NCBI GenBank assembly: GCA_015680905.1
Contig: JADFTS010000022.1
Location: 558,001 to 622,000, forward strand
From: Coptis chinensis
Taxonomy: Eukaryota > Streptophyta > Magnoliopsida > Ranunculales > Ranunculaceae
DNA: 64,000 bases
Direction: 5' to 3'
A program made the translations under genes and the position numbers. Below are positions 1 to 64,000 of this stretch, in pieces (position 1 is the stretch's first letter; the number at the start of each line of letters is the position of its first letter). The notes under the pieces are model-generated. The model was not told where the DNA came from and did not search any database. It saw only the letters and a program-made list of their open reading frames with translations.

Positions 1-90
1 GGCATCTCTAAGTACCTTTGTCCAAATTTAAAATGATGGCAATTTTGATATTTAGTTTAAAATCAGAGGGAAATAGAAATGTTACTCCTT

Positions 91-97
91 TATAAGG
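91..97 (+). promoter_or_regulatory. Putative TATA box of the DUF761 gene
   Basis: TATAAGG lies 37 bases before the first in-frame ATG (134) and 121 bases before the ATG at 218. A plant start site about 30 bases downstream of a TATA box would fall near 125. That leaves almost no leader for the ATG at 134 and favours a later start. Only the motif and the spacing support this. Confidence 0.4.
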
Positions 98-217
98 GAA
101 CTTGGACAAAACCTTGCACTCCCCAACCAAAAAATGGTTGGGCCATTCCAGTTGAAATCCCTACACTCTCTTCATGTTTTTACTATGAAGTCTCCATTCT
201 ACAACCCAACACACTCC

Positions 218-721
218 ATGAAAATTAAAACACTGGTACATTCTTTTCAGCATATGTGGCAAGTACTAAGAGCACTAACCAAAGTGAAGTCTATGTTCAT
301 GCAACTACTTGACAAGAACAAAGACAACAAAACTTACTTAGACACCATCAAGAAGAGGAAAAAGAAGAAGAGCAAGAAGCTTTTTAGCTCAATCATTATG
401 CATTATAACTGGTGCTCCTCCAATGTGATCCCCATGCCTCAGCCAGTTGTTGACGAGGTCTACACTAGACACGAGTACTTTGATTCAACTTGGAACACAA
501 TCGTCCCAGCTGAAGACTACTATCAAGATGAATTAAGTTCACAACTATCTGGGTACCTCAAGTGGCTTGAAGAAAAGGTTCCAGAGAATTCTATAGATGG
601 AGATCTTTATGAGATTGATAGGCTTGCCGACAAGTTCATTGCAAACTGTCATGAGAAATTCAGATTGGAGAAGCAAGAGTCTTATAGGAGATACCAAGAA
701 ATGCTGGCTAGGAGCATGTGA
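218..721 (+). CDS. DUF761 (cotton-fibre-protein-like) family protein
   Basis: This is a single-exon gene for about 167 residues of a small plant-specific protein. The C-terminus carries the diagnostic DUF761 block: EIDRLADKFI, then a helix ending EKQESYRRYQEMLARSM just before the stop. The N-terminus (MKIKTLVHSFQHMW) is the basic, amphipathic start usual in the family. A very basic KKRKKKKSKK patch follows about 50 residues in, and the middle is acidic and unstructured. Two upstream in-frame ATGs (134 and 188) would add up to 28 residues; I prefer 218 because the protein then begins as family members do and because of the TATA spacing. The biochemical role of the family is not established; members are linked to growth and stress phenotypes. 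No frameshift or broken residue is seen. Confidence 0.82.
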   Translation: MKIKTLVHSFQHMWQVLRALTKVKSMFMQLLDKNKDNKTYLDTIKKRKKKKSKKLFSSIIMHYNWCSSNVIPMPQPVVDEVYTRHEYFDSTWNTIVPAEDYYQDELSSQLSGYLKWLEEKVPENSIDGDLYEIDRLADKFIANCHEKFRLEKQESYRRYQEMLARSM

Positions 722-883
722 GATATCTTGTTTTTCCTTTAATGTTGTGTTGCATTTTAGAGGACTAGAATTAGTGAGTTAGAGCTTTTCAGCCACTTCT
801 TTAAATGTGAGTCCTGGAGAATCATAAGTCACTTCTCATGATGGAAAGTTTCAGTTTCTGCTTTCCTCTTCCGATCTCCTTGC

Positions 884-913
884 CTTTCTTTCTTTCTATC
901 TTTCTTTCTTTCA
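884..913 (+). repeat. Pyrimidine (CTTT)n microsatellite
   Basis: An imperfect CTTT run of about 30 bases lies about 165 bases beyond the DUF761 stop, probably in or just past its 3' UTR. Confidence 0.8.
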
Positions 914-1759
914 AACTTCCATTTATTAATCTGAGTGCAACAGAGCAAGTTTTATAAGATTGGAAAATGATTGACAATTCTAAGCACAAGGCCAACCATT
1001 ACATGGACTTTAATTTGTATCATACGACAAAAGATTGACTTATTAATATATTGATCGAGTAAGACTGAACTGAAATTATTGGAAATGCATGTAATGCGCA
1101 AGTATGTATATATACACATTAATTTGCTTTGCTTGTATGGATTTATAATTGATATAATCCACAAGAGATTTGGGTTATGTTTTATCAGCTAAATTAAATG
1201 TTTGCTCTACAAGAATTTGAGATTTCAAAAAGATCGAGCAAGGATTGAAAAAGGAAAAGGGAAATCAAACGACCAGAGCCCCACCTAATAGAATTGTTTG
1301 GGATTCAAAAGTGAAATTAAAGAAATCATTTTATCGACTAATAGTGGTCAAAGTGCCATGACGCCATGAAACATTAAAAGTTACCTAAGTATGATCACGC
1401 GTACATCAAACTAACTGCCTCTATAGGCCATGTTCGATTTACCAGGTGCACTCCACGTCTCCACGTGAGCAAAGAGTGTTGCATGAACGTAATGCAACCT
1501 GACAACCTCCCTAGTGAGGACGCACAAGGCACAACCGTTGATCCAAAGGCTAGCTTGCATTGTGTGTACACCACCTGTTACAGAATCGTAATTAACCTTG
1601 GTCCGTTTTTCAGTTAGGTTAATGATCCGTGACTACGACTCGGTTTGTTATGAGGTGTTTATTATGTTGTTTGTGGTATTAATCTTGGTACATCCAAATA
1701 TTTTCAAATGTGTAGGCTATGTGGGAATTTGTAGACATTTTATTTTGAAGTGGTACTAT
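914..1759. other. Gene-free intergenic DNA
   Basis: AT-rich sequence without a supportable coding region. A short GC-richer stretch near 1440-1475 holds two closely spaced ACGT cores (one CACGTG). No adjacent gene clearly uses it. Array 1 begins abruptly after it. Confidence 0.6.
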
Positions 1760-1900
1760 AAGTTGTTGTAAGTGTGGCCTATGTTCAAAACTTGCATGTT
1801 CAATATTTACACTCTAGGTATTATCGAAGGCACGTAGTGCTATTGAAGTTATTTCTGAAACAGTATTTAAATTAATCGAAGAAAATAAAAAAAATAAAAT

Positions 1901-2212
1901 AGTAGTAAAATTAGGATAAGTCAAATCTTTTTATTCTAGTTATTGGTTTTAAGCCCGTGTCTCTCAACTTCTCAAGTCGATAGCTAGCAATACTAATATG
2001 TATCTACGGAGGCCCTAACAACAAAATTAAGTACACTATACGTTTTTGTTCCAAATAGTAGTAAAATTAGGATAAGTCAAATATTTGTATTCTAGTTATT
2101 GGTTTTAATCCCCGTGTCTCTCAACTTCTAAAGTCGATAGCTAGCAATACTAATCTGTATCTACGGAGACCCTAACAACAACAAAAAAAAGTACACTACA
2201 CGTTTTTGTCAA
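1901..2212 (+). repeat. 156-bp tandem duplication inside the first unit of array 1
   Basis: The segment starting AGTAGTAAAATTAGGATAAG at 1901 is repeated starting at 2057, so the first unit is about 150 bp longer than the next. The copies differ at several bases, so the duplication is not very recent. Confidence 0.8.
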
Positions 2213-5200
2213 CACACAATAAGTTACCAACTATATCCATAATTAAACTAAACAACTGCCAAACATTAACATGTTTCTTCTTGATGTCGTGAGAATCAAG
2301 TATTTTGGTCTACCAAAAAAAAAAAAAAAATCAAATATATGAATTAGAAGAATGCCTTCCAAGAGTGGGTGAGATTTCACCAGCAATGCGATGTTACATG
2401 ACTTTGATAAAATTCAATATATACAATCCTTAATTATGCTTCCACTTATAATACTACTAGCTTAAGTTTATAGATTGCCTCAATTACAATGCACGTTGGG
2501 CCATCAAAAGTGAAGCTTTGTTGGAACAATGTTGTACCGAGCTCTCCATGTCAATCAGCAGATATTATATGGTAATATCTTGTAACTAATCCATAGCGTT
2601 GACCATTCATATAGCCATGCCTGAAGATTAAGAAAGCCATTTATAATGAGAATGCTTAAATGTATGCTGTAGATAGACTTCTGTTAAATAATATAATACC
2701 TTAGCGAAAGTAATTGCATTTTCTTTTGAATTGGGTAAACTTTTGAATCTAGATATTATAGACATGATTGCGAAACCCACATATAAAAACCTAAAAGAAA
2801 ACCTCACACAACTAAGCCAGGGTTTTGAATTAAGCCAAATAGCTTTAAGGTTGCTCCGAATGGTATGCTTTGAAAGCTGAGTGAGTTCGTGGAACTACTT
2901 GTTTTTTTTTTTTTTTTTTTTTTTTATATACTCTTCAAATAAAAGAAAATGTTTTTGTTTTCCCAGAACATATAAAAGAAATGTGATTTCTATATTGAAA
3001 TTTTATGTGAATAACTTTGCCAATAAAGAAGACAAAGTACTTAAATAAAACTTACAGTAAAACTTGTTTCCAAACTTCTAATTCAACGGGAATCGAAGGA
3101 AAGTCGAAGGAAAGAGGTTAGGCAAGAAATAAGGTGATCTGAGAGAGATTAGGTAATGACTAATTTATACATTGTTGTAAGGTTTGGCATATGTTCAGAA
3201 CTTGCATGTTCAATATTTACACTCTAGGTATTACCGAAGGCACGAAGTGCTGTTGATGTTATTTCTGGAACAGTATTTAAATTGATCGAAGAAAATAAAA
3301 AAAATAAAATATTAGTAAAATTAGGATAAGTCAAATATTTTTATTCTAGTTATTGGTTTTAATCCCCATGTCTCTCAACTTCTAAATTCGATAGCTAGCA
3401 ATACTAATATGTATCAACGGAGACCCTAACAACAAAATTAAGTACACTACACGTTTTGGTCCACCCACAATAAGTTTCCAACTTTAACCTTAATTAAACT
3501 AAACAACTGCCAAACATTAACATGTTTATTCTTGATGTCGTGAGAATCAAGTATTTTGGTCTACCAAAAAAAATATCAAATATGTGAATTAGAAGGTGGC
3601 CTTCCAAGAGTGGGTGAGATTTCACCAGTAATGCGATGTTACATGGCCTTGATAAAATTCAATATATAAAATCCTTAATTATGCTCTCACTTATAATAAT
3701 ACTTGCTCAAGTTCATAGATTGCCTCAATTACAATGCACGTTGGGCCATCAAAAGAGAAGCTTCGCTAGAACAATGTTGTACCGAGCTCTCCATGTCAAT
3801 CAGCAAATAGTATATGGTAATATCTTGTAACTAATCCATAGCGTTGACCATTCATATAGCAATGCCTGAAGGTTAAGAAAACCATTTATAATGAGAATGC
3901 TTAAATATATACTCAAGATAGACTTATTGTTAAATAATATAATATCTTAGCGAAAGTAATTGCATTTTCTTTTGAATTGGGTAAACTTTTGAATCTAGAT
4001 ATTATAGACATGACTGCAAAACCCACATATAAAAACCTAAAACAAAAAACCTACATAACTAAGCCAGGGTCTGAAATTAAGCCAAATAGCTTTAAGGTTG
4101 CTCCAAATGGTATGCTTTGAAAGCTAAGCGGGTTCGTGGAACAACTTGTGTTTTTTTTTTTTTTTTTTTATATACTCTTCGAATAAAAGAAAATGTTTTT
4201 GTTTTTCTAGAACATATAAAAGAAATGTGATTTCTATATTGAAATTTTATGTGAATAACTTAGCGAAATAAAGAAGACAAAGTACTTAAATAAAACTTAC
4301 AGTAAAACTTGTTTCCAAACTTCTAATTCAACGAGAATCGAAGGAAAGAGATTAGGCAGGAAATAAGGTGATCTGAGAGAGATTAGGCAATGATTAATTT
4401 ATATGTTGTTGTATGTGTGGCTTATGTTCAGAACTTGCATGTTCAATATTTTCACTCTAGGTATTACTGAAGGCATGAAGTGCTATTGAAGTTATTTCTA
4501 AAACTTTATTTAAATTGATCGAAGAAAATAAGAAAAATAAAATAGTAGTAAAATTAGGATAATTCAAATATTTTTATTCTAATTACTGGTTTTAATCCCC
4601 GTGTCTCTAAACTTCTAAAGTCGATAGCTAGCAATAATAATCTGTATCTACGGAGACCCTAACAAAAAAAAAAAAGTACACTAAAGGTTTTTGTCAACAC
4701 ACAATAAGTTACCAACTATATCCATAATTAAACTAAACAATCTGCCAAACATTAACATGTTTCTTCTTGATGTCGTGAGAATAAAGTATTTTGGTCTACC
4801 AAAAAAAAAAATCAAATATATGAATTAGAAGGAGGCCTTCCAAGAGTGGGTGAGATTTCACCAGCAATTCGATGTTACATGGCTTTGATAAAATTCAATA
4901 TATACAATCCTTAATTATGCTCTCACTTATAGTACTATTTGCTCAAGTTTATAGATTGCCTCAATTACAATGCACGTTGGGCTATCAAAAGTGAAGCTTT
5001 GCTGGAACAATGTTGTACCGAGCTCTCCATGTCAATCAACAGATATTATATGGTAATTTCATGTAAGTAATCCATAGCGTTGACCATTCATATAGCCATG
5101 CCTGAAGGTTAAGAAAGCCATTTATAATGAGAATGCTTAAATGTATAATAAAGATAGACTTATTGTTAAATAATATAATACCTTAGTGAAAGTAATTGCA

Positions 5201-6713
5201 TTTTCTTGTGAATTGGGTAAAATTTTGAATCTAGATATTATAGACGTGACTGCAAAATCCACATATCAAAACCTAAAAGAAAAAGCCCACACAACTAAGC
5301 TAGGGTATTGAATTAAGCCAAATAGCTTTAAGGTTGCTCCGAATGTTATGCTTTAAAAGCTGAGCGAGTTCGTGGAAATTCTTGAGGTTTTATTTATTTT
5401 TTTTTTTTTTTTTTAATTTTTTTTTTTAGTATATAATCTACGAATAAAAGATTTTTTTTTTAGTATATTCTTTTCGAATAAAAGAAAATGTTTTTTTTCC
5501 TAGAACATATAAAAAAAATGTGATTTATATATTGAAATTTTATGTGAACAACTTAGCCAAATAAAGAAGACAAAGTACTTAAATAAAACTTACAGTAAAA
5601 CTTGTTTCCAAACTTCTAATTCAACGGGAATCGAAGGAAAGTCGAAGGAAAGAGATTAGGCAAGTAATAAGGTGATCTGAGAGTGCTTAGGCAAGATTAA
5701 TTTATACGCTGTTGTATGTTTGGCCTATGTTAAGAAATTGCATGTTCAATATTTACACTCTAGGTATTACCGAAGGCACGAAGTGCTATTGTAGTTATAT
5801 CTGAAACAGTAATTAAATTGATCGAAGAAAACAAAAAAAATAAAATATTAGTAAAATTAGGATAAGTCAAATATTTTTATTCTAGTAATTAGTTTTAATC
5901 CCCATGTCTCTCAACTTCTACAGTCGATAGTTAGCAATACTAATATGTATCTACGGAGACCCTAACAACAAAATTAAGTACACTACACATTTTTGTCCAC
6001 ACACAATAAGTTACCAACTTTAACTTTAATTAAAATAAACAACTGCCAAACATTAGCATGTTTCTTCTTGATCTCGTGAGAATCAAGTATTTTCGTCTAC
6101 CAAAAAAAAAAAAAAAAAAAAAAATATGTGAATTAGAAGGTGGCCTTCCAAGAGTGGGTGAGATTTCACCAGTAATGCGATGTTACGTGGCTTTGATAAA
6201 ATTCAATATATAAAACCCTTAATTATGCTCTCACTTATAATACTACTTGCTCAAGTTTATAGATTGCCTCAATTAAAATGCACGTTGGGGCATCAAAAGT
6301 GAAGCTTTACTGGAACAATGTTGTACCGAGCACTCCATGTCAATCAGTAGATATTATATGGTAATATCTTGTAACTAATCCATAGCGTTGACCATTTATC
6401 CATAGCGTTGACCATTTATATAGCCATGCCTGAAGATTAAGAAAGCCATTTAGAATGAGAATGCTTAAATGTATACTCAAGATAGACTTATTGTTAAATA
6501 ATATAATACCTTAGATAAAGTAATTGCATTTTCTTTTGAATTGTGTAAACTTTTGAATCTAGATATTATCGACATGACTGCAAAACCCACAAATAAAAAC
6601 CTAAAAGAAAAAACCCACACAAGGAGGCCAGGGTTTTGAATTAAGCCAAATAGCTTTAAGGTTGCTCCGAATGGTATGCTTTGAAAGCTGAGCAAGTTCG
6701 TGGAACAACTTGT

Positions 6714-6740
6714 GTATGTATGTGTGTGTGTGTGTGTGTG
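6714..6740 (+). repeat. (TG)n microsatellite in array 1
   Basis: A TG dinucleotide run replaces the poly-T tract found at the same place in other units. Similar runs occur at 10051-10076 and 12609-12628, so the T tract has changed to TG in some units only. Confidence 0.85.
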
Positions 6741-7952
6741 GTGATTTTATTTTTATTTTATTATTTTTTTTTTGTAGTATATAATCTACGAATAAAATAT
6801 TTTTTTTTTGTATATACTCTTCGAATAAAAGAAAATGTTTTTGTTTTCCTAGAACATATAAAAGAAATATGATTTCTATATTGAAATTTTATGGGAAAAG
6901 CTTTGCCAATAAAAAAGACAAAGTACTTAAATAAAACTTACAGTAAAACTTGTTTCCAAACTTCTAATTCAACGGGAATCGTAGGAAAGTCGAACGAAAG
7001 AGGTTAGGCAAGAAATAAGGTGATCAGAGAAAGATTAGGCAATGATTAATTTATACGTTGTTCTATGTTTGGCATATGTTCAGAACTTGCATGTTCAATA
7101 TTTACACTCTAGGTATTACCGAAGGCACGAAGTGCTGTTGATGTTATTTCTGGAACAGTATTTAAATTAATCGAGGAAAAAAATATATTAGTAAAATTAG
7201 GATAAGTAAAATATTTTTATTCTAGTTATTGGTTTTAATCCCCGTGTCTCTCAACTTCTAAAGTCGGTAGCTAGCAATACTATTCTGTATCTACGGAGAC
7301 CCTAACAACAAAATTAAGTACACTAGACGTTTTTGTCCACACACAATAAGTTACAAAGTTTAACATTAATTAAACTAAATAACTGCCAAACATTAACATG
7401 TTTCTTCTTGATCATATTGTGAGAATCAAGTATTGTGGTCTACCAAAAAGAAAATCAAATATGTGAATTAGAAGGAGGCCTTCCAAGAGTGGGTGAGATT
7501 TCACCAGCAATGCGATGTTACATGGCTTTGATAAAATTCAATATATAAAACCCTTAATCATGCCCTCACTTATAATACTACTTGCTAAAGTTCATAGACT
7601 GCCTCAATTACAATGCACGTTTGGCCATCAATAGTGAAGCTTCGCTGGAACAATGTTGTACCGAGCTCTCCATGTCAATCATCAAATAGTATATGGTAAT
7701 ATCTTGTAACTAATCCATAGCGTTGACCATTCATATGGCCATGCCTTTAAGAAAGCCATTTATAATGAGAATGCTTAAATGTATACTAAAGATAGACTTA
7801 TTGTTAAATAATATAATACCTTAGCGAAAGTAATTGCATTTTCTTGTGAATTGGGTAAAATTTTGAATCTAGATATTATAGACATGACTGCAAAATCCAC
7901 ATATCAAAACCTAAAAGAAAAATCCCACACAAGTAAGCTAGGGTATTGAATT

Positions 7953-8783
7953 AGGATAAGTAAAATATTTTTATTCTAGTTATTGGTTTTAATCCCCGTG
8001 TCTCTCAACTTCTAAAGTCGGTAGCTAGCAATACTATTCGGTATCTACGGAGACCCTAACAACAAAATTAAGTACACTAGACGTTTTTGTCCACACATAA
8101 TAAGTTACAAAGTTTAACCTTAATTAAACTAAACAACTGCCAAACATTAACATATTTTTCTTCTTGATGTCGTGAGAATCAAGTATTTTGGATTTCCAAA
8201 AAAAAAAAAAAAATATGTTAATTAGAAGGAGGCCTTCCAAGAGTGGGTGAGATTTCACCAACAATGCGATGTTACATGGCTTTGATAAAATTCAATATAT
8301 AAAATCCTTAATTATGCCCTCACTTATAATACTGCTTGCTCAAGTTCATAGATTGCCTCAATGACAATGCATGTTAGGCCATCAAAAGTGAAGCTTCGCT
8401 GGAACAATGTTTTACCGAGCTCTCCATGTCAATCATCAAATAGTATATGGTAATATCTTGTAACTAATCCATAGCGTTGACCATTCATATAACAATGCCT
8501 GAAGGTTAAGAAGACCATTTATAATGAGAATGCTTAAATGTATACTCAAGATAGACTTACTGTTAAATAACATAATACCTTAGCGAAAGTAATTGCATTT
8601 TCTTTTGAATTGGGTAAACTTTTGAATCTAGATATTATTGACATGACTGCAAAATCCACATATCAAAACCTAAAAGAAAAAACCCACACAACTAAGGCAG
8701 GGTTTTGAATTAGGCCAAATAGCTTGAAGGTTGCTCCGAATGGTATGCTTTAAAAGCTGAGCAAGTTCGTGGAAATTCTTAAG

Positions 8784-8830
<47 letters not shown>

Positions 8831-9116
8831 TATATTCTCTTCGAATAAAAAAAAATGTTTTTTTTTCCCAAGAACATATAAAAAAAATTTGATTTCTATA
8901 TTGAATTTTTATGTGAATAACTTAGCCAAATAAAGAAGACAAAATATTTAAATAAAACTTACAGTAAAACTTGTTTCCAAACTTCTAATTCAACGGGAAT
9001 CGAAGGAAAGTCGAAGGAAAGAGGTTAGGCAAGAAATAAGGTGATCTGAGAGAGGTTAGGCAATGATTAATTTATATGTTGTTGTATGTTTGGCTTATGT
9101 TCAGAACTTGCATGTT
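7953..9116 (+). repeat. Partial extra unit of array 1
   Basis: At about 7952 the text jumps from the block after the TCTAGATATTATAG landmark back to the AGGATAAGT block, skipping the T-tract region. This gives a landmark spacing of about 2.0 kb instead of 1.3 kb. The junction sits in GAATTA, which both parent positions share as AATTA, so it looks like recombination at 5 bases of microhomology. Confidence 0.75.
8787..8829 (+). repeat. Long poly-T tract
   Basis: An uninterrupted run of more than 40 T at the variable T-tract position of the unit. Tracts of 10-30 T occupy the same place in most other units. Its true length is uncertain in any assembly. Confidence 0.85.
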
Positions 9117-10061
9117 CAATATTTACACTCTAGGTATTACCGAAGGCACGAAGTGCTATTGAAGTTATTTCTGAAACATTGTTTAAATTGATCGAAGAAA
9201 AAAAAATAAAATATTAGTAAAATTAGGATAAGTCAAATATTTTTATTCTAGTTATTGGTTTTAATCTCCGCGTCTCTCAACTTCTAAAGTCATTAGCTAG
9301 CAATACTAATATGTATCTACGGAGAACCTAACAACAAAATTAAGTACACTACACATTTTTGTCCACACACAATAAGTTACCAACTTTAACTTTAATTAAA
9401 CTAAACAACTGCCAAACATTAACATGTTTCTTCTTGATCTCGTGAGAATCAAGTATTTTGGTCTACTAAAAAAAAAAATCAAATATGTGAATTAGAAGGT
9501 GGCCTTCCAAGAGTGGGTGAGATTTCACCAGTAATGCAATGTTACATGGCTTTGATAAAATTCACTATATACAATCCTTAATTATGCTCCCACTTATAAT
9601 ACTACTTGCTCAAGTTTATAGATTGCCTCAATTACAATGCACACTGGGCCATCAAAAGTGAAGCTTCGCTGGAACAAAGTTGTACTGAGCTCTCCATGTC
9701 AATCATCAAATAGTATATGGTAATATCTTGTAACTAATCCATAGCGTTAAACATTCATATAGTTATGCCTGAAGGTTAAGAAAGCCCTTTATAATGGGAA
9801 TGCTTAAATGTATACTAAAGATAGACTTATTGTTAAATAATATAATACCTTAGCAAAAGTAATTGCATTTTCTTGTGAATTGGTTAAAATTTTGAATCTT
9901 GATATTATAGACATGATTGCAAAACCCACATATAAAAACTTAAAAGAAAAAATCCACACAACTAAGTCAGGGTTTTGAATTAAGCCAAATAGCGTTAAGG
10001 TTGCTCCGAATGGTATGCTTTGAAAGCTGAGCGAGTTCGTGGAACTAATTGTGTGTGTGTG

Positions 10062-10092
<31 letters not shown>

Positions 10093-12613
10093 TTTGAGAT
10101 ACTCTTTTTTAAAAGAAAATGTTTTTGTTTTCCTAGAACATATAAAAGAAATGCGATTTCTATACTGTAATTTTTTGTGAACAACTTAGCCAAATAAAGA
10201 AGACAAAGTACTTAAATAAAACTTACAGTAAAGCTTGTTTCAAAACTTCTAATTCAACGGGAATCGAAGGAAAGTCGAAGGAAAGAGGTTAGGCAAGAAA
10301 TAAGGTGATCTGAGAGAGATTAGGCAATAATTAATTTATACGTTGTTGTATGTGTGACCTATTTTCAGAACTTGTATGTTCAATATTTACACTCTTGGTA
10401 TTACCGAAGGAACGAAGTGCTATTGAAGTTATTTCTGAAACTATATTTAAATTGATCGAAGAAAATAAAAAAAAATAAACTAGTAGTAAAATTAGGATAA
10501 TTCAAATATTTTTATTCTAATTATTGGTTTTAAGCCCCGTGTATCTCAACTTCTAAAGTCGATAGCAAGCAATACTAATCTGTATCTACGGAGACCCTAA
10601 CAAAAAAAAAAAAAAGTACACTTCACGTTTTTGTCAGCACACAATAAGTTACCAACTATATCCATAATTAAACTAAACAACTGTCAAACATTAACATGTT
10701 TCTTCTTGATGTCGTGACAATCAAGTATTTTGGTCTACCAAAAAAAAATCAAATATATGAATTATAAGGAGGGCTTCCAAGAGTGGGTGAGATTTCACCA
10801 GCAATACGATGTTATATGGCTTTGATAAAATTCAATATATAGAATCCTTAATTATGCTCCCATTTATAATACTACTTGCTCAAGTTTATAGATTGCCCCG
10901 ATTACAATGCAAGTTGGGCCATCAAAAGTGAAGCTTCGCTGGAACAATGTTGTACCGATCTCTCCATGTCAATCAGCAAATAGTATATGGTAATATCATG
11001 TAACTAATCCATAGCGTCGACGATTCATGTAGCAATGCCTGAAGGTTAGGAAAACTATTTATAATGAGAATGCTTAAATGTATACTCAAGATAGACTTAT
11101 TGTTAAATAATATAATACCTTCGCGAAAATAATTGAATTTTCTTTTGAATTGGGTAAACTTTTGAATCTAGATATTATAGACATGACTGCAACCCACATA
11201 TAAAAACCTAAAAGAAAAAACCCACACAACTAAGCCAGGGTTTTGAATTGAGCTAAATAGCTTTAAGGTTGCTCCGAATGGTATGCTTTGAAAGCTGAGC
11301 AAGTTCGTGGAACTACTTGGGTTTTTATTTATTTATTTTTTTTATATTTTTTTTGAATATAATATACGAATAAAAGATTTTTTTTTTGGATATACTCTTC
11401 TATTAAAAGAAAATGTTTTTGTTTTTCCAGAACATATAAAAAAAATGTGATTTCTATATTGAAATTTTTTGTGAATAACTTTGCCAATAAAGAACACAAA
11501 GTATTTAAATAAAACTTACAGTAAAATTTGTTTCCAAACTTCTAATTCAACGGGAATCGAAGTAAAGTCGAAGGAAAGAGGTTAGGCAAGAAATAAGGTG
11601 ATCTGAGAGAGATTAGGCAATGGTTAATTTATACGTTGTTGTATGTTTGGCATATGTTCAGAACTTGAATGTTCAATATTTACACTCTAGGTATTACCGA
11701 AGGCACGGAGTGCTGTTGATGTTATATCTGGAACTGTATTTAAACTGATTGAAGAAAATAAAAAAAATAAAATATTAGTAAAATTAGGATAAGTCAAATA
11801 TTTTTATTCTAGTTATTGGTTTTAATCCCTGTGTCTCTCAACTTCTAAAGTCCATAGCTAGCAATAATATTCTGTATCTACGGAGAACCTAACAACAAAA
11901 TTAAGTACACTACACGTTTTTGTCTACAGACAATAAGTTACAAACTTTAACCTTAATTAAACTAAACAACTGCCAAACATTAACACATTTCTTCTTGATG
12001 TCGTGAGAATCAACTATTTTGGATTTCCAAAAAAAAAATCAAATATGTTAATTAGAAGGAGGCCTTCCAAGAGTGGGTGAGATTTCACCAGCAATGCGAT
12101 GTTACGTGACTTTGATAAAATTCAATATATAAAATCCTTAATTATGTTCTCACTTATAATACTACTTGCTCAAGTTCATAGATTGCCTCAATGACAATGC
12201 ACGTTGGGCCATCAAAAGTGAAGCTTCGCTGGAACAATGTTTTACCGAGCTCTCCATGTCAATCATCAATTAGTATATGGTAATATCTTGTAACTAATCC
12301 ATAGTGTTGACCATTCATATAACAATGCTTGAAGGTTAAGAAGACCATTTATAATGAGAATGCTTAAATGTATACTCAAGATAGACTTACTGTTAAATAA
12401 CATAATACCTTAGCGAAAGTAATTGCATTTTCTTTTGAATTGGGTAAACTTTTGAATCTAGATATTATTGACATGACTGCAAAATACACATATGAAAACC
12501 TAAAAAAAAACCTACACAACTAAGCCAGGGTTTTGAATTAAGCCAAATAGCGTTAAGGTTGCTCCGAATGGTATGCTTTGAAAGCTGAGCGAGTTCGTGG
12601 AACTAAATGTGTG

Positions 12614-12667
<54 letters not shown>

Positions 12668-15600
12668 TTTTGTAGTATATAATATACGAATAGAAGATTT
12701 TTTTTATTTTATTTTTTATTTTTTTTGTAGTATATACTCTTCGATTAAAAGAAAATATTATTGTTTTCCCAAAACATATAAAAGAAATGCGATTTCTATA
12801 TTGAAATTTTTTGTGAACAAGTTAGCCAAATAAAGAAGACAAAGTACTTAATTAAAACTTACAGTAAAAGTTGTTTCTAAACTTCTAATTCAACGGGAAT
12901 CGAAGGAAAGAGGTTAGGCAAGAAATAAGGTGATCTGAGAGAGATTAGGCAATGATTAATTTATACGTTGTTGTATGTGTGGCCTATTTACAGAACTTGC
13001 ATGTTCAATATTTACACTCTTGGTATTACCGAAGGCACGAAGTGCTATTGAAGTTATTTCTGAAATTGTATTTAAATTGATCGAAGAAAATATAAAAAAA
13101 TAAACTAGTAGTAAAATTAGGATAATTCAAATATTTTTATTGTAGTTATTGGTTTTAATCCCCGTGTCTCTCAACTTCTAAAGTCGATAGCAAGCAATAC
13201 TAATTTGTATCTACGGAGACCCTAACAACAACAAAAAAAGTACATTTCACGTTTTTGCCAACACACAACAAGTTACCAACTATATCCATAATTAAACTAA
13301 ACAACTGTCAAACATTAACATGTTTCTTCTTGATGTCATGAGAATCAAGTATTTTGGTTTACCAAAAATAACATCAAATATATGAATTAGAATGAGGGCT
13401 TCCAAGAGTGGGTGAGATTTCACCAGCCATGCGATGTTACATGGCTTTGATAAAATTCACTATATACAATCCTTAATTATGCCCCCACTAATAATACTAC
13501 TTGCTCAAGTTTATAGATTGCCTCAATTTCAATGCACGCTGGGCCATCAAAAGTGAAACTTTGCTAGAACAATGTTGTACCGAGCTCTCCATGTCAATAA
13601 GCAGATATTATATGGTAATATCTTGTAACTAATCACGTTGACCATTCATATAGCCATGCATGAAGGTTAAGAAAGCCATTTATAATTTGAATGCTTAAAT
13701 GTATACTCAAGATAGACTTATTATTAAATAATATAATACCTTAACGAAAGTAATTGCATTTTCTTTTGAATTGGGTAAACTTTTGAATCTAGATATTATG
13801 GACATGACTGCAGAACCCACATATAAAAACGTAAAAGAAAAAACCCACAAAACTAAGCCAGGGTTTTGAATTAAGCCAAATAGCTTTAAGGTTGCTCCGA
13901 ATGGTATGCTTTGAAAGTTGAGCGAGTTCGTGGAAATTCTTGAGGTTTTTTTAATTTTTTTTTTTGTAGTATATAATTTACGAATAAAAGATTTTTTTTT
14001 GGTAGTATATTCTCTTCGTATTAAAGAAAATGTTTTTTTTTGCCATGAACATATTAAAAAAATGTGATTTCTATATTGAAATTTTATGTGAACAACTTAG
14101 CCAAATAAAGAAGACAAAGTACTTAAATAAAACTTACAGTTAAACTTGTTTCCAAACTTCTAATTCAACGGGAATCGAAGGAAAGTTGAAGGAAAGAGGT
14201 TAGGCATGAAATATGATGATCTGAGAGAGGTTAGGCAATGATTAATTTATACGTTGTTCTATGTTTGGCCTATGTTCAGAACTTGCATGTTCAATATTTA
14301 CACTCTAGGTATTACTGAAGGCACGAAGTGCTATTGAAGTTATTTTTGAATCAGTATTTAAATTGATCGAAGAAAAAAATAAAAATAAAATATTAGTAAA
14401 ATTAGGATAAGTCAAATATCTTTATTCTAGTAATTGGTTTTATTCCCCGTGTCTCTCAACTTCTACAGACGATAGCTAGCAATACTAATATGTATCTACG
14501 GAGACCCAAACAACAAAATTAAGTACACTACACATTTTTGTCAACACACAATAAGTTACCAACTTTAACTTTAATTAAACTAAACAACTGCCAAACATTA
14601 ACATGTTTCTTCTTGATCTCGTGAGAATCAAGTATTTTGGTCTATCAAAAAAAAAAAATCAAATATGTGAATTAGTAGGTGGCCTTCCAAGAGTGGGTGA
14701 GATTTCACCAGTAATGCAATGTTACATGGCTTTGATAAAATTCAATATATAAAATCCTTAATTATGCTCTAACTTATAATACTACTTTCTCAAGTTTATA
14801 GATTGCCTCAATTAAAATGCACGTTGGGACATCAAAAGTGAAGCTTTGCAGGAATAATGTTGTACCAAGCTCTCCATGTCAATCAGCAGATATTTTATGG
14901 TAATATCTTGTAACTAATCCATAGCGTTGACCATTAATATAGCCATGCCTGAAGGTTAAGAAAGCCATTTATAATTTGAATGCTTAAATGTATACTCAAG
15001 ATAGACTTATTGTTAAATAATATAATACCTTAGCGAAAGTAATTGCATTTCCTTGTGAACTGGGAATTTTTTTGAATCTAGATATTATAGACATGACTGC
15101 AAAATCCACATATCAAAGCCGAAAAGAAAAAACCCACAAAACTAAGCCAGGGTTTTGAATTAAGACAAATAGCTTTAAGGTTGCTCCGAATGGTATGCTT
15201 TGGAAGCAAGTTCGTGAACAACTTGGAAATTCTTGAGTTTTTTTTTTTTTTTTTTTTTTTATTATTTTTTTTTTGTAGTATATAATCTACTTAATAAAAG
15301 ATTTTTTTTTTGTATATATTCTCTTCAATAAAAAGAAGATGTTTTTTTTTTTGAACATATTAAAAAATGTGATTTCTATATTGAAATTTTTTGTGAACAA
15401 CTTAGCCAAAAAAAAAGACAAAGTACTTAAATAAAACTTACAATTAAACTTGTTTCCAAACTTCTAATTCAACGGGAATCGAAGGAAAGTTGAAGGAAAG
15501 AGGTTAGGCAAGAAATATGAGGATCTGAGAGAGGTTAGGCAATGATTAATTTATACGTTGTTCTATGTTTGGCCTATGTTCAGAACTTGCATGTTCAATA

Positions 15601-16538
15601 TTTACACTTTAGGTATTACGGAAGGCACGAAGTGCTATTGAAGTTATTTTTGAAACAGTATTTAAATTGATCGAAGAAAGCAAAAAAAATAAAATATTAG
15701 TAAAATTAGGATATGTCAAATATTTTTATTCTAGTAATTGGTTTTATGCCCCGTGTCTCTCAACTTCTACAGTCGATAGCTAGCAATACTAATATGTATC
15801 TACGGAGACCCTAACAACAAAATTAAGTACACTACACATTTTTGTCCACACACAATACGTTACCAACTTTAACTTTAATTAAACTAAACAACTGCCAAAC
15901 ATTAACATGTTTCTTCTTGATCTCGTGAGAATCAAGTATTTTGGTCTACCAAAAAAAAAAAATCAAATATGTGAATTAGTAGGTGGCCTTCCAAGAGTGG
16001 GTGGGATTTCACTAGTAATGCAATGTTACATGGCTTTGATAAAATTCAATATATAAAATCCTTAATTATGCTCCCACTTATAATACTACTTGCTCAAGTT
16101 TATAGATTGCCTCAATTACAATGCACGTTGGGCCATCAAAAGTGAAGCTTTGCTGGAACAATGTTGTACCGAGCTCTCCATGTCAATCAGCAGATATTAT
16201 ATGGTAATATCTTGTAACTTATCTATAGCGTTGACCATTCATATAGCCATGCCTGAAGATTAAGAAAGCCATTTATAATGAGAATGCTTAAATGTATACT
16301 CAAGATAGACTTATTGTTAAATAATATAATACCTTTGTGAAAGTAATTGCATTTTCTTGTGAATTGGGTAAAATTTTGAATCTAGATATTATAGACATGA
16401 CTGCAAAATCCACATATCAAAGCCGAAAAGAAAAAACCCACAAAACTAAGCCAGGGTTTTGAATTAAGCCAAATAGCTTTATGGTCGCTCCGAATGGTAT
16501 GCTTTGGAAGCTGAGCGAGTTCGTGGAAATTCTTGAGG

Positions 16539-16570
<32 letters not shown>

Positions 16571-17829
16571 TTGTAGTATATAATCTACGAATAAAAGATT
16601 TTTTTTTTGTCGTATATTCTCTTCGTATTAAAGAAAATGTTTTTTTTTGCCATGAACATATTAGAAAAATGTGATTTCTATATTGAAATTTTATGTGAAC
16701 AACTTAGCCAAGAAAAGAAGACAAAGTACTTAAATAAAACTTACCGTTAAACTTGTTTCCAAACTTCTAATTCAACGGGAATCGAAGGAAAGTTGAAGAA
16801 AAGAAGTTAGGCAAGAAATATGATGATCTGAGAGAGGTTAGGCAATGATTAATTTATACGTTGTTCTATGTTTGGCCTATGTTCAGAACTTGCATGTTCA
16901 ATATTTACACTCTAGGTATTACCGAATGCACGAATTGCTATTGAAGTTATTTTTGAAACAGTATTTAAATTGATCGAAGAAAACAAAAAAAATAAAATAT
17001 TAGTAAAATTAGGATAAGTCAAATATTTTTATTCTAGTAATTGGTTTAATGCCCCGTGTCTCTCAACTTCTACAGTTGATAGCTAGCAATAGTAATATGT
17101 ATCTACGGAGACCGTAACAACAAAATTAAGTACACTACACATTTTTGTCCACACACAATAAGTTACCAACTTTAACTTTAATTAAACTAAACAACTGCCA
17201 AACATTAACATGTTTCTTCTTGATCTCGTGAGAATCAAGTATTTTGGTCTACCAAAAAAAAAATCAAATATGTGGATTAGTAAGTGGCCTTCCAAGAGTG
17301 GGTGAGATTTCACCAGCAATGCAATGTTACATGGCTTTGATAAAATTCAATATATAAAATCCCTAATTATGCTCCCACTTATAATACTACTTGCTCAAGT
17401 TTATAGATTGCCTCAATTACAATGCATGTTAGGGCCATCAAAAGTGAAGCTTTCTTTGGAACAATGTTGTACCGAAACTCTCCATGTCAATCAGCAGATA
17501 TTATATGGTAATATCTTGTAACTAATCCATAGCGTTGACCATTCATATAGCCATGCCTGAAGATTAAGAAAGCCATTTATAATGAGAATGCTTAAATGTA
17601 TACTCAAGATAGACTTATTGGTAAATAATATAATACCTTAGCGAAAGTAATTGCATTTTCTTGTGAATTGGGTAAAATTTTGAATCTAGATATTATAGAC
17701 ATGACTACAAAATCCACATATCAAAACCTTAAAGAACGAACCCACACAACTAAGCCAGGGTTTTGAATTAAGCCAAATAGCTTTAAGTTTGCTCCGAACG
17801 GTATGCCTTGAAAGTCGAGCGAGTTCGTA

Positions 17830-19350
17830 GAAATTATTGAGGGTTTTTTTCTTAACAAAAAAATGTTTGTTTGTTTGTTTGTTTGTTTGTTTTTTTTTTT
17901 TATTTATTTATTTTTTATTTATTTATTTTTTTTTTTTTTTGTAAGAACATATAAAAAAAAAGTTTTTTATATTGTTGTTGTTGTTGTTGTATATTCTCTT
18001 TGAATAAAAAGAAAAAGTTTTTTTTTTAAACATATAAAAAAACTTGTGAAACTTCTATATTGAAATTTTATAAAATTCAATATATAAAATCCTTAATTAT
18101 GCTCCCACTTATAATACTACTTGCTCAAGTTTATAGATTGCCTCAACTACAATGCACGATGGGCCATCAAAAGTGAAGCTTTGCTAGAACAATATTTACA
18201 CTCTCCATGTCAATCATTTTTTTATTATATGGTAATATCTTGTAACTAATCCATAGCATTGATCATTCATCTATCCATGCCTAAAGGTTAAGAAAGCCAT
18301 TTATAATAAGAATGCTTAAATGTATACTCTAGATAGACTTATTGTTAAATAATATAATACCTTAGCGAAAGTGATTGCATTTTCTTGTTAATCGGGTAAA
18401 ATTTTGAATCTAGATATTATAGACATGACTGCAAAATCCACATATCAAAACTTAAAAGAAAAAACCAACAAAACTAAGCCAGGGTTTTGAATTAAGCCAA
18501 ATAGCTTTAAGGTTGCTCCGAATGGCATACATTAAAAGCTGAGCGAGTTCGTGGAAATTTTTGAGGGTTTTCTTTTGGAATTTTTGTTGAATTTTTTTTT
18601 GTAGTATATAATCTACGAATAAAAGATTTTTTTTTAAATTTTTTGTAGTATATTCTCTTCGTATTAAAGAAAATGTTTTTTTTATCCATGAACATATAAA
18701 AAAAAATGTGATTTCTATATTGAAATTTTATGTGAACAACTTAGCCAAATAAAGAAGACAAAGTAGCTAAATAAAACTTACAAGCTCAACTTTTTTCAAA
18801 ACTTCTACTTCAACGGAATCGAAGGGAAAGGGCCAAGGAAAGAGGTTCTTTGGAAGAAATATGATGATCCGAGAGAGGTTAGGCAATGATTAATTTATAT
18901 GTTGTTGTATGTTTGGCCTATGTTCATAACTTGCATGTTCAATATTTACACTCTAGGTATTACCGAAACCCATTTATATTGAAGTTATTTAAAACAAGTA
19001 TTTAAATTGATCAAGAAAAAAAAAAAATAAAATAATAGTAAAATTAGGATAAGTCAAATATTTTTATTCTAGTTATTGGTTTTAAGTCCCGTCTCTCTAA
19101 CTTCTAAACATGACTAGCAATACTAATATGTATCTACTAAAAACAACAAAATTAAGTACACTATAATGTTTTTGTCCACACACAAATAAGTTACAAAGTT
19201 TAACCTTAATTAAACTAAACAACCGCCAAACATTAACTTGTTTCTTCTTGATGTCGTTTTTTCAAGTATTTTAGTCTACCAAAAAAAAAATCAAATATTG
19301 AATTAGAAGGAGGCCTTCCAAGAGTGGGTGAGATTTACAAAAAAATGTGA
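17830..19350 (+). repeat. Rearranged and locally corrupted units of array 1
   Basis: This stretch holds TTTG (about 17866-17890) and TTG (about 17974-17991) microsatellites. At about 18070 a junction joins the GAAATTTTAT block directly to the AAAATTCAATAT block. After that, short words that are constant in other units are replaced by homopolymer-like or unrelated letters: near 18220 (a T run instead of AGCAG), 18835-18860, 18965-18985, 19105-19145, 19255-19260 and 19335-19350. Between these patches the sequence is normal. The pattern suggests consensus error or collapsed copies as much as biology. Confidence 0.6.
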
Positions 19351-19918
19351 TTTTATGTGGCTTTGATAAAATTCAATATATAAAATCCTTAATTATGCTC
19401 TCACTTATAATACTACTTGCTCAAGTTTATAGACTGCCTCAATAACAATGCACGTTGGGCCATCAAAAGTGAAGCTTCGCTGGAACAATGTTGTACCGAG
19501 CTCTCCATGTCAATCATCAAATAGTATATGGTAATATCTTGTAACTAATCCATAGCGTTGACCATTCATATATCCATGCCTGAAGGTTAAGAAAGCCATT
19601 TATATTGAGAATGCTTAAATGTATACTAAAGATAGACTTATTGTTAAATAATATAATACCTTAGCAAAAGTAATTGCATTTTCTTGTGAATTGGGTAAAA
19701 TTTTGAATCTAGATATTATAGACATGATTGCAAAACCCACATATAAAAACTTAAAAGAAAAAACCCACACAACTAAGCCAGGGTTTTGAATTAAGCCAAA
19801 TAAGCTTTAAGGTTGCTCAATGGTATGCTTTGAAAGTTTGAGCAAGTTCTTGGAACTAATTGTGTTTTTTTTTTTTTTGTTTTTTTTTTTTTTTTTTTTT
19901 TGAATATTTTTAATAATT

Positions 19919-19943
19919 TTTATATATATATATATATATATAA
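19919..19943 (+). repeat. (TA)n microsatellite in array 1
   Basis: A TA dinucleotide run sits inside an expanded T-rich tract of the thirteenth unit. No other unit has it at this position. Confidence 0.8.
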
Positions 19944-21501
19944 TAAATATATTTTTTTTATTTATATTTTTTTTATATACTCTTTTTTTAAAAGAAAATG
20001 TTTTTGTTTTCCTAGAACATATAAAAGAAATGCGATTTCTATATTGAAATTTTTTGTGAACAACTTAGCCAAATAAAAAAGACAAAGTACTTAAATAAAA
20101 CTTACAGTAAAAGTTTTTTCCAAACGTCTAATTCAATGGGAATCGAAGGAAAGTCGAAGGAAAGAGGTTAGGCAAGAAATAAGGTGATCTGAGAGAGATT
20201 AGGCAATGATTAATTTATACGTTGTTGTATGTTTGGCATATGTTCAGAACTTGAATGTTCAATATTTACAATCTAGGTATTACCGAAGGCACGAAGTGTT
20301 GTTGATGTTATATCTGGAACAGTATTTAAATTGATTGAAGAAAATATAAAAAATAAAATATTAGTAAAATTAGGATAAGTCAAATATTTTTATTCTAGTT
20401 ATTGGTTTTAAGCCCCATGTCTCTCAACTTCTAAAGTCGATAGCTAGCAATAATATTATGTATCTACGGAGACCCTAACAACAAAATTAAATACACTACA
20501 CATTTTTGTCCACACACAATAAGTTACAAACTTTAACCTTAATTAAACTAAACAACTGCCAAACATTAACATATTTCTTCTTGATGTCGTGAGAATCAAG
20601 TATTTTGGATTAGCAAAAAAAAAAATCAAATATGTGAATTAGAAGGAGGCCATCCAAGAGTGGGTGAGATTTCACTAGCAATGCGATGTTACATGGCTTT
20701 GATAAAATTCAATATATAAAATCCTTAATTATGCTCTCACTTATAATACTACTTGCTCAAGTTCATAGATTGCCTCAATGACAATGCACGTTGGGCCATC
20801 AAAAGTGAAGCTTCGCTGGAACAATGTTTTACCGAGCTCTCCATGTCAATCATCAAATAGTATATGGTAATATCTTGTAACTAATCCATAGCGTTGACCA
20901 TTCATATAACAATGCCTGAAGGTTAAGAAAACCATTTATAATGAGAATGCTTAAATGTATACTAAATATAGACTTACTGTTAAATAACATAATAGCTTAG
21001 CGAAAGTAATTGCATTTTCTTTTGAATTGGGTAAACTTTTGAATCTAGATATTATAGACATGACTGCAAAATCCACATATCAAAACCTATAAGAAAAAAC
21101 CCACACAACTTAGCAAGGGTTTTGAATTAAGCCAAATAGTTTTAAGGTTGCTCCGAATGGTATGCTTTAAAACTGAGCAAGTTCGTGGAAATTTTTTTTT
21201 TTTTTTTTTTTATATATCTAATCTTAATAAAAGATTTTTTTTTTGTAGTATATTCTATTCGAATAAAAAAAAATGTTTTTTTTCCCAAAACATATAAAAA
21301 AAATTTGATTTCTATATTGAAATTTTATGTGAATAACTTAGCCAAATAAAGAAGACAAAATATTTAAATAAAACTTACAGTAAAACTTGTTTCCAAACTT
21401 CTAATTCAACGGGAATCGAAGGAAAGTCGAAGGAAAGATGTTAGGCAATGATTAATTTATATGTTGTTGTATGTTTGGCTTATGTTCAGAACTTGCATGT
21501 T

Positions 21502-22360
21502 CAATATTTACACTCTAGGTATTACCGAAGGCACGAAATGTTATTGAACTTATTTCTGAAACAGTATTTAAATTGATCGAAGAAAACAAAAAAAAAATAT
21601 TAGTAAAATTAGGATAAGTCAAATATTTTTATTCTAGTTATTGGTTTTAATCTCCGTGTCTCTCAACTTCTAAAGTCGATAGCTAGCAATACTAATATGT
21701 ATCTACGGAGACCCTAACAACAAAATTAAGTACACTACACTTTTTTGTCCACACCCAATAAGAAAGCCATTTATAATGAGAATGCTTAAATGTATACTCA
21801 TGATAGACTTATTGTCAAATAATATAATACCTCAGTGAAAGTAATTGCATTTTCTTGTGAATTGGGTAAAATTTTGAATCTAGATATTATAGACATGACT
21901 GCAAAACCCACATATCAAAACCTAAAAGAAAAAACCCGCACAACTAAGCCAGGGTTTTGAAATAAACCAAATTGCTTTAAGGTTGCTTCGAATGGTATGC
22001 TTTGAAACCTGAGCGAGTTCGTGGAACTTCTTGAAGTTTTTTTTATTTTTTTTTTTTATTTTTTTGTAGTATATATTCTTCGAATAAAAGAAAATGTTTT
22101 TGTTTTCCCAGAACATATAAAAGAAATATGATTTCTATATTGAAATTTTATGTGAATAACTTAGCCAAATAAAAAAGACAAAGTACTTAAATAAAAATTA
22201 CAGTAAAACTTGTTTCCAAACTTCTAATTCAACGGGAATCGAAGAAAAGTCGAAGGAAAGATGTTAGGCAAGAAATAAGGTGATCTGAGAGAGATTAGGC
22301 AATGATTAATTTATATGTTGTTATACGTGTGGCCTATGTTCAGAACTTGCATGCTATTGA
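21502..22360 (+). repeat. Two shortened units of array 1
   Basis: At about 21764 the ACACCCAATAAG block is joined directly to AAAGCCATTTATAATG, deleting the middle of the unit; the parents share TAAG at the join. At about 22352 GAACTTGCATG is joined to CTATTGAAG, removing the TTCAATATTTACACTC landmark. The landmark spacing falls to about 850 bp here. Confidence 0.75.
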
Positions 22361-23159
22361 AGTTATTTCTGAAACGGTATTTAAATTGATCGAAGAAAAT
22401 AAAAAAAAAATAAAATAGTAGTAAAATTAGGATAATTCAAATATTTTTATTCTAGTTATTGGTTTTAATCCCCGTGTCTCTCAACTTCTAAAGTCAATAG
22501 CAAGCAATACTAATCTATATCTGCGGAGACCCTAATAACAAAAAAAAAGTACACTACACGTTTTTGTCAACACACAATAAGTTACCAACTATATCCATAA
22601 TTAAACTAAACAACTGCCAAACATTAAAATATTTCTTCTTGATGTTGTGAAAATCAAGTATTTTGGTCTACCAAGAAAATATCAAATATATGAATTAGAA
22701 GGAGGCCTTCCAAGAGTGGGTGAGATTTCACCAGCAATGCGATGATACATGGCTTTGATAAAATTCAATATATACAATCCTTAAATATGCTCTCACTTAT
22801 AATACTACTTTCTCAAGTTTATAGATTGCCTCAATTACAGTGCACATTGGGCCATCAAAAGTGAAGTTTTGCTGGAACAATGTTGTACCGAGCTCTCCAT
22901 GTCAATCAGCAGATATTATATGGTAATATCTTGTAACTAATCTATAGCATTGACTATTCATATAGCCATGCACTGAAGGTTAAGAAAGCCATTTATAATG
23001 AGAATGCTTAAATGTTTACTCAAGATAGACTTATTGTTAAATAATATAATACCTTAGTGAAAGTAATTGCATTTTCTTGTGAATTGGGTAAAATTTTCAA
23101 TCTAGATATTATAGACATGACTACAAAATGCACATATCAAAACCTAAAAGAAAAACCAA

Positions 23160-23446
23160 AAACCAAGCAATTAAGCAAATAGCTTTAAGGTTAGGGTTTT
23201 TTGAATTAAGCCAAAAATTTTGAGCTTTTTTTTTTTTTTTTTTTTTTTTTAGGTTTTATTAATAATGATATGCTTTGAAAGCGTGCAACAAGCTGCAAGA
23301 AGTCCTTTCTGAATAGCAAAACCTATCCTCCTAAAAACAAACTTTTTTTTTTTTTTTTTTTTTTTTTGAATTTTTTTTGTTTTTTGTCATTATATAATCT
23401 ATGAATAAAAGCCTCCTCGTGTTTCTCAATTTTCCCTACCGCTGCT

Positions 23447-23478
<32 letters not shown>

Positions 23479-23560
23479 GTAGTATATTCTCTTCAAATAA
23501 AAGAAAATGTTTTTTTTTCCAAGAACATATAAAAAAAAAATGTGATTTTTTTTTTTTTGT
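23160..23560 (+). repeat. Mosaic segment in array 1 with inverted pieces of array 2
   Basis: The ordinary unit is interrupted near 23160. Between about 23280 and 23340 there is a stretch with GTGCAACAAGCTG, AAGTCCTTTCTGAA and CCTATCCTCC. This is the reverse complement of the array-2 unit (compare 56600-56665). Near 23410 AAGCCTCCTCGTGTT matches the reverse complement of another part of that unit (compare 58140-58165). The ordinary unit resumes near 23480. Long T runs lie between the pieces. Confidence 0.7.
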
Positions 23561-26500
23561 ATATTGAAATTTTATTTCTATATTGAAATTTTATGTGAAC
23601 AACTTAGCCAAATAAAGAAGACAAAGTACTTAAATAAAACTTACAGTAAAACTTGTTTCCAAACTTCTAATTCAACGGGAATCGAAAGAAAGTTGAAGAA
23701 AAGAGGTTAGGCAAGAAATAAGGTGATCTGAGAGAGGTTTGGCAATGATTAATTTATACATTGTTGTATGTTTGGCCTATGTTCAGAACTTGCATGTTCG
23801 ATATTTACACTCTAGGTATTACCAAAGGCACGAAGTGATATTGAAGTTATTTATGAAACAACATTTAAATTGATCGAAGAAAACAAAAAAAATAAAATAT
23901 TAGTAAAATTAGGATAAGTCAATTTTTTTTATTCTAGTTATTGGTTTTAAGCCCTGTGTCTTTCAACTTCTAAAGTCGATAGCTAGCAATACTAATATGT
24001 ATCTACGGAGACCCTAACAACAAAATTAAGTACACTACACGTTTTTGTCCACACACAATAAGTTACCAACTTTAACCTTAATTAAACTAAACAACTGCCA
24101 AACATTAACATATTTTTTCTTGATGTCGTGAGAATCAAGTATTTTGGTCTACCAAAAAAAAAAAAAAAAATCAAATATGTGAATTAGAAGGTGGCCTTCC
24201 AAGAGTGGGTGAGATTTCACCAGTAATGCGATGTTACATGGCTTTGATAAAATTCAATATATAAAATCCTTAATTATGCTATCACTTATAATACTACTTG
24301 CTCAAGTTCATAGATTGCCTCAATTACAATGCACGTTGGGCAATCAAAAGTGAAGCTTTGCTGGAACAATGTTGTACCGAGCTCTCCATGTCAATCAGCA
24401 AATAGTATATGGTAATATCTTGTAACTAATCCATAACGTTGACCATTCATATAACAATGCCTGAAGATTAAGAAAACAATTTATAATGAGAATGCTTAAA
24501 TATATACTAAAGATAGACTTATTGTTAAAAAATATAATACCTTAGCGAAAGTAATTGCATTTTCTTTTGAATTGGGTAAACTTTTGAATCTAGATATTAT
24601 AGACATGACTGCAAAACCCACATATAAAAACCTAAAAGAAAAAACCCACACAACTAAGACAGGGTTTTAAAATAAGTCAAATAGCTTTAAGGTTGCTCCG
24701 AATGGTATGCTTTAAAAGTTGAGCAAGTTTGTGGAACTACTTGTGTTTTTTTTTTGTAGTATATTCTCTTCGAATAAAAGAAAATGTTTTTGTTTTCCCA
24801 GAACATATAAAAGAAATGTGATTTCTATATTGAAATTTTATGTGAATAACTTAGCCAAATAAAGAAGACAAAGTACTTAAATAAAACTTACAGTAAAACT
24901 TGTTTCCAAACTTCTAATTCAACGGGAATCGAAGGAAAGTCGAAGGAAAGAGGTTAGGCAAGAAATAAGGTGATCTGAGAGAGATTAGACAATGATTAAT
25001 TTATACGTTGTTGTATGTGTGGCCTATGTTCAGAACTTGCATGTTCAATATTTACACTCTAGGTATTACCGAAGGCACGAAGTGCTATTGAAGTTATTTC
25101 TGAAACTGTATTTAAATTGATCGAAGAAAATAAAAAAAATAAAATAGTAGTAAAATTAGGATAATTCAAATATTTTTATTCTAGTTATTGGTTTTAATCC
25201 CCATGTCTCTCAACTTCTAAAGTCGATAGCAAGCAATACTAATATGTATCTACGGAGACCCTAACAACAACAAAAAAAGTACACTACACGTTTTTGTCAA
25301 CACACAATAAGTTACCAACTATATCCATAATTAAACTAAACAACTGTCAAACATTAACATGTTTCTTCTTGATGTCGTGAGAATCAAGTATTTTGGTCTA
25401 CCAAAAAAAAATCAAATATATGAATTAGAAGGAGGCCTTCCAAGAGTGGGTGAGATTTCACCAACAATGCGATGATACATTGCTTTGATAAAATTCAATA
25501 TATACAATCCTTACTTATGCTCTCACTTATAATACTACTTGCTCAAGTTCATAGATTGCCTCAATTACAATGCACGTTAGGCCATCAAAAGTGAAGCTTC
25601 GTTGGAACAATGTTGTACCGAGCTCTCCATGTCGATCAACAAATAGTATATGGTAATATCTTTTAACTAATCCATAGCGTTGACCATTCATATAGCAATG
25701 CCTGAAGGTTAAGAAAATCATTATCATTTAAAGTATCTAGCCGTTTTGCTTTGGCAGAACTTAAACCCCAATAACAAAATGGTAACGGAAATTTATAGTG
25801 TAAATTTATATTAAATCCACAAGGGTCAAAAAACATTTTCATTTAAAACTTTTTAATTTTAATAAATAACACCCGCAACTACGAAAATTAAATTTGAAGT
25901 TCTTATTTAAAAGAGAACTGCTTCAGTGGTTCTTGTCTCTTGGGTAGTTAAAAGGTGGCTCGAGAAATAAAACATTTGCATGTGGTACGTTGAATGACTA
26001 ATTAAGTTGTGGAAAAATATTTAGTAACATTTAACTCACTAACAACATACTTTAATTTTCATTGAGAATATTCTCAAAGGGGTTTCAAAACAATCTTTGT
26101 CGTACACATATTTTTAGCTTATCCCAAAACAATCATAATGCAGATCCTTGAGCGATCCCGACCACAATTTGTCTTCCCATTTTGTTTTGTTATAATAGAT
26201 ACTCAACCAAATCTTCATTTTTCTTAGGATATTTTGCTTTCAAAAATTCATTTAAGTCGACTAGCTTGCTAGAAATTATCATCAGTAATCCAGTATAAAA
26301 CCTGGTTATATATACAACGGGGGTCATCAAAAACTTATATATACTGTCAACAAATCTTCATTTCCACGATAATGATGATGATAATGATATCCTCTCCGTT
26401 ACCAACTCTTCGAGGACAAATTATTCGACTAGTACTTAACCGTCATGCTTTAGTAAAGGTACGAAAACATCCCCACTTTCAGGCACATTCAGTACAAAAC

Positions 26501-27834
26501 TACAAATACCATCAACCTCGTTTGTTAGAAAAACAAGCAACCGCTTAGGGCCCGCAGCCTAAGATTATTGCAAAAAAAACCCACTATTGTTTTTCATTTA
26601 TTTTAATCTTTTAGATAAACTTTTTTACATTAGAAAATTAGAAATTAGAAAATCGCCATTAAACCCCTTCGTTTCCCTCGAGTTTGCACTTTCTCTAATA
26701 AATAGATAGTCATGCCTCCATAACTAATTAAATTTCTTCAGCACCTTATGACAAATTATCAAATGTGAGGCATTGAAACAACACTTCAATCTTATCTCTA
26801 TAATTCTTTTGCCTTATTTGGTTTTTCTATATTATTTAATTTGGTGTAGTTATATTCTCTCTCTCTCATGTAAGTGTAGGACATTTTTTATTCTTCCAGT
26901 CTTCCTCACAACACCAAAGCACTCCTATATGTTTATGTTTATGTTTTACTTTATATTTTTGTTATTTTTATCAATATATATATAAAGTTTGTGAGGACAC
27001 TATTCAAGAAAAAAAAGAAAAAAAAGATTATGATTAATTTTTACAATAATAATTATTATGTTCTAAATTTTTTATTAAATAACCTAAGGGTTTACATTCA
27101 TATGAAATAACTTAAACAAATCTATAAGATGTAACAATTTTAGTGGAACTTTGCTTATCCCACTAAACGGCTTTCATATTTAGATATATGAGATTCGTTA
27201 TGTCCACATCCTAACAGCTGCATTAGAAAAAAGCTTTACGGACGATTCCTACTTTCTAAAGTCGGGTTGCATCACACTAACAACCATGCACAAAAACAAT
27301 GCCAATCCCCTCAGCATATGTGACCTTTGAGTTGCTATGTTTTCATCATACAGACTCTCAATAGGTAGTCAGACTGCTCTTATAGGTCTGGTTACTTGCA
27401 AATGTGCAACAGGCCAAGATAATCACTCAAGAACAAACTGAAAAGTACAAATCCAGTGGTTTCTGGAAGCAACCCTCCTCTTTAATCACAAGCCATTTTT
27501 CTTAGCTAGTTGGTACCGATCAGTCAAAAATACTTTTTTTCTCAGAAAGGATTTTGGGACATCTCTGCCCTTTATTTATCTCATTTCTCTTTATTCCAAG
27601 CTTCTTTTAGTGCTTTTATTGGAGATAAAATGAAGCTTTGGCAGAACTATGTCGGATTCCTTTGGTCTATTTCGTTGGGATTCTTTGCTGAAATCATAGA
27701 GTAGAACACCTAAGTGTGAATGCAGTTAGAGAGTGGTCGGAGAGTGGTCGAAGAGAGAAGAAAGACATGAAAGAAAAAGGTTACATGTTTTTTGGTGAAT
27801 TGGGTGGAAATAGGTTAGTACTAATTTCTCGTTT

Positions 27835-27854
27835 TTGGGCCGGAGTCTGCCCAA
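27835..27854. repeat. 20-base imperfect palindrome, copy 1 of 2
   Basis: TTGGGC and GCCCAA form 6-base arms around the 8-base loop CGGAGTCT. An identical 20-mer occurs at 27945-27964, 110 bases downstream. It may be the paired end of a small degenerate element or a 3'-end hairpin; it has no assigned function. Confidence 0.6.
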
Positions 27855-27944
27855 TTTGATAGGATAGAACTAACCCATATACGAGACCCTCCCAAGTCAA
27901 TTCTGATTGCCTATTAAAATAATATGTTAAATACAAACTCTAAA

Positions 27945-27964
27945 TTGGGCCGGAGTCTGCCCAA
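27945..27964. repeat. 20-base imperfect palindrome, copy 2 of 2
   Basis: Identical to 27835-27854, with the same 6-base arms and loop. The DNA between the copies is AT-rich and has no open frame. Confidence 0.6.
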
Positions 27965-28186
27965 CTTTTTTCTAACCCTTTTTACAGTCGCGCCCAATAA
28001 CCCTTTTTGACACTTTGACACTTTGATAGCTTGACTAATTTAATAATAATTTGACGGTCTAGGAATTTGGTTAATTTTTTAAAAACTACATGGTGAATAT
28101 TTAACAAAAATCACACAACATGCTTGCTACAAACTTGTTGAGTTTGACGGCACAATGTACATGAATAAAAGAATAATTGCTCAAGT

Positions 28187-29251
28187 TTATTCAACACGTG
28201 AATGGGAAGGTCCACTAATATTTGTGGAACTACCTCCCCGTTTGCTTCTGCCTGTTGAGACACTGTATGGATAATACGGATCAGGAGGTGATCCAAGCTG
28301 TATATTCCCCTTGAGTACCTGCACAACATCACTCATCGTTGGCCTGTCCTCGGGCCTATATTGAGTAGACCATAACGCCGTCGTACATAATATCTTTGCT
28401 TTCAATCTATCCGAGTCCTTGATGGCAAAATACTCCATAACTTCATCTAGTTGTCCTTTCTTAAATTTCTCCCAAACTAGTCCAGGAATCCAATTTTGAC
28501 CATCAACATTCCTCCTTCTCCCCAAAACTTCAAACAACATCATTCCAAAACTGTAAGTATCGCTTTTAGGAGTCACTGGCATTTGCATCCACATTTCCGG
28601 GGCAGCATAGGTACGTGTCCCCCTAAACTCAATCAAAGATATATGGCTTAAATCTCTTCGAGATATCTTAGCCATTCCAAAATCTGCAACTTTAGGAGAA
28701 AGTTTTGAGTCAAGGAGCACATTACCAGGCTTTACGTCATAGTGAATTATTTCCTCATCACAACCCTCGTGCAAATAAGATAGCCCTTTTGCTATCCCAA
28801 TTGCAATTTCATACAAATTCTCCCACTGTAAATTAAGGTGATTCTCATATAAAACCTTATCCAAAGATCCATTCTCTAAGTACTCATACACAAGTGCTTT
28901 CATATTGACCTCAAAACAATACCCAAAAAGCCTAACTAAGTGTCGATGCAAAGTACTACTCATTGTTCTCACTTCAGCCATGAATGTGTATTCCATAACA
29001 TTCACGGAGTTGTCTCTTAGTTTCTTCACGGCTACTGGCACACCATCAGAAAATTTACCTTTAAAGACATCTCCATACGCACCAGAACCTATTTGATTAG
29101 TGAAATTTTCTGTAATTCTCGAAAGTTCGCCACTTGAATATTGTTGCATTTTCTTTCTTTCTAGTTCACCTAAAAACATTCCCATTGAACTTGGGCTATT
29201 GGCTCCTTTCTCTGGAGATTTCTCCTGGGCCTCATCAGAACCTCTTGAAAC
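28187..29251 (-). CDS. Kinase exon of locus A (receptor-like-kinase-type Ser/Thr kinase)
   Basis: The terminal exon encodes 354 residues of a complete eukaryotic protein kinase. Numbered from the ATG at 29185: glycine loop GSGAYG (33-38), VAVKK lysine 54, helix-C glutamate 71, catalytic loop HYDVKPGN (148-155), DFG 168-170, APE 195-197, and R281 near the end. Tyrosine stands where RD kinases have arginine, so this is a non-RD kinase. The GRRRN and HYDVKPGNVLL signatures suit the LRK10L/PR5K-like receptor-kinase clade. There is no signal peptide or membrane segment. The reading frame is open upstream of the ATG to an acceptor (TTTCTTACAG) at 29252, in phase 0. The exon can therefore be joined in frame to the phase-0 end of callose-synthase-like exon 4 at 30373. 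The conserved cysteine of the ALWC motif is serine here, unlike copy B. If no upstream exon is used, the ATG at 29185 gives a free-standing 332-residue kinase. Confidence 0.88.
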   Translation of the reverse strand, partial: VSRGSDEAQEKSPEKGANSPSSMGMFLGELERKKMQQYSSGELSRITENFTNQIGSGAYGDVFKGKFSDGVPVAVKKLRDNSVNVMEYTFMAEVRTMSSTLHRHLVRLFGYCFEVNMKALVYEYLENGSLDKVLYENHLNLQWENLYEIAIGIAKGLSYLHEGCDEEIIHYDVKPGNVLLDSKLSPKVADFGMAKISRRDLSHISLIEFRGTRTYAAPEMWMQMPVTPKSDTYSFGMMLFEVLGRRRNVDGQNWIPGLVWEKFKKGQLDEVMEYFAIKDSDRLKAKILCTTALWSTQYRPEDRPTMSDVVQVLKGNIQLGSPPDPYYPYSVSTGRSKRGGSSTNISGPSHSRVE

Positions 29252-29845
29252 CTGTAAGAAATAAGCAACAGTTGTATAAACATTAAGCTGAACATCTCAT
29301 CTCATGGCAATCATTTAAATGACATCACCAAACACTGTAATGAAGAGATAATAGAAATGAAAGGGAGTAAAAAGATCAAACAGTCCAAAGGTCCTAAACA
29401 ATTACAACAATATAATAAGAAGCTCAGAATTACTCTAGGATAACAAAGCCATTGGAAAAGACCCTTCCTCCATATCCTTCAGAAACAAGTGAGGGGGTTG
29501 AGGTGAATACACATAAACATCGTTCAACTTCCATTCCTTAATTAAATACCCAAACTCCTTGTTGAACTGATAAAAAATACTATAATACTACTTAAAATCA
29601 CAATCAAATCCCACCTCCATAACTTGAAATCCTCAATAGCTCACTAAACAATGTACAATTAATCCCTACAACATATGACTGTACAAACAAATTATTAACA
29701 TTTCCTTTTCAGTAGACCCATGCCTTGCAATTACACTCTGAAAAAGAAATTTGCCCATACAGTACAAACCAGGGGGGGGTGATATTATAGTATTAATAGG
29801 CTAAAAGAAGAAAGCAATCTTCAAAACTACCGTAGAACCCTAAAT

Positions 29846-29971
29846 GCACTAAATTGAATTCCAGTCAGCTTCAACTTGTCCAAGACTTACACCAAAAGAG
29901 CACTAAATTGAATTCCAGTCAGCTTCAACTTGTCCAAGACTTACACCAAAAGAGCACTAAATTGAATTCCA
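29846..29971 (+). repeat. 54-bp minisatellite
   Basis: Two full 54-base copies (29846-29899 and 29900-29953) and a partial third begin GCACTAAATTGAATTCC. Locus B has fewer copies at the equivalent place (about 45105-45170), so copy number changed after the loci separated. Confidence 0.85.
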
Positions 29972-30117
29972 TCACCCATCCAAAATGGCTTATTCACTTT
30001 AAACAAAAATCTAAACTGGAGCATCAGAATTGATACTTAACATCAAACTGTGATTATATCATATTTTTAATTTTTAAAGATTAGAGGTGGGACTTAGTAG
30101 TCATAATAAAACGAGAT

Positions 30118-30132
30118 TCAGTAGTAAGAGCC
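30118..30132 (-). other. Remnant module acceptor with 4-codon alternative end (locus A)
   Basis: Reading the minus strand, TTTCACTTAG is followed by GGC TCT TAC TAC TGA. The acceptor and first codon are those that open exon 1 of every other module, but homology stops within two codons. If exon 4 of module A5 were spliced here instead of to 29251, the protein would end after G-S-Y-Y without the kinase. Locus B has the same structure at 45290-45304. Confidence 0.6.
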
Positions 30133-30372
30133 CTAAGTGAAATAGATTGTATGTTACCAACAATTATTTGGATAAAATAGTACCTGAATTACAATTTAAC
30201 ATGGAAAGGGATAAAATTAGTAAGTTCAATAGAATCAGAAATCAGATTCGGTACGGAATTGGAATCTAAAAATTGCAGGCTCTTACAGAGAAAGAATTTT
30301 TTTTTGTAAACAACACAAATAGTGAATGAAGTAACAAATCAAATTTAGCACATAAGAACTCAAAAAACGGAC

Positions 30373-32177
30373 CTCTTCTGGAATCAACCTCTCTGCACCT
30401 TCTGGAGGTAACTCCTTCGTAAGCTCCTCTAGCACTTCCCCTAAAACCTTCAGAGTTGCAAAAACCCTTTCCTGTTTCATGGTTTTCTGCTCCAACCTAA
30501 CACATTGAATAATTAAAATATAAACAACAAGTAGAACTCTTAAAACTAGATTTTCCAAAAGGAAATTGGGATACTATGAAAAATTAAAAAGAAGAATATA
30601 TGCAAAAGAAGAGGCAGACTTTGATATAAGGCAAACTAAAAATCAAGGGAGTGTTGGTTTTTCAGAAAACATAACTTTTTAGTTCATTGACAATATTTAG
30701 CAAGGGAAACGTTGTCAGTGAATTTCAGGCAAGATCTATTCAAATCTTCTCGGGCCTTTTAGTGTTGAACCCTATTAGTTTAAATATGTTGTATGCAGAT
30801 TTTTTTTAGCTTAGCAACTTAACACAGATGAGTGAAAGAGACAGATGTTTATCTTAATCATAACCACGAGATAGTATGTAATCGCTTCAGGTACACAAAG
30901 AATGTCTACTTGAATGAAAAAAAAAAAAAAAAAAAAAAAAAAAACAGGTGCCGACTAGCAAAGTCGGTAAAACCTTTGGGTGATGATACCAGAGGTCCGT
31001 CGAACCCCGCCAGCATCAAAGAGTTACTGATCTCATTTAAAATAGACTTGCCAATTAAAAAAAACAAAAAAAAAATACCACAAAGAGAATATATGGGAAC
31101 AAAAACATATAAAAAATCGCACGCCCACACACACAAGTAATTATGTGGAAGATGTTACAGTTGTAGGACATACCCTCTAGAAGCACCAGACTCCCTTAAT
31201 TTGACTTCGTCCTCACGAAGCTCATCTACCATGTTCTTCGCTCTGTAATGCTTGTAAAATTCCTGTAAGCGAGTAATATCCTGATTCCGATCTATGCTTC
31301 CACGTTCCCTCTTTTCAAACGTTTCCTGAAAATTTGAACAAGCCCACCAAAATGGAACTCAACTTTCAAGACGCTGTCACGCACACCCATAACTCTTGCA
31401 CAAATAAGACTATAAAAGTGAGAGTCCCAGTCCTAACAAAAAACTTGTGGGATAAAACACCAAAAATATGTGGAAGTCCAAGTGCACATGCAAATGATAC
31501 ATGCTTACCATTCTACTCCTAGGGATAGAAGTAAAAAATAATCTAAATCAACAAAAAAGGAGTACATAACATACCTTTGCGACAGCCATCAACCCAGTCT
31601 TGAATTGTAAAACACCTCTTCCCTCGCTATTGGGGTCCAAGTTCAGTGCCAATGAGTAAGCTCGGTCGCACACTACATGGAGTAATACAGCACTAACTAA
31701 CAATCAAAAAGTTGCATCCTAGGCTCCTAGCTAGATGCGGAAAAAGGACAATAAATGGAGGTAATGAAATCCACAACATAGGGCACAAGTAGCCTATTCA
31801 TGTTGACTAATCCAGTTTCAATCTTGATAATATTTTTCGTAAACCATTGAAACGCATGAATGAATAAAAACAGGTTGAGTAATAAAACCTCATAAATCGA
31901 CATTTTTTATATTAATTTTGATAACTATAAATGATGGATTCAAAGTTAGAGTAAGTAAAATCCAAAACAATAAATTAGTCTCTCTAACTAAGATAAAGTA
32001 CATACAGATTCTGGGGACACTAGGATCTTGGTTTTGAATTTCATCAGCAGCTATAAGAATAGCATCAATAATAGCTCTATTCTTATTCTCCAGGAAAGTT
32101 GGAACTAGACATGCGCGCACTAATCGCTCCCAATTCTCTTCAACTCCTCCAGATCCGTTGTTGTTATTGTTCAAGCC
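30373..32177 (-). CDS. Module A5: callose-synthase N-terminal-like exons 1-4
   Basis: Exons lie at 32006-32177, 31575-31672, 31174-31325 and 30373-30496 (546 bases, 182 codons, all open). Exon 1 encodes NWERLVRACLV and AADEIQNQDPSV. Exon 2 gives SLALNLDPNSEGRGVLQFK. Exon 3 gives GSIDRNQDITRLQEFYKHY. Exon 4 gives ERVFATLKVLGEVLEELTKE. These are hallmarks of the cytosolic N-terminus of callose synthases of the CalS9/CalS10 type (Vta1/callose-synthase N-terminal domain). Every boundary has GT-AG signals, most of them GTATGT donors. Phases are 0 in, 1, 0, 2, 0 out. Relative to module A4, exon 1 has an internal deletion. There is no in-frame ATG at the start, so the module needs an upstream exon. 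It is the module nearest the kinase and pairs with B3. Confidence 0.72.
30946..31070 (+). mobile_element. tRNA-derived SINE insertion in intron 3 of module A5
   Basis: TAGCAAAGTCGG matches the Pol III A-box pattern TRGCNNAGYNGG. About 40 bases on, GTCGAACCCC resembles a B-box core. The element ends in an A-rich tail (about 31056-31075) and sits in a poly-A stretch. Modules A4 and B3 lack it at the same intron position, so it is a recent insertion specific to A5. Confidence 0.65.
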
Positions 32178-32471
32178 CTAAGTGAAATAGATTGTATGTA
32201 AGTATGTTACCAACAATTATTTGGATAAAATAGTATCTGAATTACAATTTAACATGAAAAGGGATTCAAAAGTCGATAGATTAGTAAGTTTGCCAATTGA
32301 ATTACGCTAAATAGAATCAGAAATCAGATTCGGCACGGAATTGGAATTGGAATCTAAAAATGACAGGCTCTTCGGGAGAAAGAAAAGAAAATTAAAATTG
32401 CAAATGACAGAAATAGTAAATGGAGGAAGTAACAGAATCAACTCTAGCACACAAGAACTCAAAAAACGGAC

Positions 32472-33824
32472 CTCTTTTGGGATCAACCTCGCTGCATCTT
32501 CTGGAGGTATATTCTTTGTAAGCTCCTCCAGTACTTCCCTTAAAACCTTCAGAGTTGCAGAAACCCTTTCCCATTTCATACTTTCCTGGTCCAGTCTAAC
32601 ATATTTATTCAAAGAATAATTAAAAGGTAAACATCAAGTAGAACTACTAAAAATAGATCTTCCAAAAGGAAATGGGGATGCTATAAAAAATCATAATGAA
32701 GAATACTCAAAAGAAAAGGCAGACTTTGATATAACGTAAACTAAAAACTAAGGGTGTGTATGCAAAAGAAAAGGCAGATTTTGATATATGGTAAGCTAAA
32801 AACTAAGGGTGTCTTGGTTTGCCAGAAAACATAACTTTTTAGTTCGTTGGTAGTATTTAGCAAGGGAAACGTTATTAAAAAAAATCAGGAAAATTTATGA
32901 AAATCTTATCGGGAATTTTAGTTTTGAACCCTATTTAAAAATGTATGGAGACTTTTTGAGCTTTGTTTCTTAACACAGATGAGTGAAAGAGACAGATGTT
33001 TATCTTAATCGTAACCACGAGATAGTATGTAATCGCTTCATGTATACAGAGAATGTCTACTTGAATGAACAAGTGAAAAGTAAAAAAAAAAGGAAAATAC
33101 CACAGAGAAATATACGGGAACAAAAACATATAAAAAATCGCACGCCCACACACACAAACGCACACACAAATAATTATGTGGAAGATGTTACAGTTGTAGG
33201 ACATACTCTCCAGAAGCACCAGCCTCCCTTAATTTGATTTCGTCCTCACGAAGCTCATCTACCTTGTTCTTCGCTCTGTAATGCTTGTAAAATTCCCATA
33301 AGCGAGTAATATCTTGATTCTGATCTATGCTTCCACGTTCCCACTTTGCAAGCTTCTGCTGAAAATGGAACATAAGTTTATCACTGATACCTATATATTT
33401 TCCCAAGGGATGTAAGGAATAAGTACCTTGATGACAGACATCAAGCTGGTCTTGAACTGTAAAACACCTCTTCCCTCGTTGTTTGGGTCCAAGTTTTGTG
33501 CCAAGGTGTAAGCATGCTCGCACACTAGACAAGAATAATAATTAGAAAAAGGGTAAACCCTAGTTTCAATTAAATTAAAGTAGTAGGATACAAACATATT
33601 CTGGAGATGTTGGGATCTTGGTCTTGAATCTCATCAGCAACTCTAAGAATAGCATCGATGCCTCCATTATTTTCAAGAAAAGTGGGAACAATGCTAGCAA
33701 TGCCAGTTGAAGCAGCATGAAGTCGGCCGCCAGATCTATCTCTCTCCTTTCGGAGAATAGCACGTACTAGTCTCTCCCAATTCTCTTCAACTCCTCCAGA
33801 TCTGTCGTTGTTATTGTTCGAGCC
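32472..33824 (-). CDS. Module A4: callose-synthase N-terminal-like exons 1-4 (fullest copy)
   Basis: Exons lie at 33596-33824, 33427-33524, 33207-33358 and 32472-32595 (603 bases, 201 codons, all open). Exon 1 is the longest of the eight modules. It keeps RAILRKERDRSGG, then a segment ending IVPTFLENNGG and IDAILRVADEIQDQDPN, which is how real callose synthases of the CalS9/CalS10 group look; the other modules have lost part of it. Exon 2 gives AQNLDPNNEGRGVLQFKT, and exon 3 begins QKLAKWERGSID. The donor after exon 1 is GTTTGT rather than GTATGT, and exon 4 ends PKE instead of PEE. This is probably the least altered descendant of the captured gene. There is no in-frame ATG before exon 1, and the acceptor (ATTTTTAG) continues the chain from module A3. 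Confidence 0.75.
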
Positions 33825-34104
33825 CTAAAAATAAACAGATTGTATGTTACCAACAATTATTTGGATAAAATAGTATCTGAATTATAATTTAACGTAGAAA
33901 GGGATTCAAAAAGTCAAGATTAATAAGTTTTTGCCAAACATGAATTAGGCTAAATAGAATAAGAAATCAGATTCGCAGGAATTGGAATCTAAAAAATACA
34001 GGCTCTTCGGGTGAAAGAAAAGAAAATTAATTGCAAACGACAGAAATAGTAAATGGAGGAAGTAACAAAATCAAATCTAGCGCATAAGAACTCAAAAAAT
34101 GAAC

Positions 34105-36298
34105 CTCTTCTGGGATCAACCCCGCTGCATCTTCTGGAGGTACATTATTTGTAAGCTCCTCCAGTACTTCCCTTAAAACCTTCAGAGTTGCAGAAACCCT
34201 TTTCCATTTCATAGTTTCCCGGTCCAGCCTAACATATTTATTCAAAGAATAATTAAAAGATAAACATCAAGTATAACTACTAAAAATAGATCTTCCAAAA
34301 GGAAATGGGGATACTATAAAAAATCATAATGAGGAATACGCAAAAGAAAAGGTAGACTTTACTTTGATATAACGTAAACTAAAAACTAAGGGTGTGTACG
34401 CAAAAGAAAAGGCAGATTTTGATATAAGGCAAGCTAAAAACTAAGGGTGTCTTGGTTTGCCAGAAAACATAACTTTTAGTTCGAATAGTATTTAGCAAGG
34501 GAACAGTTCTGTTCTTAAAAATTTCAGGAAAATTTATGAAAATCTTATAGGGCATTTTAGTTTCGAACCCTATTTAAAAACGTATGGAGACTTTTTGAAC
34601 TTAGCAATGTAACACAGATGAGTGAAAGACAGCGATGTTTATCTTAATCGTAACCAAGACATAATAATAGCTTCATGTACACAGAGAACGTTGTTGGATA
34701 TTTGAATGGTAAAACTGAAACCGTATATGTGTCGCTCTTGCATAAGCCAATTACTTGGGAGTTACTAGGTAGTCTGTGCATAGTGGATCAACCTAATGAA
34801 TGACGGTTCAAAGAGGTCTGATGTCTGTTTGAGATGCCTCTAATAGACACAACATTTTGAAACATTGTAGTGTCCATTCAAGTTAGTGTCTCAACAGACA
34901 CAATGCCAGATAGATCTCCAAGCCTTTTCAAATAGACATCCCAACACTAGACTTGATCATCTTTCTTTTGCATTATTGAATCTGTAAGTTATTTTATTTT
35001 GTTTCTTTTTCAGTTATTGTTACTCTCCATCATTCTCTATTACTGTTTTCCAAGAAACAGTGGTGATGGTATCTATACTGTATCAATCTCTTTACTATCT
35101 ATCTTGTCCAGTACACATATTTATTGCAGAAGAATCAATATATATAGATATAACTTTTCTAACAAACGTCTACTTAAAATGAATACGTCAAAAGTGAAAA
35201 CAAAGCAAAATACCACAATGACAACATACTAGAACAAAAATAAAAATATATATATATAAAATTGCGCACCCATATGTATATTAGGTGGAAGATGTTACAG
35301 TTTTAGGACATACCCATGTCGAAAAACACCAAAAGTACTGGACTCTCTCAACATTAATTCGTAATGCTTGTAATCCTTGTAAAATTCTTGTAAGCGAGTA
35401 ATATCCTGATTCCGATCTATGCTTCCACGTTCCCTCTTTTCAAACCTTTCCTGAAAATTTGAACAAGCCCACCAAAATGGAACTCAACTTTCAAGACGCT
35501 GTCACGCACACACCCATAACTCTTGCACAAATAAGACTATAAAAGTGAGAGTCCCAGTCCTAACAAAAAACTTGTGGGATAAAACACCAAAAATATGTGG
35601 AAGTCCAAGTGCACATGCAAATGATACATGCTTACCATTCTACTCCTAGGGATAGAAGTAAAAAATAATCTAAATCAACAAAAAAGGAGTACATAACATA
35701 CCTTTGCGACAGCCATCAACCCAGTCTTGAATTGTAAAACACCTCTTCCCTCGCTATTGGGGTCCAAGTTCAGTGCCAATGAGTAAGCTTCATGACACTA
35801 CATGGAGTAATACAGCACTAACTAACAATCAAAAAGTTGCATCCTAGGCTCCTAGCTAGATGCGGAAAAAGGATAATAAACAGAGGTAATGAAATCCACA
35901 ACATAGGGCACAAGTAGCCTATATATGTTGACTAATCCAGTTTCAATCTTGATAATATTTTTCGTAAACCATTGAAACGCATGAATGAATAAAAACAGGT
36001 TGAGTAATAAAACCTCATAAATCGACATTTTTTATATTAATTTTGATAACTATAAATGATGGATTCAAAGTTAGAGTAAGTAAAATCCAAAACAATAAAT
36101 TACTCTAACTAAGTTAAAGTACATACAGATTCTGGGGACACTAGGATCTTGGTTTTGAATTTCATCAGCAGCTATAAGAATAGCATCAATAATAGCTCTA
36201 TTCTTATTCTCCAGGAAAGTTGGAACTAGACATGCGCGCACTAATCGCTCCCAATTCTCTTCAATTCCTCCAGATCTGTGGTTGTTATTGTTCAAGCC
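34105..36298 (-). pseudogene. Module A3: callose-synthase-like exons with 2-base deletion in exon 2
   Basis: Exons lie at 36127-36298, 35702-35797, 35314-35450 and 34105-34228. Exons 1, 3 and 4 are open. Exon 2 is 96 rather than 98 bases: the usual TGTGCGACCGAGC start has become TGTCATGAAGC, which gives a TGA with the normal acceptor. An AG ten bases further in (exon 35702-35787, 86 bases) would restore the frame and lose four residues, so loss of function is not certain. Exon 3 is a hybrid: its 5' half (FEKRERGSIDRNQ) is of the A5 type and its 3' half (HYELMLRESSTFG) is of the A1 type, a sign of gene conversion or unequal crossing-over. The exon 4 donor is GTTCAT, the weakest in the set. Confidence 0.65.
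34691..35165 (+). mobile_element. Intron-3 insertion, copy in module A3
   Basis: About 475 bp is present between GAACG and ACGTCTACTT, where modules A4, A5 and B3 read straight through as GAATGTCTACTT. Ends are TTGTTGGA and, on the opposite strand, TTGTTAGA. ACG flanks both sides, suggesting a 3-bp target duplication. No coding frame is seen. Copies occur at the same place in modules A1, A2, B1 and B2. The superfamily is not recognised. Confidence 0.5.
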
Positions 36299-36576
36299 CT
36301 ATGAGAAATAGATTGTATGTTACCAACAATTATTTGGATAAAATAGTATCTGAATTACAATTTAACGTGGAGAGGGATTCAAAAGTCGATAGATTAGTAA
36401 GTTTGCCAATTGAATTAGGCTAAATAGAATCAGAAATCAGATTCAGCACGGAATTGGAATCTAAAAAATACAGGCTCTTTGGGTGAAAGAAAAGAAAATT
36501 AATTGCAAATGACAGAAATAGTAAATGGAGGAAGTAACAAAATCAACTCTAGCACATAAGAACTCAAAAAACGGAC

Positions 36577-38280
36577 CTCTTCTGGGATCAACCTCGCTGC
36601 ATCTTCTGGAGGTATATTCTTTGTAAGCTCCTCCAGTACTTCCCTTAAAACATTCAGAGTTGCAGAAGCCCTTTCCCATTTCATAGGTTCCTGGTCCAGC
36701 CTAACATATTTAATCAAAGAATAATTAAAAGGTAAACATCAAGTAGAACTACTAAAAATAGATCTTCCAAAAGTAAATGGGTATACTATAAAAAATCATA
36801 ATGAAGAATACACAAAAGAAAAGGCAGACTTTGATATAACGTAAACTAAAAACTAAGGGTGTGTACGCAAAAGAAAAGGCAGATTTTGATATAAGGTAAG
36901 CTAAAAACTAAGGGTGTCTTGGTTTGCCAGAAAAACATAACTTTTTAGTTTGTTGGTAGTATTTAGCTAGGAAAACGTTATCGAAAAATTTCAGGAAAAT
37001 TTATGAAAATCTTATCGGGGATTTTAGTTTTGAACCCTAATTAAAAACGTATGGAGACTTTTTGAGCTTAGCAACTTAACACAGATGAGTGAAAGACAGC
37101 GATGTTTATCTTAATCGTAACCAAGAGATAGTAATAGCTTCATGTACACAGAGAACGTTGTTGGATATTTGAATGGTAAAACTGAAACCGTATGTGTCGC
37201 TCTTGCATAAGCCAATTACTTTGGAGTTACTAGGTAGTCTGTGCATAGTGGATCAACCTAATAAATGACTCTTTAAAGAGGTCTGACGTCTGTTTGAGAT
37301 GTCTTTAATAGACACAACATTTTGAAACATTGTAGTGTCCATTCAAGTTAGTGTCTCAACTCTTCAACAGACACAATGCCAGATAGATTTTCAAGCCTTT
37401 TCAAATAGAATTCACAACACTAGACTCGATCATCTTTCTTTTGCATTATTGAATCTGTAAGTTATTTTATTTTGTTTCTACACTATCGTGGTGAGGCGGT
37501 AGACTTTGCAGAAGAATCAATATATATAGATATAACTTTTCTAACAAAATGAATATGTCAAAAGTGAAAACAAAGCAAAATACCACAAGGATAACATACT
37601 AGAACAAATATATATATAGGTGGAAGATGTTACAGTGTTAATTCGTAATGGTTGTAAAATTCCTGTAAGCGAGTAATATCCTGACTCCGATCTATGCATC
37701 CACCTTCCCTGGTCTTTGCAATCTTTAGCTGAAAATTTGAACAAGCCCACAAAAATGGAACTCAACTTATAACTCTTGCAAAAATAAGACTATATACAGA
37801 AGTGAGAGTCCCAGTCCTAAGAGACAACTCATGGAAGAAACATCTGGCAGCCCTAGTGCAGATGCAAATGATACATGCTTACCATTCAAGTATCAAAATA
37901 ATCTAAATCAACGAAAAAGGATTACCTTAAGGATAGACGTCATCCCAGTCCTGAATTGTAAAACACCTTGTCCCTCGCAATTGGGGTCCAAGTTGCGTGC
38001 CAATGAGCCAGCATGTTCGCACACTACATGGAGTGATAAAAATTAATTGTGATGACTATAATAAATGAAAGAATTAGTCTCTCTAAGCTAGTACATACAG
38101 ATTCTGGAGACAGTAGGATCTTGGTCTTGAATTTCATCAGCAACTTCAAGTATAGATTATTTTCAAGATTATATCTGTATCACTGTTTGTATCCCTATCT
38201 CTCTCCTTTCGACAAGCACGCACTAATCTCTCCCAATTCTCTTCAACTCCTTCAGATCTGTCGTTGTTATTGTTCAAGCC
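36577..38280 (-). pseudogene. Module A2: damaged callose-synthase-like exons
   Basis: Exon 1 (38099-38280) is 182 bases, not congruent with the other copies. An insertion after GATATAATC shifts the frame and brings TGA after IYT. Exon 2 (37926-38023) is intact. Exon 3 (37638-37728) has lost its 3' third and its GTATGT donor by a deletion that also removed flanking intron, and reads into TAA. Exon 4 (36577-36700) is intact (LDQEPMKWERASATLNVL). Neither defect can be bypassed within the module, and skipping exons 1 and 3 would not keep frame. A transcript would have to skip all of A2 to stay open. It pairs with B2, whose exons are intact, so the damage is specific to locus A. Confidence 0.72.
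37158..37547 (+). mobile_element. Intron-3 insertion, internally deleted copy in module A2
   Basis: Starts TTGTTGGATATT like the others but lacks about 100 bases of its right half (junction near 37480) and the CGTCTACTTA flank at its right end. Confidence 0.5.
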
Positions 38281-38558
38281 CTAAGTGAAATAGATTGTAT
38301 GTTACCAACAATTATTTGGATAAAATAGTATCCGAATTACAATTTAACGTGGAAAGGGATTCAAAAGTCGATAGATTAGTAAGTTTGGCAATTGAATTAG
38401 GCTAAATAGAATCAGAAATCAGATTCGGCACGTAATTGGAATCTAAAAAATACAGGTTCTTTGGGTGAAAGAAAAGAAAATTAATTGCAAATGACAGAAA
38501 TAGTAAATGGAGGAAGTAACAAAATCAAATCTAGAACATAAGAACTCAAAAAACGGAC

Positions 38559-40500
38559 CTCTTCTGGGATCAACCTCGCTGCATCTTCTGGAGGTATATT
38601 CTTTGTAAGCTCCTCCAGTACTTCCCTTAAAACATTCAGAGTTGCAGAAACCCTTTCCCATTTCATACTTTCCTGGTCCAGCCTAACATATTTAATCAAA
38701 GAATAATTAAAAGATAAACATCAAGTAGAACTACTAAAAATAGATCTTCCAAAAGGAAATGGGGATACTATAAAAAATCATAATGAAGAATACACAAAAG
38801 AAAAGGCAGACTTTGATATAACGTAAACTAAAAACTAAGGGTGTGTACGCAAAAGAAAAGGCAGATTTTGCTATAAGGTAAGCTAAAAACTAAGGGTGTC
38901 TTGGTTTGCCAGAAAACATAACTTTTTAGTCTGTTGGTAGTATTTAGCTAGGAAAACGTTATCGAAAAATTTCAGGAAAAATTTATGAAAATCTTATCGG
39001 GCATTTTAGTTTTGAACCCTAATTAAAAATGTATGGAGACTTTTTGAGCTTAGCAACTTAACACAGATGAGTGAAAGACAGCGATGTTTATCTTAATCGT
39101 AACCAAGAGATAGTAATAGCTTCATGTACACAGAGAACGTTGTTGGATATTTGAATGGTAAAACTGAAACCGTATGTGTCACTCTTGCATAAGCCAATTA
39201 CTTTGGAGTTACTAGGCAGTCTGTGCATAGTGGATCAACCTAATAAATGACTGTTTAAAGAGGTCTGATGTCTGTTTGAGATGTCTCTAATAAACACAAC
39301 ATTTTGAAACATTGTAGTGTCCATTCAAGTTAGTGTCTCAACAGACACAATGCCAGATAGATCTCCAAGCCTTTTCAAATAGAATTCACAACACTAGACT
39401 CGATCAATCATCTTTCTTTTGCATTATTGAATCTGTAAGTTATTTTATTTTGTTTCTTTTTCAGTTATTGTTACTCTCCATCATTCTCTATTACTGTTTT
39501 CCAAGAAACAGTGGTGACGGTATCTATACTGTATCAATCTCTTTACTATCTATCTTGTGTGTGTACACTATCATGGTAGGGCGGTAAACTTTGCAGAAGA
39601 ATCAATATATATAGATATAACTTTTCTAACAAACGTCTACTTAAAATGAATACGTCAAAAGTGAAAACAAAGCAAAATACCACAATGACAACATACTAGA
39701 ACAAAAATAAAAAAATATATATATAAAATTGCGCACCCATATGTATATTAGGTGGAAGATGTTACAGTTTTAGGACATACCCATGTCGAAAAACACCAAA
39801 AGTACTGGACTCTCTCAACATTAATTCGTAATGCTTGTAATCCTTGTAAAATTCCTGTAAGTGAGTAATATCCTGACTCCGATCTATGCGTCCACCTTCC
39901 CTGGTCTTTGCAATCTTTAGCTGAAAATTTGAACAAGCCCACAAAAATGGAACTCAACTTATAACTCTTGCAAAAATAAGACTATACATATAGAAGTGAG
40001 AGTCCCAGTCCTAAGAGACAACTCATGGGAGAAACATCTGGCAGATGCAAATGATACATGCTTACCATTCAAGTATGAAAATAATCTAAATCAACGAAAA
40101 AGGATTACCTTAACGACAGACGCCATCCCAGTCTTGAATTGTAAAACACCTCGCCCCTCGCAATTGGGGTCCAAGTTGAGTGCCAATGAGTAAGCATGTT
40201 CGCACACTACATGGAGTGATAAAACCTGAGATAAACTTAACTGTGATGACTATAATAAATGAAGGAATTAGTACATACAGATTCTGGAGACATTAGGATC
40301 TTGGTCTTGAATTTCATCAGCGGCTTCAAGTATAGATTTGATTATGTTTGTGTCCCTACGAAGAAGAAGACAAGCACGCACTAATCGCTCCCAATTCTCT
40401 TCAACTGAATTGATGTCACTAAAAGTAAAGTGGAAATCGTCTTCAACTGAATTGATTTCACTAAAAGTAACGTGGAAATCGTCTTCAACTCCCCAGACAT
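38559..40500 (-). CDS. Module A1: first callose-synthase-like module of locus A
   Basis: Exons lie at 40279 to about 40500, 40109-40206, 39781-39920 and 38559-38682; donors are GTATGT, GTAATC, GTATGT and GTCCGT. Exon 1 encodes VEENWERLVRACLLLRRD, then IKSILEAADEIQDQDPNVSRI. Exon 3 ends HYELMLRESSTFGVFRHG. Two 14-codon repeats (VEDDFHFTFSDINS type) precede the conserved part. The only nearby ATG (40498-40500) is in the +1 frame and stops at TAG inside NWERL. Alignment with other modules suggests one base was lost in the GGAGGA stretch just after it, which would explain the frame offset. Translation start is therefore unresolved. Upstream lie the promoter region and a B12D gene. Confidence 0.62.
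39140..39632 (+). mobile_element. Intron-3 insertion, copy in module A1
   Basis: 493 bp with the same TTGTTGGA start and TTGTTAGA end (opposite strand) flanked by ACG. A GTAAGT followed 30 bases later by TTTCTTTTTCAG lies on its plus strand; this is too short to be an intron. Confidence 0.5.
40406..40489 (-). repeat. 42-bp in-frame tandem duplication in the first exon of locus A
   Basis: Two 42-base copies (40406-40447 and 40448-40489) differ at two bases and encode 14 residues each, so frame is kept. Locus B lacks the duplication. Confidence 0.85.
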
Positions 40501-40812
40501 GTCGCTTTTATTTAAATCCTTCTTATTAAAACCCTTCAAATACCTTTTAAAAATATTCATCGTTCAGCCTAATTATTGTTGACAGGACGATGATAAGAAA
40601 TGAGATTGTAGCTAGGACAACACGTACTTCCACCCGACACACGTGTGGGTCTGACTCAGTTTGCCTTTTATATTAATACATCAATAGTAAACACCAAGTA
40701 TGAGATCACAGCTCAAGTTCATTGTTAAACCAATGTTTGGGATTACAAAACAACAATCAACAGAAATTTGTACTCCTTTGGACAAAAACTAGTACATCCT
40801 ACTTTCTAACAC
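40501..40812 (-). promoter_or_regulatory. Presumed promoter region of locus A
   Basis: About 310 bases separate the first exon of locus A from the stop of the B12D gene, which reads the same way. A palindromic CACGTG (G-box core) sits at 40640-40645, about 140 bases before the ATG at 40500. T/A-rich TATA-like words (TTTAAAAGG, TTTAAATAAAAG) lie within 65 bases of it. Bases 40501 to about 40670 are homologous to sequences on both sides of the Helitron near locus B. Confidence 0.4.
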
Positions 40813-41219
40813 TCAAGCACCAGTTTGTTTTGGCCCTGAGAAGAATTGGTTGAGGGATGGCATTATCTCAGGGGATCGATTCCGGACGTACTTATATTTC
40901 TCACCCTCTGCAAAATTGTCAAGCACCCCTGCAGCTCTGTTTTGTTTGGTGACCCTGGAAAAAACAAACAAATCAATAGATATATAATATAATAGCTAAC
41001 GAACACATCAACCTAGCTACTGATGTAGTTCACATATAACCGTGACCAGTAACCTGGCATGTATATGTCTGCACGTATGTTTTCGTTTGGGTGGAGGGTT
41101 TAGGGACCTGTTAATAGGCAGAAAACTCACCGCACTTCAGGGTTGGTGCGAAGGTTCCGCAGCAACTGCATGCTGCACAAACCAGCAACTGCTACGACCG
41201 GAGCAAGAAGTGGATAAAC
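40813..41219 (-). CDS. B12D-family protein, last two exons (5' exon not found)
   Basis: Exon 41131-41219 encodes VYPLLAPVVAVAG, a hydrophobic segment, then LRNLRTNPEVR. The donor is GTGAGT. Exon 40813-40954 (acceptor TTTTCCAG) continues in phase 2 with VTKQNRAAGVLDNFAEGEKY, then a segment ending RSPEIMPSLNQFFSGP and a stop. This is the B12D/MLRQ-like family: small, single-membrane-segment proteins of about 90 residues, associated with mitochondria and with seed, senescence and low-oxygen responses. The usual first exon, encoding a short start ending in R-P-E, should precede a phase-0 acceptor at 41220. I could not find it up to 43.2 kb, so it may be far upstream, very short or lost. The two exons themselves show no damage. 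Confidence 0.8.
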
Positions 41220-42460
41220 CTACAAATATCAAAGAAAACAGACACGTACGTCAATATTGTTATAGAAATCCTTTATTCCACATGTTGAACGCATTTCATT
41301 TATTGAACCAAATAATTTGTACCCTTTACGTAAGTGGTAAGAGGTGAAATCGAATCTTGCATAAGCATATTATTGGACCATGTAAATACTTTCCGTTCTA
41401 CATTACACTACATATCTTCATACACCAAGTCGTGCGCAATCCTGCAGCTCAGCCACTATATCAATCAATGAGACATTTACTTTGTAACAGCAGGAGTAAT
41501 GTCAAATCATCAAGATAGCACAAAATATGGATCTACACTTGATAACGCCCTGGAGCAAATAAAGAATGTAAGTTCAAACATCTATAAATAGAGAGAGATG
41601 AACTAGGCTTTGATTCAGGTTTATCCTAAGAAACTTGATACATAGGCAACTCTTATCCCAAGAAAAGTACAACCATTCTATATCACACAAATCATCAGGT
41701 CGTTGTCCAGTAAACACCAAACCTTTACATTAAACCCCTACATACCACATGGGAGAATCGCGTGATCCAACCCCAAAATCGAGGACCTCTCACTATTTAT
41801 CCATGGGAGTGTCAGTTTGACTATATGAATTGGTATGAAATGAATACTCACATTTGAATGATAAATTGTGAGCTTCCTCTTCATTTCTCCCTACAGACAC
41901 TTCATAGTTATAGTACTCAACTGGTGAGGTTTGTGATTTGATAATTGTAGTTATGCTATTTTCAAATTGTAAATACTAAATTAGTTTTGTATATTTATTT
42001 TTTTGACAGAACAACATCCTCAACGAATCACATGCTGGAGAGAGGTATGCAATTAGGTGGGGCCTGCGATTCCCAATGAAGCAAGGACCGAGTTCTTCAA
42101 TGTGGAAAACTTGACCCGGTGCAAGTTTATTGGTGGTCACTACCGTCGTGATTGTGTTTGATAAATTTGGTATATGGATTAGGGTTTATGTGTAATTTGA
42201 TGGATTTGGTGTATGGTTTTAGTGGAAATCTAGTTTGCAAATGGTATATGAATGTATGGAATTTTAAGTTATTTGTATATGAATTATTACTTTTTTATTT
42301 AGATGTATAGTTAGTTTTTATTTGATCATTTGAATTTGGTTTGGATATGAAATGAATAAAATAAACAAAAAATATATTTGCTTGGATTTTGGTCCATACG
42401 ACAAAACCATCCAAAACGACATGACCATGTCGCTACCTGAGCTTTTGTGCTTTAACGACC

Positions 42461-42520
42461 GCTTCAAGTCCCTCAACAACCTCTTCAAATCCCTCAACAA
42501 TCTCTTCAAATCGCTTCAGT
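42461..42520 (+). repeat. 21-bp minisatellite, about three imperfect copies
   Basis: The phrase CCTCAACAACCTCTTCAAAT recurs every 21 bases with small changes. Both strands are open through it, which explains short artefactual reading frames here. Confidence 0.7.
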
Positions 42521-42558
42521 ATAGATATAAACGCATCTTCAGATCGTTTAAACCATGT

Positions 42559-42720
42559 CGTCCAAATATTTTTTACTCGACACATTTGACCTAAACAAAC
42601 TACTTGGGTATGCAACTAAACGACTCAACCATAACGTCCAAATATTTTTTACTCGAGACACTTGGCCTTAATGGCCTACGCAGATATACAACTAAACGAC
42701 TCAACCATGCCGTTCCAAAT
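42559..42720 (+). repeat. 76-bp tandem duplication
   Basis: CGTCCAAATATTTTTTACTCG starts at 42559 and again 76 bases later at 42635; a third partial start (CGTTCCAAAT) lies at 42711. The halves end with ACTAAACGACTCAACCAT. Confidence 0.75.
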
Positions 42721-43409
42721 CTTGAAATTTTGACATATTTCAAAAATTTTGAATGAGTATATTGATGTTTGTGCAAAATTTCAAACATTTGTAGAAATTT
42801 TGAAATTTTAATTATAAAATTTTGAGTAAAATTTGAAATTAAGATATCTATTGAGATTTTGGTACGAAATTTGTAAACTCTGAACTCTAAAGTAGTTGTT
42901 GATTCACAATTGCACAAAATAAAATGAAAAAAAACAAGTTTATATTTAAAATTAAACATTATTTAAAATTTGCAAATGTTTGATTGAGTTGTTTAGGACT
43001 TAAGATATAATTTATAGGGATCAGGATTTAGGACTCGAGTTTTAAATGGTGGGGAGAAAAGTGGATGGAGAAGGGCTATAAGAAGTTGCCAACATGTTAA
43101 CTTTAGTTGGGGTACCTAACACAAAATAGTTTTTTTAGGTCAATGATAAATTTGTAATAAATATTTTTTTTGGGTCTGCCTAACACGAAATGGAAGGTGC
43201 TCCGTTGCGAAAACCTTTTTTATTGGTGAAGCTAATGACACTTTGATAGCTTGAATAATGACTAATCTAATGATAATTTTGACGGTATTGGAATTTGGGA
43301 TTTTTTTTTAAAACTACATGATGAATATATTTAACAAAAATCACACAACATGCTTGCATACAAACTTGTTGAGTTTGATGGCACAATGTACATGAATAAT
43401 TGCTCAAGT

Positions 43410-44474
43410 TTATTCAACACGTGAATGGGAAGGTCCACTAATATTTGTGGAACTACCTCCCCGTTTGCTTCTGCCTGTTGAGACACTGTATGGATAATAC
43501 GGATCAGGAGGTGATCCAAGTTGTTTATTCCCATTAAGTAACTGCACCACATCACTCATCGTTGGCCTGTCCTCGGGCCTATATTGAGTACACCATAACG
43601 CGGTCGTACATAATATCTTTGCTTTCAATCTATCCGAGTCCTTGATGGCACAATACTCCATAACTTCATCTAGTTGTCCTTTCTTAAACTTCTCCCAAAC
43701 TAGTCCAGGAATCCAATTTTGACCATCAACATTCCTCCTTCTCCCCAAAACTTCAAACAACATCATTCCAAAACTGTAAGTATCGCTTTTAGGAGTCACT
43801 GGCATTTGCATCCACATTTCTGGGGCAGCATAGCTACGTGTCCCCCTAAACTCAATCAAAGATATATGGCTTAAATCTCTTTGAGATATCTTAGCCATTC
43901 CAAAATCTGCAACTTTAGGAGAAAGTTTAGAGTTAAGGAGCACATTACCAGGCTTTACGTCATAGTGAATTATTTCCTCATCACAACCATCGTGCAAATA
44001 AGATAGCCCCTTTGCTGTCCCAATTGCAATTTCATACAAATTCTCCCACTGTAAATTAAGGTGATTCTCATATAAAACCTTATCCAAAGATCCATTCTCT
44101 AAGTACTCATACACAAGTGCTTTCATATTGACCTCAAAGCAATACCCAAAAAGCCTAACTAAGTGTCGATGCAAAGTACTACTCATTGTTCTCACTTCAG
44201 CCATGAATGTGTATTCCATAACATTCACGGAGTTGTCTCTTAGTTTCTTCACGGCTACTGGCACACCATCAGAAAATTTACCTTTAAAGACATCTCCATA
44301 CGCACCAGAACCTATTTGATTAGTGAAATTTTCTGTAATTCTCGAAAGTTCGCCACTTGAATAGTGTTGCATTTTCTTTCTTTCTAGTTCACCTAAAAAC
44401 ATTCCCATTGAACTTGGGTTATTGGCTATTTTCTCTGGAGATTTCTCCTGGGGCTCATCAGAACCTCTTGAAAC
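43410..44474 (-). CDS. Kinase exon of locus B (receptor-like-kinase-type Ser/Thr kinase)
   Basis: This is a 354-residue paralogue of 28187-29251. The 332 residues from the ATG at 44408 differ at 11 positions (97% identical). All catalytic residues are kept: GSGAYG loop, VAVKK, HYDVKPGN, DFG and APE. Differences include I131T and R176Q, and F253C and S273C, which restores the ALWC cysteine. As in locus A, the frame stays open upstream to an acceptor (TTTCTAACAG) at 44475 in phase 0, with no ectodomain or membrane segment. The predicted role is a cytoplasmic non-RD serine/threonine kinase; non-RD kinases of plants are often tied to immune signalling. Its upstream exons in this locus are the three intact callose-synthase-like modules. 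The sequence 3' of the stop is also duplicated between the loci. Confidence 0.88.
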   Translation of the reverse strand, partial: VSRGSDEPQEKSPEKIANNPSSMGMFLGELERKKMQHYSSGELSRITENFTNQIGSGAYGDVFKGKFSDGVPVAVKKLRDNSVNVMEYTFMAEVRTMSSTLHRHLVRLFGYCFEVNMKALVYEYLENGSLDKVLYENHLNLQWENLYEIAIGTAKGLSYLHDGCDEEIIHYDVKPGNVLLNSKLSPKVADFGMAKISQRDLSHISLIEFRGTRSYAAPEMWMQMPVTPKSDTYSFGMMLFEVLGRRRNVDGQNWIPGLVWEKFKKGQLDEVMEYCAIKDSDRLKAKILCTTALWCTQYRPEDRPTMSDVVQLLNGNKQLGSPPDPYYPYSVSTGRSKRGGSSTNISGPSHSRVE

Positions 44475-47400
44475 CTGTTAGAAATAAGCAACATTTGTAT
44501 AAACATTAAGCTGAACATCTCATGGCAATCATTTAAATGACATCACCAAACACTGTAATGAAGAGATAATAGAAATGAAAGGGAGTAAAAAGATCAAACA
44601 GTCCAAAGGTCCTAAACAATTACAGCAATATAATAAGAAGCTCAGCCTATTCTAGGATAACAAAGCCATTGGAAATGACCCTTCCTCCATATCCTTCAGA
44701 AACAAGTGAGGGGGGGTTGAGGTGAATACACATAAACATCGTTCAACTTCCATTCCTTAATTAAATCCCCAAACTCCTTGTTGAACTGATAAAAAATACT
44801 ATAATACTAATAAAATCACAATCAAATCCCACCTCCATTACTTGAAATCCTCAATAGCTCACTAAACAATGTACAATTAATCCCTACAACATATGACTGT
44901 AGAAACAAATTATTACCATTTCCTTTTCAGTAGACTCAGGCCTCGCAATTAGCCTCTGAAAAAGAAATTTGTCCATACAGGGGAGCTCCCCGTTGCTCTT
45001 GCACTGTAACTAATTTAACCGGGGGGGGGGGGTTGTTATTATTATTATTATAATATTAATAGACTAAAAGAAGAAAGAAATCTTCAAAATTACCGTAGAT
45101 CCCTGAATTGAATTCCAGTCAGCTTCAACTTGTCCAAGATTTACACCAAAACAGCACTAAATTGAATTCCATCCAAAATGGCTTATTCACTTTAAACAAC
45201 AATCTAAACTGGAGTCAAACTGTGATTATATCATATTTAAAATTTTTAAAGATTAAAGGTGGGACTTAGTAGTCATAATAAAACGAGATTCAGCAGTAAG
45301 AGCCCTAAGTGAAATAGATTGTATGTTACCAACAATTATTTGGATAAAATAGTATCTGAATTACAATTTAATGTGGAAAGGGAATAAATTAATAAGTTCA
45401 ATAGAATCAGAAATCAGATTCGGCACGGAATTGGAATCTAAAAATTGCAGGCTCTTACGGAGAAATAATTTTTTTTTTGTAAACAACACAAATAGTGAAT
45501 GAAGTAACAAATCAAATTTAGCACATATGAACTCAAAAAACGGACCTCTTCTGGAATCAACCTCTCTGCACCTTCTGGAGGTAACTCCTTCGTAAGCTCC
45601 TCTAGCACTTCCCCTAAAACCTTCAGAGTTGCAAAAACCCTTTCCCGTTTCACGGTTTTCTGCTCCAACCTAACACATTGAATAATTAAAATATAAACAG
45701 CAAGTAGAACTCTTAAAAATAGATTTTCCAAAAGGAAATTGGGATGCTATGAAAAATGAAAAAGAAGAATATACGCAAAAGAAGAGGCAGACTTTGCTAT
45801 AAGGTAAACTAAAAATCAAGGGAGTGTTGGTTTTCCAGAAAACATAACTTTTTAGTTCATTGACAGTATTTAGCAAGGGAAACGTTGTCAGTGAATTTCA
45901 GGCAAAATCTATGCAAATCTTCTTGGGCCTTTTAGCGTTGAACCCTATTAGTTTAAATATGTATGCAGATTTTTTTTAGCTTAGCAACTTAACGCAGATG
46001 AGTGAAAGAGACAGATGTTTATCTTAATTGTAACCACGAGATAGTATGCAATCGCTTCAGGTACACAGAGAATGTCTACTTGAATGAATAAGTGAAAAGT
46101 AAGAAAAGAAAACTACCACAGAGAATATATGGGAACAAAAACATATAAAAAATCGCACGCCCACACACAAACGCCCACACAAATAATTATGTGGAAGATG
46201 TTACAGTTGTAGGACATACTCTCCAGAAACACCAGACTCCCTTAATTTGATTTCGTCCTCACGAAGCTCATCTACCTTGTTCTTCGCTCTGTAATGCTTG
46301 TAAAATTCCTGTAAGCGAGTAATATCCTGATTCTGATCTATGCTTCCACGTTCCCTCCTTTCAAACATTTCCTGAAAATTTGAACAAGCCCACCAAAATG
46401 GAACTCAACTTTCACGACACTGTCACACACACCCATAACTCTTGCAAAAAGAAGACTATAGAAGTGAGAGTCCCAGTCCTAAGAGACAAGTCAGACAACT
46501 CATGGGAGAAACATCTGGCAGCCCTAGTGCAGATGCAAATGATACACGCTTACCATTCAAGTATCAAAATAATCTAAATCAACGAAAAAGGATTACCTTA
46601 ATGACAGACGCCATCCCAGTCCTGAATTGAAAAACATCTCTTCCCTCGCTATTGGGGTCCAAGTTCAGTGCCAATGAGTAAGCTCGGTCGCACACTACAT
46701 GGAGTAATACAACACTAACTAACAATCAAAGAGTTGCCTCCTAGGCACCTAGCTAGATGCAGAAAAAGGACAATAAACGGAGGTAATGAAATCCACAACA
46801 CAGGGCACAAGTAGCCTATTCATGTTGACTAATCCAGTTTCAATCTCGATAATATTTTTCGTAAACCATTGAAACGCATGAATGAATAAAAACAGGTTGA
46901 GTAATAAAACCTCAATTCCTCAAAAATCGACATTTTTTATATTAATTTTGATAACTATAAATGATGGATTCAAAGTTAGAGTAAGTAAAATCCAAAACAA
47001 TAAATTACTCTCTCTAACTAAGTTAAAGTACATACAGATAATGGGGACACTAGGATCTTGGTTTTGAATTTCATCAGCGGCTATAAGAATAGCATCAATA
47101 ATAGCTCTATTCTTATTCTCCAGGGAAGTTGGAACTAGACACGCGCGCACTAATCGCTCCCAATTCTCTTCAACTCCACCAGATCTGTTGTTGTTATTGT
47201 TCGAGCCCTAAGTGAAATAGATTGTATGTTACCAACAATTATTTGGATAAAATAGTATCTAAATTACATTTTAACGTGGAAAGGGATTCAAAAGTCGATA
47301 GATTAGTAAGTTTGGCAATTGAATTAGGCTAAATAGAATCAGAAATCAGATTCGGCACGGAATTGGAATTGGAATCTAAAAAATACAGGCTCTTCGGGTG

Positions 47401-48625
47401 AAAGAAAAGAAAATTAATTGCAAACGACAGAAATAGTAAATGGAGGAAGTAACAAAATCAAATCTAGCACATAAGAACTCAAAAACCGGACCTCTTCTGG
47501 GATCAACCTCGCTGCATCTTCTGGAGGTATATTATTTGAAAGCTCCTCCAATACTTCCCTTAAAACATTCAGAGTTGCAGAAACCCTTTCCCATTTCATA
47601 CTTTCCTGGTCCAGCCTAACATATTTATTCAAAGAATAATTAAAAGATAAACATCAAGTAGAACTAATAAAAATAGATCTTCCAAAAGGAAATGGGGAAC
47701 CTATAAAAAATCATAATGAAGAATACACAAAAGAGAAGGCAGACTTTGATATAACGTAAACTAAAAACTAAGGGTGTGTACGCAAAAGAAAAGGCAGATT
47801 TTGCTATAAGGTAAGCTAAAAACTAAGGGTGTCTTGGTTTGCCAGAAAACATAACTTTTTAGTCTGTTGGTAGTATTTAGCTAGGAAAACGTTATCGAAA
47901 AATTTCAGGAAAAATTTATGAAAATCTTATCGGGCATTTTAGTTTTGAACCCTAATTAAAAACGTATGGAGACTTTTTGAGCTTAGCAACTTAACACAGA
48001 TGAGTGAAAGACAGCGATGTTTATCTTAATCGTAACCAAGAGATAGTAATAGCTTCATGTACACAGAGAATGTTGTTGGATATTTGAATGGTAAAACTGA
48101 AACCGTATGTGTCACTCTTGCATAAGCCAATTACTTTGGAGTTACTAGGCAGTCTGTGCATAGTGGATCAACCTAATAAATGACTGTTTAAAGAGGTCTG
48201 ATGTCTGTTTGAGATGTCTCTAATAAACACAACATTTTGAAACACTGTAGTGTCCATTCAAGTTAGTGTCTCAACAGACACAATGCCAGATAGATCTCCA
48301 AGCCTTTTCAAATAGACATCACAACACTAGACTCGATCATCTTTCTTTTGCATTATTGAATCTGTAAGTTATTTTATTTTGTTTCTTTTTCAGTTATTGT
48401 TACTCTCCATCATTCTCTATTACTGTTTTCCAAGAAACAGTGGTGACGGTATCTATACTGTATCAATCTCTTTACTATCTATCTTGTGCGTGTACACGAT
48501 CATGGTGAGCCGGTAGACTTTGCAGAAGAATCAATATATATATAGATATAACTTTTCTAACAAACGTCTACTTAAAATGAATACGTCAAAAGTGAAAACA
48601 AAGCAAAATACCACAATGATAACAT

Positions 48626-48684
<59 letters not shown>

Positions 48685-50792
48685 CGCGCACCCATATGTA
48701 TATTAGGTGGAAGATGTTAAAGTTTTAGGACGTACCCATGTCCAAAAAGACTAGACTCTATCAACTTTAATTCGTAATGCTTGTAAAATTCCTGTAAGTG
48801 AGTAATATCCTGACTCCGATCTATGCGTCCACCTTCCCTCGTCTTTGCAATCTTTATCTGAAAATTTGAACAAGCCCACAAATATGGAAGTCAACTTATA
48901 ACTCTTGCAAAAATAAGACTATAGAAGTGAGACAACTCCTGGGAAAAACATCTGGCAGATGCAAATGATACATGCTTACCATTCAAGTATGAAAATAATC
49001 TAAATCGAAGAAAAAGGGTTACCTTAATGACAGACGTCAACCCAGTCCTGAATTGTAAAACACCTTGTCCCTCGCAATTGGGGTCCAAGTTGCGTGCCAA
49101 TGAGCCAGCATGTTCGCACACTACATGGAGTGATAAAATTAATTGTGATGACTATAATAAATGAAAGAATTAGTCTCTCTAAGCTAGTACATACAGATTC
49201 TGGAGACAGTCGGATCTTGGTCTTGAATTTCATCAGCGGCTTCAAGTATAGATTCGATTATATCTGTATCACTGTTTGTATCCCTACGAAGAAGACAAGC
49301 ACGCACTAATCGCTCCCAATTCTCTTCAACTCCTCCAGATCTGTCGTTGTTATTGTTCAAGCCCTAAGTGAAATAGATTGTATGTTACCAACAATTATTT
49401 GGATAAAATAGTATCCGAATTACAATTTAACGTGGAAAGGGATTCAAAAGTCGATAGATTAGTAAGTTTGGCAATTGAATTAGGCTAAATAGAATCAGAA
49501 ATCAGATTCGGCACGTAATTGGAATCTAAAAAATACAGGTTCTTCGGGTGAAAGAAAAGAAAATTAATTGCAAATGACAGAAATAGTAAATGGAGGAAGT
49601 AACAAAATCAAATCTAGCACATAAGAACTCAAAAAACGGACCTCTTCTGGGATCAACCTCGCTGCATCTTCTGGAGGTATATTCTTTGTAAGCTCCTCCA
49701 GTACTTCCCTTAAAACATTCAGAGTTGCAGAAACCCTTTCCCATTTCATACTTTCCTGGTCCAGCCTAACATATTTAATCAAAGAATAATTAAAAGATAA
49801 ACATCAAGTAGAACTACTAAAAATAGATCTTCCAAAAGGAAATGGGGATACTATAAAAAATCATAATGAAGAATACACAAAAGAAAAGGCAGACTTTGAT
49901 ATAACGTAAACTAAAAACTAAGGGTGTGTACGCAAAAGAAAAGGCAGATTTTGCTATAAGGTAAGCTAAAAACTAAGGGTGTCTTGGTTTGCCAGAAAAC
50001 ATAACTTTTTAGTCTGTTGGTAGTATTTAGCTAGGAAAACGTTATCGAAAAATTTCAGGAAAAATTTATGAAAATCTTATCGGGCATTTTAGTTTTGAAC
50101 CCTAATTAAAAACGTATGGAGACTTTTTGAGCTTAGCAACTTAACACAGATGAGTGAAAGACAGCGATGTTTATCTTAATCGTAACCAAGAGATAGTAAT
50201 AGCTTCATGTACACAGAGAACGTTGTTGGATATTTGAATGGTAAAACTGAAACCGTATGTGTCACTCTTGCATAAGCCAATTACTTTGGAGTTACTAGGC
50301 AGTCTGTGCATAGTGGATCAACCTAATAAATGACTGTTTAAAGAGGTCTGATGTCTGTTTGAGATGTCTCTAATAAACACAACATTTTGAAACACTGTAG
50401 TGTCCATTCAAGTTAGTGTCTCAACAGACACAATGCCAGATAGATCTCCAAGCCTTTTCAAATAGACATCACAACACTAGACTCGATCATCTTTCTTTTG
50501 CATTATTGAATCTGTAAGTTATTTTATTTTGTTTCTTTTTCAGTTATTGTTACTCTCCACCATTCTCTATTACTGTTTTCCAAAAAACAGTGGTGACGGT
50601 ATCTATACTGTATCAATCTCTTTACTATCTATCTTGTGCGTGTACACTATCGTGGTGAGGCCGTAGACTTTGCAGAAGAATCAATATATATATAGATATA
50701 ACTTTTCTAACAAACGTCTACTTAAAATGAATACGTCAAAAGTGAAAACAAAAATACAAAATAACATACTAGAACATGATAACATATATAGA

Positions 50793-50847
<55 letters not shown>

Positions 50848-51511
50848 CGCGCACCCATATCTATATTAGGTGGAAGATGTTAAAGTTTTAGGACGTACCC
50901 ATGTCCAAAAAGACTAGACTCTATCAACTTTAATTCGTAATGCTTGTAAAATTCCTGTAAGCGAGTAATATCCTGACTCCGATCTAGTCCACCTTCCCTC
51001 GTCTTTGCAATCTTCATCTGAAAATTTGAACAAGCCCACAAATATGGAAGTCAACTTATAACTCTTGCAAAAATAAGACTATAGAAGTGAGACAACTCAT
51101 GGGAGAAACATCTGGCAGATGCAAATGATACATGCTTACCATTCAAGTATGAAAATAATCTAAAACGAAGAAAAAGGGTTACCTTAATGACAGACGTCAA
51201 CCCAGTCCTGAATTGTAAAACACCTTGTCCCTCGCAATTGGGGTTCAAGTTGAGTGCCAATGAGTAAGCATGTTCGCACACTACATGGAGTGATAAAATT
51301 AAATGTGATGACTATAATAAATGAAGGAATTAGTCTCTCTAAGCTAGTACATACAGATTCTGGAGACAGTAGGATCTTGGTCTTGAATTTCATCAGAGGC
51401 TTCAAGTATAGATTCGATTATGTTTGTGTCCTTACGAAGAAGACAAGCACGCACTAATCGCTCCCAATTCTCTTCAACTGAATTGCTGTCATCATTGTCT
51501 TCCTCGTTTTT
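43410..51511 (-). CDS. Locus B gene model: three callose-synthase-N-terminal modules plus kinase
   Basis: Joining the twelve module exons (B1-B3) to the kinase exon gives an open frame of about 862 residues without any internal stop. Module totals are 465, 513 and 546 bases, all multiples of three, and the kinase exon is 1065 bases. Junctions between modules (exon 4 donor GAAGAG|GT, exon 1 acceptor CACTTAG|GGC) are phase 0 on both sides. Introns between modules are about 280 bases. The product would be soluble, with three repeats of the cytosolic N-terminal domain of callose synthase and a C-terminal non-RD kinase. I know no described protein of this layout. Unresolved points are the start codon and the cryptic acceptor at 45305. 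The alternative is a separate 332-residue kinase gene beside a non-coding module array. Confidence 0.5.
44475..45545 (-). other. Intron-like DNA between module B3 and the kinase exon
   Basis: About 1.07 kb, paralogous to 29252-30372. It includes a 12-G run and an ATT repeat at about 45021-45052 that differ from locus A, and fewer copies of the 54-bp minisatellite. No receptor ectodomain coding is seen. Confidence 0.6.
45290..45304 (-). other. Remnant module acceptor with 4-codon alternative end (locus B)
   Basis: TTTCACTTAG is followed by GGC TCT TAC TGC TGA, as at 30118-30132. Use of this acceptor would end the protein without the kinase. It marks the breakpoint between module array and kinase-side DNA, shared by both loci. 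Confidence 0.6.
45546..47207 (-). CDS. Module B3: intact callose-synthase N-terminal-like exons 1-4
   Basis: Exons lie at 47036-47207, 46597-46694, 46220-46371 and 45546-45669 (546 bases, 182 codons, all open). Exon 1 encodes NWERLVRACLVPTSLENKN and ends SVPII; exon 2 gives LNLDPNSEGRDVFQFR; exon 3 gives ERGSIDQNQDITRLQEF, then DELREDEIKLRESG; exon 4 gives LEQKTVKRERVFATLKVLGE. Donors are GTATGT, GTAATC, GTATGT and GTCCGT. It is the paralogue of A5, but exon 2 is closer to A1. It joins in phase 0 to the kinase exon at 44474. Confidence 0.74.
47492..49363 (-). CDS. Module B2: intact callose-synthase N-terminal-like exons 1-4
   Basis: Exons lie at 49195-49363, 49023-49120, 48736-48857 and 47492-47615 (513 bases, 171 codons, all open). 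Exon 1 encodes ENWERLVRACLLRRDTNSD, then IIESILEAADEIQDQDPTV. Exon 3 is short (122 bases) and lacks the KNKVDELREDE segment present in A4, A5 and B3. Donors are GTATGT, GTAACC, GTACGT and GTCCGG. Intron 3 holds the 491-bp insertion and a (TA)n run. It is the intact counterpart of broken module A2. Confidence 0.73.
48073..48563 (+). mobile_element. Intron-3 insertion, copy in module B2
   Basis: 491 bp with TTGTTGGA and TTGTTAGA (opposite strand) ends. The left flank is ATG and the right flank ACG, so the proposed 3-bp target duplication has one mismatch here. Confidence 0.5.
48631..48682 (+). repeat. (TA)n microsatellite in intron 3 of B2
   Basis: A run of about 25 TA repeats. A similar run (50797-50845) stands at the same place in B1; modules A1 and A3 have only 5-6 repeats there. 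Expansion is specific to locus B. Confidence 0.9.
49642..51511 (-). CDS. Module B1: first callose-synthase-like module of locus B
   Basis: Exons lie at 51355 to at most 51511, 51183-51280, 50899-51017 and 49642-49765. All are open from the conserved VEENWERL (valine codon at 51476-51478), giving at least 155 codons. Exon 3 has a 3-base in-frame deletion relative to B2 (RI to L) and begins with an in-frame ATG (51015-51017). The frame is open upstream only to a TAA at 51512-51514 and has no ATG; two ATGs at 51490-51495 are in the +1 frame and reach TAG within NWERL, as in locus A. So either an upstream exon is missing, translation starts internally (for example at 51017), or the locus is not translated as drawn. 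A Helitron begins 135 bases upstream. Confidence 0.62.
50223..50713 (+). mobile_element. Intron-3 insertion, copy in module B1
   Basis: 491 bp, nearly identical to the copy in B2 and flanked by ACG on both sides, with the same TTGTT ends. Its similarity to B2 shows that B1 and B2 arose by a recent duplication including introns. Confidence 0.5.
50797..50845 (+). repeat. (TA)n microsatellite in intron 3 of B1
   Basis: About 24 dinucleotides at the same intron position as 48631-48682. Confidence 0.9.
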
Positions 51512-52109
51512 TTAAATCGTTCTTATTATTAAAACCCTTGAAATACCTTTTAAAAAAATTCATCGTTCAGCCAATTATTGTTGACAAAAGTAAACCAGGT
51601 TAGATATGAGATTGAGGATGACAAGAATCTGACTTCCAACATCTACTATCTATATACTATACTACTATACTAAATTTTAGAGACATTTAAAAGAGATTTT
51701 TCTCTCTCTCTCTTAAGTGACACACTAATATGAATATGATATGAATATGAAATGAAATATATTTTTCTCTCACTCTCCTAGGTGCTATCTAATATTAAAA
51801 ATTTTGAATCCATTATGCCTGCCACTTGTAATTAAAGTTTTTGAGTCTAATTAAAACTCTTCCTACTATTTGAGTACGGGTGTGAGTAATCAGTTGCAAC
51901 CTGTTACAATTACGACTCTATTACAAATAGTTTTATGACTTTTATCTATTATGATATTTCTATATGCTTGGTGTCCAATGAGACTGCCCAAATAATCAAC
52001 TAAACATGTTATTGAGATCTAGGGCATACAAATAAAATATACAATAAAATGTTATTTTGATCTTCTATAAAATGTTGTTTTGATAATTTTATTTCAGGGC
52101 ATACTACAT

Positions 52110-52222
52110 ATAAATTAGTCATTACCTCAATATATATCTATTGCTATGGTGTGAAATATTACGTATAAATTAGGCATTACCTCAATATATATCTACTGCT
52201 ATGGTGTGAAGAAAATATGAAA
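52110..52222 (+). repeat. ~55-bp tandem duplication in the Helitron
   Basis: The phrase ATTACCTCAATATATATCTA followed by TGCTATGGTGTGAA appears twice, about 55 bases apart. Confidence 0.75.
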
Positions 52223-53174
52223 CTAGATAGTTTAGAGTTGGAAAATATAGTCTGCTTGGGATTTTCTTACAGATGCTCATTCAAATAGCTTTTGTCGTTA
52301 TATGTTTTTCATATAAACTCTATAACTTTAAAGGCATAGGGTGTTTTGAGCTAACTTTGATTCATGTTCTAGCTCTCCCAAAAAGCTTCAATTATAGTAA
52401 TTCATTGTTCTGTATTGAAAGAATATCAACTACAAAATGATTATTGTAGTTTTGGAGAAAAATCGATCTGGAGTGGATTTAAGGGAGTAGTGACCACGGG
52501 TCGGGTCATGTCGCCTAAGCATGGCAGGAAAGTGATTAACGAACAATTGTTCATGATGAGAGGTCATTTGAGAATTTTTGTTTAGATCGCTTAGACCAAT
52601 TTGTTGAATTGAAGTGATAGGGATTCAAACCCAACGAAAAAATAGATGATTCAGAATACGTGTAGTGGAAAAAAGTGTATCAAAATGGAAACAATGAGAA
52701 GTTTGTTACTATATATTGATGTATCCTAGAGGCGTATGTGTGGTATTTAGGTATTGGGATGGGGAGGTTATTGATTTAGTGTATCCTCGATTGTCTAAAC
52801 ACTATGTTCTCTGTCCAGGTTCCATCTCTATATAGAATCATATCCATTAACTAATTTTCATTTAACATGTTATTATTCTACCCAGTCTAATATTGCATGA
52901 ATCAATCACATTATCAAAGTGATACTTGAGGGTATATCACCCAAAGTACTCAAGATAAAGAAATTGTTCTCATGGAGCAAATGCTTCTTCATTTACCAAC
53001 AATATAATTCTAAAAGATGAAAAAAAATAAAAAAAATAAAAAATTGTATTGTTATATATATGCTATGAGCTTACACAAAGTGATGTTAGTAGAAGAGTTA
53101 GTAGATTTTCAAGTGATGTTAATAAATTTAGTAGTGGGTCATTGACCAGGTTAGTAATTTATACTCAAATTACT

Positions 53175-53410
53175 AACCCCACAAAAATTGATTTATCCAA
53201 TGGTTTCTCAGCAACAAGACATGAGCTATAATCAAGTTGGTTTGATTTGATTGATTTAATGAAAATGCAATAAGAATTCGATCAAGTGAAGTGATGGACC
53301 AAAACATTAAGTGGAAATGGGGCTTTTGCTTGAACGACACCTGAACTTCAGAGGGGATTGGGAATGAGACGCATGGGAATATGGGATAGGCTGATAGAGT
53401 ATGCAATCAA
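53175..53410 (+). repeat. Diverged direct repeat in the Helitron, copy 1
   Basis: Shares AAAAATTGATTTATCCAA, CAAGACATGA, TATAATCAAGTTGGT and TTGAATGACACCT-type words, in the same order, with 55225-55440. It is diverged by many small changes and not coding. Confidence 0.6.
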
Positions 53411-54329
53411 GTTGAATATTAAGGTAGAGTTAAAAGGAAATAGATTTAATGCTTTGAATTATATTGCTTGCTACAATTTGTGCCTCCATAGATTATTTGT
53501 GATGTAGTTGACGTGTTCATGTGTGGGTGTTCGCAATTTTGCTACCAAATGTGTAGTTAAGACCTTTTGTACCTCCAAGGAAGGATTTTATCTCTCATAT
53601 GTGGCATCTTCTAATGGAGATGTGGTGACACTGATATCTACTTGATTGGCAAGCTCTAATGAGACTATGAGAGTCCATCAATTGCAAACATTGATTATCT
53701 TTAAATTAATTTAATAACAATTATCTTTAAATAGGAAAGATCTCATAATTACCCCATAAATTCATAAGGAAACATCTTTCAATTTGGAATCTATAGCTAT
53801 TATTTCCTAAAAAATATGAAAGAGTATTGCAATTATTTTCTAAAAAATAGGAAATTAAGATCTTATAATCACGGTTTTTATGATGGATATAATAAAAAAA
53901 AATGAACTTTTAGTTTGGGCGTATATATAATGTAGAGAACTACCTTATGACTGCATTAATTGTGCATATATATATACTAAATATTGTGTTTGATAATGAG
54001 AATAAACATAGGCAATAACATGGTACTGAACGTAGGCAACACGGTGATGAAAGGTAAACATTTAGATCTGAAGCAAACAATAGATGAAGAGGTAATAAAT
54101 TGGTGAATGGTGATGTTGTTATCTTGATGTTTCGTGGTTGTCCTTTGCCGAAATCAGATAATTAACATTCTTATTGCTAGTGGAAAGTTAGTATTTGATA
54201 ATCAAGATAGCGACTCTTGAAGAAATAAATGTTATATCACTAGTGTGCTTCTATTTTCCATTTAGAGCACATAATTTCTAAGGTTAGAAAAAACGACTCC
54301 ATAATCAATGGAGCAGTTGTGATGGGAGA

Positions 54330-54337
54330 GAATGAAT
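54330..54337 (+). repeat. 8-bp target-site duplication, left
   Basis: GAATGAAT is identical to 54730-54737 and flanks the MITE exactly. Confidence 0.85.
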
Positions 54338-54729
54338 CATAGTACAAAATATCAGGATATAGGTATTTATCAATATTCAATTTCTGGATATGTATCGCGG
54401 ATATATCTTTCTTTTTGGGGATATTTGACATTGTTCTACATGCAAATATCGTAGATATATTCAAAATATCGATAAATATCGTGGATATTGTGGATATTTC
54501 TTGATATATCATGATACATTATTTATATTTATTTGAAATATAATGGTAAATATTAAATAAAATTGTTATATATATAAAATATCGCAAAATATCACAAATA
54601 TCATCGAAATATTACCGATATTTGCAGTCGTATATATCTCTGTACATATTGTGATATTTATATATCTTTCTCTGAAATCTGGATAGATATCCCCAAATAT
54701 CGCGATATATCGGGATATTTTGTACTATG
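54338..54729. mobile_element. hAT-type MITE, 392 bp
   Basis: Perfect 16-base terminal inverted repeats (CATAGTACAAAATATC at the left and its reverse complement at the right) are flanked by the 8-base duplication GAATGAAT. The inverted similarity extends imperfectly inwards through GATAT/ATATC-rich sequence. An 8-base duplication points to the hAT superfamily. There is no transposase coding; the open frame on the minus strand across it is a by-product of the repeat. It is nested in the Helitron, so it inserted later. Confidence 0.88.
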
Positions 54730-54737
54730 GAATGAAT
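54730..54737 (+). repeat. 8-bp target-site duplication, right
   Basis: GAATGAAT, matching 54330-54337. Confidence 0.85.
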
Positions 54738-55224
54738 AGCTAGAGGTTAGCATATGAGGCCATGATCACCAGAGGCACACTCAACTCATTCGCCATGGAC
54801 TCCTTGAAATTGATTTAGAGCATATATCATTTTTAGTTCTTCAAATCGGCCTTTGTAATATATGGTTCACACTCATGAATAAACTAACAAATAAATGTTG
54901 CTTCTTGATTGTTCGTGGTTTCAATAATATGCAACTATTGGAGACACATAAGTAGAAAGTTTGCTTAAAAAATTAGAGGAAAGCAACTATGTTAACAACT
55001 TATGATACACAAAAATTGAACGAACAGGGGTCCTAAATTTTTTGAAAGACAACAATAATATACGAGAAGTAATAACATTCATGTGTGAAGTCGTAACATT
55101 ATCAAAGTGATATACTGGAACACCCAAACAAGTGCTCCAAACATTGTGCAAGATGAACTTATACTCTTAGAAGTATTACGTGAAAGAGCCATATAACTTA
55201 CATATTCTCCCTCAAACCACACAA

Positions 55225-55440
55225 AAAAAAATTGATTTATCCAAGTGAGTAGTGTTGGTGTCTCAGCGTCAAGACATGAACTATAATCAAGTTGGTGTTA
55301 TTTGATTGAATTAATGATCATTCACCAAGAATTCCATCATGTGAAAGTACGTGCTAGCTTGAATGACACCTCGACTTCAAAAGTGCTTCGGAAGGCCGGG
55401 GAAACGTGCTAGATTGCTAGAGTATGCATTGAAGTATAGA
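55225..55440 (+). repeat. Diverged direct repeat in the Helitron, copy 2
   Basis: Second copy of 53175-53410, with small insertions (for example GTGAGTAGTGTTGGTGTCTC). The pair suggests an old internal duplication in the Helitron or two captured copies of the same source. Confidence 0.6.
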
Positions 55441-55755
55441 ACACACTTGATCTTAATAAATACATAAATGCGTGGTTTTCTAATAGAAGAAAGTTCAATC
55501 TACTCTGCGCTACCTACCTGGCACATGAGAAGGAAACATGCATGGGTTTGGAGTCTAACAATAAGAGAAAAAAAAAATTCAAAGAGTTGTACATATATTG
55601 TTTATTTAATAGAAGTGTTTAAGTACATAAACAATGTTCTCGGATATTACAATTTTAATATGCAAAATACTTAAAAAGATCTCGGGCATATGCCCGGGTC
55701 CAAAATCTAGTAAATAACAAAAACAACAACGTACTTATTTCCATCTTCTACCCTA

Positions 55756-55761
55756 CACGTG
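55756..55761. promoter_or_regulatory. G-box core displaced from locus B by the Helitron
   Basis: CACGTG followed by a TGACTCAG word matches the arrangement upstream of locus A (40640-40665). Removing the Helitron would place it about 180-200 bases before the first exon of locus B. Now it is more than 4.2 kb away. Confidence 0.45.
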
Positions 55762-55779
55762 TGGGGTATGACTCAGCCC

Positions 55780-56520
55780 CAAGACTATTATAGAGGTAGA
55801 GCTGTCAACGGGTGGATCGAGCCGGACCTAGGTCGGGCCCATTTGTTAAATGTATGTGTTCAGTCCGGCCCGACTAGAGAATATTTTTTGGGAGTCTAGA
55901 ACCGGCCCAGCCCGATTGGCTAATGTACAAGTCCATCTCGAAAACCCTCACTTGATTCATTTCATGAAGATTCATAAAAACACAACTACATCAAATAAAA
56001 CTAGCTTCCGAACCCGTCCTACGAACGGGTGCCCTTATATTAAATTATTTTAAAAAAATATTAGTAATTATGCATATATGCATAGTTAGCTATGTGTAGC
56101 TATGAGATATGAAAATTATATTAATCACTATTCAAATTTCTTGAACCACTCTCTAAAAAAAGCACCAAACTTTGATAAAACTCATCGACTTCTTTTTGTT
56201 GTTAGGTTTAATAATAGAAGTTTGATTGAAGTTTTGTAAGAATGACAAATGTGGCGAAAATAATATTGAAGCTACTTGAATAGCAAAACATTCTCAATCA
56301 TAATAAAAGAATTATGATAAACACTACTTATAATACAAAACTATATTTGTCGAGACATTTATTCCCCGTACATATAACACAAACATGTTTTAGGGTTATT
56401 AGTTCAATGCATTTGCATCAAGTTTCTGATTTTCCATTAATTATTCTTTAGGGTTAGTTCAATGTAGTACGTTTCAACAACTTTCCAATTTCTCATTAAT
56501 TATTCTTTAAGGTTACTATA
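55780..56520. other. Gene-free DNA before array 2
   Basis: Begins with a GC-richer stretch (55800-55920) of GGCCC/CCGGCCC words like those of common plant dispersed repeats. AT-rich sequence without coding potential follows. Near 56395-56520 an AGTTCAATG / CCATTAATTATTCTTTA phrase is repeated about 65 bases apart. Confidence 0.5.
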
Positions 56521-59500
56521 AATTAAAAAATAAAAAAAATAACAATAACAACAACAACATTTTCTTTTATTCAATGACAGTTGGTTCTAACGAGTTTGTA
56601 TTACGGAGGATAGGATTTGCAGTTCAGAAAGGACTTGCGTCACAGCTTGTTGCACGCTAGGCCTAATTATTTATAAAATTTGTTATCAATATAAATAAAA
56701 TTTCCACTTAAAAACAACAACAAAACCAAAATTTTCTTTTATTCGAAGAGAATATACAACAAAAAAATAAAATAAAATAAAAACATTTTCTTTTATTTGC
56801 AGATTATATACTATAAATAAAAAAAAATAAAAAAATAACAATACGAACAACAACATTTTCTTTTATTCGAAGAGCATATACTACAAAAAAGAAAAAAAAA
56901 AACATCATCATTTTCATTTTTTCGTAGATTATCCACTACAAAAACCAAAAAAAAAAAAAAAAAAACTAGAAAAAAATAAAACAAATCAAAAACTCACAAA
57001 AGCAAAGCTAGATGAACTTATTATGTTAAAATAAAGTTGCGTGCACTACTCTAAAACCTCCAAACAGCTCCCACTATTGAAGTCTGCGCCATCAATTCAG
57101 AATATACGTGTTGGTCTACCTACCTTGTGAAACATTCTTCCATATGTTCTACCTCATTACAAAGCCACAATCTTCATCTAGGAAATCAGAAGTTTAAAAA
57201 CCCATAAAGAAAAAATTAACTTTTCACGTACATACCACGTAAGAGTGTTCAGACAAAAGCACATGTCTCATTTTATGTGCTATCTCTTTCCTATTGTGTG
57301 ATAACACGAGGAGGTTTTTAGAGTTAACCAGCATTGTTTCATTACGTTCAGTTTCGACAATTTTGGGTTCTTGGCACAACAATCAGTTAAGCTCCTTAAG
57401 TGATTGCAGAAAGTTATGGACTACAACCTAATGACAATTGGTTCTAACGAGTTTGTATTAAGGAGGATAGGATTTGCAATTCAGAAAGGACTTGCGTCAC
57501 AGCTTGTTGCACGCTTGTCCTAATTATTTGTAAAATTTGTTATCATTATAAATAAAATTTCCACTTAAAAACAACAACAAAACCAACATTTTCTTTTATT
57601 TGAAGAGAATATACAACAAAAATAAAATAAAATAAAAAACATTTTCTTTTATTTGAAGACTATATACTATAAATAAAAAATAAAAAAAATAACAATAACA
57701 ACAACAACATTTTCTTTTATTCGAAGAGTATATACTACAAAAAAAAAAAAAAAAAAATCGTCATTTTCATTTTTTTCGTAGATTATCATCTACAAAAAAA
57801 AAAAAAAAACATATAAAAATAAAACAAATCAAAAACTCACAAAAGCAAAGCTAATTGAACTTATTATGCTCAAATACAGTTGCGTGCACTACTCTAAAAC
57901 CTCCAAATAGCTTCCACTATTGAAGTTTTTGTCATCAATTCAGAATATACTTGTTGGTCTAACTACCTTGTGAAACATTCTTCCATATGTTCTACCTCAA
58001 TACAAAGCCACCATCTTAATTTAGGAAATCAGAAGTTAAAAAACCCAACTTGAAAAAATTAACTTTTCACGCACATACCACGTAAGAGTGTTCAGACAAA
58101 AGCACATGTCTCATTTTATGTGCTTTCTCTTTCCTATTGTATGATAACACGAGGAGGCTTCTAGAGTTTACCAGGATTGTTTCATTCCGTTCAGTTTTGA
58201 CACTGTTAGTTTCTTGGCACAACAAAAAAAAAATAAAATAAAAACATTTTCTTTTATTTGCAGATTATATACTATAAATAAAAAAAATAAAAAAATAACA
58301 ATAAGAACAACAACATTTTCTTTTATTCGAAGAGTATATATTACAAAAAAGCAAAAAAAAAAAAAATCGTCATTTTCATTTTTTTCGTAGATTAAAACCC
58401 TAGAAAAATAAAACAAATCAAAAAAAACACAAAAAAAAAAAGCTAAGCTAAGCTAACTTATTATGTTCAAATACTGGTTGTGTGCACTACTCTAAAACCT
58501 CCAAACAACTTCCACTATTGAAGTTTTATGCCATCAATTCAGAATTTAAGTGTTGGTCTAACTACCTTTGTGAAACATTCTTCCATATGTTCTACCTCAT
58601 TACAAAGCCACGATCTTCATCTAGGAAATCTGAAGTTTAAAACCCATCTAGAAAAAATTAACTTTTCAATGCACATACCCACGTAAGAGTGTTCGGACAA
58701 AAGCACATGTCTCATTTTATGTGCTATCTCTTTCCTATTATTGTGATAACACGAGGAGCTTTTAGAGTTAACCAAAGAATGTTTCATTCACGTTCGGTTT
58801 CGACAATTTTGGGTTCTTGGCACAACAATCAGTTATGTTCCTTAAGTGATTGCAGAAAGTTATGGACTACAACCTAATGACAGTTGGTTCTAACGAGTTT
58901 GTATTCAGGAGAATAGGATTTGCAGTTCAGAAAGGACTTGCGTCACAGCTTATTGCATGCTTGTCCTAATTATTTGTAAAATGTGTTATCATTAAAAATA
59001 AAATTTCCACTTAAAAACAACAACAAAACCAACATTTTCTTTTATTCGAAGAGAATATACAACAAAAAAAAAATAAAAATAAAAAACATTTTCTTTTATT
59101 TGATGACTATATACTATAAATAAAAAAAAAAAAAAAATAACAATAACAACAACAACATTTTCTTTTATTCGAAGAGTATATACTAAAAAAAAAAAAAAAA
59201 AAAAAAATCGTCATTTTCAATTTTTTTCGTAGATTATCCTCTACAAAAAAAAAAAAAAAAAAAAAAACCTAGAAAAATAAAATAAATCAAAAACTCACAA
59301 AAGCAAAGCTAACTGAACTTATTATGCTCAAGTACAGTTACGTGCACTATTCTAAAACCTCCAAACAACTTCCACTATTGAAGTTTGTGCCATCAATTCA
59401 GAATATACTTGTTGGTCTAACTACCTTGTGAAACATTCTTCCATATGTTCTACCTCAATACAAAGCCACGATCTTCATCTTGGAAATCTGAAGTTAAAAA

Positions 59501-61727
59501 GCACAACTTGAAAAAATTAACTTTTCACGCACATACCACGTAAGAGTGTTCAGACAAAAGCACATGTCTCATTTTATGTGCTTTCTCTTTCCTATTGTGT
59601 GATAACACGATGAGGCATCTTGAGTTTACCAAAGATTGTTTCATTCCGTTCGGTTTACGACAATTTTGGTTTCTTGGCACAACAATCTGTTAAGCTCCTT
59701 AAGTGATTGCGCGAAAGTTATGGACTACAACCTAATGATGAGTTGGTTCTAACGAGTTTGTATTTCGAGAGGATAGGATTTGCGGTTCGAAAAAGACTTG
59801 CGTCACACACTTGTTGCATGTTTGTCCTAATTATTTGTAAAATTTGTTATCATTATAAAAAAATTTCCACTTAAAAACAACAACAAAACCAACATTTTCT
59901 TTTTATTCAAAGAAATATACAACAAAAAAATAAAAAAAAAAATTTTCTTTTATTTTATTTATAAATAAAAAAATAAAAAAATAATAAAAAACAACAACAA
60001 CTTTTTATTCAAGAGTATATACTACAAAAAAAAAAAAAAAAAAAAAAACATTTTATTTTTATTTTTTTTTTTTAGATTATATACTACAAAAAAAAAAAAA
60101 AAAAAAAAAAAAGTAAAAAATAAAACAAATCAAAAACTCACAAAAGCAAAGCTAACTGAACTTATTATGCTCAAATACAGTTGCGTGCACTACTCTAAAA
60201 CCTCCAAACAGCTTCCACTATTGAAGTTTGCGCCATCAATTCAGAATATACTTGTTGGTCTAACTACCTTGTGAAACATTCTTCCATATGTTCTACCTCA
60301 ATACAAAGCCACGATCTTCATCTAGGATATCTGAAGTTAAAAAGCCATCTTGAAAAATTAACTTTTCACGCACATACCACGTAAGAGTGTTCAGACAAAA
60401 GCACATGTCTCATTTTATGTGCTTTCTCTTTCCTATTGTGTGATAACACGAGGAGGCTTCTAGAGTTTACCAGCATTGTTTCATTCCGTTCAGTTTCGAC
60501 ACTGTTAGTTTCTTGGCACAACAATCTGTTAAGCTCCTTAAGTGATTGCAGAAAGTTATGGACTACAACCTAATGACAGTTGGTTCTAACGAGTTTGTAT
60601 TCGAAGGATAGGATTCTGGATTCAAAAAGGACTTGCGTCACAGCTTGTTGCACGCTTGTCCTAATTATTTGTAAAATTTGTTATCATTATAAATAAAATT
60701 TCCACTTAAAAACAACAACAAAACCAACATTTTCTTTTATTCGAAGAGAATATACAACAAAAAAAAATAAAATAAAAACATTTTCTTTTATTTGAAGATT
60801 ATATACTATAAATAAAAAAAAAAAAAAAACAATAACAACAACAACATTTTCTTTTATTCGAAGAGTATATACTACAAAAAAAAAAAAAAAACATCGTCAT
60901 TTTTCATTTTTTTTTTTTTTTCCTATCTACAAAATCCAAAAAAAAAAAAAAAAAAAAAAAGAAAAAATAAAACAAATAAAACAATCACAAAAGCAAAGCT
61001 AACTGAACTTATTATGTTCAAATACAGTTGCGTGCACTACTCTAAAACCTCCAAACAGCTTCCACTATTGAAGTTTGCGCCATCAATTCAGAATATAAGT
61101 GTTGGTCTAACTACCTTGTGAAACATTCTTCCATATGTTCTACCTCATTACAAAGCCACGATCTTCATCTAGGAAATCTGAAGTTTAAAAACCCATCTAG
61201 AAAAAATTAACTTTTCACGTACATACCACGTAAGAGTGTTCAGACAAAAGCACATGTCTCATTTTATGTGCTATCTCTTTCCTATTGTGTGATAACACGA
61301 GGAGCTTTTTAGAGTTAACCAGCATTGTTTCATTACGTTCAGTTTCGACAATTTTGGGTTCTTGGCACAACAATCAGTTAAGTTCCTTAAGTGATTGCAG
61401 AAAGTTATGGACTACAACCTAATGACAGTTGGTTCTAACGAGTTTGTATTCAGGAGAATAGGATTTGCAGTTCATAAAGGACTTGCGTCACAGCTTATTG
61501 CATGCTTGTCCTAATTATTTGTAAAATGTGTTATCATTAAAAATAAAATTTCCACTTAAAAACAACAACAAAACCAACATTTTCTTTTATTCGAAGAGAA
61601 TATACAACAAAAAAAAATAAAAATAAAAAACATTTTCTTTTATTTGATGACTATATACTATAAATAAAAAAAAAAAAAATAACAATAACAACAACAACAT
61701 TTTCTTTTATTCGAAGAGTATATACTA

Positions 61728-61768
<41 letters not shown>

Positions 61769-64000
61769 GTCATTTTCATTTTTTTCGTAGATTATCCTCT
61801 ACAAAAAAAAAAAAAAAAAAAAAAAAACCTAGAAAAATAAAATAAATCAAAAACTCACAAAAGCAAAGCTAACTGGACTTATTATGCTCAACACTATTCT
61901 AAAACCTCCAAACAACTTCCACTATTGAAGTTTGTGCCATCAATTCAGAATATACTTGTTGGTCTAACTACCTTGTGAAACATTCTTCCATATGTTTTAC
62001 CTCAATACAAAGCCACGATCTTCATCTAGGGAATCTGAAGTTAAAAAGCACAACTTGAAAAAATTAACTTTTCACGCACATACCACGTAAGAGTGTTCAG
62101 ACAAAAGCACATGTCTCATTTTATGTGCTTTCTCTTTCCTATTGTGTGATAACACGAGGAGGCATCTTGAGTTTACCAGCATTGTTTCATTCCGTTCAGT
62201 TTCGACACTGTTAGTTTCTTGGCACAACAATCTGTTAAGCTCCTTAAGTGATTGCAGAAAGTTATGGACTACAACCTAATGACAGTTGGTTCTAACGAGT
62301 TTGTATTCCGGAGGATAGGATTTGCGCTCGAAAAGGACTTAAAGCGTTGCATGACTTGTTGCATGCTTGTCCTAATTATTTATAAAATTTGTTATCAATA
62401 TAAATAAAATTTCCACTTAAAAACAACAACAAAACCAACATTTTCTTTTATTCGAAGAGAATATACAACAAAAAAAAAAAAAAAAAAAACATTTTCTTTT
62501 ATTTGAAGACTATATACTATAAATAAAAAAAAAAAAAAATAACAATAACAACAACAACATTTTCTTTTATTCGAAGAGTATATACTACAAAAAAAAAAAA
62601 AAAAATCAAATTTTCATTTTTTTTTTTTTCAGATTATCCTCTACAAAAATCCAAAAAAAAAAAAAAAAAGTAAAAAAATAAAATAAATCAAAACTCAAAT
62701 CAAAAGCAAAGCTAACTGAACTTATTATGCTCAAATACAGTTGCGTGCACTATTCTAAAACCTCCAAACAACTTCCACTATTGAAGTTTGTGCCATCAAT
62801 TCAGAATATACTTGTTGGTCTAACTACCTTGTGAAACATTCTTCCATATGTTCTACCTCAATACAAAGCCACGATCTTCATCTAGGAAATCTGAAGTTAA
62901 AAAGCACAACTTGAAAAAATTAACTTTTCACGCACATACCACGTAAGAGTGTTCAGACAAAAGCACATGTCTCATTTTATGTGCTTTCTCTTTCCTATTG
63001 TGTGATAACACGAGGAGGCATCTTGAGTTTACCAGCATTGTTTCATTCCGTTCAGTTTCGACACTGTTAGTTTCTTGGCACAACAATCTGTTAAGCTCCT
63101 TAAGTGATTGCAGAAAGTTATGGACTACAACCTAATGACAGTTGGTTCTAACGAGTTTGTATTTCGGAGGATAGGATTTGCAGTTCAGAAAGGACTTGCG
63201 TCACCACAAATTTGTTGCATGCTTGTCCTAATTATTTATAAAATTTGTTATCAATATAAATAAAATTTCCACTTAAAAACAACAACAAAACCAACATTTT
63301 CTTTTATTCGAAGAGAATATACAACAAAAAAAAATAAAAAAAAAAATTTTTTTTTTATTGAAGATTATATACTATAAATAAAAAAAAAAAAAAAAATAAC
63401 AATTACAACAACAACATTTTTTTTTATTCAAGAGTATATACTACAAAAAAAAAAAAAAAAAAATCGTCATTTTTTTTTTTTTTTAGAGATTTATCACTAC
63501 AAAAAAAAAAAAAAAAAAACCTTATAAAAATAAAACAAATCAAAAACTCAAAAAAGCAAAGCTAACTGAACTTATTATGCTCAAATACAGTTGCGTGCAC
63601 TACTCTAAAACCTCCAAACAGCTTCCACTATTGAAGTTTGTGCCATCAATTCAGAATATACTTGTTGGTCTAACTACCTTGTGAAACATTCTTCCATATG
63701 TTCTACCTCATTACAAAGCCACGATCTTCATCTAGGAAATCGAAGTTTAAAACCCATCTTGAAAAAATTAACTTTTCACGCACATACCACGTAAGAGTGT
63801 TCAGACAAAAGCACATGTCTCATTTTATGTGCTTTCTCTTTCCTATTGTGTGATAACACGAGGAGGCTTCTAGAGTTTACCAGCATTGTTTCATTCCGTT
63901 CAATTTCGACACTGTTAGTTTCTTGGCACAACAATCTGTTAAGCTCCTTAAGTGATTGCAGAAAGTTATGGACTACAACCTAATGACAGTTGGTTCTAAC
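56521..64000 (+). repeat. Tandem array 2: ~850-bp non-coding unit, runs off the window
   Basis: The landmark TTGGTTCTAACGAG(TTTGTATT) occurs at 56581, 57438, 58884, 59743, 60580, 61429, 62285, 63142 and 63990. Spacings are 837-859 bp except one of 1446 bp. Each unit has an AT-rich half with three or four copies of ATTTTCTTTTATTYGAAGA followed by A runs, and a complex half with ACTATTGAAGTTTG, CATTCTTCCATATGTTCTACC, ACATACCACGTAAGAGTGTTC and ACACGAGGAGGCTTCTAGAG. No frame is conserved. The first unit joins flanking DNA near 56521. Local homopolymer differences and small scrambled words (about 59920-60110 and 62325-62360) suggest lower sequence accuracy. Confidence 0.92.
58190..58790 (+). repeat. 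Extra partial unit in array 2
   Basis: After GTTTCTTGGCACAACAA at about 58205 the text jumps to the ATAAAATAAAAACATTTTC block, skipping the AGTTATGGACTAC to AAAACAACAAC part. It then runs through most of a unit. This explains the 1446-bp landmark spacing. The join lies in A-rich sequence. Confidence 0.75.

Follow-up and report, generated by a model that had tools for sequence, protein, structure and literature searches.

A kinase exon in Coptis chinensis is preceded by three repeats resembling the N-terminal region of callose synthases (CalS), which raises the question of whether repeats and kinase make up a single gene, and what the product of such a gene would do. The locus (to be referred to as locus B) lies on the minus strand of the window, the 64,000-nucleotide stretch of DNA analysed here. 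From its predicted gene structure and the family of its kinase, we somewhat favour the reading that locus B is a kinase-fusion gene, in which a triplicated CalS N-terminus would be placed as bait before an RLCK-type kinase.

Organization of locus B and its second copy

Three modules of four exons each (B1, B2 and B3) and a kinase exon (KB) were re-derived by script. All are open and join in one frame, giving a model of 13 exons and 12 introns, all of the latter GT-AG, that encodes 872 amino acids with 0 internal stops. The initial annotation had described the open modules, the junctions and the common frame correctly; its length of about 862 residues is revised. The features of locus B are listed below; module and exon positions are from the script.

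51508-49642, minus strand: module B1, whole; the end at 51508 is an arbitrary cut, not a mapped 5′ end
51355..51508, minus strand: B1 exon 1 (NWERLVRA.. segment), open, with a GT donor and without an acceptor or in-frame ATG
51183..51280, minus strand: B1 exon 2, GT-AG, 98 nt as in the parent CalS
50899..51017, minus strand: B1 exon 3, GT-AG, frame kept
49642..49765, minus strand: B1 exon 4, GT-AG, 124 nt as in the parent CalS
49363-47492, minus strand: module B2, whole
49195..49363, minus strand: B2 exon 1, with AG acceptor and GT donor
49023..49120, minus strand: B2 exon 2
48736..48857, minus strand: B2 exon 3
47492..47615, minus strand: B2 exon 4
47207-45546, minus strand: module B3, whole
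47036..47207, minus strand: B3 exon 1
46597..46694, minus strand: B3 exon 2
46220..46371, minus strand: B3 exon 3
45546..45669, minus strand: B3 exon 4, with a phase-0 donor towards the kinase, the phase of the parent exon 4/5 junction
43410..44474, minus strand: kinase exon KB, 354 amino acids and a stop; RLK/Pelle-type, non-RD, no transmembrane segment

The highest 19-residue Kyte-Doolittle mean in the 872-residue model is 0.75, indicating that it has no transmembrane segment. None of B1, B2 and B3 matches a Pfam family at 1e-3, and searches of the modules against Pfam and the PDB gave nothing useful. The Vta1 domain, for which the initial annotation had suggested a check, was not found in A4 (see below) or B3 at E ≤ 10, with filters that drop most weak matches. 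PMC5683620 reports that dicot CalS9 proteins lack Vta1, with Arabidopsis, Brassica and Eutrema as the exceptions, and that CalS10 lacks it in most species.

A second array in the window, at 28.2-40.6 kb (copy A), consists of five modules (A1–A5) and a kinase exon. It is partly decayed: at least four lesions occur in A1–A3. Open frames are kept in A4, A5 and the kinase.

28187..29251, minus strand: kinase exon KA, 96% identical to KB, with a Pfam match
30373..32177, minus strand: module A5, adjoining KA and homologous in position to B3; open, GT-AG, exon 2 boundaries set by hand
32472..33824, minus strand: module A4, the least diverged from the parent CalS (dS 0.31)
34105..36298, minus strand: module A3, frame-shifted by an exon 2 that is two bases short
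36577..38280, minus strand: module A2, exon 1 shifted and exon 3 donor lost
38559..40560, minus strand: module A1, with an ATG (40558-40560) out of the module frame

Origin of the modules

A donor callose synthase gene is located on the same contig, about 170-190 kb away from the modules. The module exons correspond to exons 1–4 of this gene, exon by exon, in both boundaries and phases. Exon 3 has a length of 2 mod 3 in the parent and in the seven modules where it can be delimited. Donor and modules are of a type that we take to be CalS9/CalS10 (GSL10/GSL8), and their likeness to that type extends over exons 1–4 with the boundaries and phases of these exons, and includes the sequence NWERLVRA...ADEIQ...GVLQFKTGL. 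The window gene differs in having neither exon 5 onward nor the glucan-synthase part, and in repeating the region that it retains. Six later pieces of the donor match Pfam Glucan_synthase, two of them above the curated cut-off. When the parent DNA starting at exon 4 (L021 to 7000) was compared with the window, only exon 4 with its flank matched, plus one 50-base match elsewhere; no FKS1 or glucan-synthase domain was found in the window gene, where exon 4 is followed by VAP remnants and the kinase.

The earlier proposals that exons 1–4 of a CalS9/CalS10-type gene were captured and then amplified, and that no FKS1 or glucan synthase part follows the modules, thus agree with the location of the donor and with what stands behind exon 4. 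The sequence comparison supports an origin of the modules as copied and subsequently amplified exons of this type. CalS fragments are also found dispersed elsewhere in the genome (L023 and L024).

The kinase exon and its relatives

KB matches Pfam PK_Tyr_Ser-Thr at 8.7e-45. The closest solved structures to the kinase domain are those of BAK1, BRI1 and FERONIA, the best PDB matches being BAK1 and BRI1. Non-RD kinases have no Arg before the catalytic Asp, and the motif HYDVKPGN in both KA and KB places them in this class, as initially annotated; the catalytic motifs are kept. The Pfam matches of the modules and of the kinase include no NLR domain. The kinase resembles receptor-like cytoplasmic kinases in its RLK/Pelle kinase domain and its lack of a transmembrane segment. 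Those kinases usually have a short N-terminus, however, whereas the window kinase stands behind captured N-terminal domains.

In seven paralogues located elsewhere than in the window, similarity to the kinase exon begins at residue 1 or 2 and thus reaches the acceptor, which makes the linker ahead of the inner ATG an old feature. This disfavours the kinase exon as a complete gene starting from the ATG near 44408. An ordinary LRK10-type receptor kinase was also considered and was dropped, as near relatives of the kinase had captured domains.

A search of the C. chinensis genome with the window kinase gave 115 scored matches. Among the best 30 of these, which include the two loci of the window, 24 are preceded within 1.5 kb by exons of another gene or by a second kinase. 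The partners comprise CalS, ArfGAP, NOT3, MSP/VAP, cytochrome b5, RanBP1, PB1 and others. The query pieces for this search came from the kinase loci themselves, so independent support comes from Pfam, where MSP, Cyt-b5, PB1, Not3, Ran_BP1 and ArfGap score above cut-off at the relatives. Partner and kinase lie within one open frame in three relatives, L052 (PB1) and L040 and L042 (both Cyt-b5), and by predicted splicing L037 is a complete six-exon MSP-kinase gene of 516 amino acids, from ATG to stop. For L039, a candidate second MSP-kinase gene, two exons were not found by the search strings. The ArfGAP donor is lost in L033, so this relative cannot be fused in the same way. L035 and L036 each have one TAA, which closes the open frame and was not counted as a lesion. 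These relatives joined to other domains provide a precedent and make an in-frame fusion of modules and kinase plausible.

The start of B1 and the last intron

The first in-frame Met of the locus B model is in B1 exon 3. An ATG upstream of B1 (51563-51561), which copy A also has, differs by one base from the module frame, and an A7 tract (51513-51507) lies between the two; copy A has a G4 tract at 40494-40491. The sequence upstream of B1 shows, outside the module exons, no more homology to the parent CalS than stretches of 15-37 bases (best E 0.004), and a captured promoter cannot be recognised in it.

The last intron contains the following features.

45290..45304, minus strand: short open stretch past a nearer acceptor, encoding GSYC and then a stop (GSYY and a stop in copy A)
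44917..44955, minus strand: VAP/MSP exon remnant, aligning with the Pfam-confirmed MSP exon of L037
44696..44785, minus strand: next VAP exon remnant (FNKEFGDLIKEWKLNDVYV.., ending in a stop)

The acceptor preceding 45304 is the same one that begins each next module, and position 45304 is also the fusion breakpoint, where homology to the kinase relatives L035 and L036 starts. The homologues of 44696..44785 in copy A, L033 and L034 match MSP at 4e-6 to 1e-4; the remnant in copy B itself has no MSP match in Pfam at 1e-3.

Several of these features speak against a fusion. Splicing from B3 exon 4 to the nearest acceptor would meet a stop four codons later, and in plants the nearest acceptor is often the one used. 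The VAP remnants in the last intron carry stops, the start ATGs of B1 and A1 are each shifted by one base from the module frame, and decay has affected part of copy A. A single transcript of modules and kinase is putative, in view of the nearer acceptor, the dead VAP exons and the start frameshift; the joining of B3 to the kinase past these exons is inferred by predicted splicing.

Selective constraint

In the block from A5/B3 to the kinase, 0 indels are found in 1608 exon bases versus 17 in 2121 intron bases. For the module exons alone the result is modest (Fisher p = 0.03), with the A5/B3 block as the only pair tested. Crude omega is 0.32-0.36 on the module branches A4, A5 and B3 (p 0.0003-0.0014 against 1), part of which could predate the capture, and 0.61-0.68 on the B1, B2 and A1 branches (p 0.047, 0.059 and 0.17). 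Recently split modules have omega of 0.8-1.5, and for B1-B2 over exons 2–4 it reaches 2.5 (9 nonsynonymous and 1 synonymous). The kinase gives 0.41-0.50 against L033/L034 and 0.43 for KA-KB. In the linker before the inner ATG (66 bases), all 4 of the 4 differences between A and B change amino acids. The contrast in indels and the low omega values count in favour of a fusion gene, and the higher omega values and the linker changes count against it. Divergence along the A5/B3-kinase block is uneven, and gene conversion may therefore blur both the indel and the omega tests.

Interpretation of the locus

In a fusion gene, a copy of exons 1–4 of the CalS10/CalS9-type gene would have been placed ahead of an RLCK-type kinase exon, with triplication following. 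The kinase exon in this branch of the family has a predicted phase-0 acceptor, which would let new 5′ gene pieces be accepted in frame. In locus B, the module exons would be spliced to the kinase and the dead VAP exons skipped. The swapped N-terminus might then act as a bait (an integrated decoy) or a targeting module, and the cytosolic kinase might signal upon engagement of the bait, which in this gene would be by something acting on callose synthase.

The junction could instead separate two adjacent genes, the array ending at GSYC and the stop after the 45304 acceptor as a stand-alone N-terminal-repeat protein, and the kinase being transcribed separately from 45.3-44.5 kb. This arrangement, which we regard as unlikely, would explain why acceptor and immediate stop are kept in both A and B. 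It also fits the similarity of the two copies over about 44.5-44.9 kb, where three of four 100-nt segments differ by 0-2%, as might be seen in a promoter or 5′ UTR (the fourth differs by 5% and the last 21 nt by 9.5%), and the constraint on kinases even in relatives with dead VAP exons. However, the 45304 acceptor is the array's leftover copy at the breakpoint, with GGCTC common to both sides, so its conservation may be inheritance. The paralogue matches that extend to the kinase acceptor and the relatives fused within one open frame also argue against two genes.

That the capture of modules and their tandem duplication amount to genome noise next to a repeat-rich stretch, both loci being decaying pseudogenes, appears distinctly improbable. 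Start frameshifts in both copies, the lesions in A1–A3, recent module copies with a pairwise omega close to or exceeding 1, the dispersed CalS fragments and the tandem-repeat surroundings are as expected of decay. It would not account for the intact state of all B exons past the start, across 12 introns, for an A5/B3-kinase block with many indels in its introns and none in its exons, or for a kinase with its catalytic motifs and low omega against its nearest outside relatives. The initial annotation had proposed that the fused protein could act as a multivalent decoy or scaffold of callose synthase complexes. Such a dominant-negative or scaffold protein would bind these complexes through its three CalS N-termini and recruit the kinase to them, so that its role would be to regulate callose and not to sense attack. 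Three copies of one N-terminal region would give avidity, and the CalS N-terminus is retained without the catalytic part, but sister kinases behind unrelated N-termini are left unexplained, and we consider this role very doubtful. The pattern seen across the family is more suggestive of a kinase whose bait domain can be exchanged than of a decoy or scaffold of callose complexes.

Comparison with known systems

Open-licence literature yielded no description of a CalS-kinase protein in titles and abstract starts, where absence proves little, and short module and kinase sequence strings had no match in open-licence papers. The closest parallel is with the kinase fusion proteins of Triticeae, for which PMC10260397 gives Sr43, Lr9, Pm4, Snn3 (kinase-MSP) and Yr36. 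As described there, they account for 15 of 82 cloned Triticeae resistance genes, appear unique to Triticeae, and have a second domain that is proposed to be possibly an integrated decoy. They resemble the predicted products of the Coptis family in combining a kinase and a changing second domain in one protein, with many independent fusions (PMC10260397), and MSP is a partner common to Snn3 and L037. In contrast, the kinase is N-terminal in Sr43, whereas in the window gene the captured part would form the N-terminus, with the kinase at the C-terminus. The plant lineage differs as well, and the partner in the window is a CalS N-terminus in three copies.

We read the window gene as a further kinase fusion, with an integrated bait on the kinase by analogy with these proteins, and a role of the window gene in disease resistance or effector recognition is putative. 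Callose synthases are reported to be targets of effectors: according to the review PMC12610726, the oomycete effector RxLR3 binds CalS1/2/3. The proposed logic is also that of NLR integrated decoys, in which a copied piece of a host protein is the bait in a signalling protein; the window gene differs in lacking an NLR domain by Pfam, and the kinase would be the output. Tentatively, and as one possibility, Coptis may have a kinase surveillance platform, in which one RLCK-like exon has repeatedly been coupled to N-terminal pieces from trafficking, membrane-contact, RNA-decay and cell-wall proteins, with the window gene as the member carrying a triplicated CalS bait. If so, an integrated-decoy system would have evolved outside Triticeae and outside NLRs. 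A large kinase family behind exchangeable N-termini in an unrelated plant would show that the design arises elsewhere, and it would offer a natural series on the role of the extra domain and point to host processes worth guarding.

Structure of the locus B gene

The window corresponds to C13:558001-622000 (C13 being a contig of the 936-Mb genome), and exon positions in it were re-derived by script. Three modules (B1-B3), each a copy of exons 1-4 of a callose synthase (CalS) gene, precede a kinase exon (KB). A second copy, locus A (modules A1-A5 and kinase KA), lies downstream.

Modules and kinase exons in the window
51508-51355, 51280-51183, 51017-50899, 49765-49642, minus: module B1, exons 1-4
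49363-49195, 49120-49023, 48857-48736, 47615-47492, minus: module B2, exons 1-4
47207-47036, 46694-46597, 46371-46220, 45669-45546, minus: module B3, exons 1-4
44474-43410, minus: kinase exon KB
40.6-30.4 kb, minus: modules A1-A5
29251-28187, minus: kinase KA

As the initial annotation had described, the locus B exons are open and join in a single frame. The joined frame has 872 residues, and every intervening intron is GT-AG. No transmembrane segment was found in this 872-residue model. The kinase assignment also stands: the domain is a canonical RLK/Pelle kinase that keeps the HYDVKPGN, VAVK and DFG motifs. The linker VSRGSDEPQEKSP (66 bases) precedes the inner ATG of the kinase exon, and its four differences between A and B all change amino acids.

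Locus A is partly decayed. A4, A5 and KA are open, and at least four lesions are spread over three of the five modules: the ATG of A1 and its exon 1 are in different frames, exon 1 of A2 exceeds that of B2 by 13 bases, the A2 exon 3 donor is lost, and A3 exon 2 is short by two bases. The single comparable problem in locus B is the start: as assembled, the ATG at 51563-51561 (homologous to the A1 ATG) and module B1 are offset by one base, and an A7 tract separates them. Both loci show a one-base offset of the start. Between B3 exon 4 and the kinase acceptor there is another acceptor, before 45304, that gives GSYC-stop; at least some of the locus B transcripts may therefore end at this stop.

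Between the two loci lie the two final exons of a B12D gene (NADH-ubiquinone reductase MLRQ subunit; 40813-41219, minus; Pfam 1.6e-16), with the A1 ATG about 250 bases downstream of the B12D stop. Tandem arrays occupy 2053-25722 (some 24 kb; units of about 1.3 kb, roughly 81-94% alike) and 56573-64000 (units of about 0.85 kb, running to the window end). An open frame of 214 aa at 77-721 (plus) has a C-terminal DUF761 match (3.7e-17).

The parent callose synthase gene

Searched in six frames with module B3, the genome gave 53 candidates, all scored, and 35 exon-sized matches at E <= 0.001; those lying beyond the window are in four places. One of these is on the window's own contig (C13:417.7-418.4 kb), about 170-190 kb from the arrays. 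Its exons read MVVSGVGVEENWERLVRAILRRERDRS..., and the four exons have boundaries and phases identical to those of the modules. All six later pieces of the gene match Pfam Glucan_synthase (PF02364, 5.9e-4 to 1.4e-27), two of them passing the curated cut-off; judged by these matches, the gene is a callose synthase. A second, more distant CalS gene is located at C5:36.63 Mb. With Arabidopsis sequences as the guide, we take the C13 gene to be CalS10-type and the C5 gene CalS9-type. The proposed origin of the modules from exons 1-4 of a CalS9/CalS10-type gene is supported by a parent on the same contig.

Two scattered CalS10-type copies of about 600 bp, from exon 4 onward and 92-95% identical, are found at C4:58.52 Mb (L023) and C5:61.12 Mb (L024); no other CalS exons were matched near them.

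Constraint on the modules

The A5-KA and B3-KB blocks, the only pair compared for indels, differ by 17 indels over 2121 bases of intron and by none over 1608 bases of exon (Fisher p = 8e-5 with every exon counted, 0.03 with the kinase exon set aside; the 3′ flank, with 3 indels in 82 aligned bases, was excluded). Exon 3, delimitable in seven of the eight modules (A2 has no donor), is 119, 122, 137, 140 or 152 nt long compared to 164 in the parent, and the frame is always kept. The length of exon 1 is 1 mod 3 in five of the six modules delimited by an acceptor, the exception being A2.

The dS between module and parent ranges from 0.31 (A4) to 0.60 (B1). Module branches were polarised with the C5 CalS gene, omitting 14-33 outgroup-unresolved differences per module, and a binomial test against neutrality was applied. 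The crude omega is 0.32 for A5 (p 0.0003), 0.36 for both A4 (p 0.0014) and B3 (p 0.0006), 0.61 for B1 (p 0.047), 0.62 for B2 (p 0.059), and 0.68 for A1 (exons 2-4, p 0.17). Since recently split copies have omega of 0.8-1.5, and the B1-B2 pair 2.5 (exons 2-4, on ten changes), selection on the modules may since have become weaker or diversifying. This weak constraint among recent copies counts against a fusion, as do the nearer acceptor before 45304, the out-of-frame starts and the partial decay of locus A. On the genomic evidence, we slightly favor the reading that locus B would make a fused CalS-module/kinase protein.

The kinase family and its upstream partners

A genome search with the kinase exon gave 2123 candidates, the best of which were scored (115 matches), and the best 30 loci, including the window's two, were taken with 1.5 kb of flank. 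Among these 30, seven loci outside the window match from the first or second kinase-exon residue, covering the linker. The linker is therefore old and resembles coding sequence, even though every one of its A-B differences alters an amino acid. In 24 of the 30, the 1.5 kb upstream contains a second kinase or exons from a different gene; these are not independent, because the query pieces came from them and many are close kin. No recognisable partner was found within this distance in the other six.

Pieces upstream of the kinase among the best 30 loci
CalS modules: 2 (both in the window)
ArfGAP: 2
NOT3: 2
MSP/VAP: 2
Cytochrome b5: 2
RanBP1: 9 (L043-L049, L051, L054; eight on C8 in two clusters, one on C9)
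PB1: 1
Unnamed protein (MGEDNQEEQRLKK.., without Pfam match): 1
SANT-type C-terminal piece: 1
Second kinase: 2

Outside support for the partner identities comes from Pfam, with scores above cut-off for MSP (1.7e-29), Cyt-b5 (1.2e-19), PB1 (3.6e-16), Ran_BP1 (5.6e-16) and Not3 (6.1e-9). ArfGap is above cut-off for the joined pieces (4.2e-14) and reaches only 0.023 when just its final two exons are used; no middle piece of ArfGAP was found. The SANT-type piece, more than 1.2 kb upstream of its kinase, scores below cut-off.

A partner upstream of a kinase is not in itself a fusion. Both do share an open frame in three members: in L052 the partner is PB1 and the frame has 503 codons, and in L040 and L042 it is the C-terminal part of cytochrome b5. 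The MSP-kinase L037 has 516 aa from ATG to stop in six exons with GT-AG introns, by predicted splicing.

In L059 (C4:95.9 Mb) and L060 (C24) the upstream kinase is of the same type, about 0.45 kb off in L059, a possible tandem-kinase gene. L038 (C5:92.85 Mb) is a near-identical relative of the MSP-kinases; exons from an unnamed protein (MGEDNQEEQRLKKIAA..), which have no Pfam match, stand in for the greater part of its MSP region.

Proposed history of the window kinase

A FastTree built on the kinase frames from 29 of the 30 loci, upstream read-through included (L054, with its short open frame, was omitted), places KA and KB with L033/L034 (ArfGAP) and L035/L036 at a support of 0.997, and then with L037-L039 (0.977). 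Homologues of the final VAP exons of L037 persist within the last intron in A, B and L033-L036, and in an alignment that also took in L037 and L039, all six have a TAG at the identical place. The direct protein match of this remnant to MSP is significant in A, L033 and L034, and not significant in B, L035 and L036. Homology between B and L035/L036 begins at 45304, precisely where the module-type acceptor lies, with GGCTC common to both sides.

The simplest history would start from an ancestral VAP-kinase gene that lost its VAP part to decay; three sublineages would then each have gained the 5′ piece of another gene (CalS, ArfGAP or NOT3) upstream. The last captured exons (CalS exon 4, ArfGAP ..TPRDVQ in L034, NOT3 ..YVERNQ in L035) have phase-0 donors that fit the phase-0 kinase acceptor; the ArfGAP donor GT is gone in L033. 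Kinase omega in this sublineage indicates moderate constraint: 0.41-0.50 relative to L033/L034, 0.43 for KA-KB and 0.58 for KB-L035. At very short distances it is 0.95 (L033-L034) and 1.12 (L037-L038).

Functional implications

The genomic setting is richer than is visible from the window sequence alone, and the gene in the window probably belongs to a kinase family whose members repeatedly exchange their N-terminus. Beside the established exon structure, frame, donor gene, kinase family and partner-kinase open frames in relatives, splicing of the B modules to the kinase exon is predicted. Less certain is a function in which the exchangeable N-terminus would serve as bait or targeting module and the kinase as output. 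The same bait/output logic has been proposed for Triticeae kinase fusion proteins (PMC10260397). Callose synthases are reported effector targets, a review describing binding of CalS1/2/3 by RxLR3 (PMC12610726), although these isoforms differ from the CalS type in the window.
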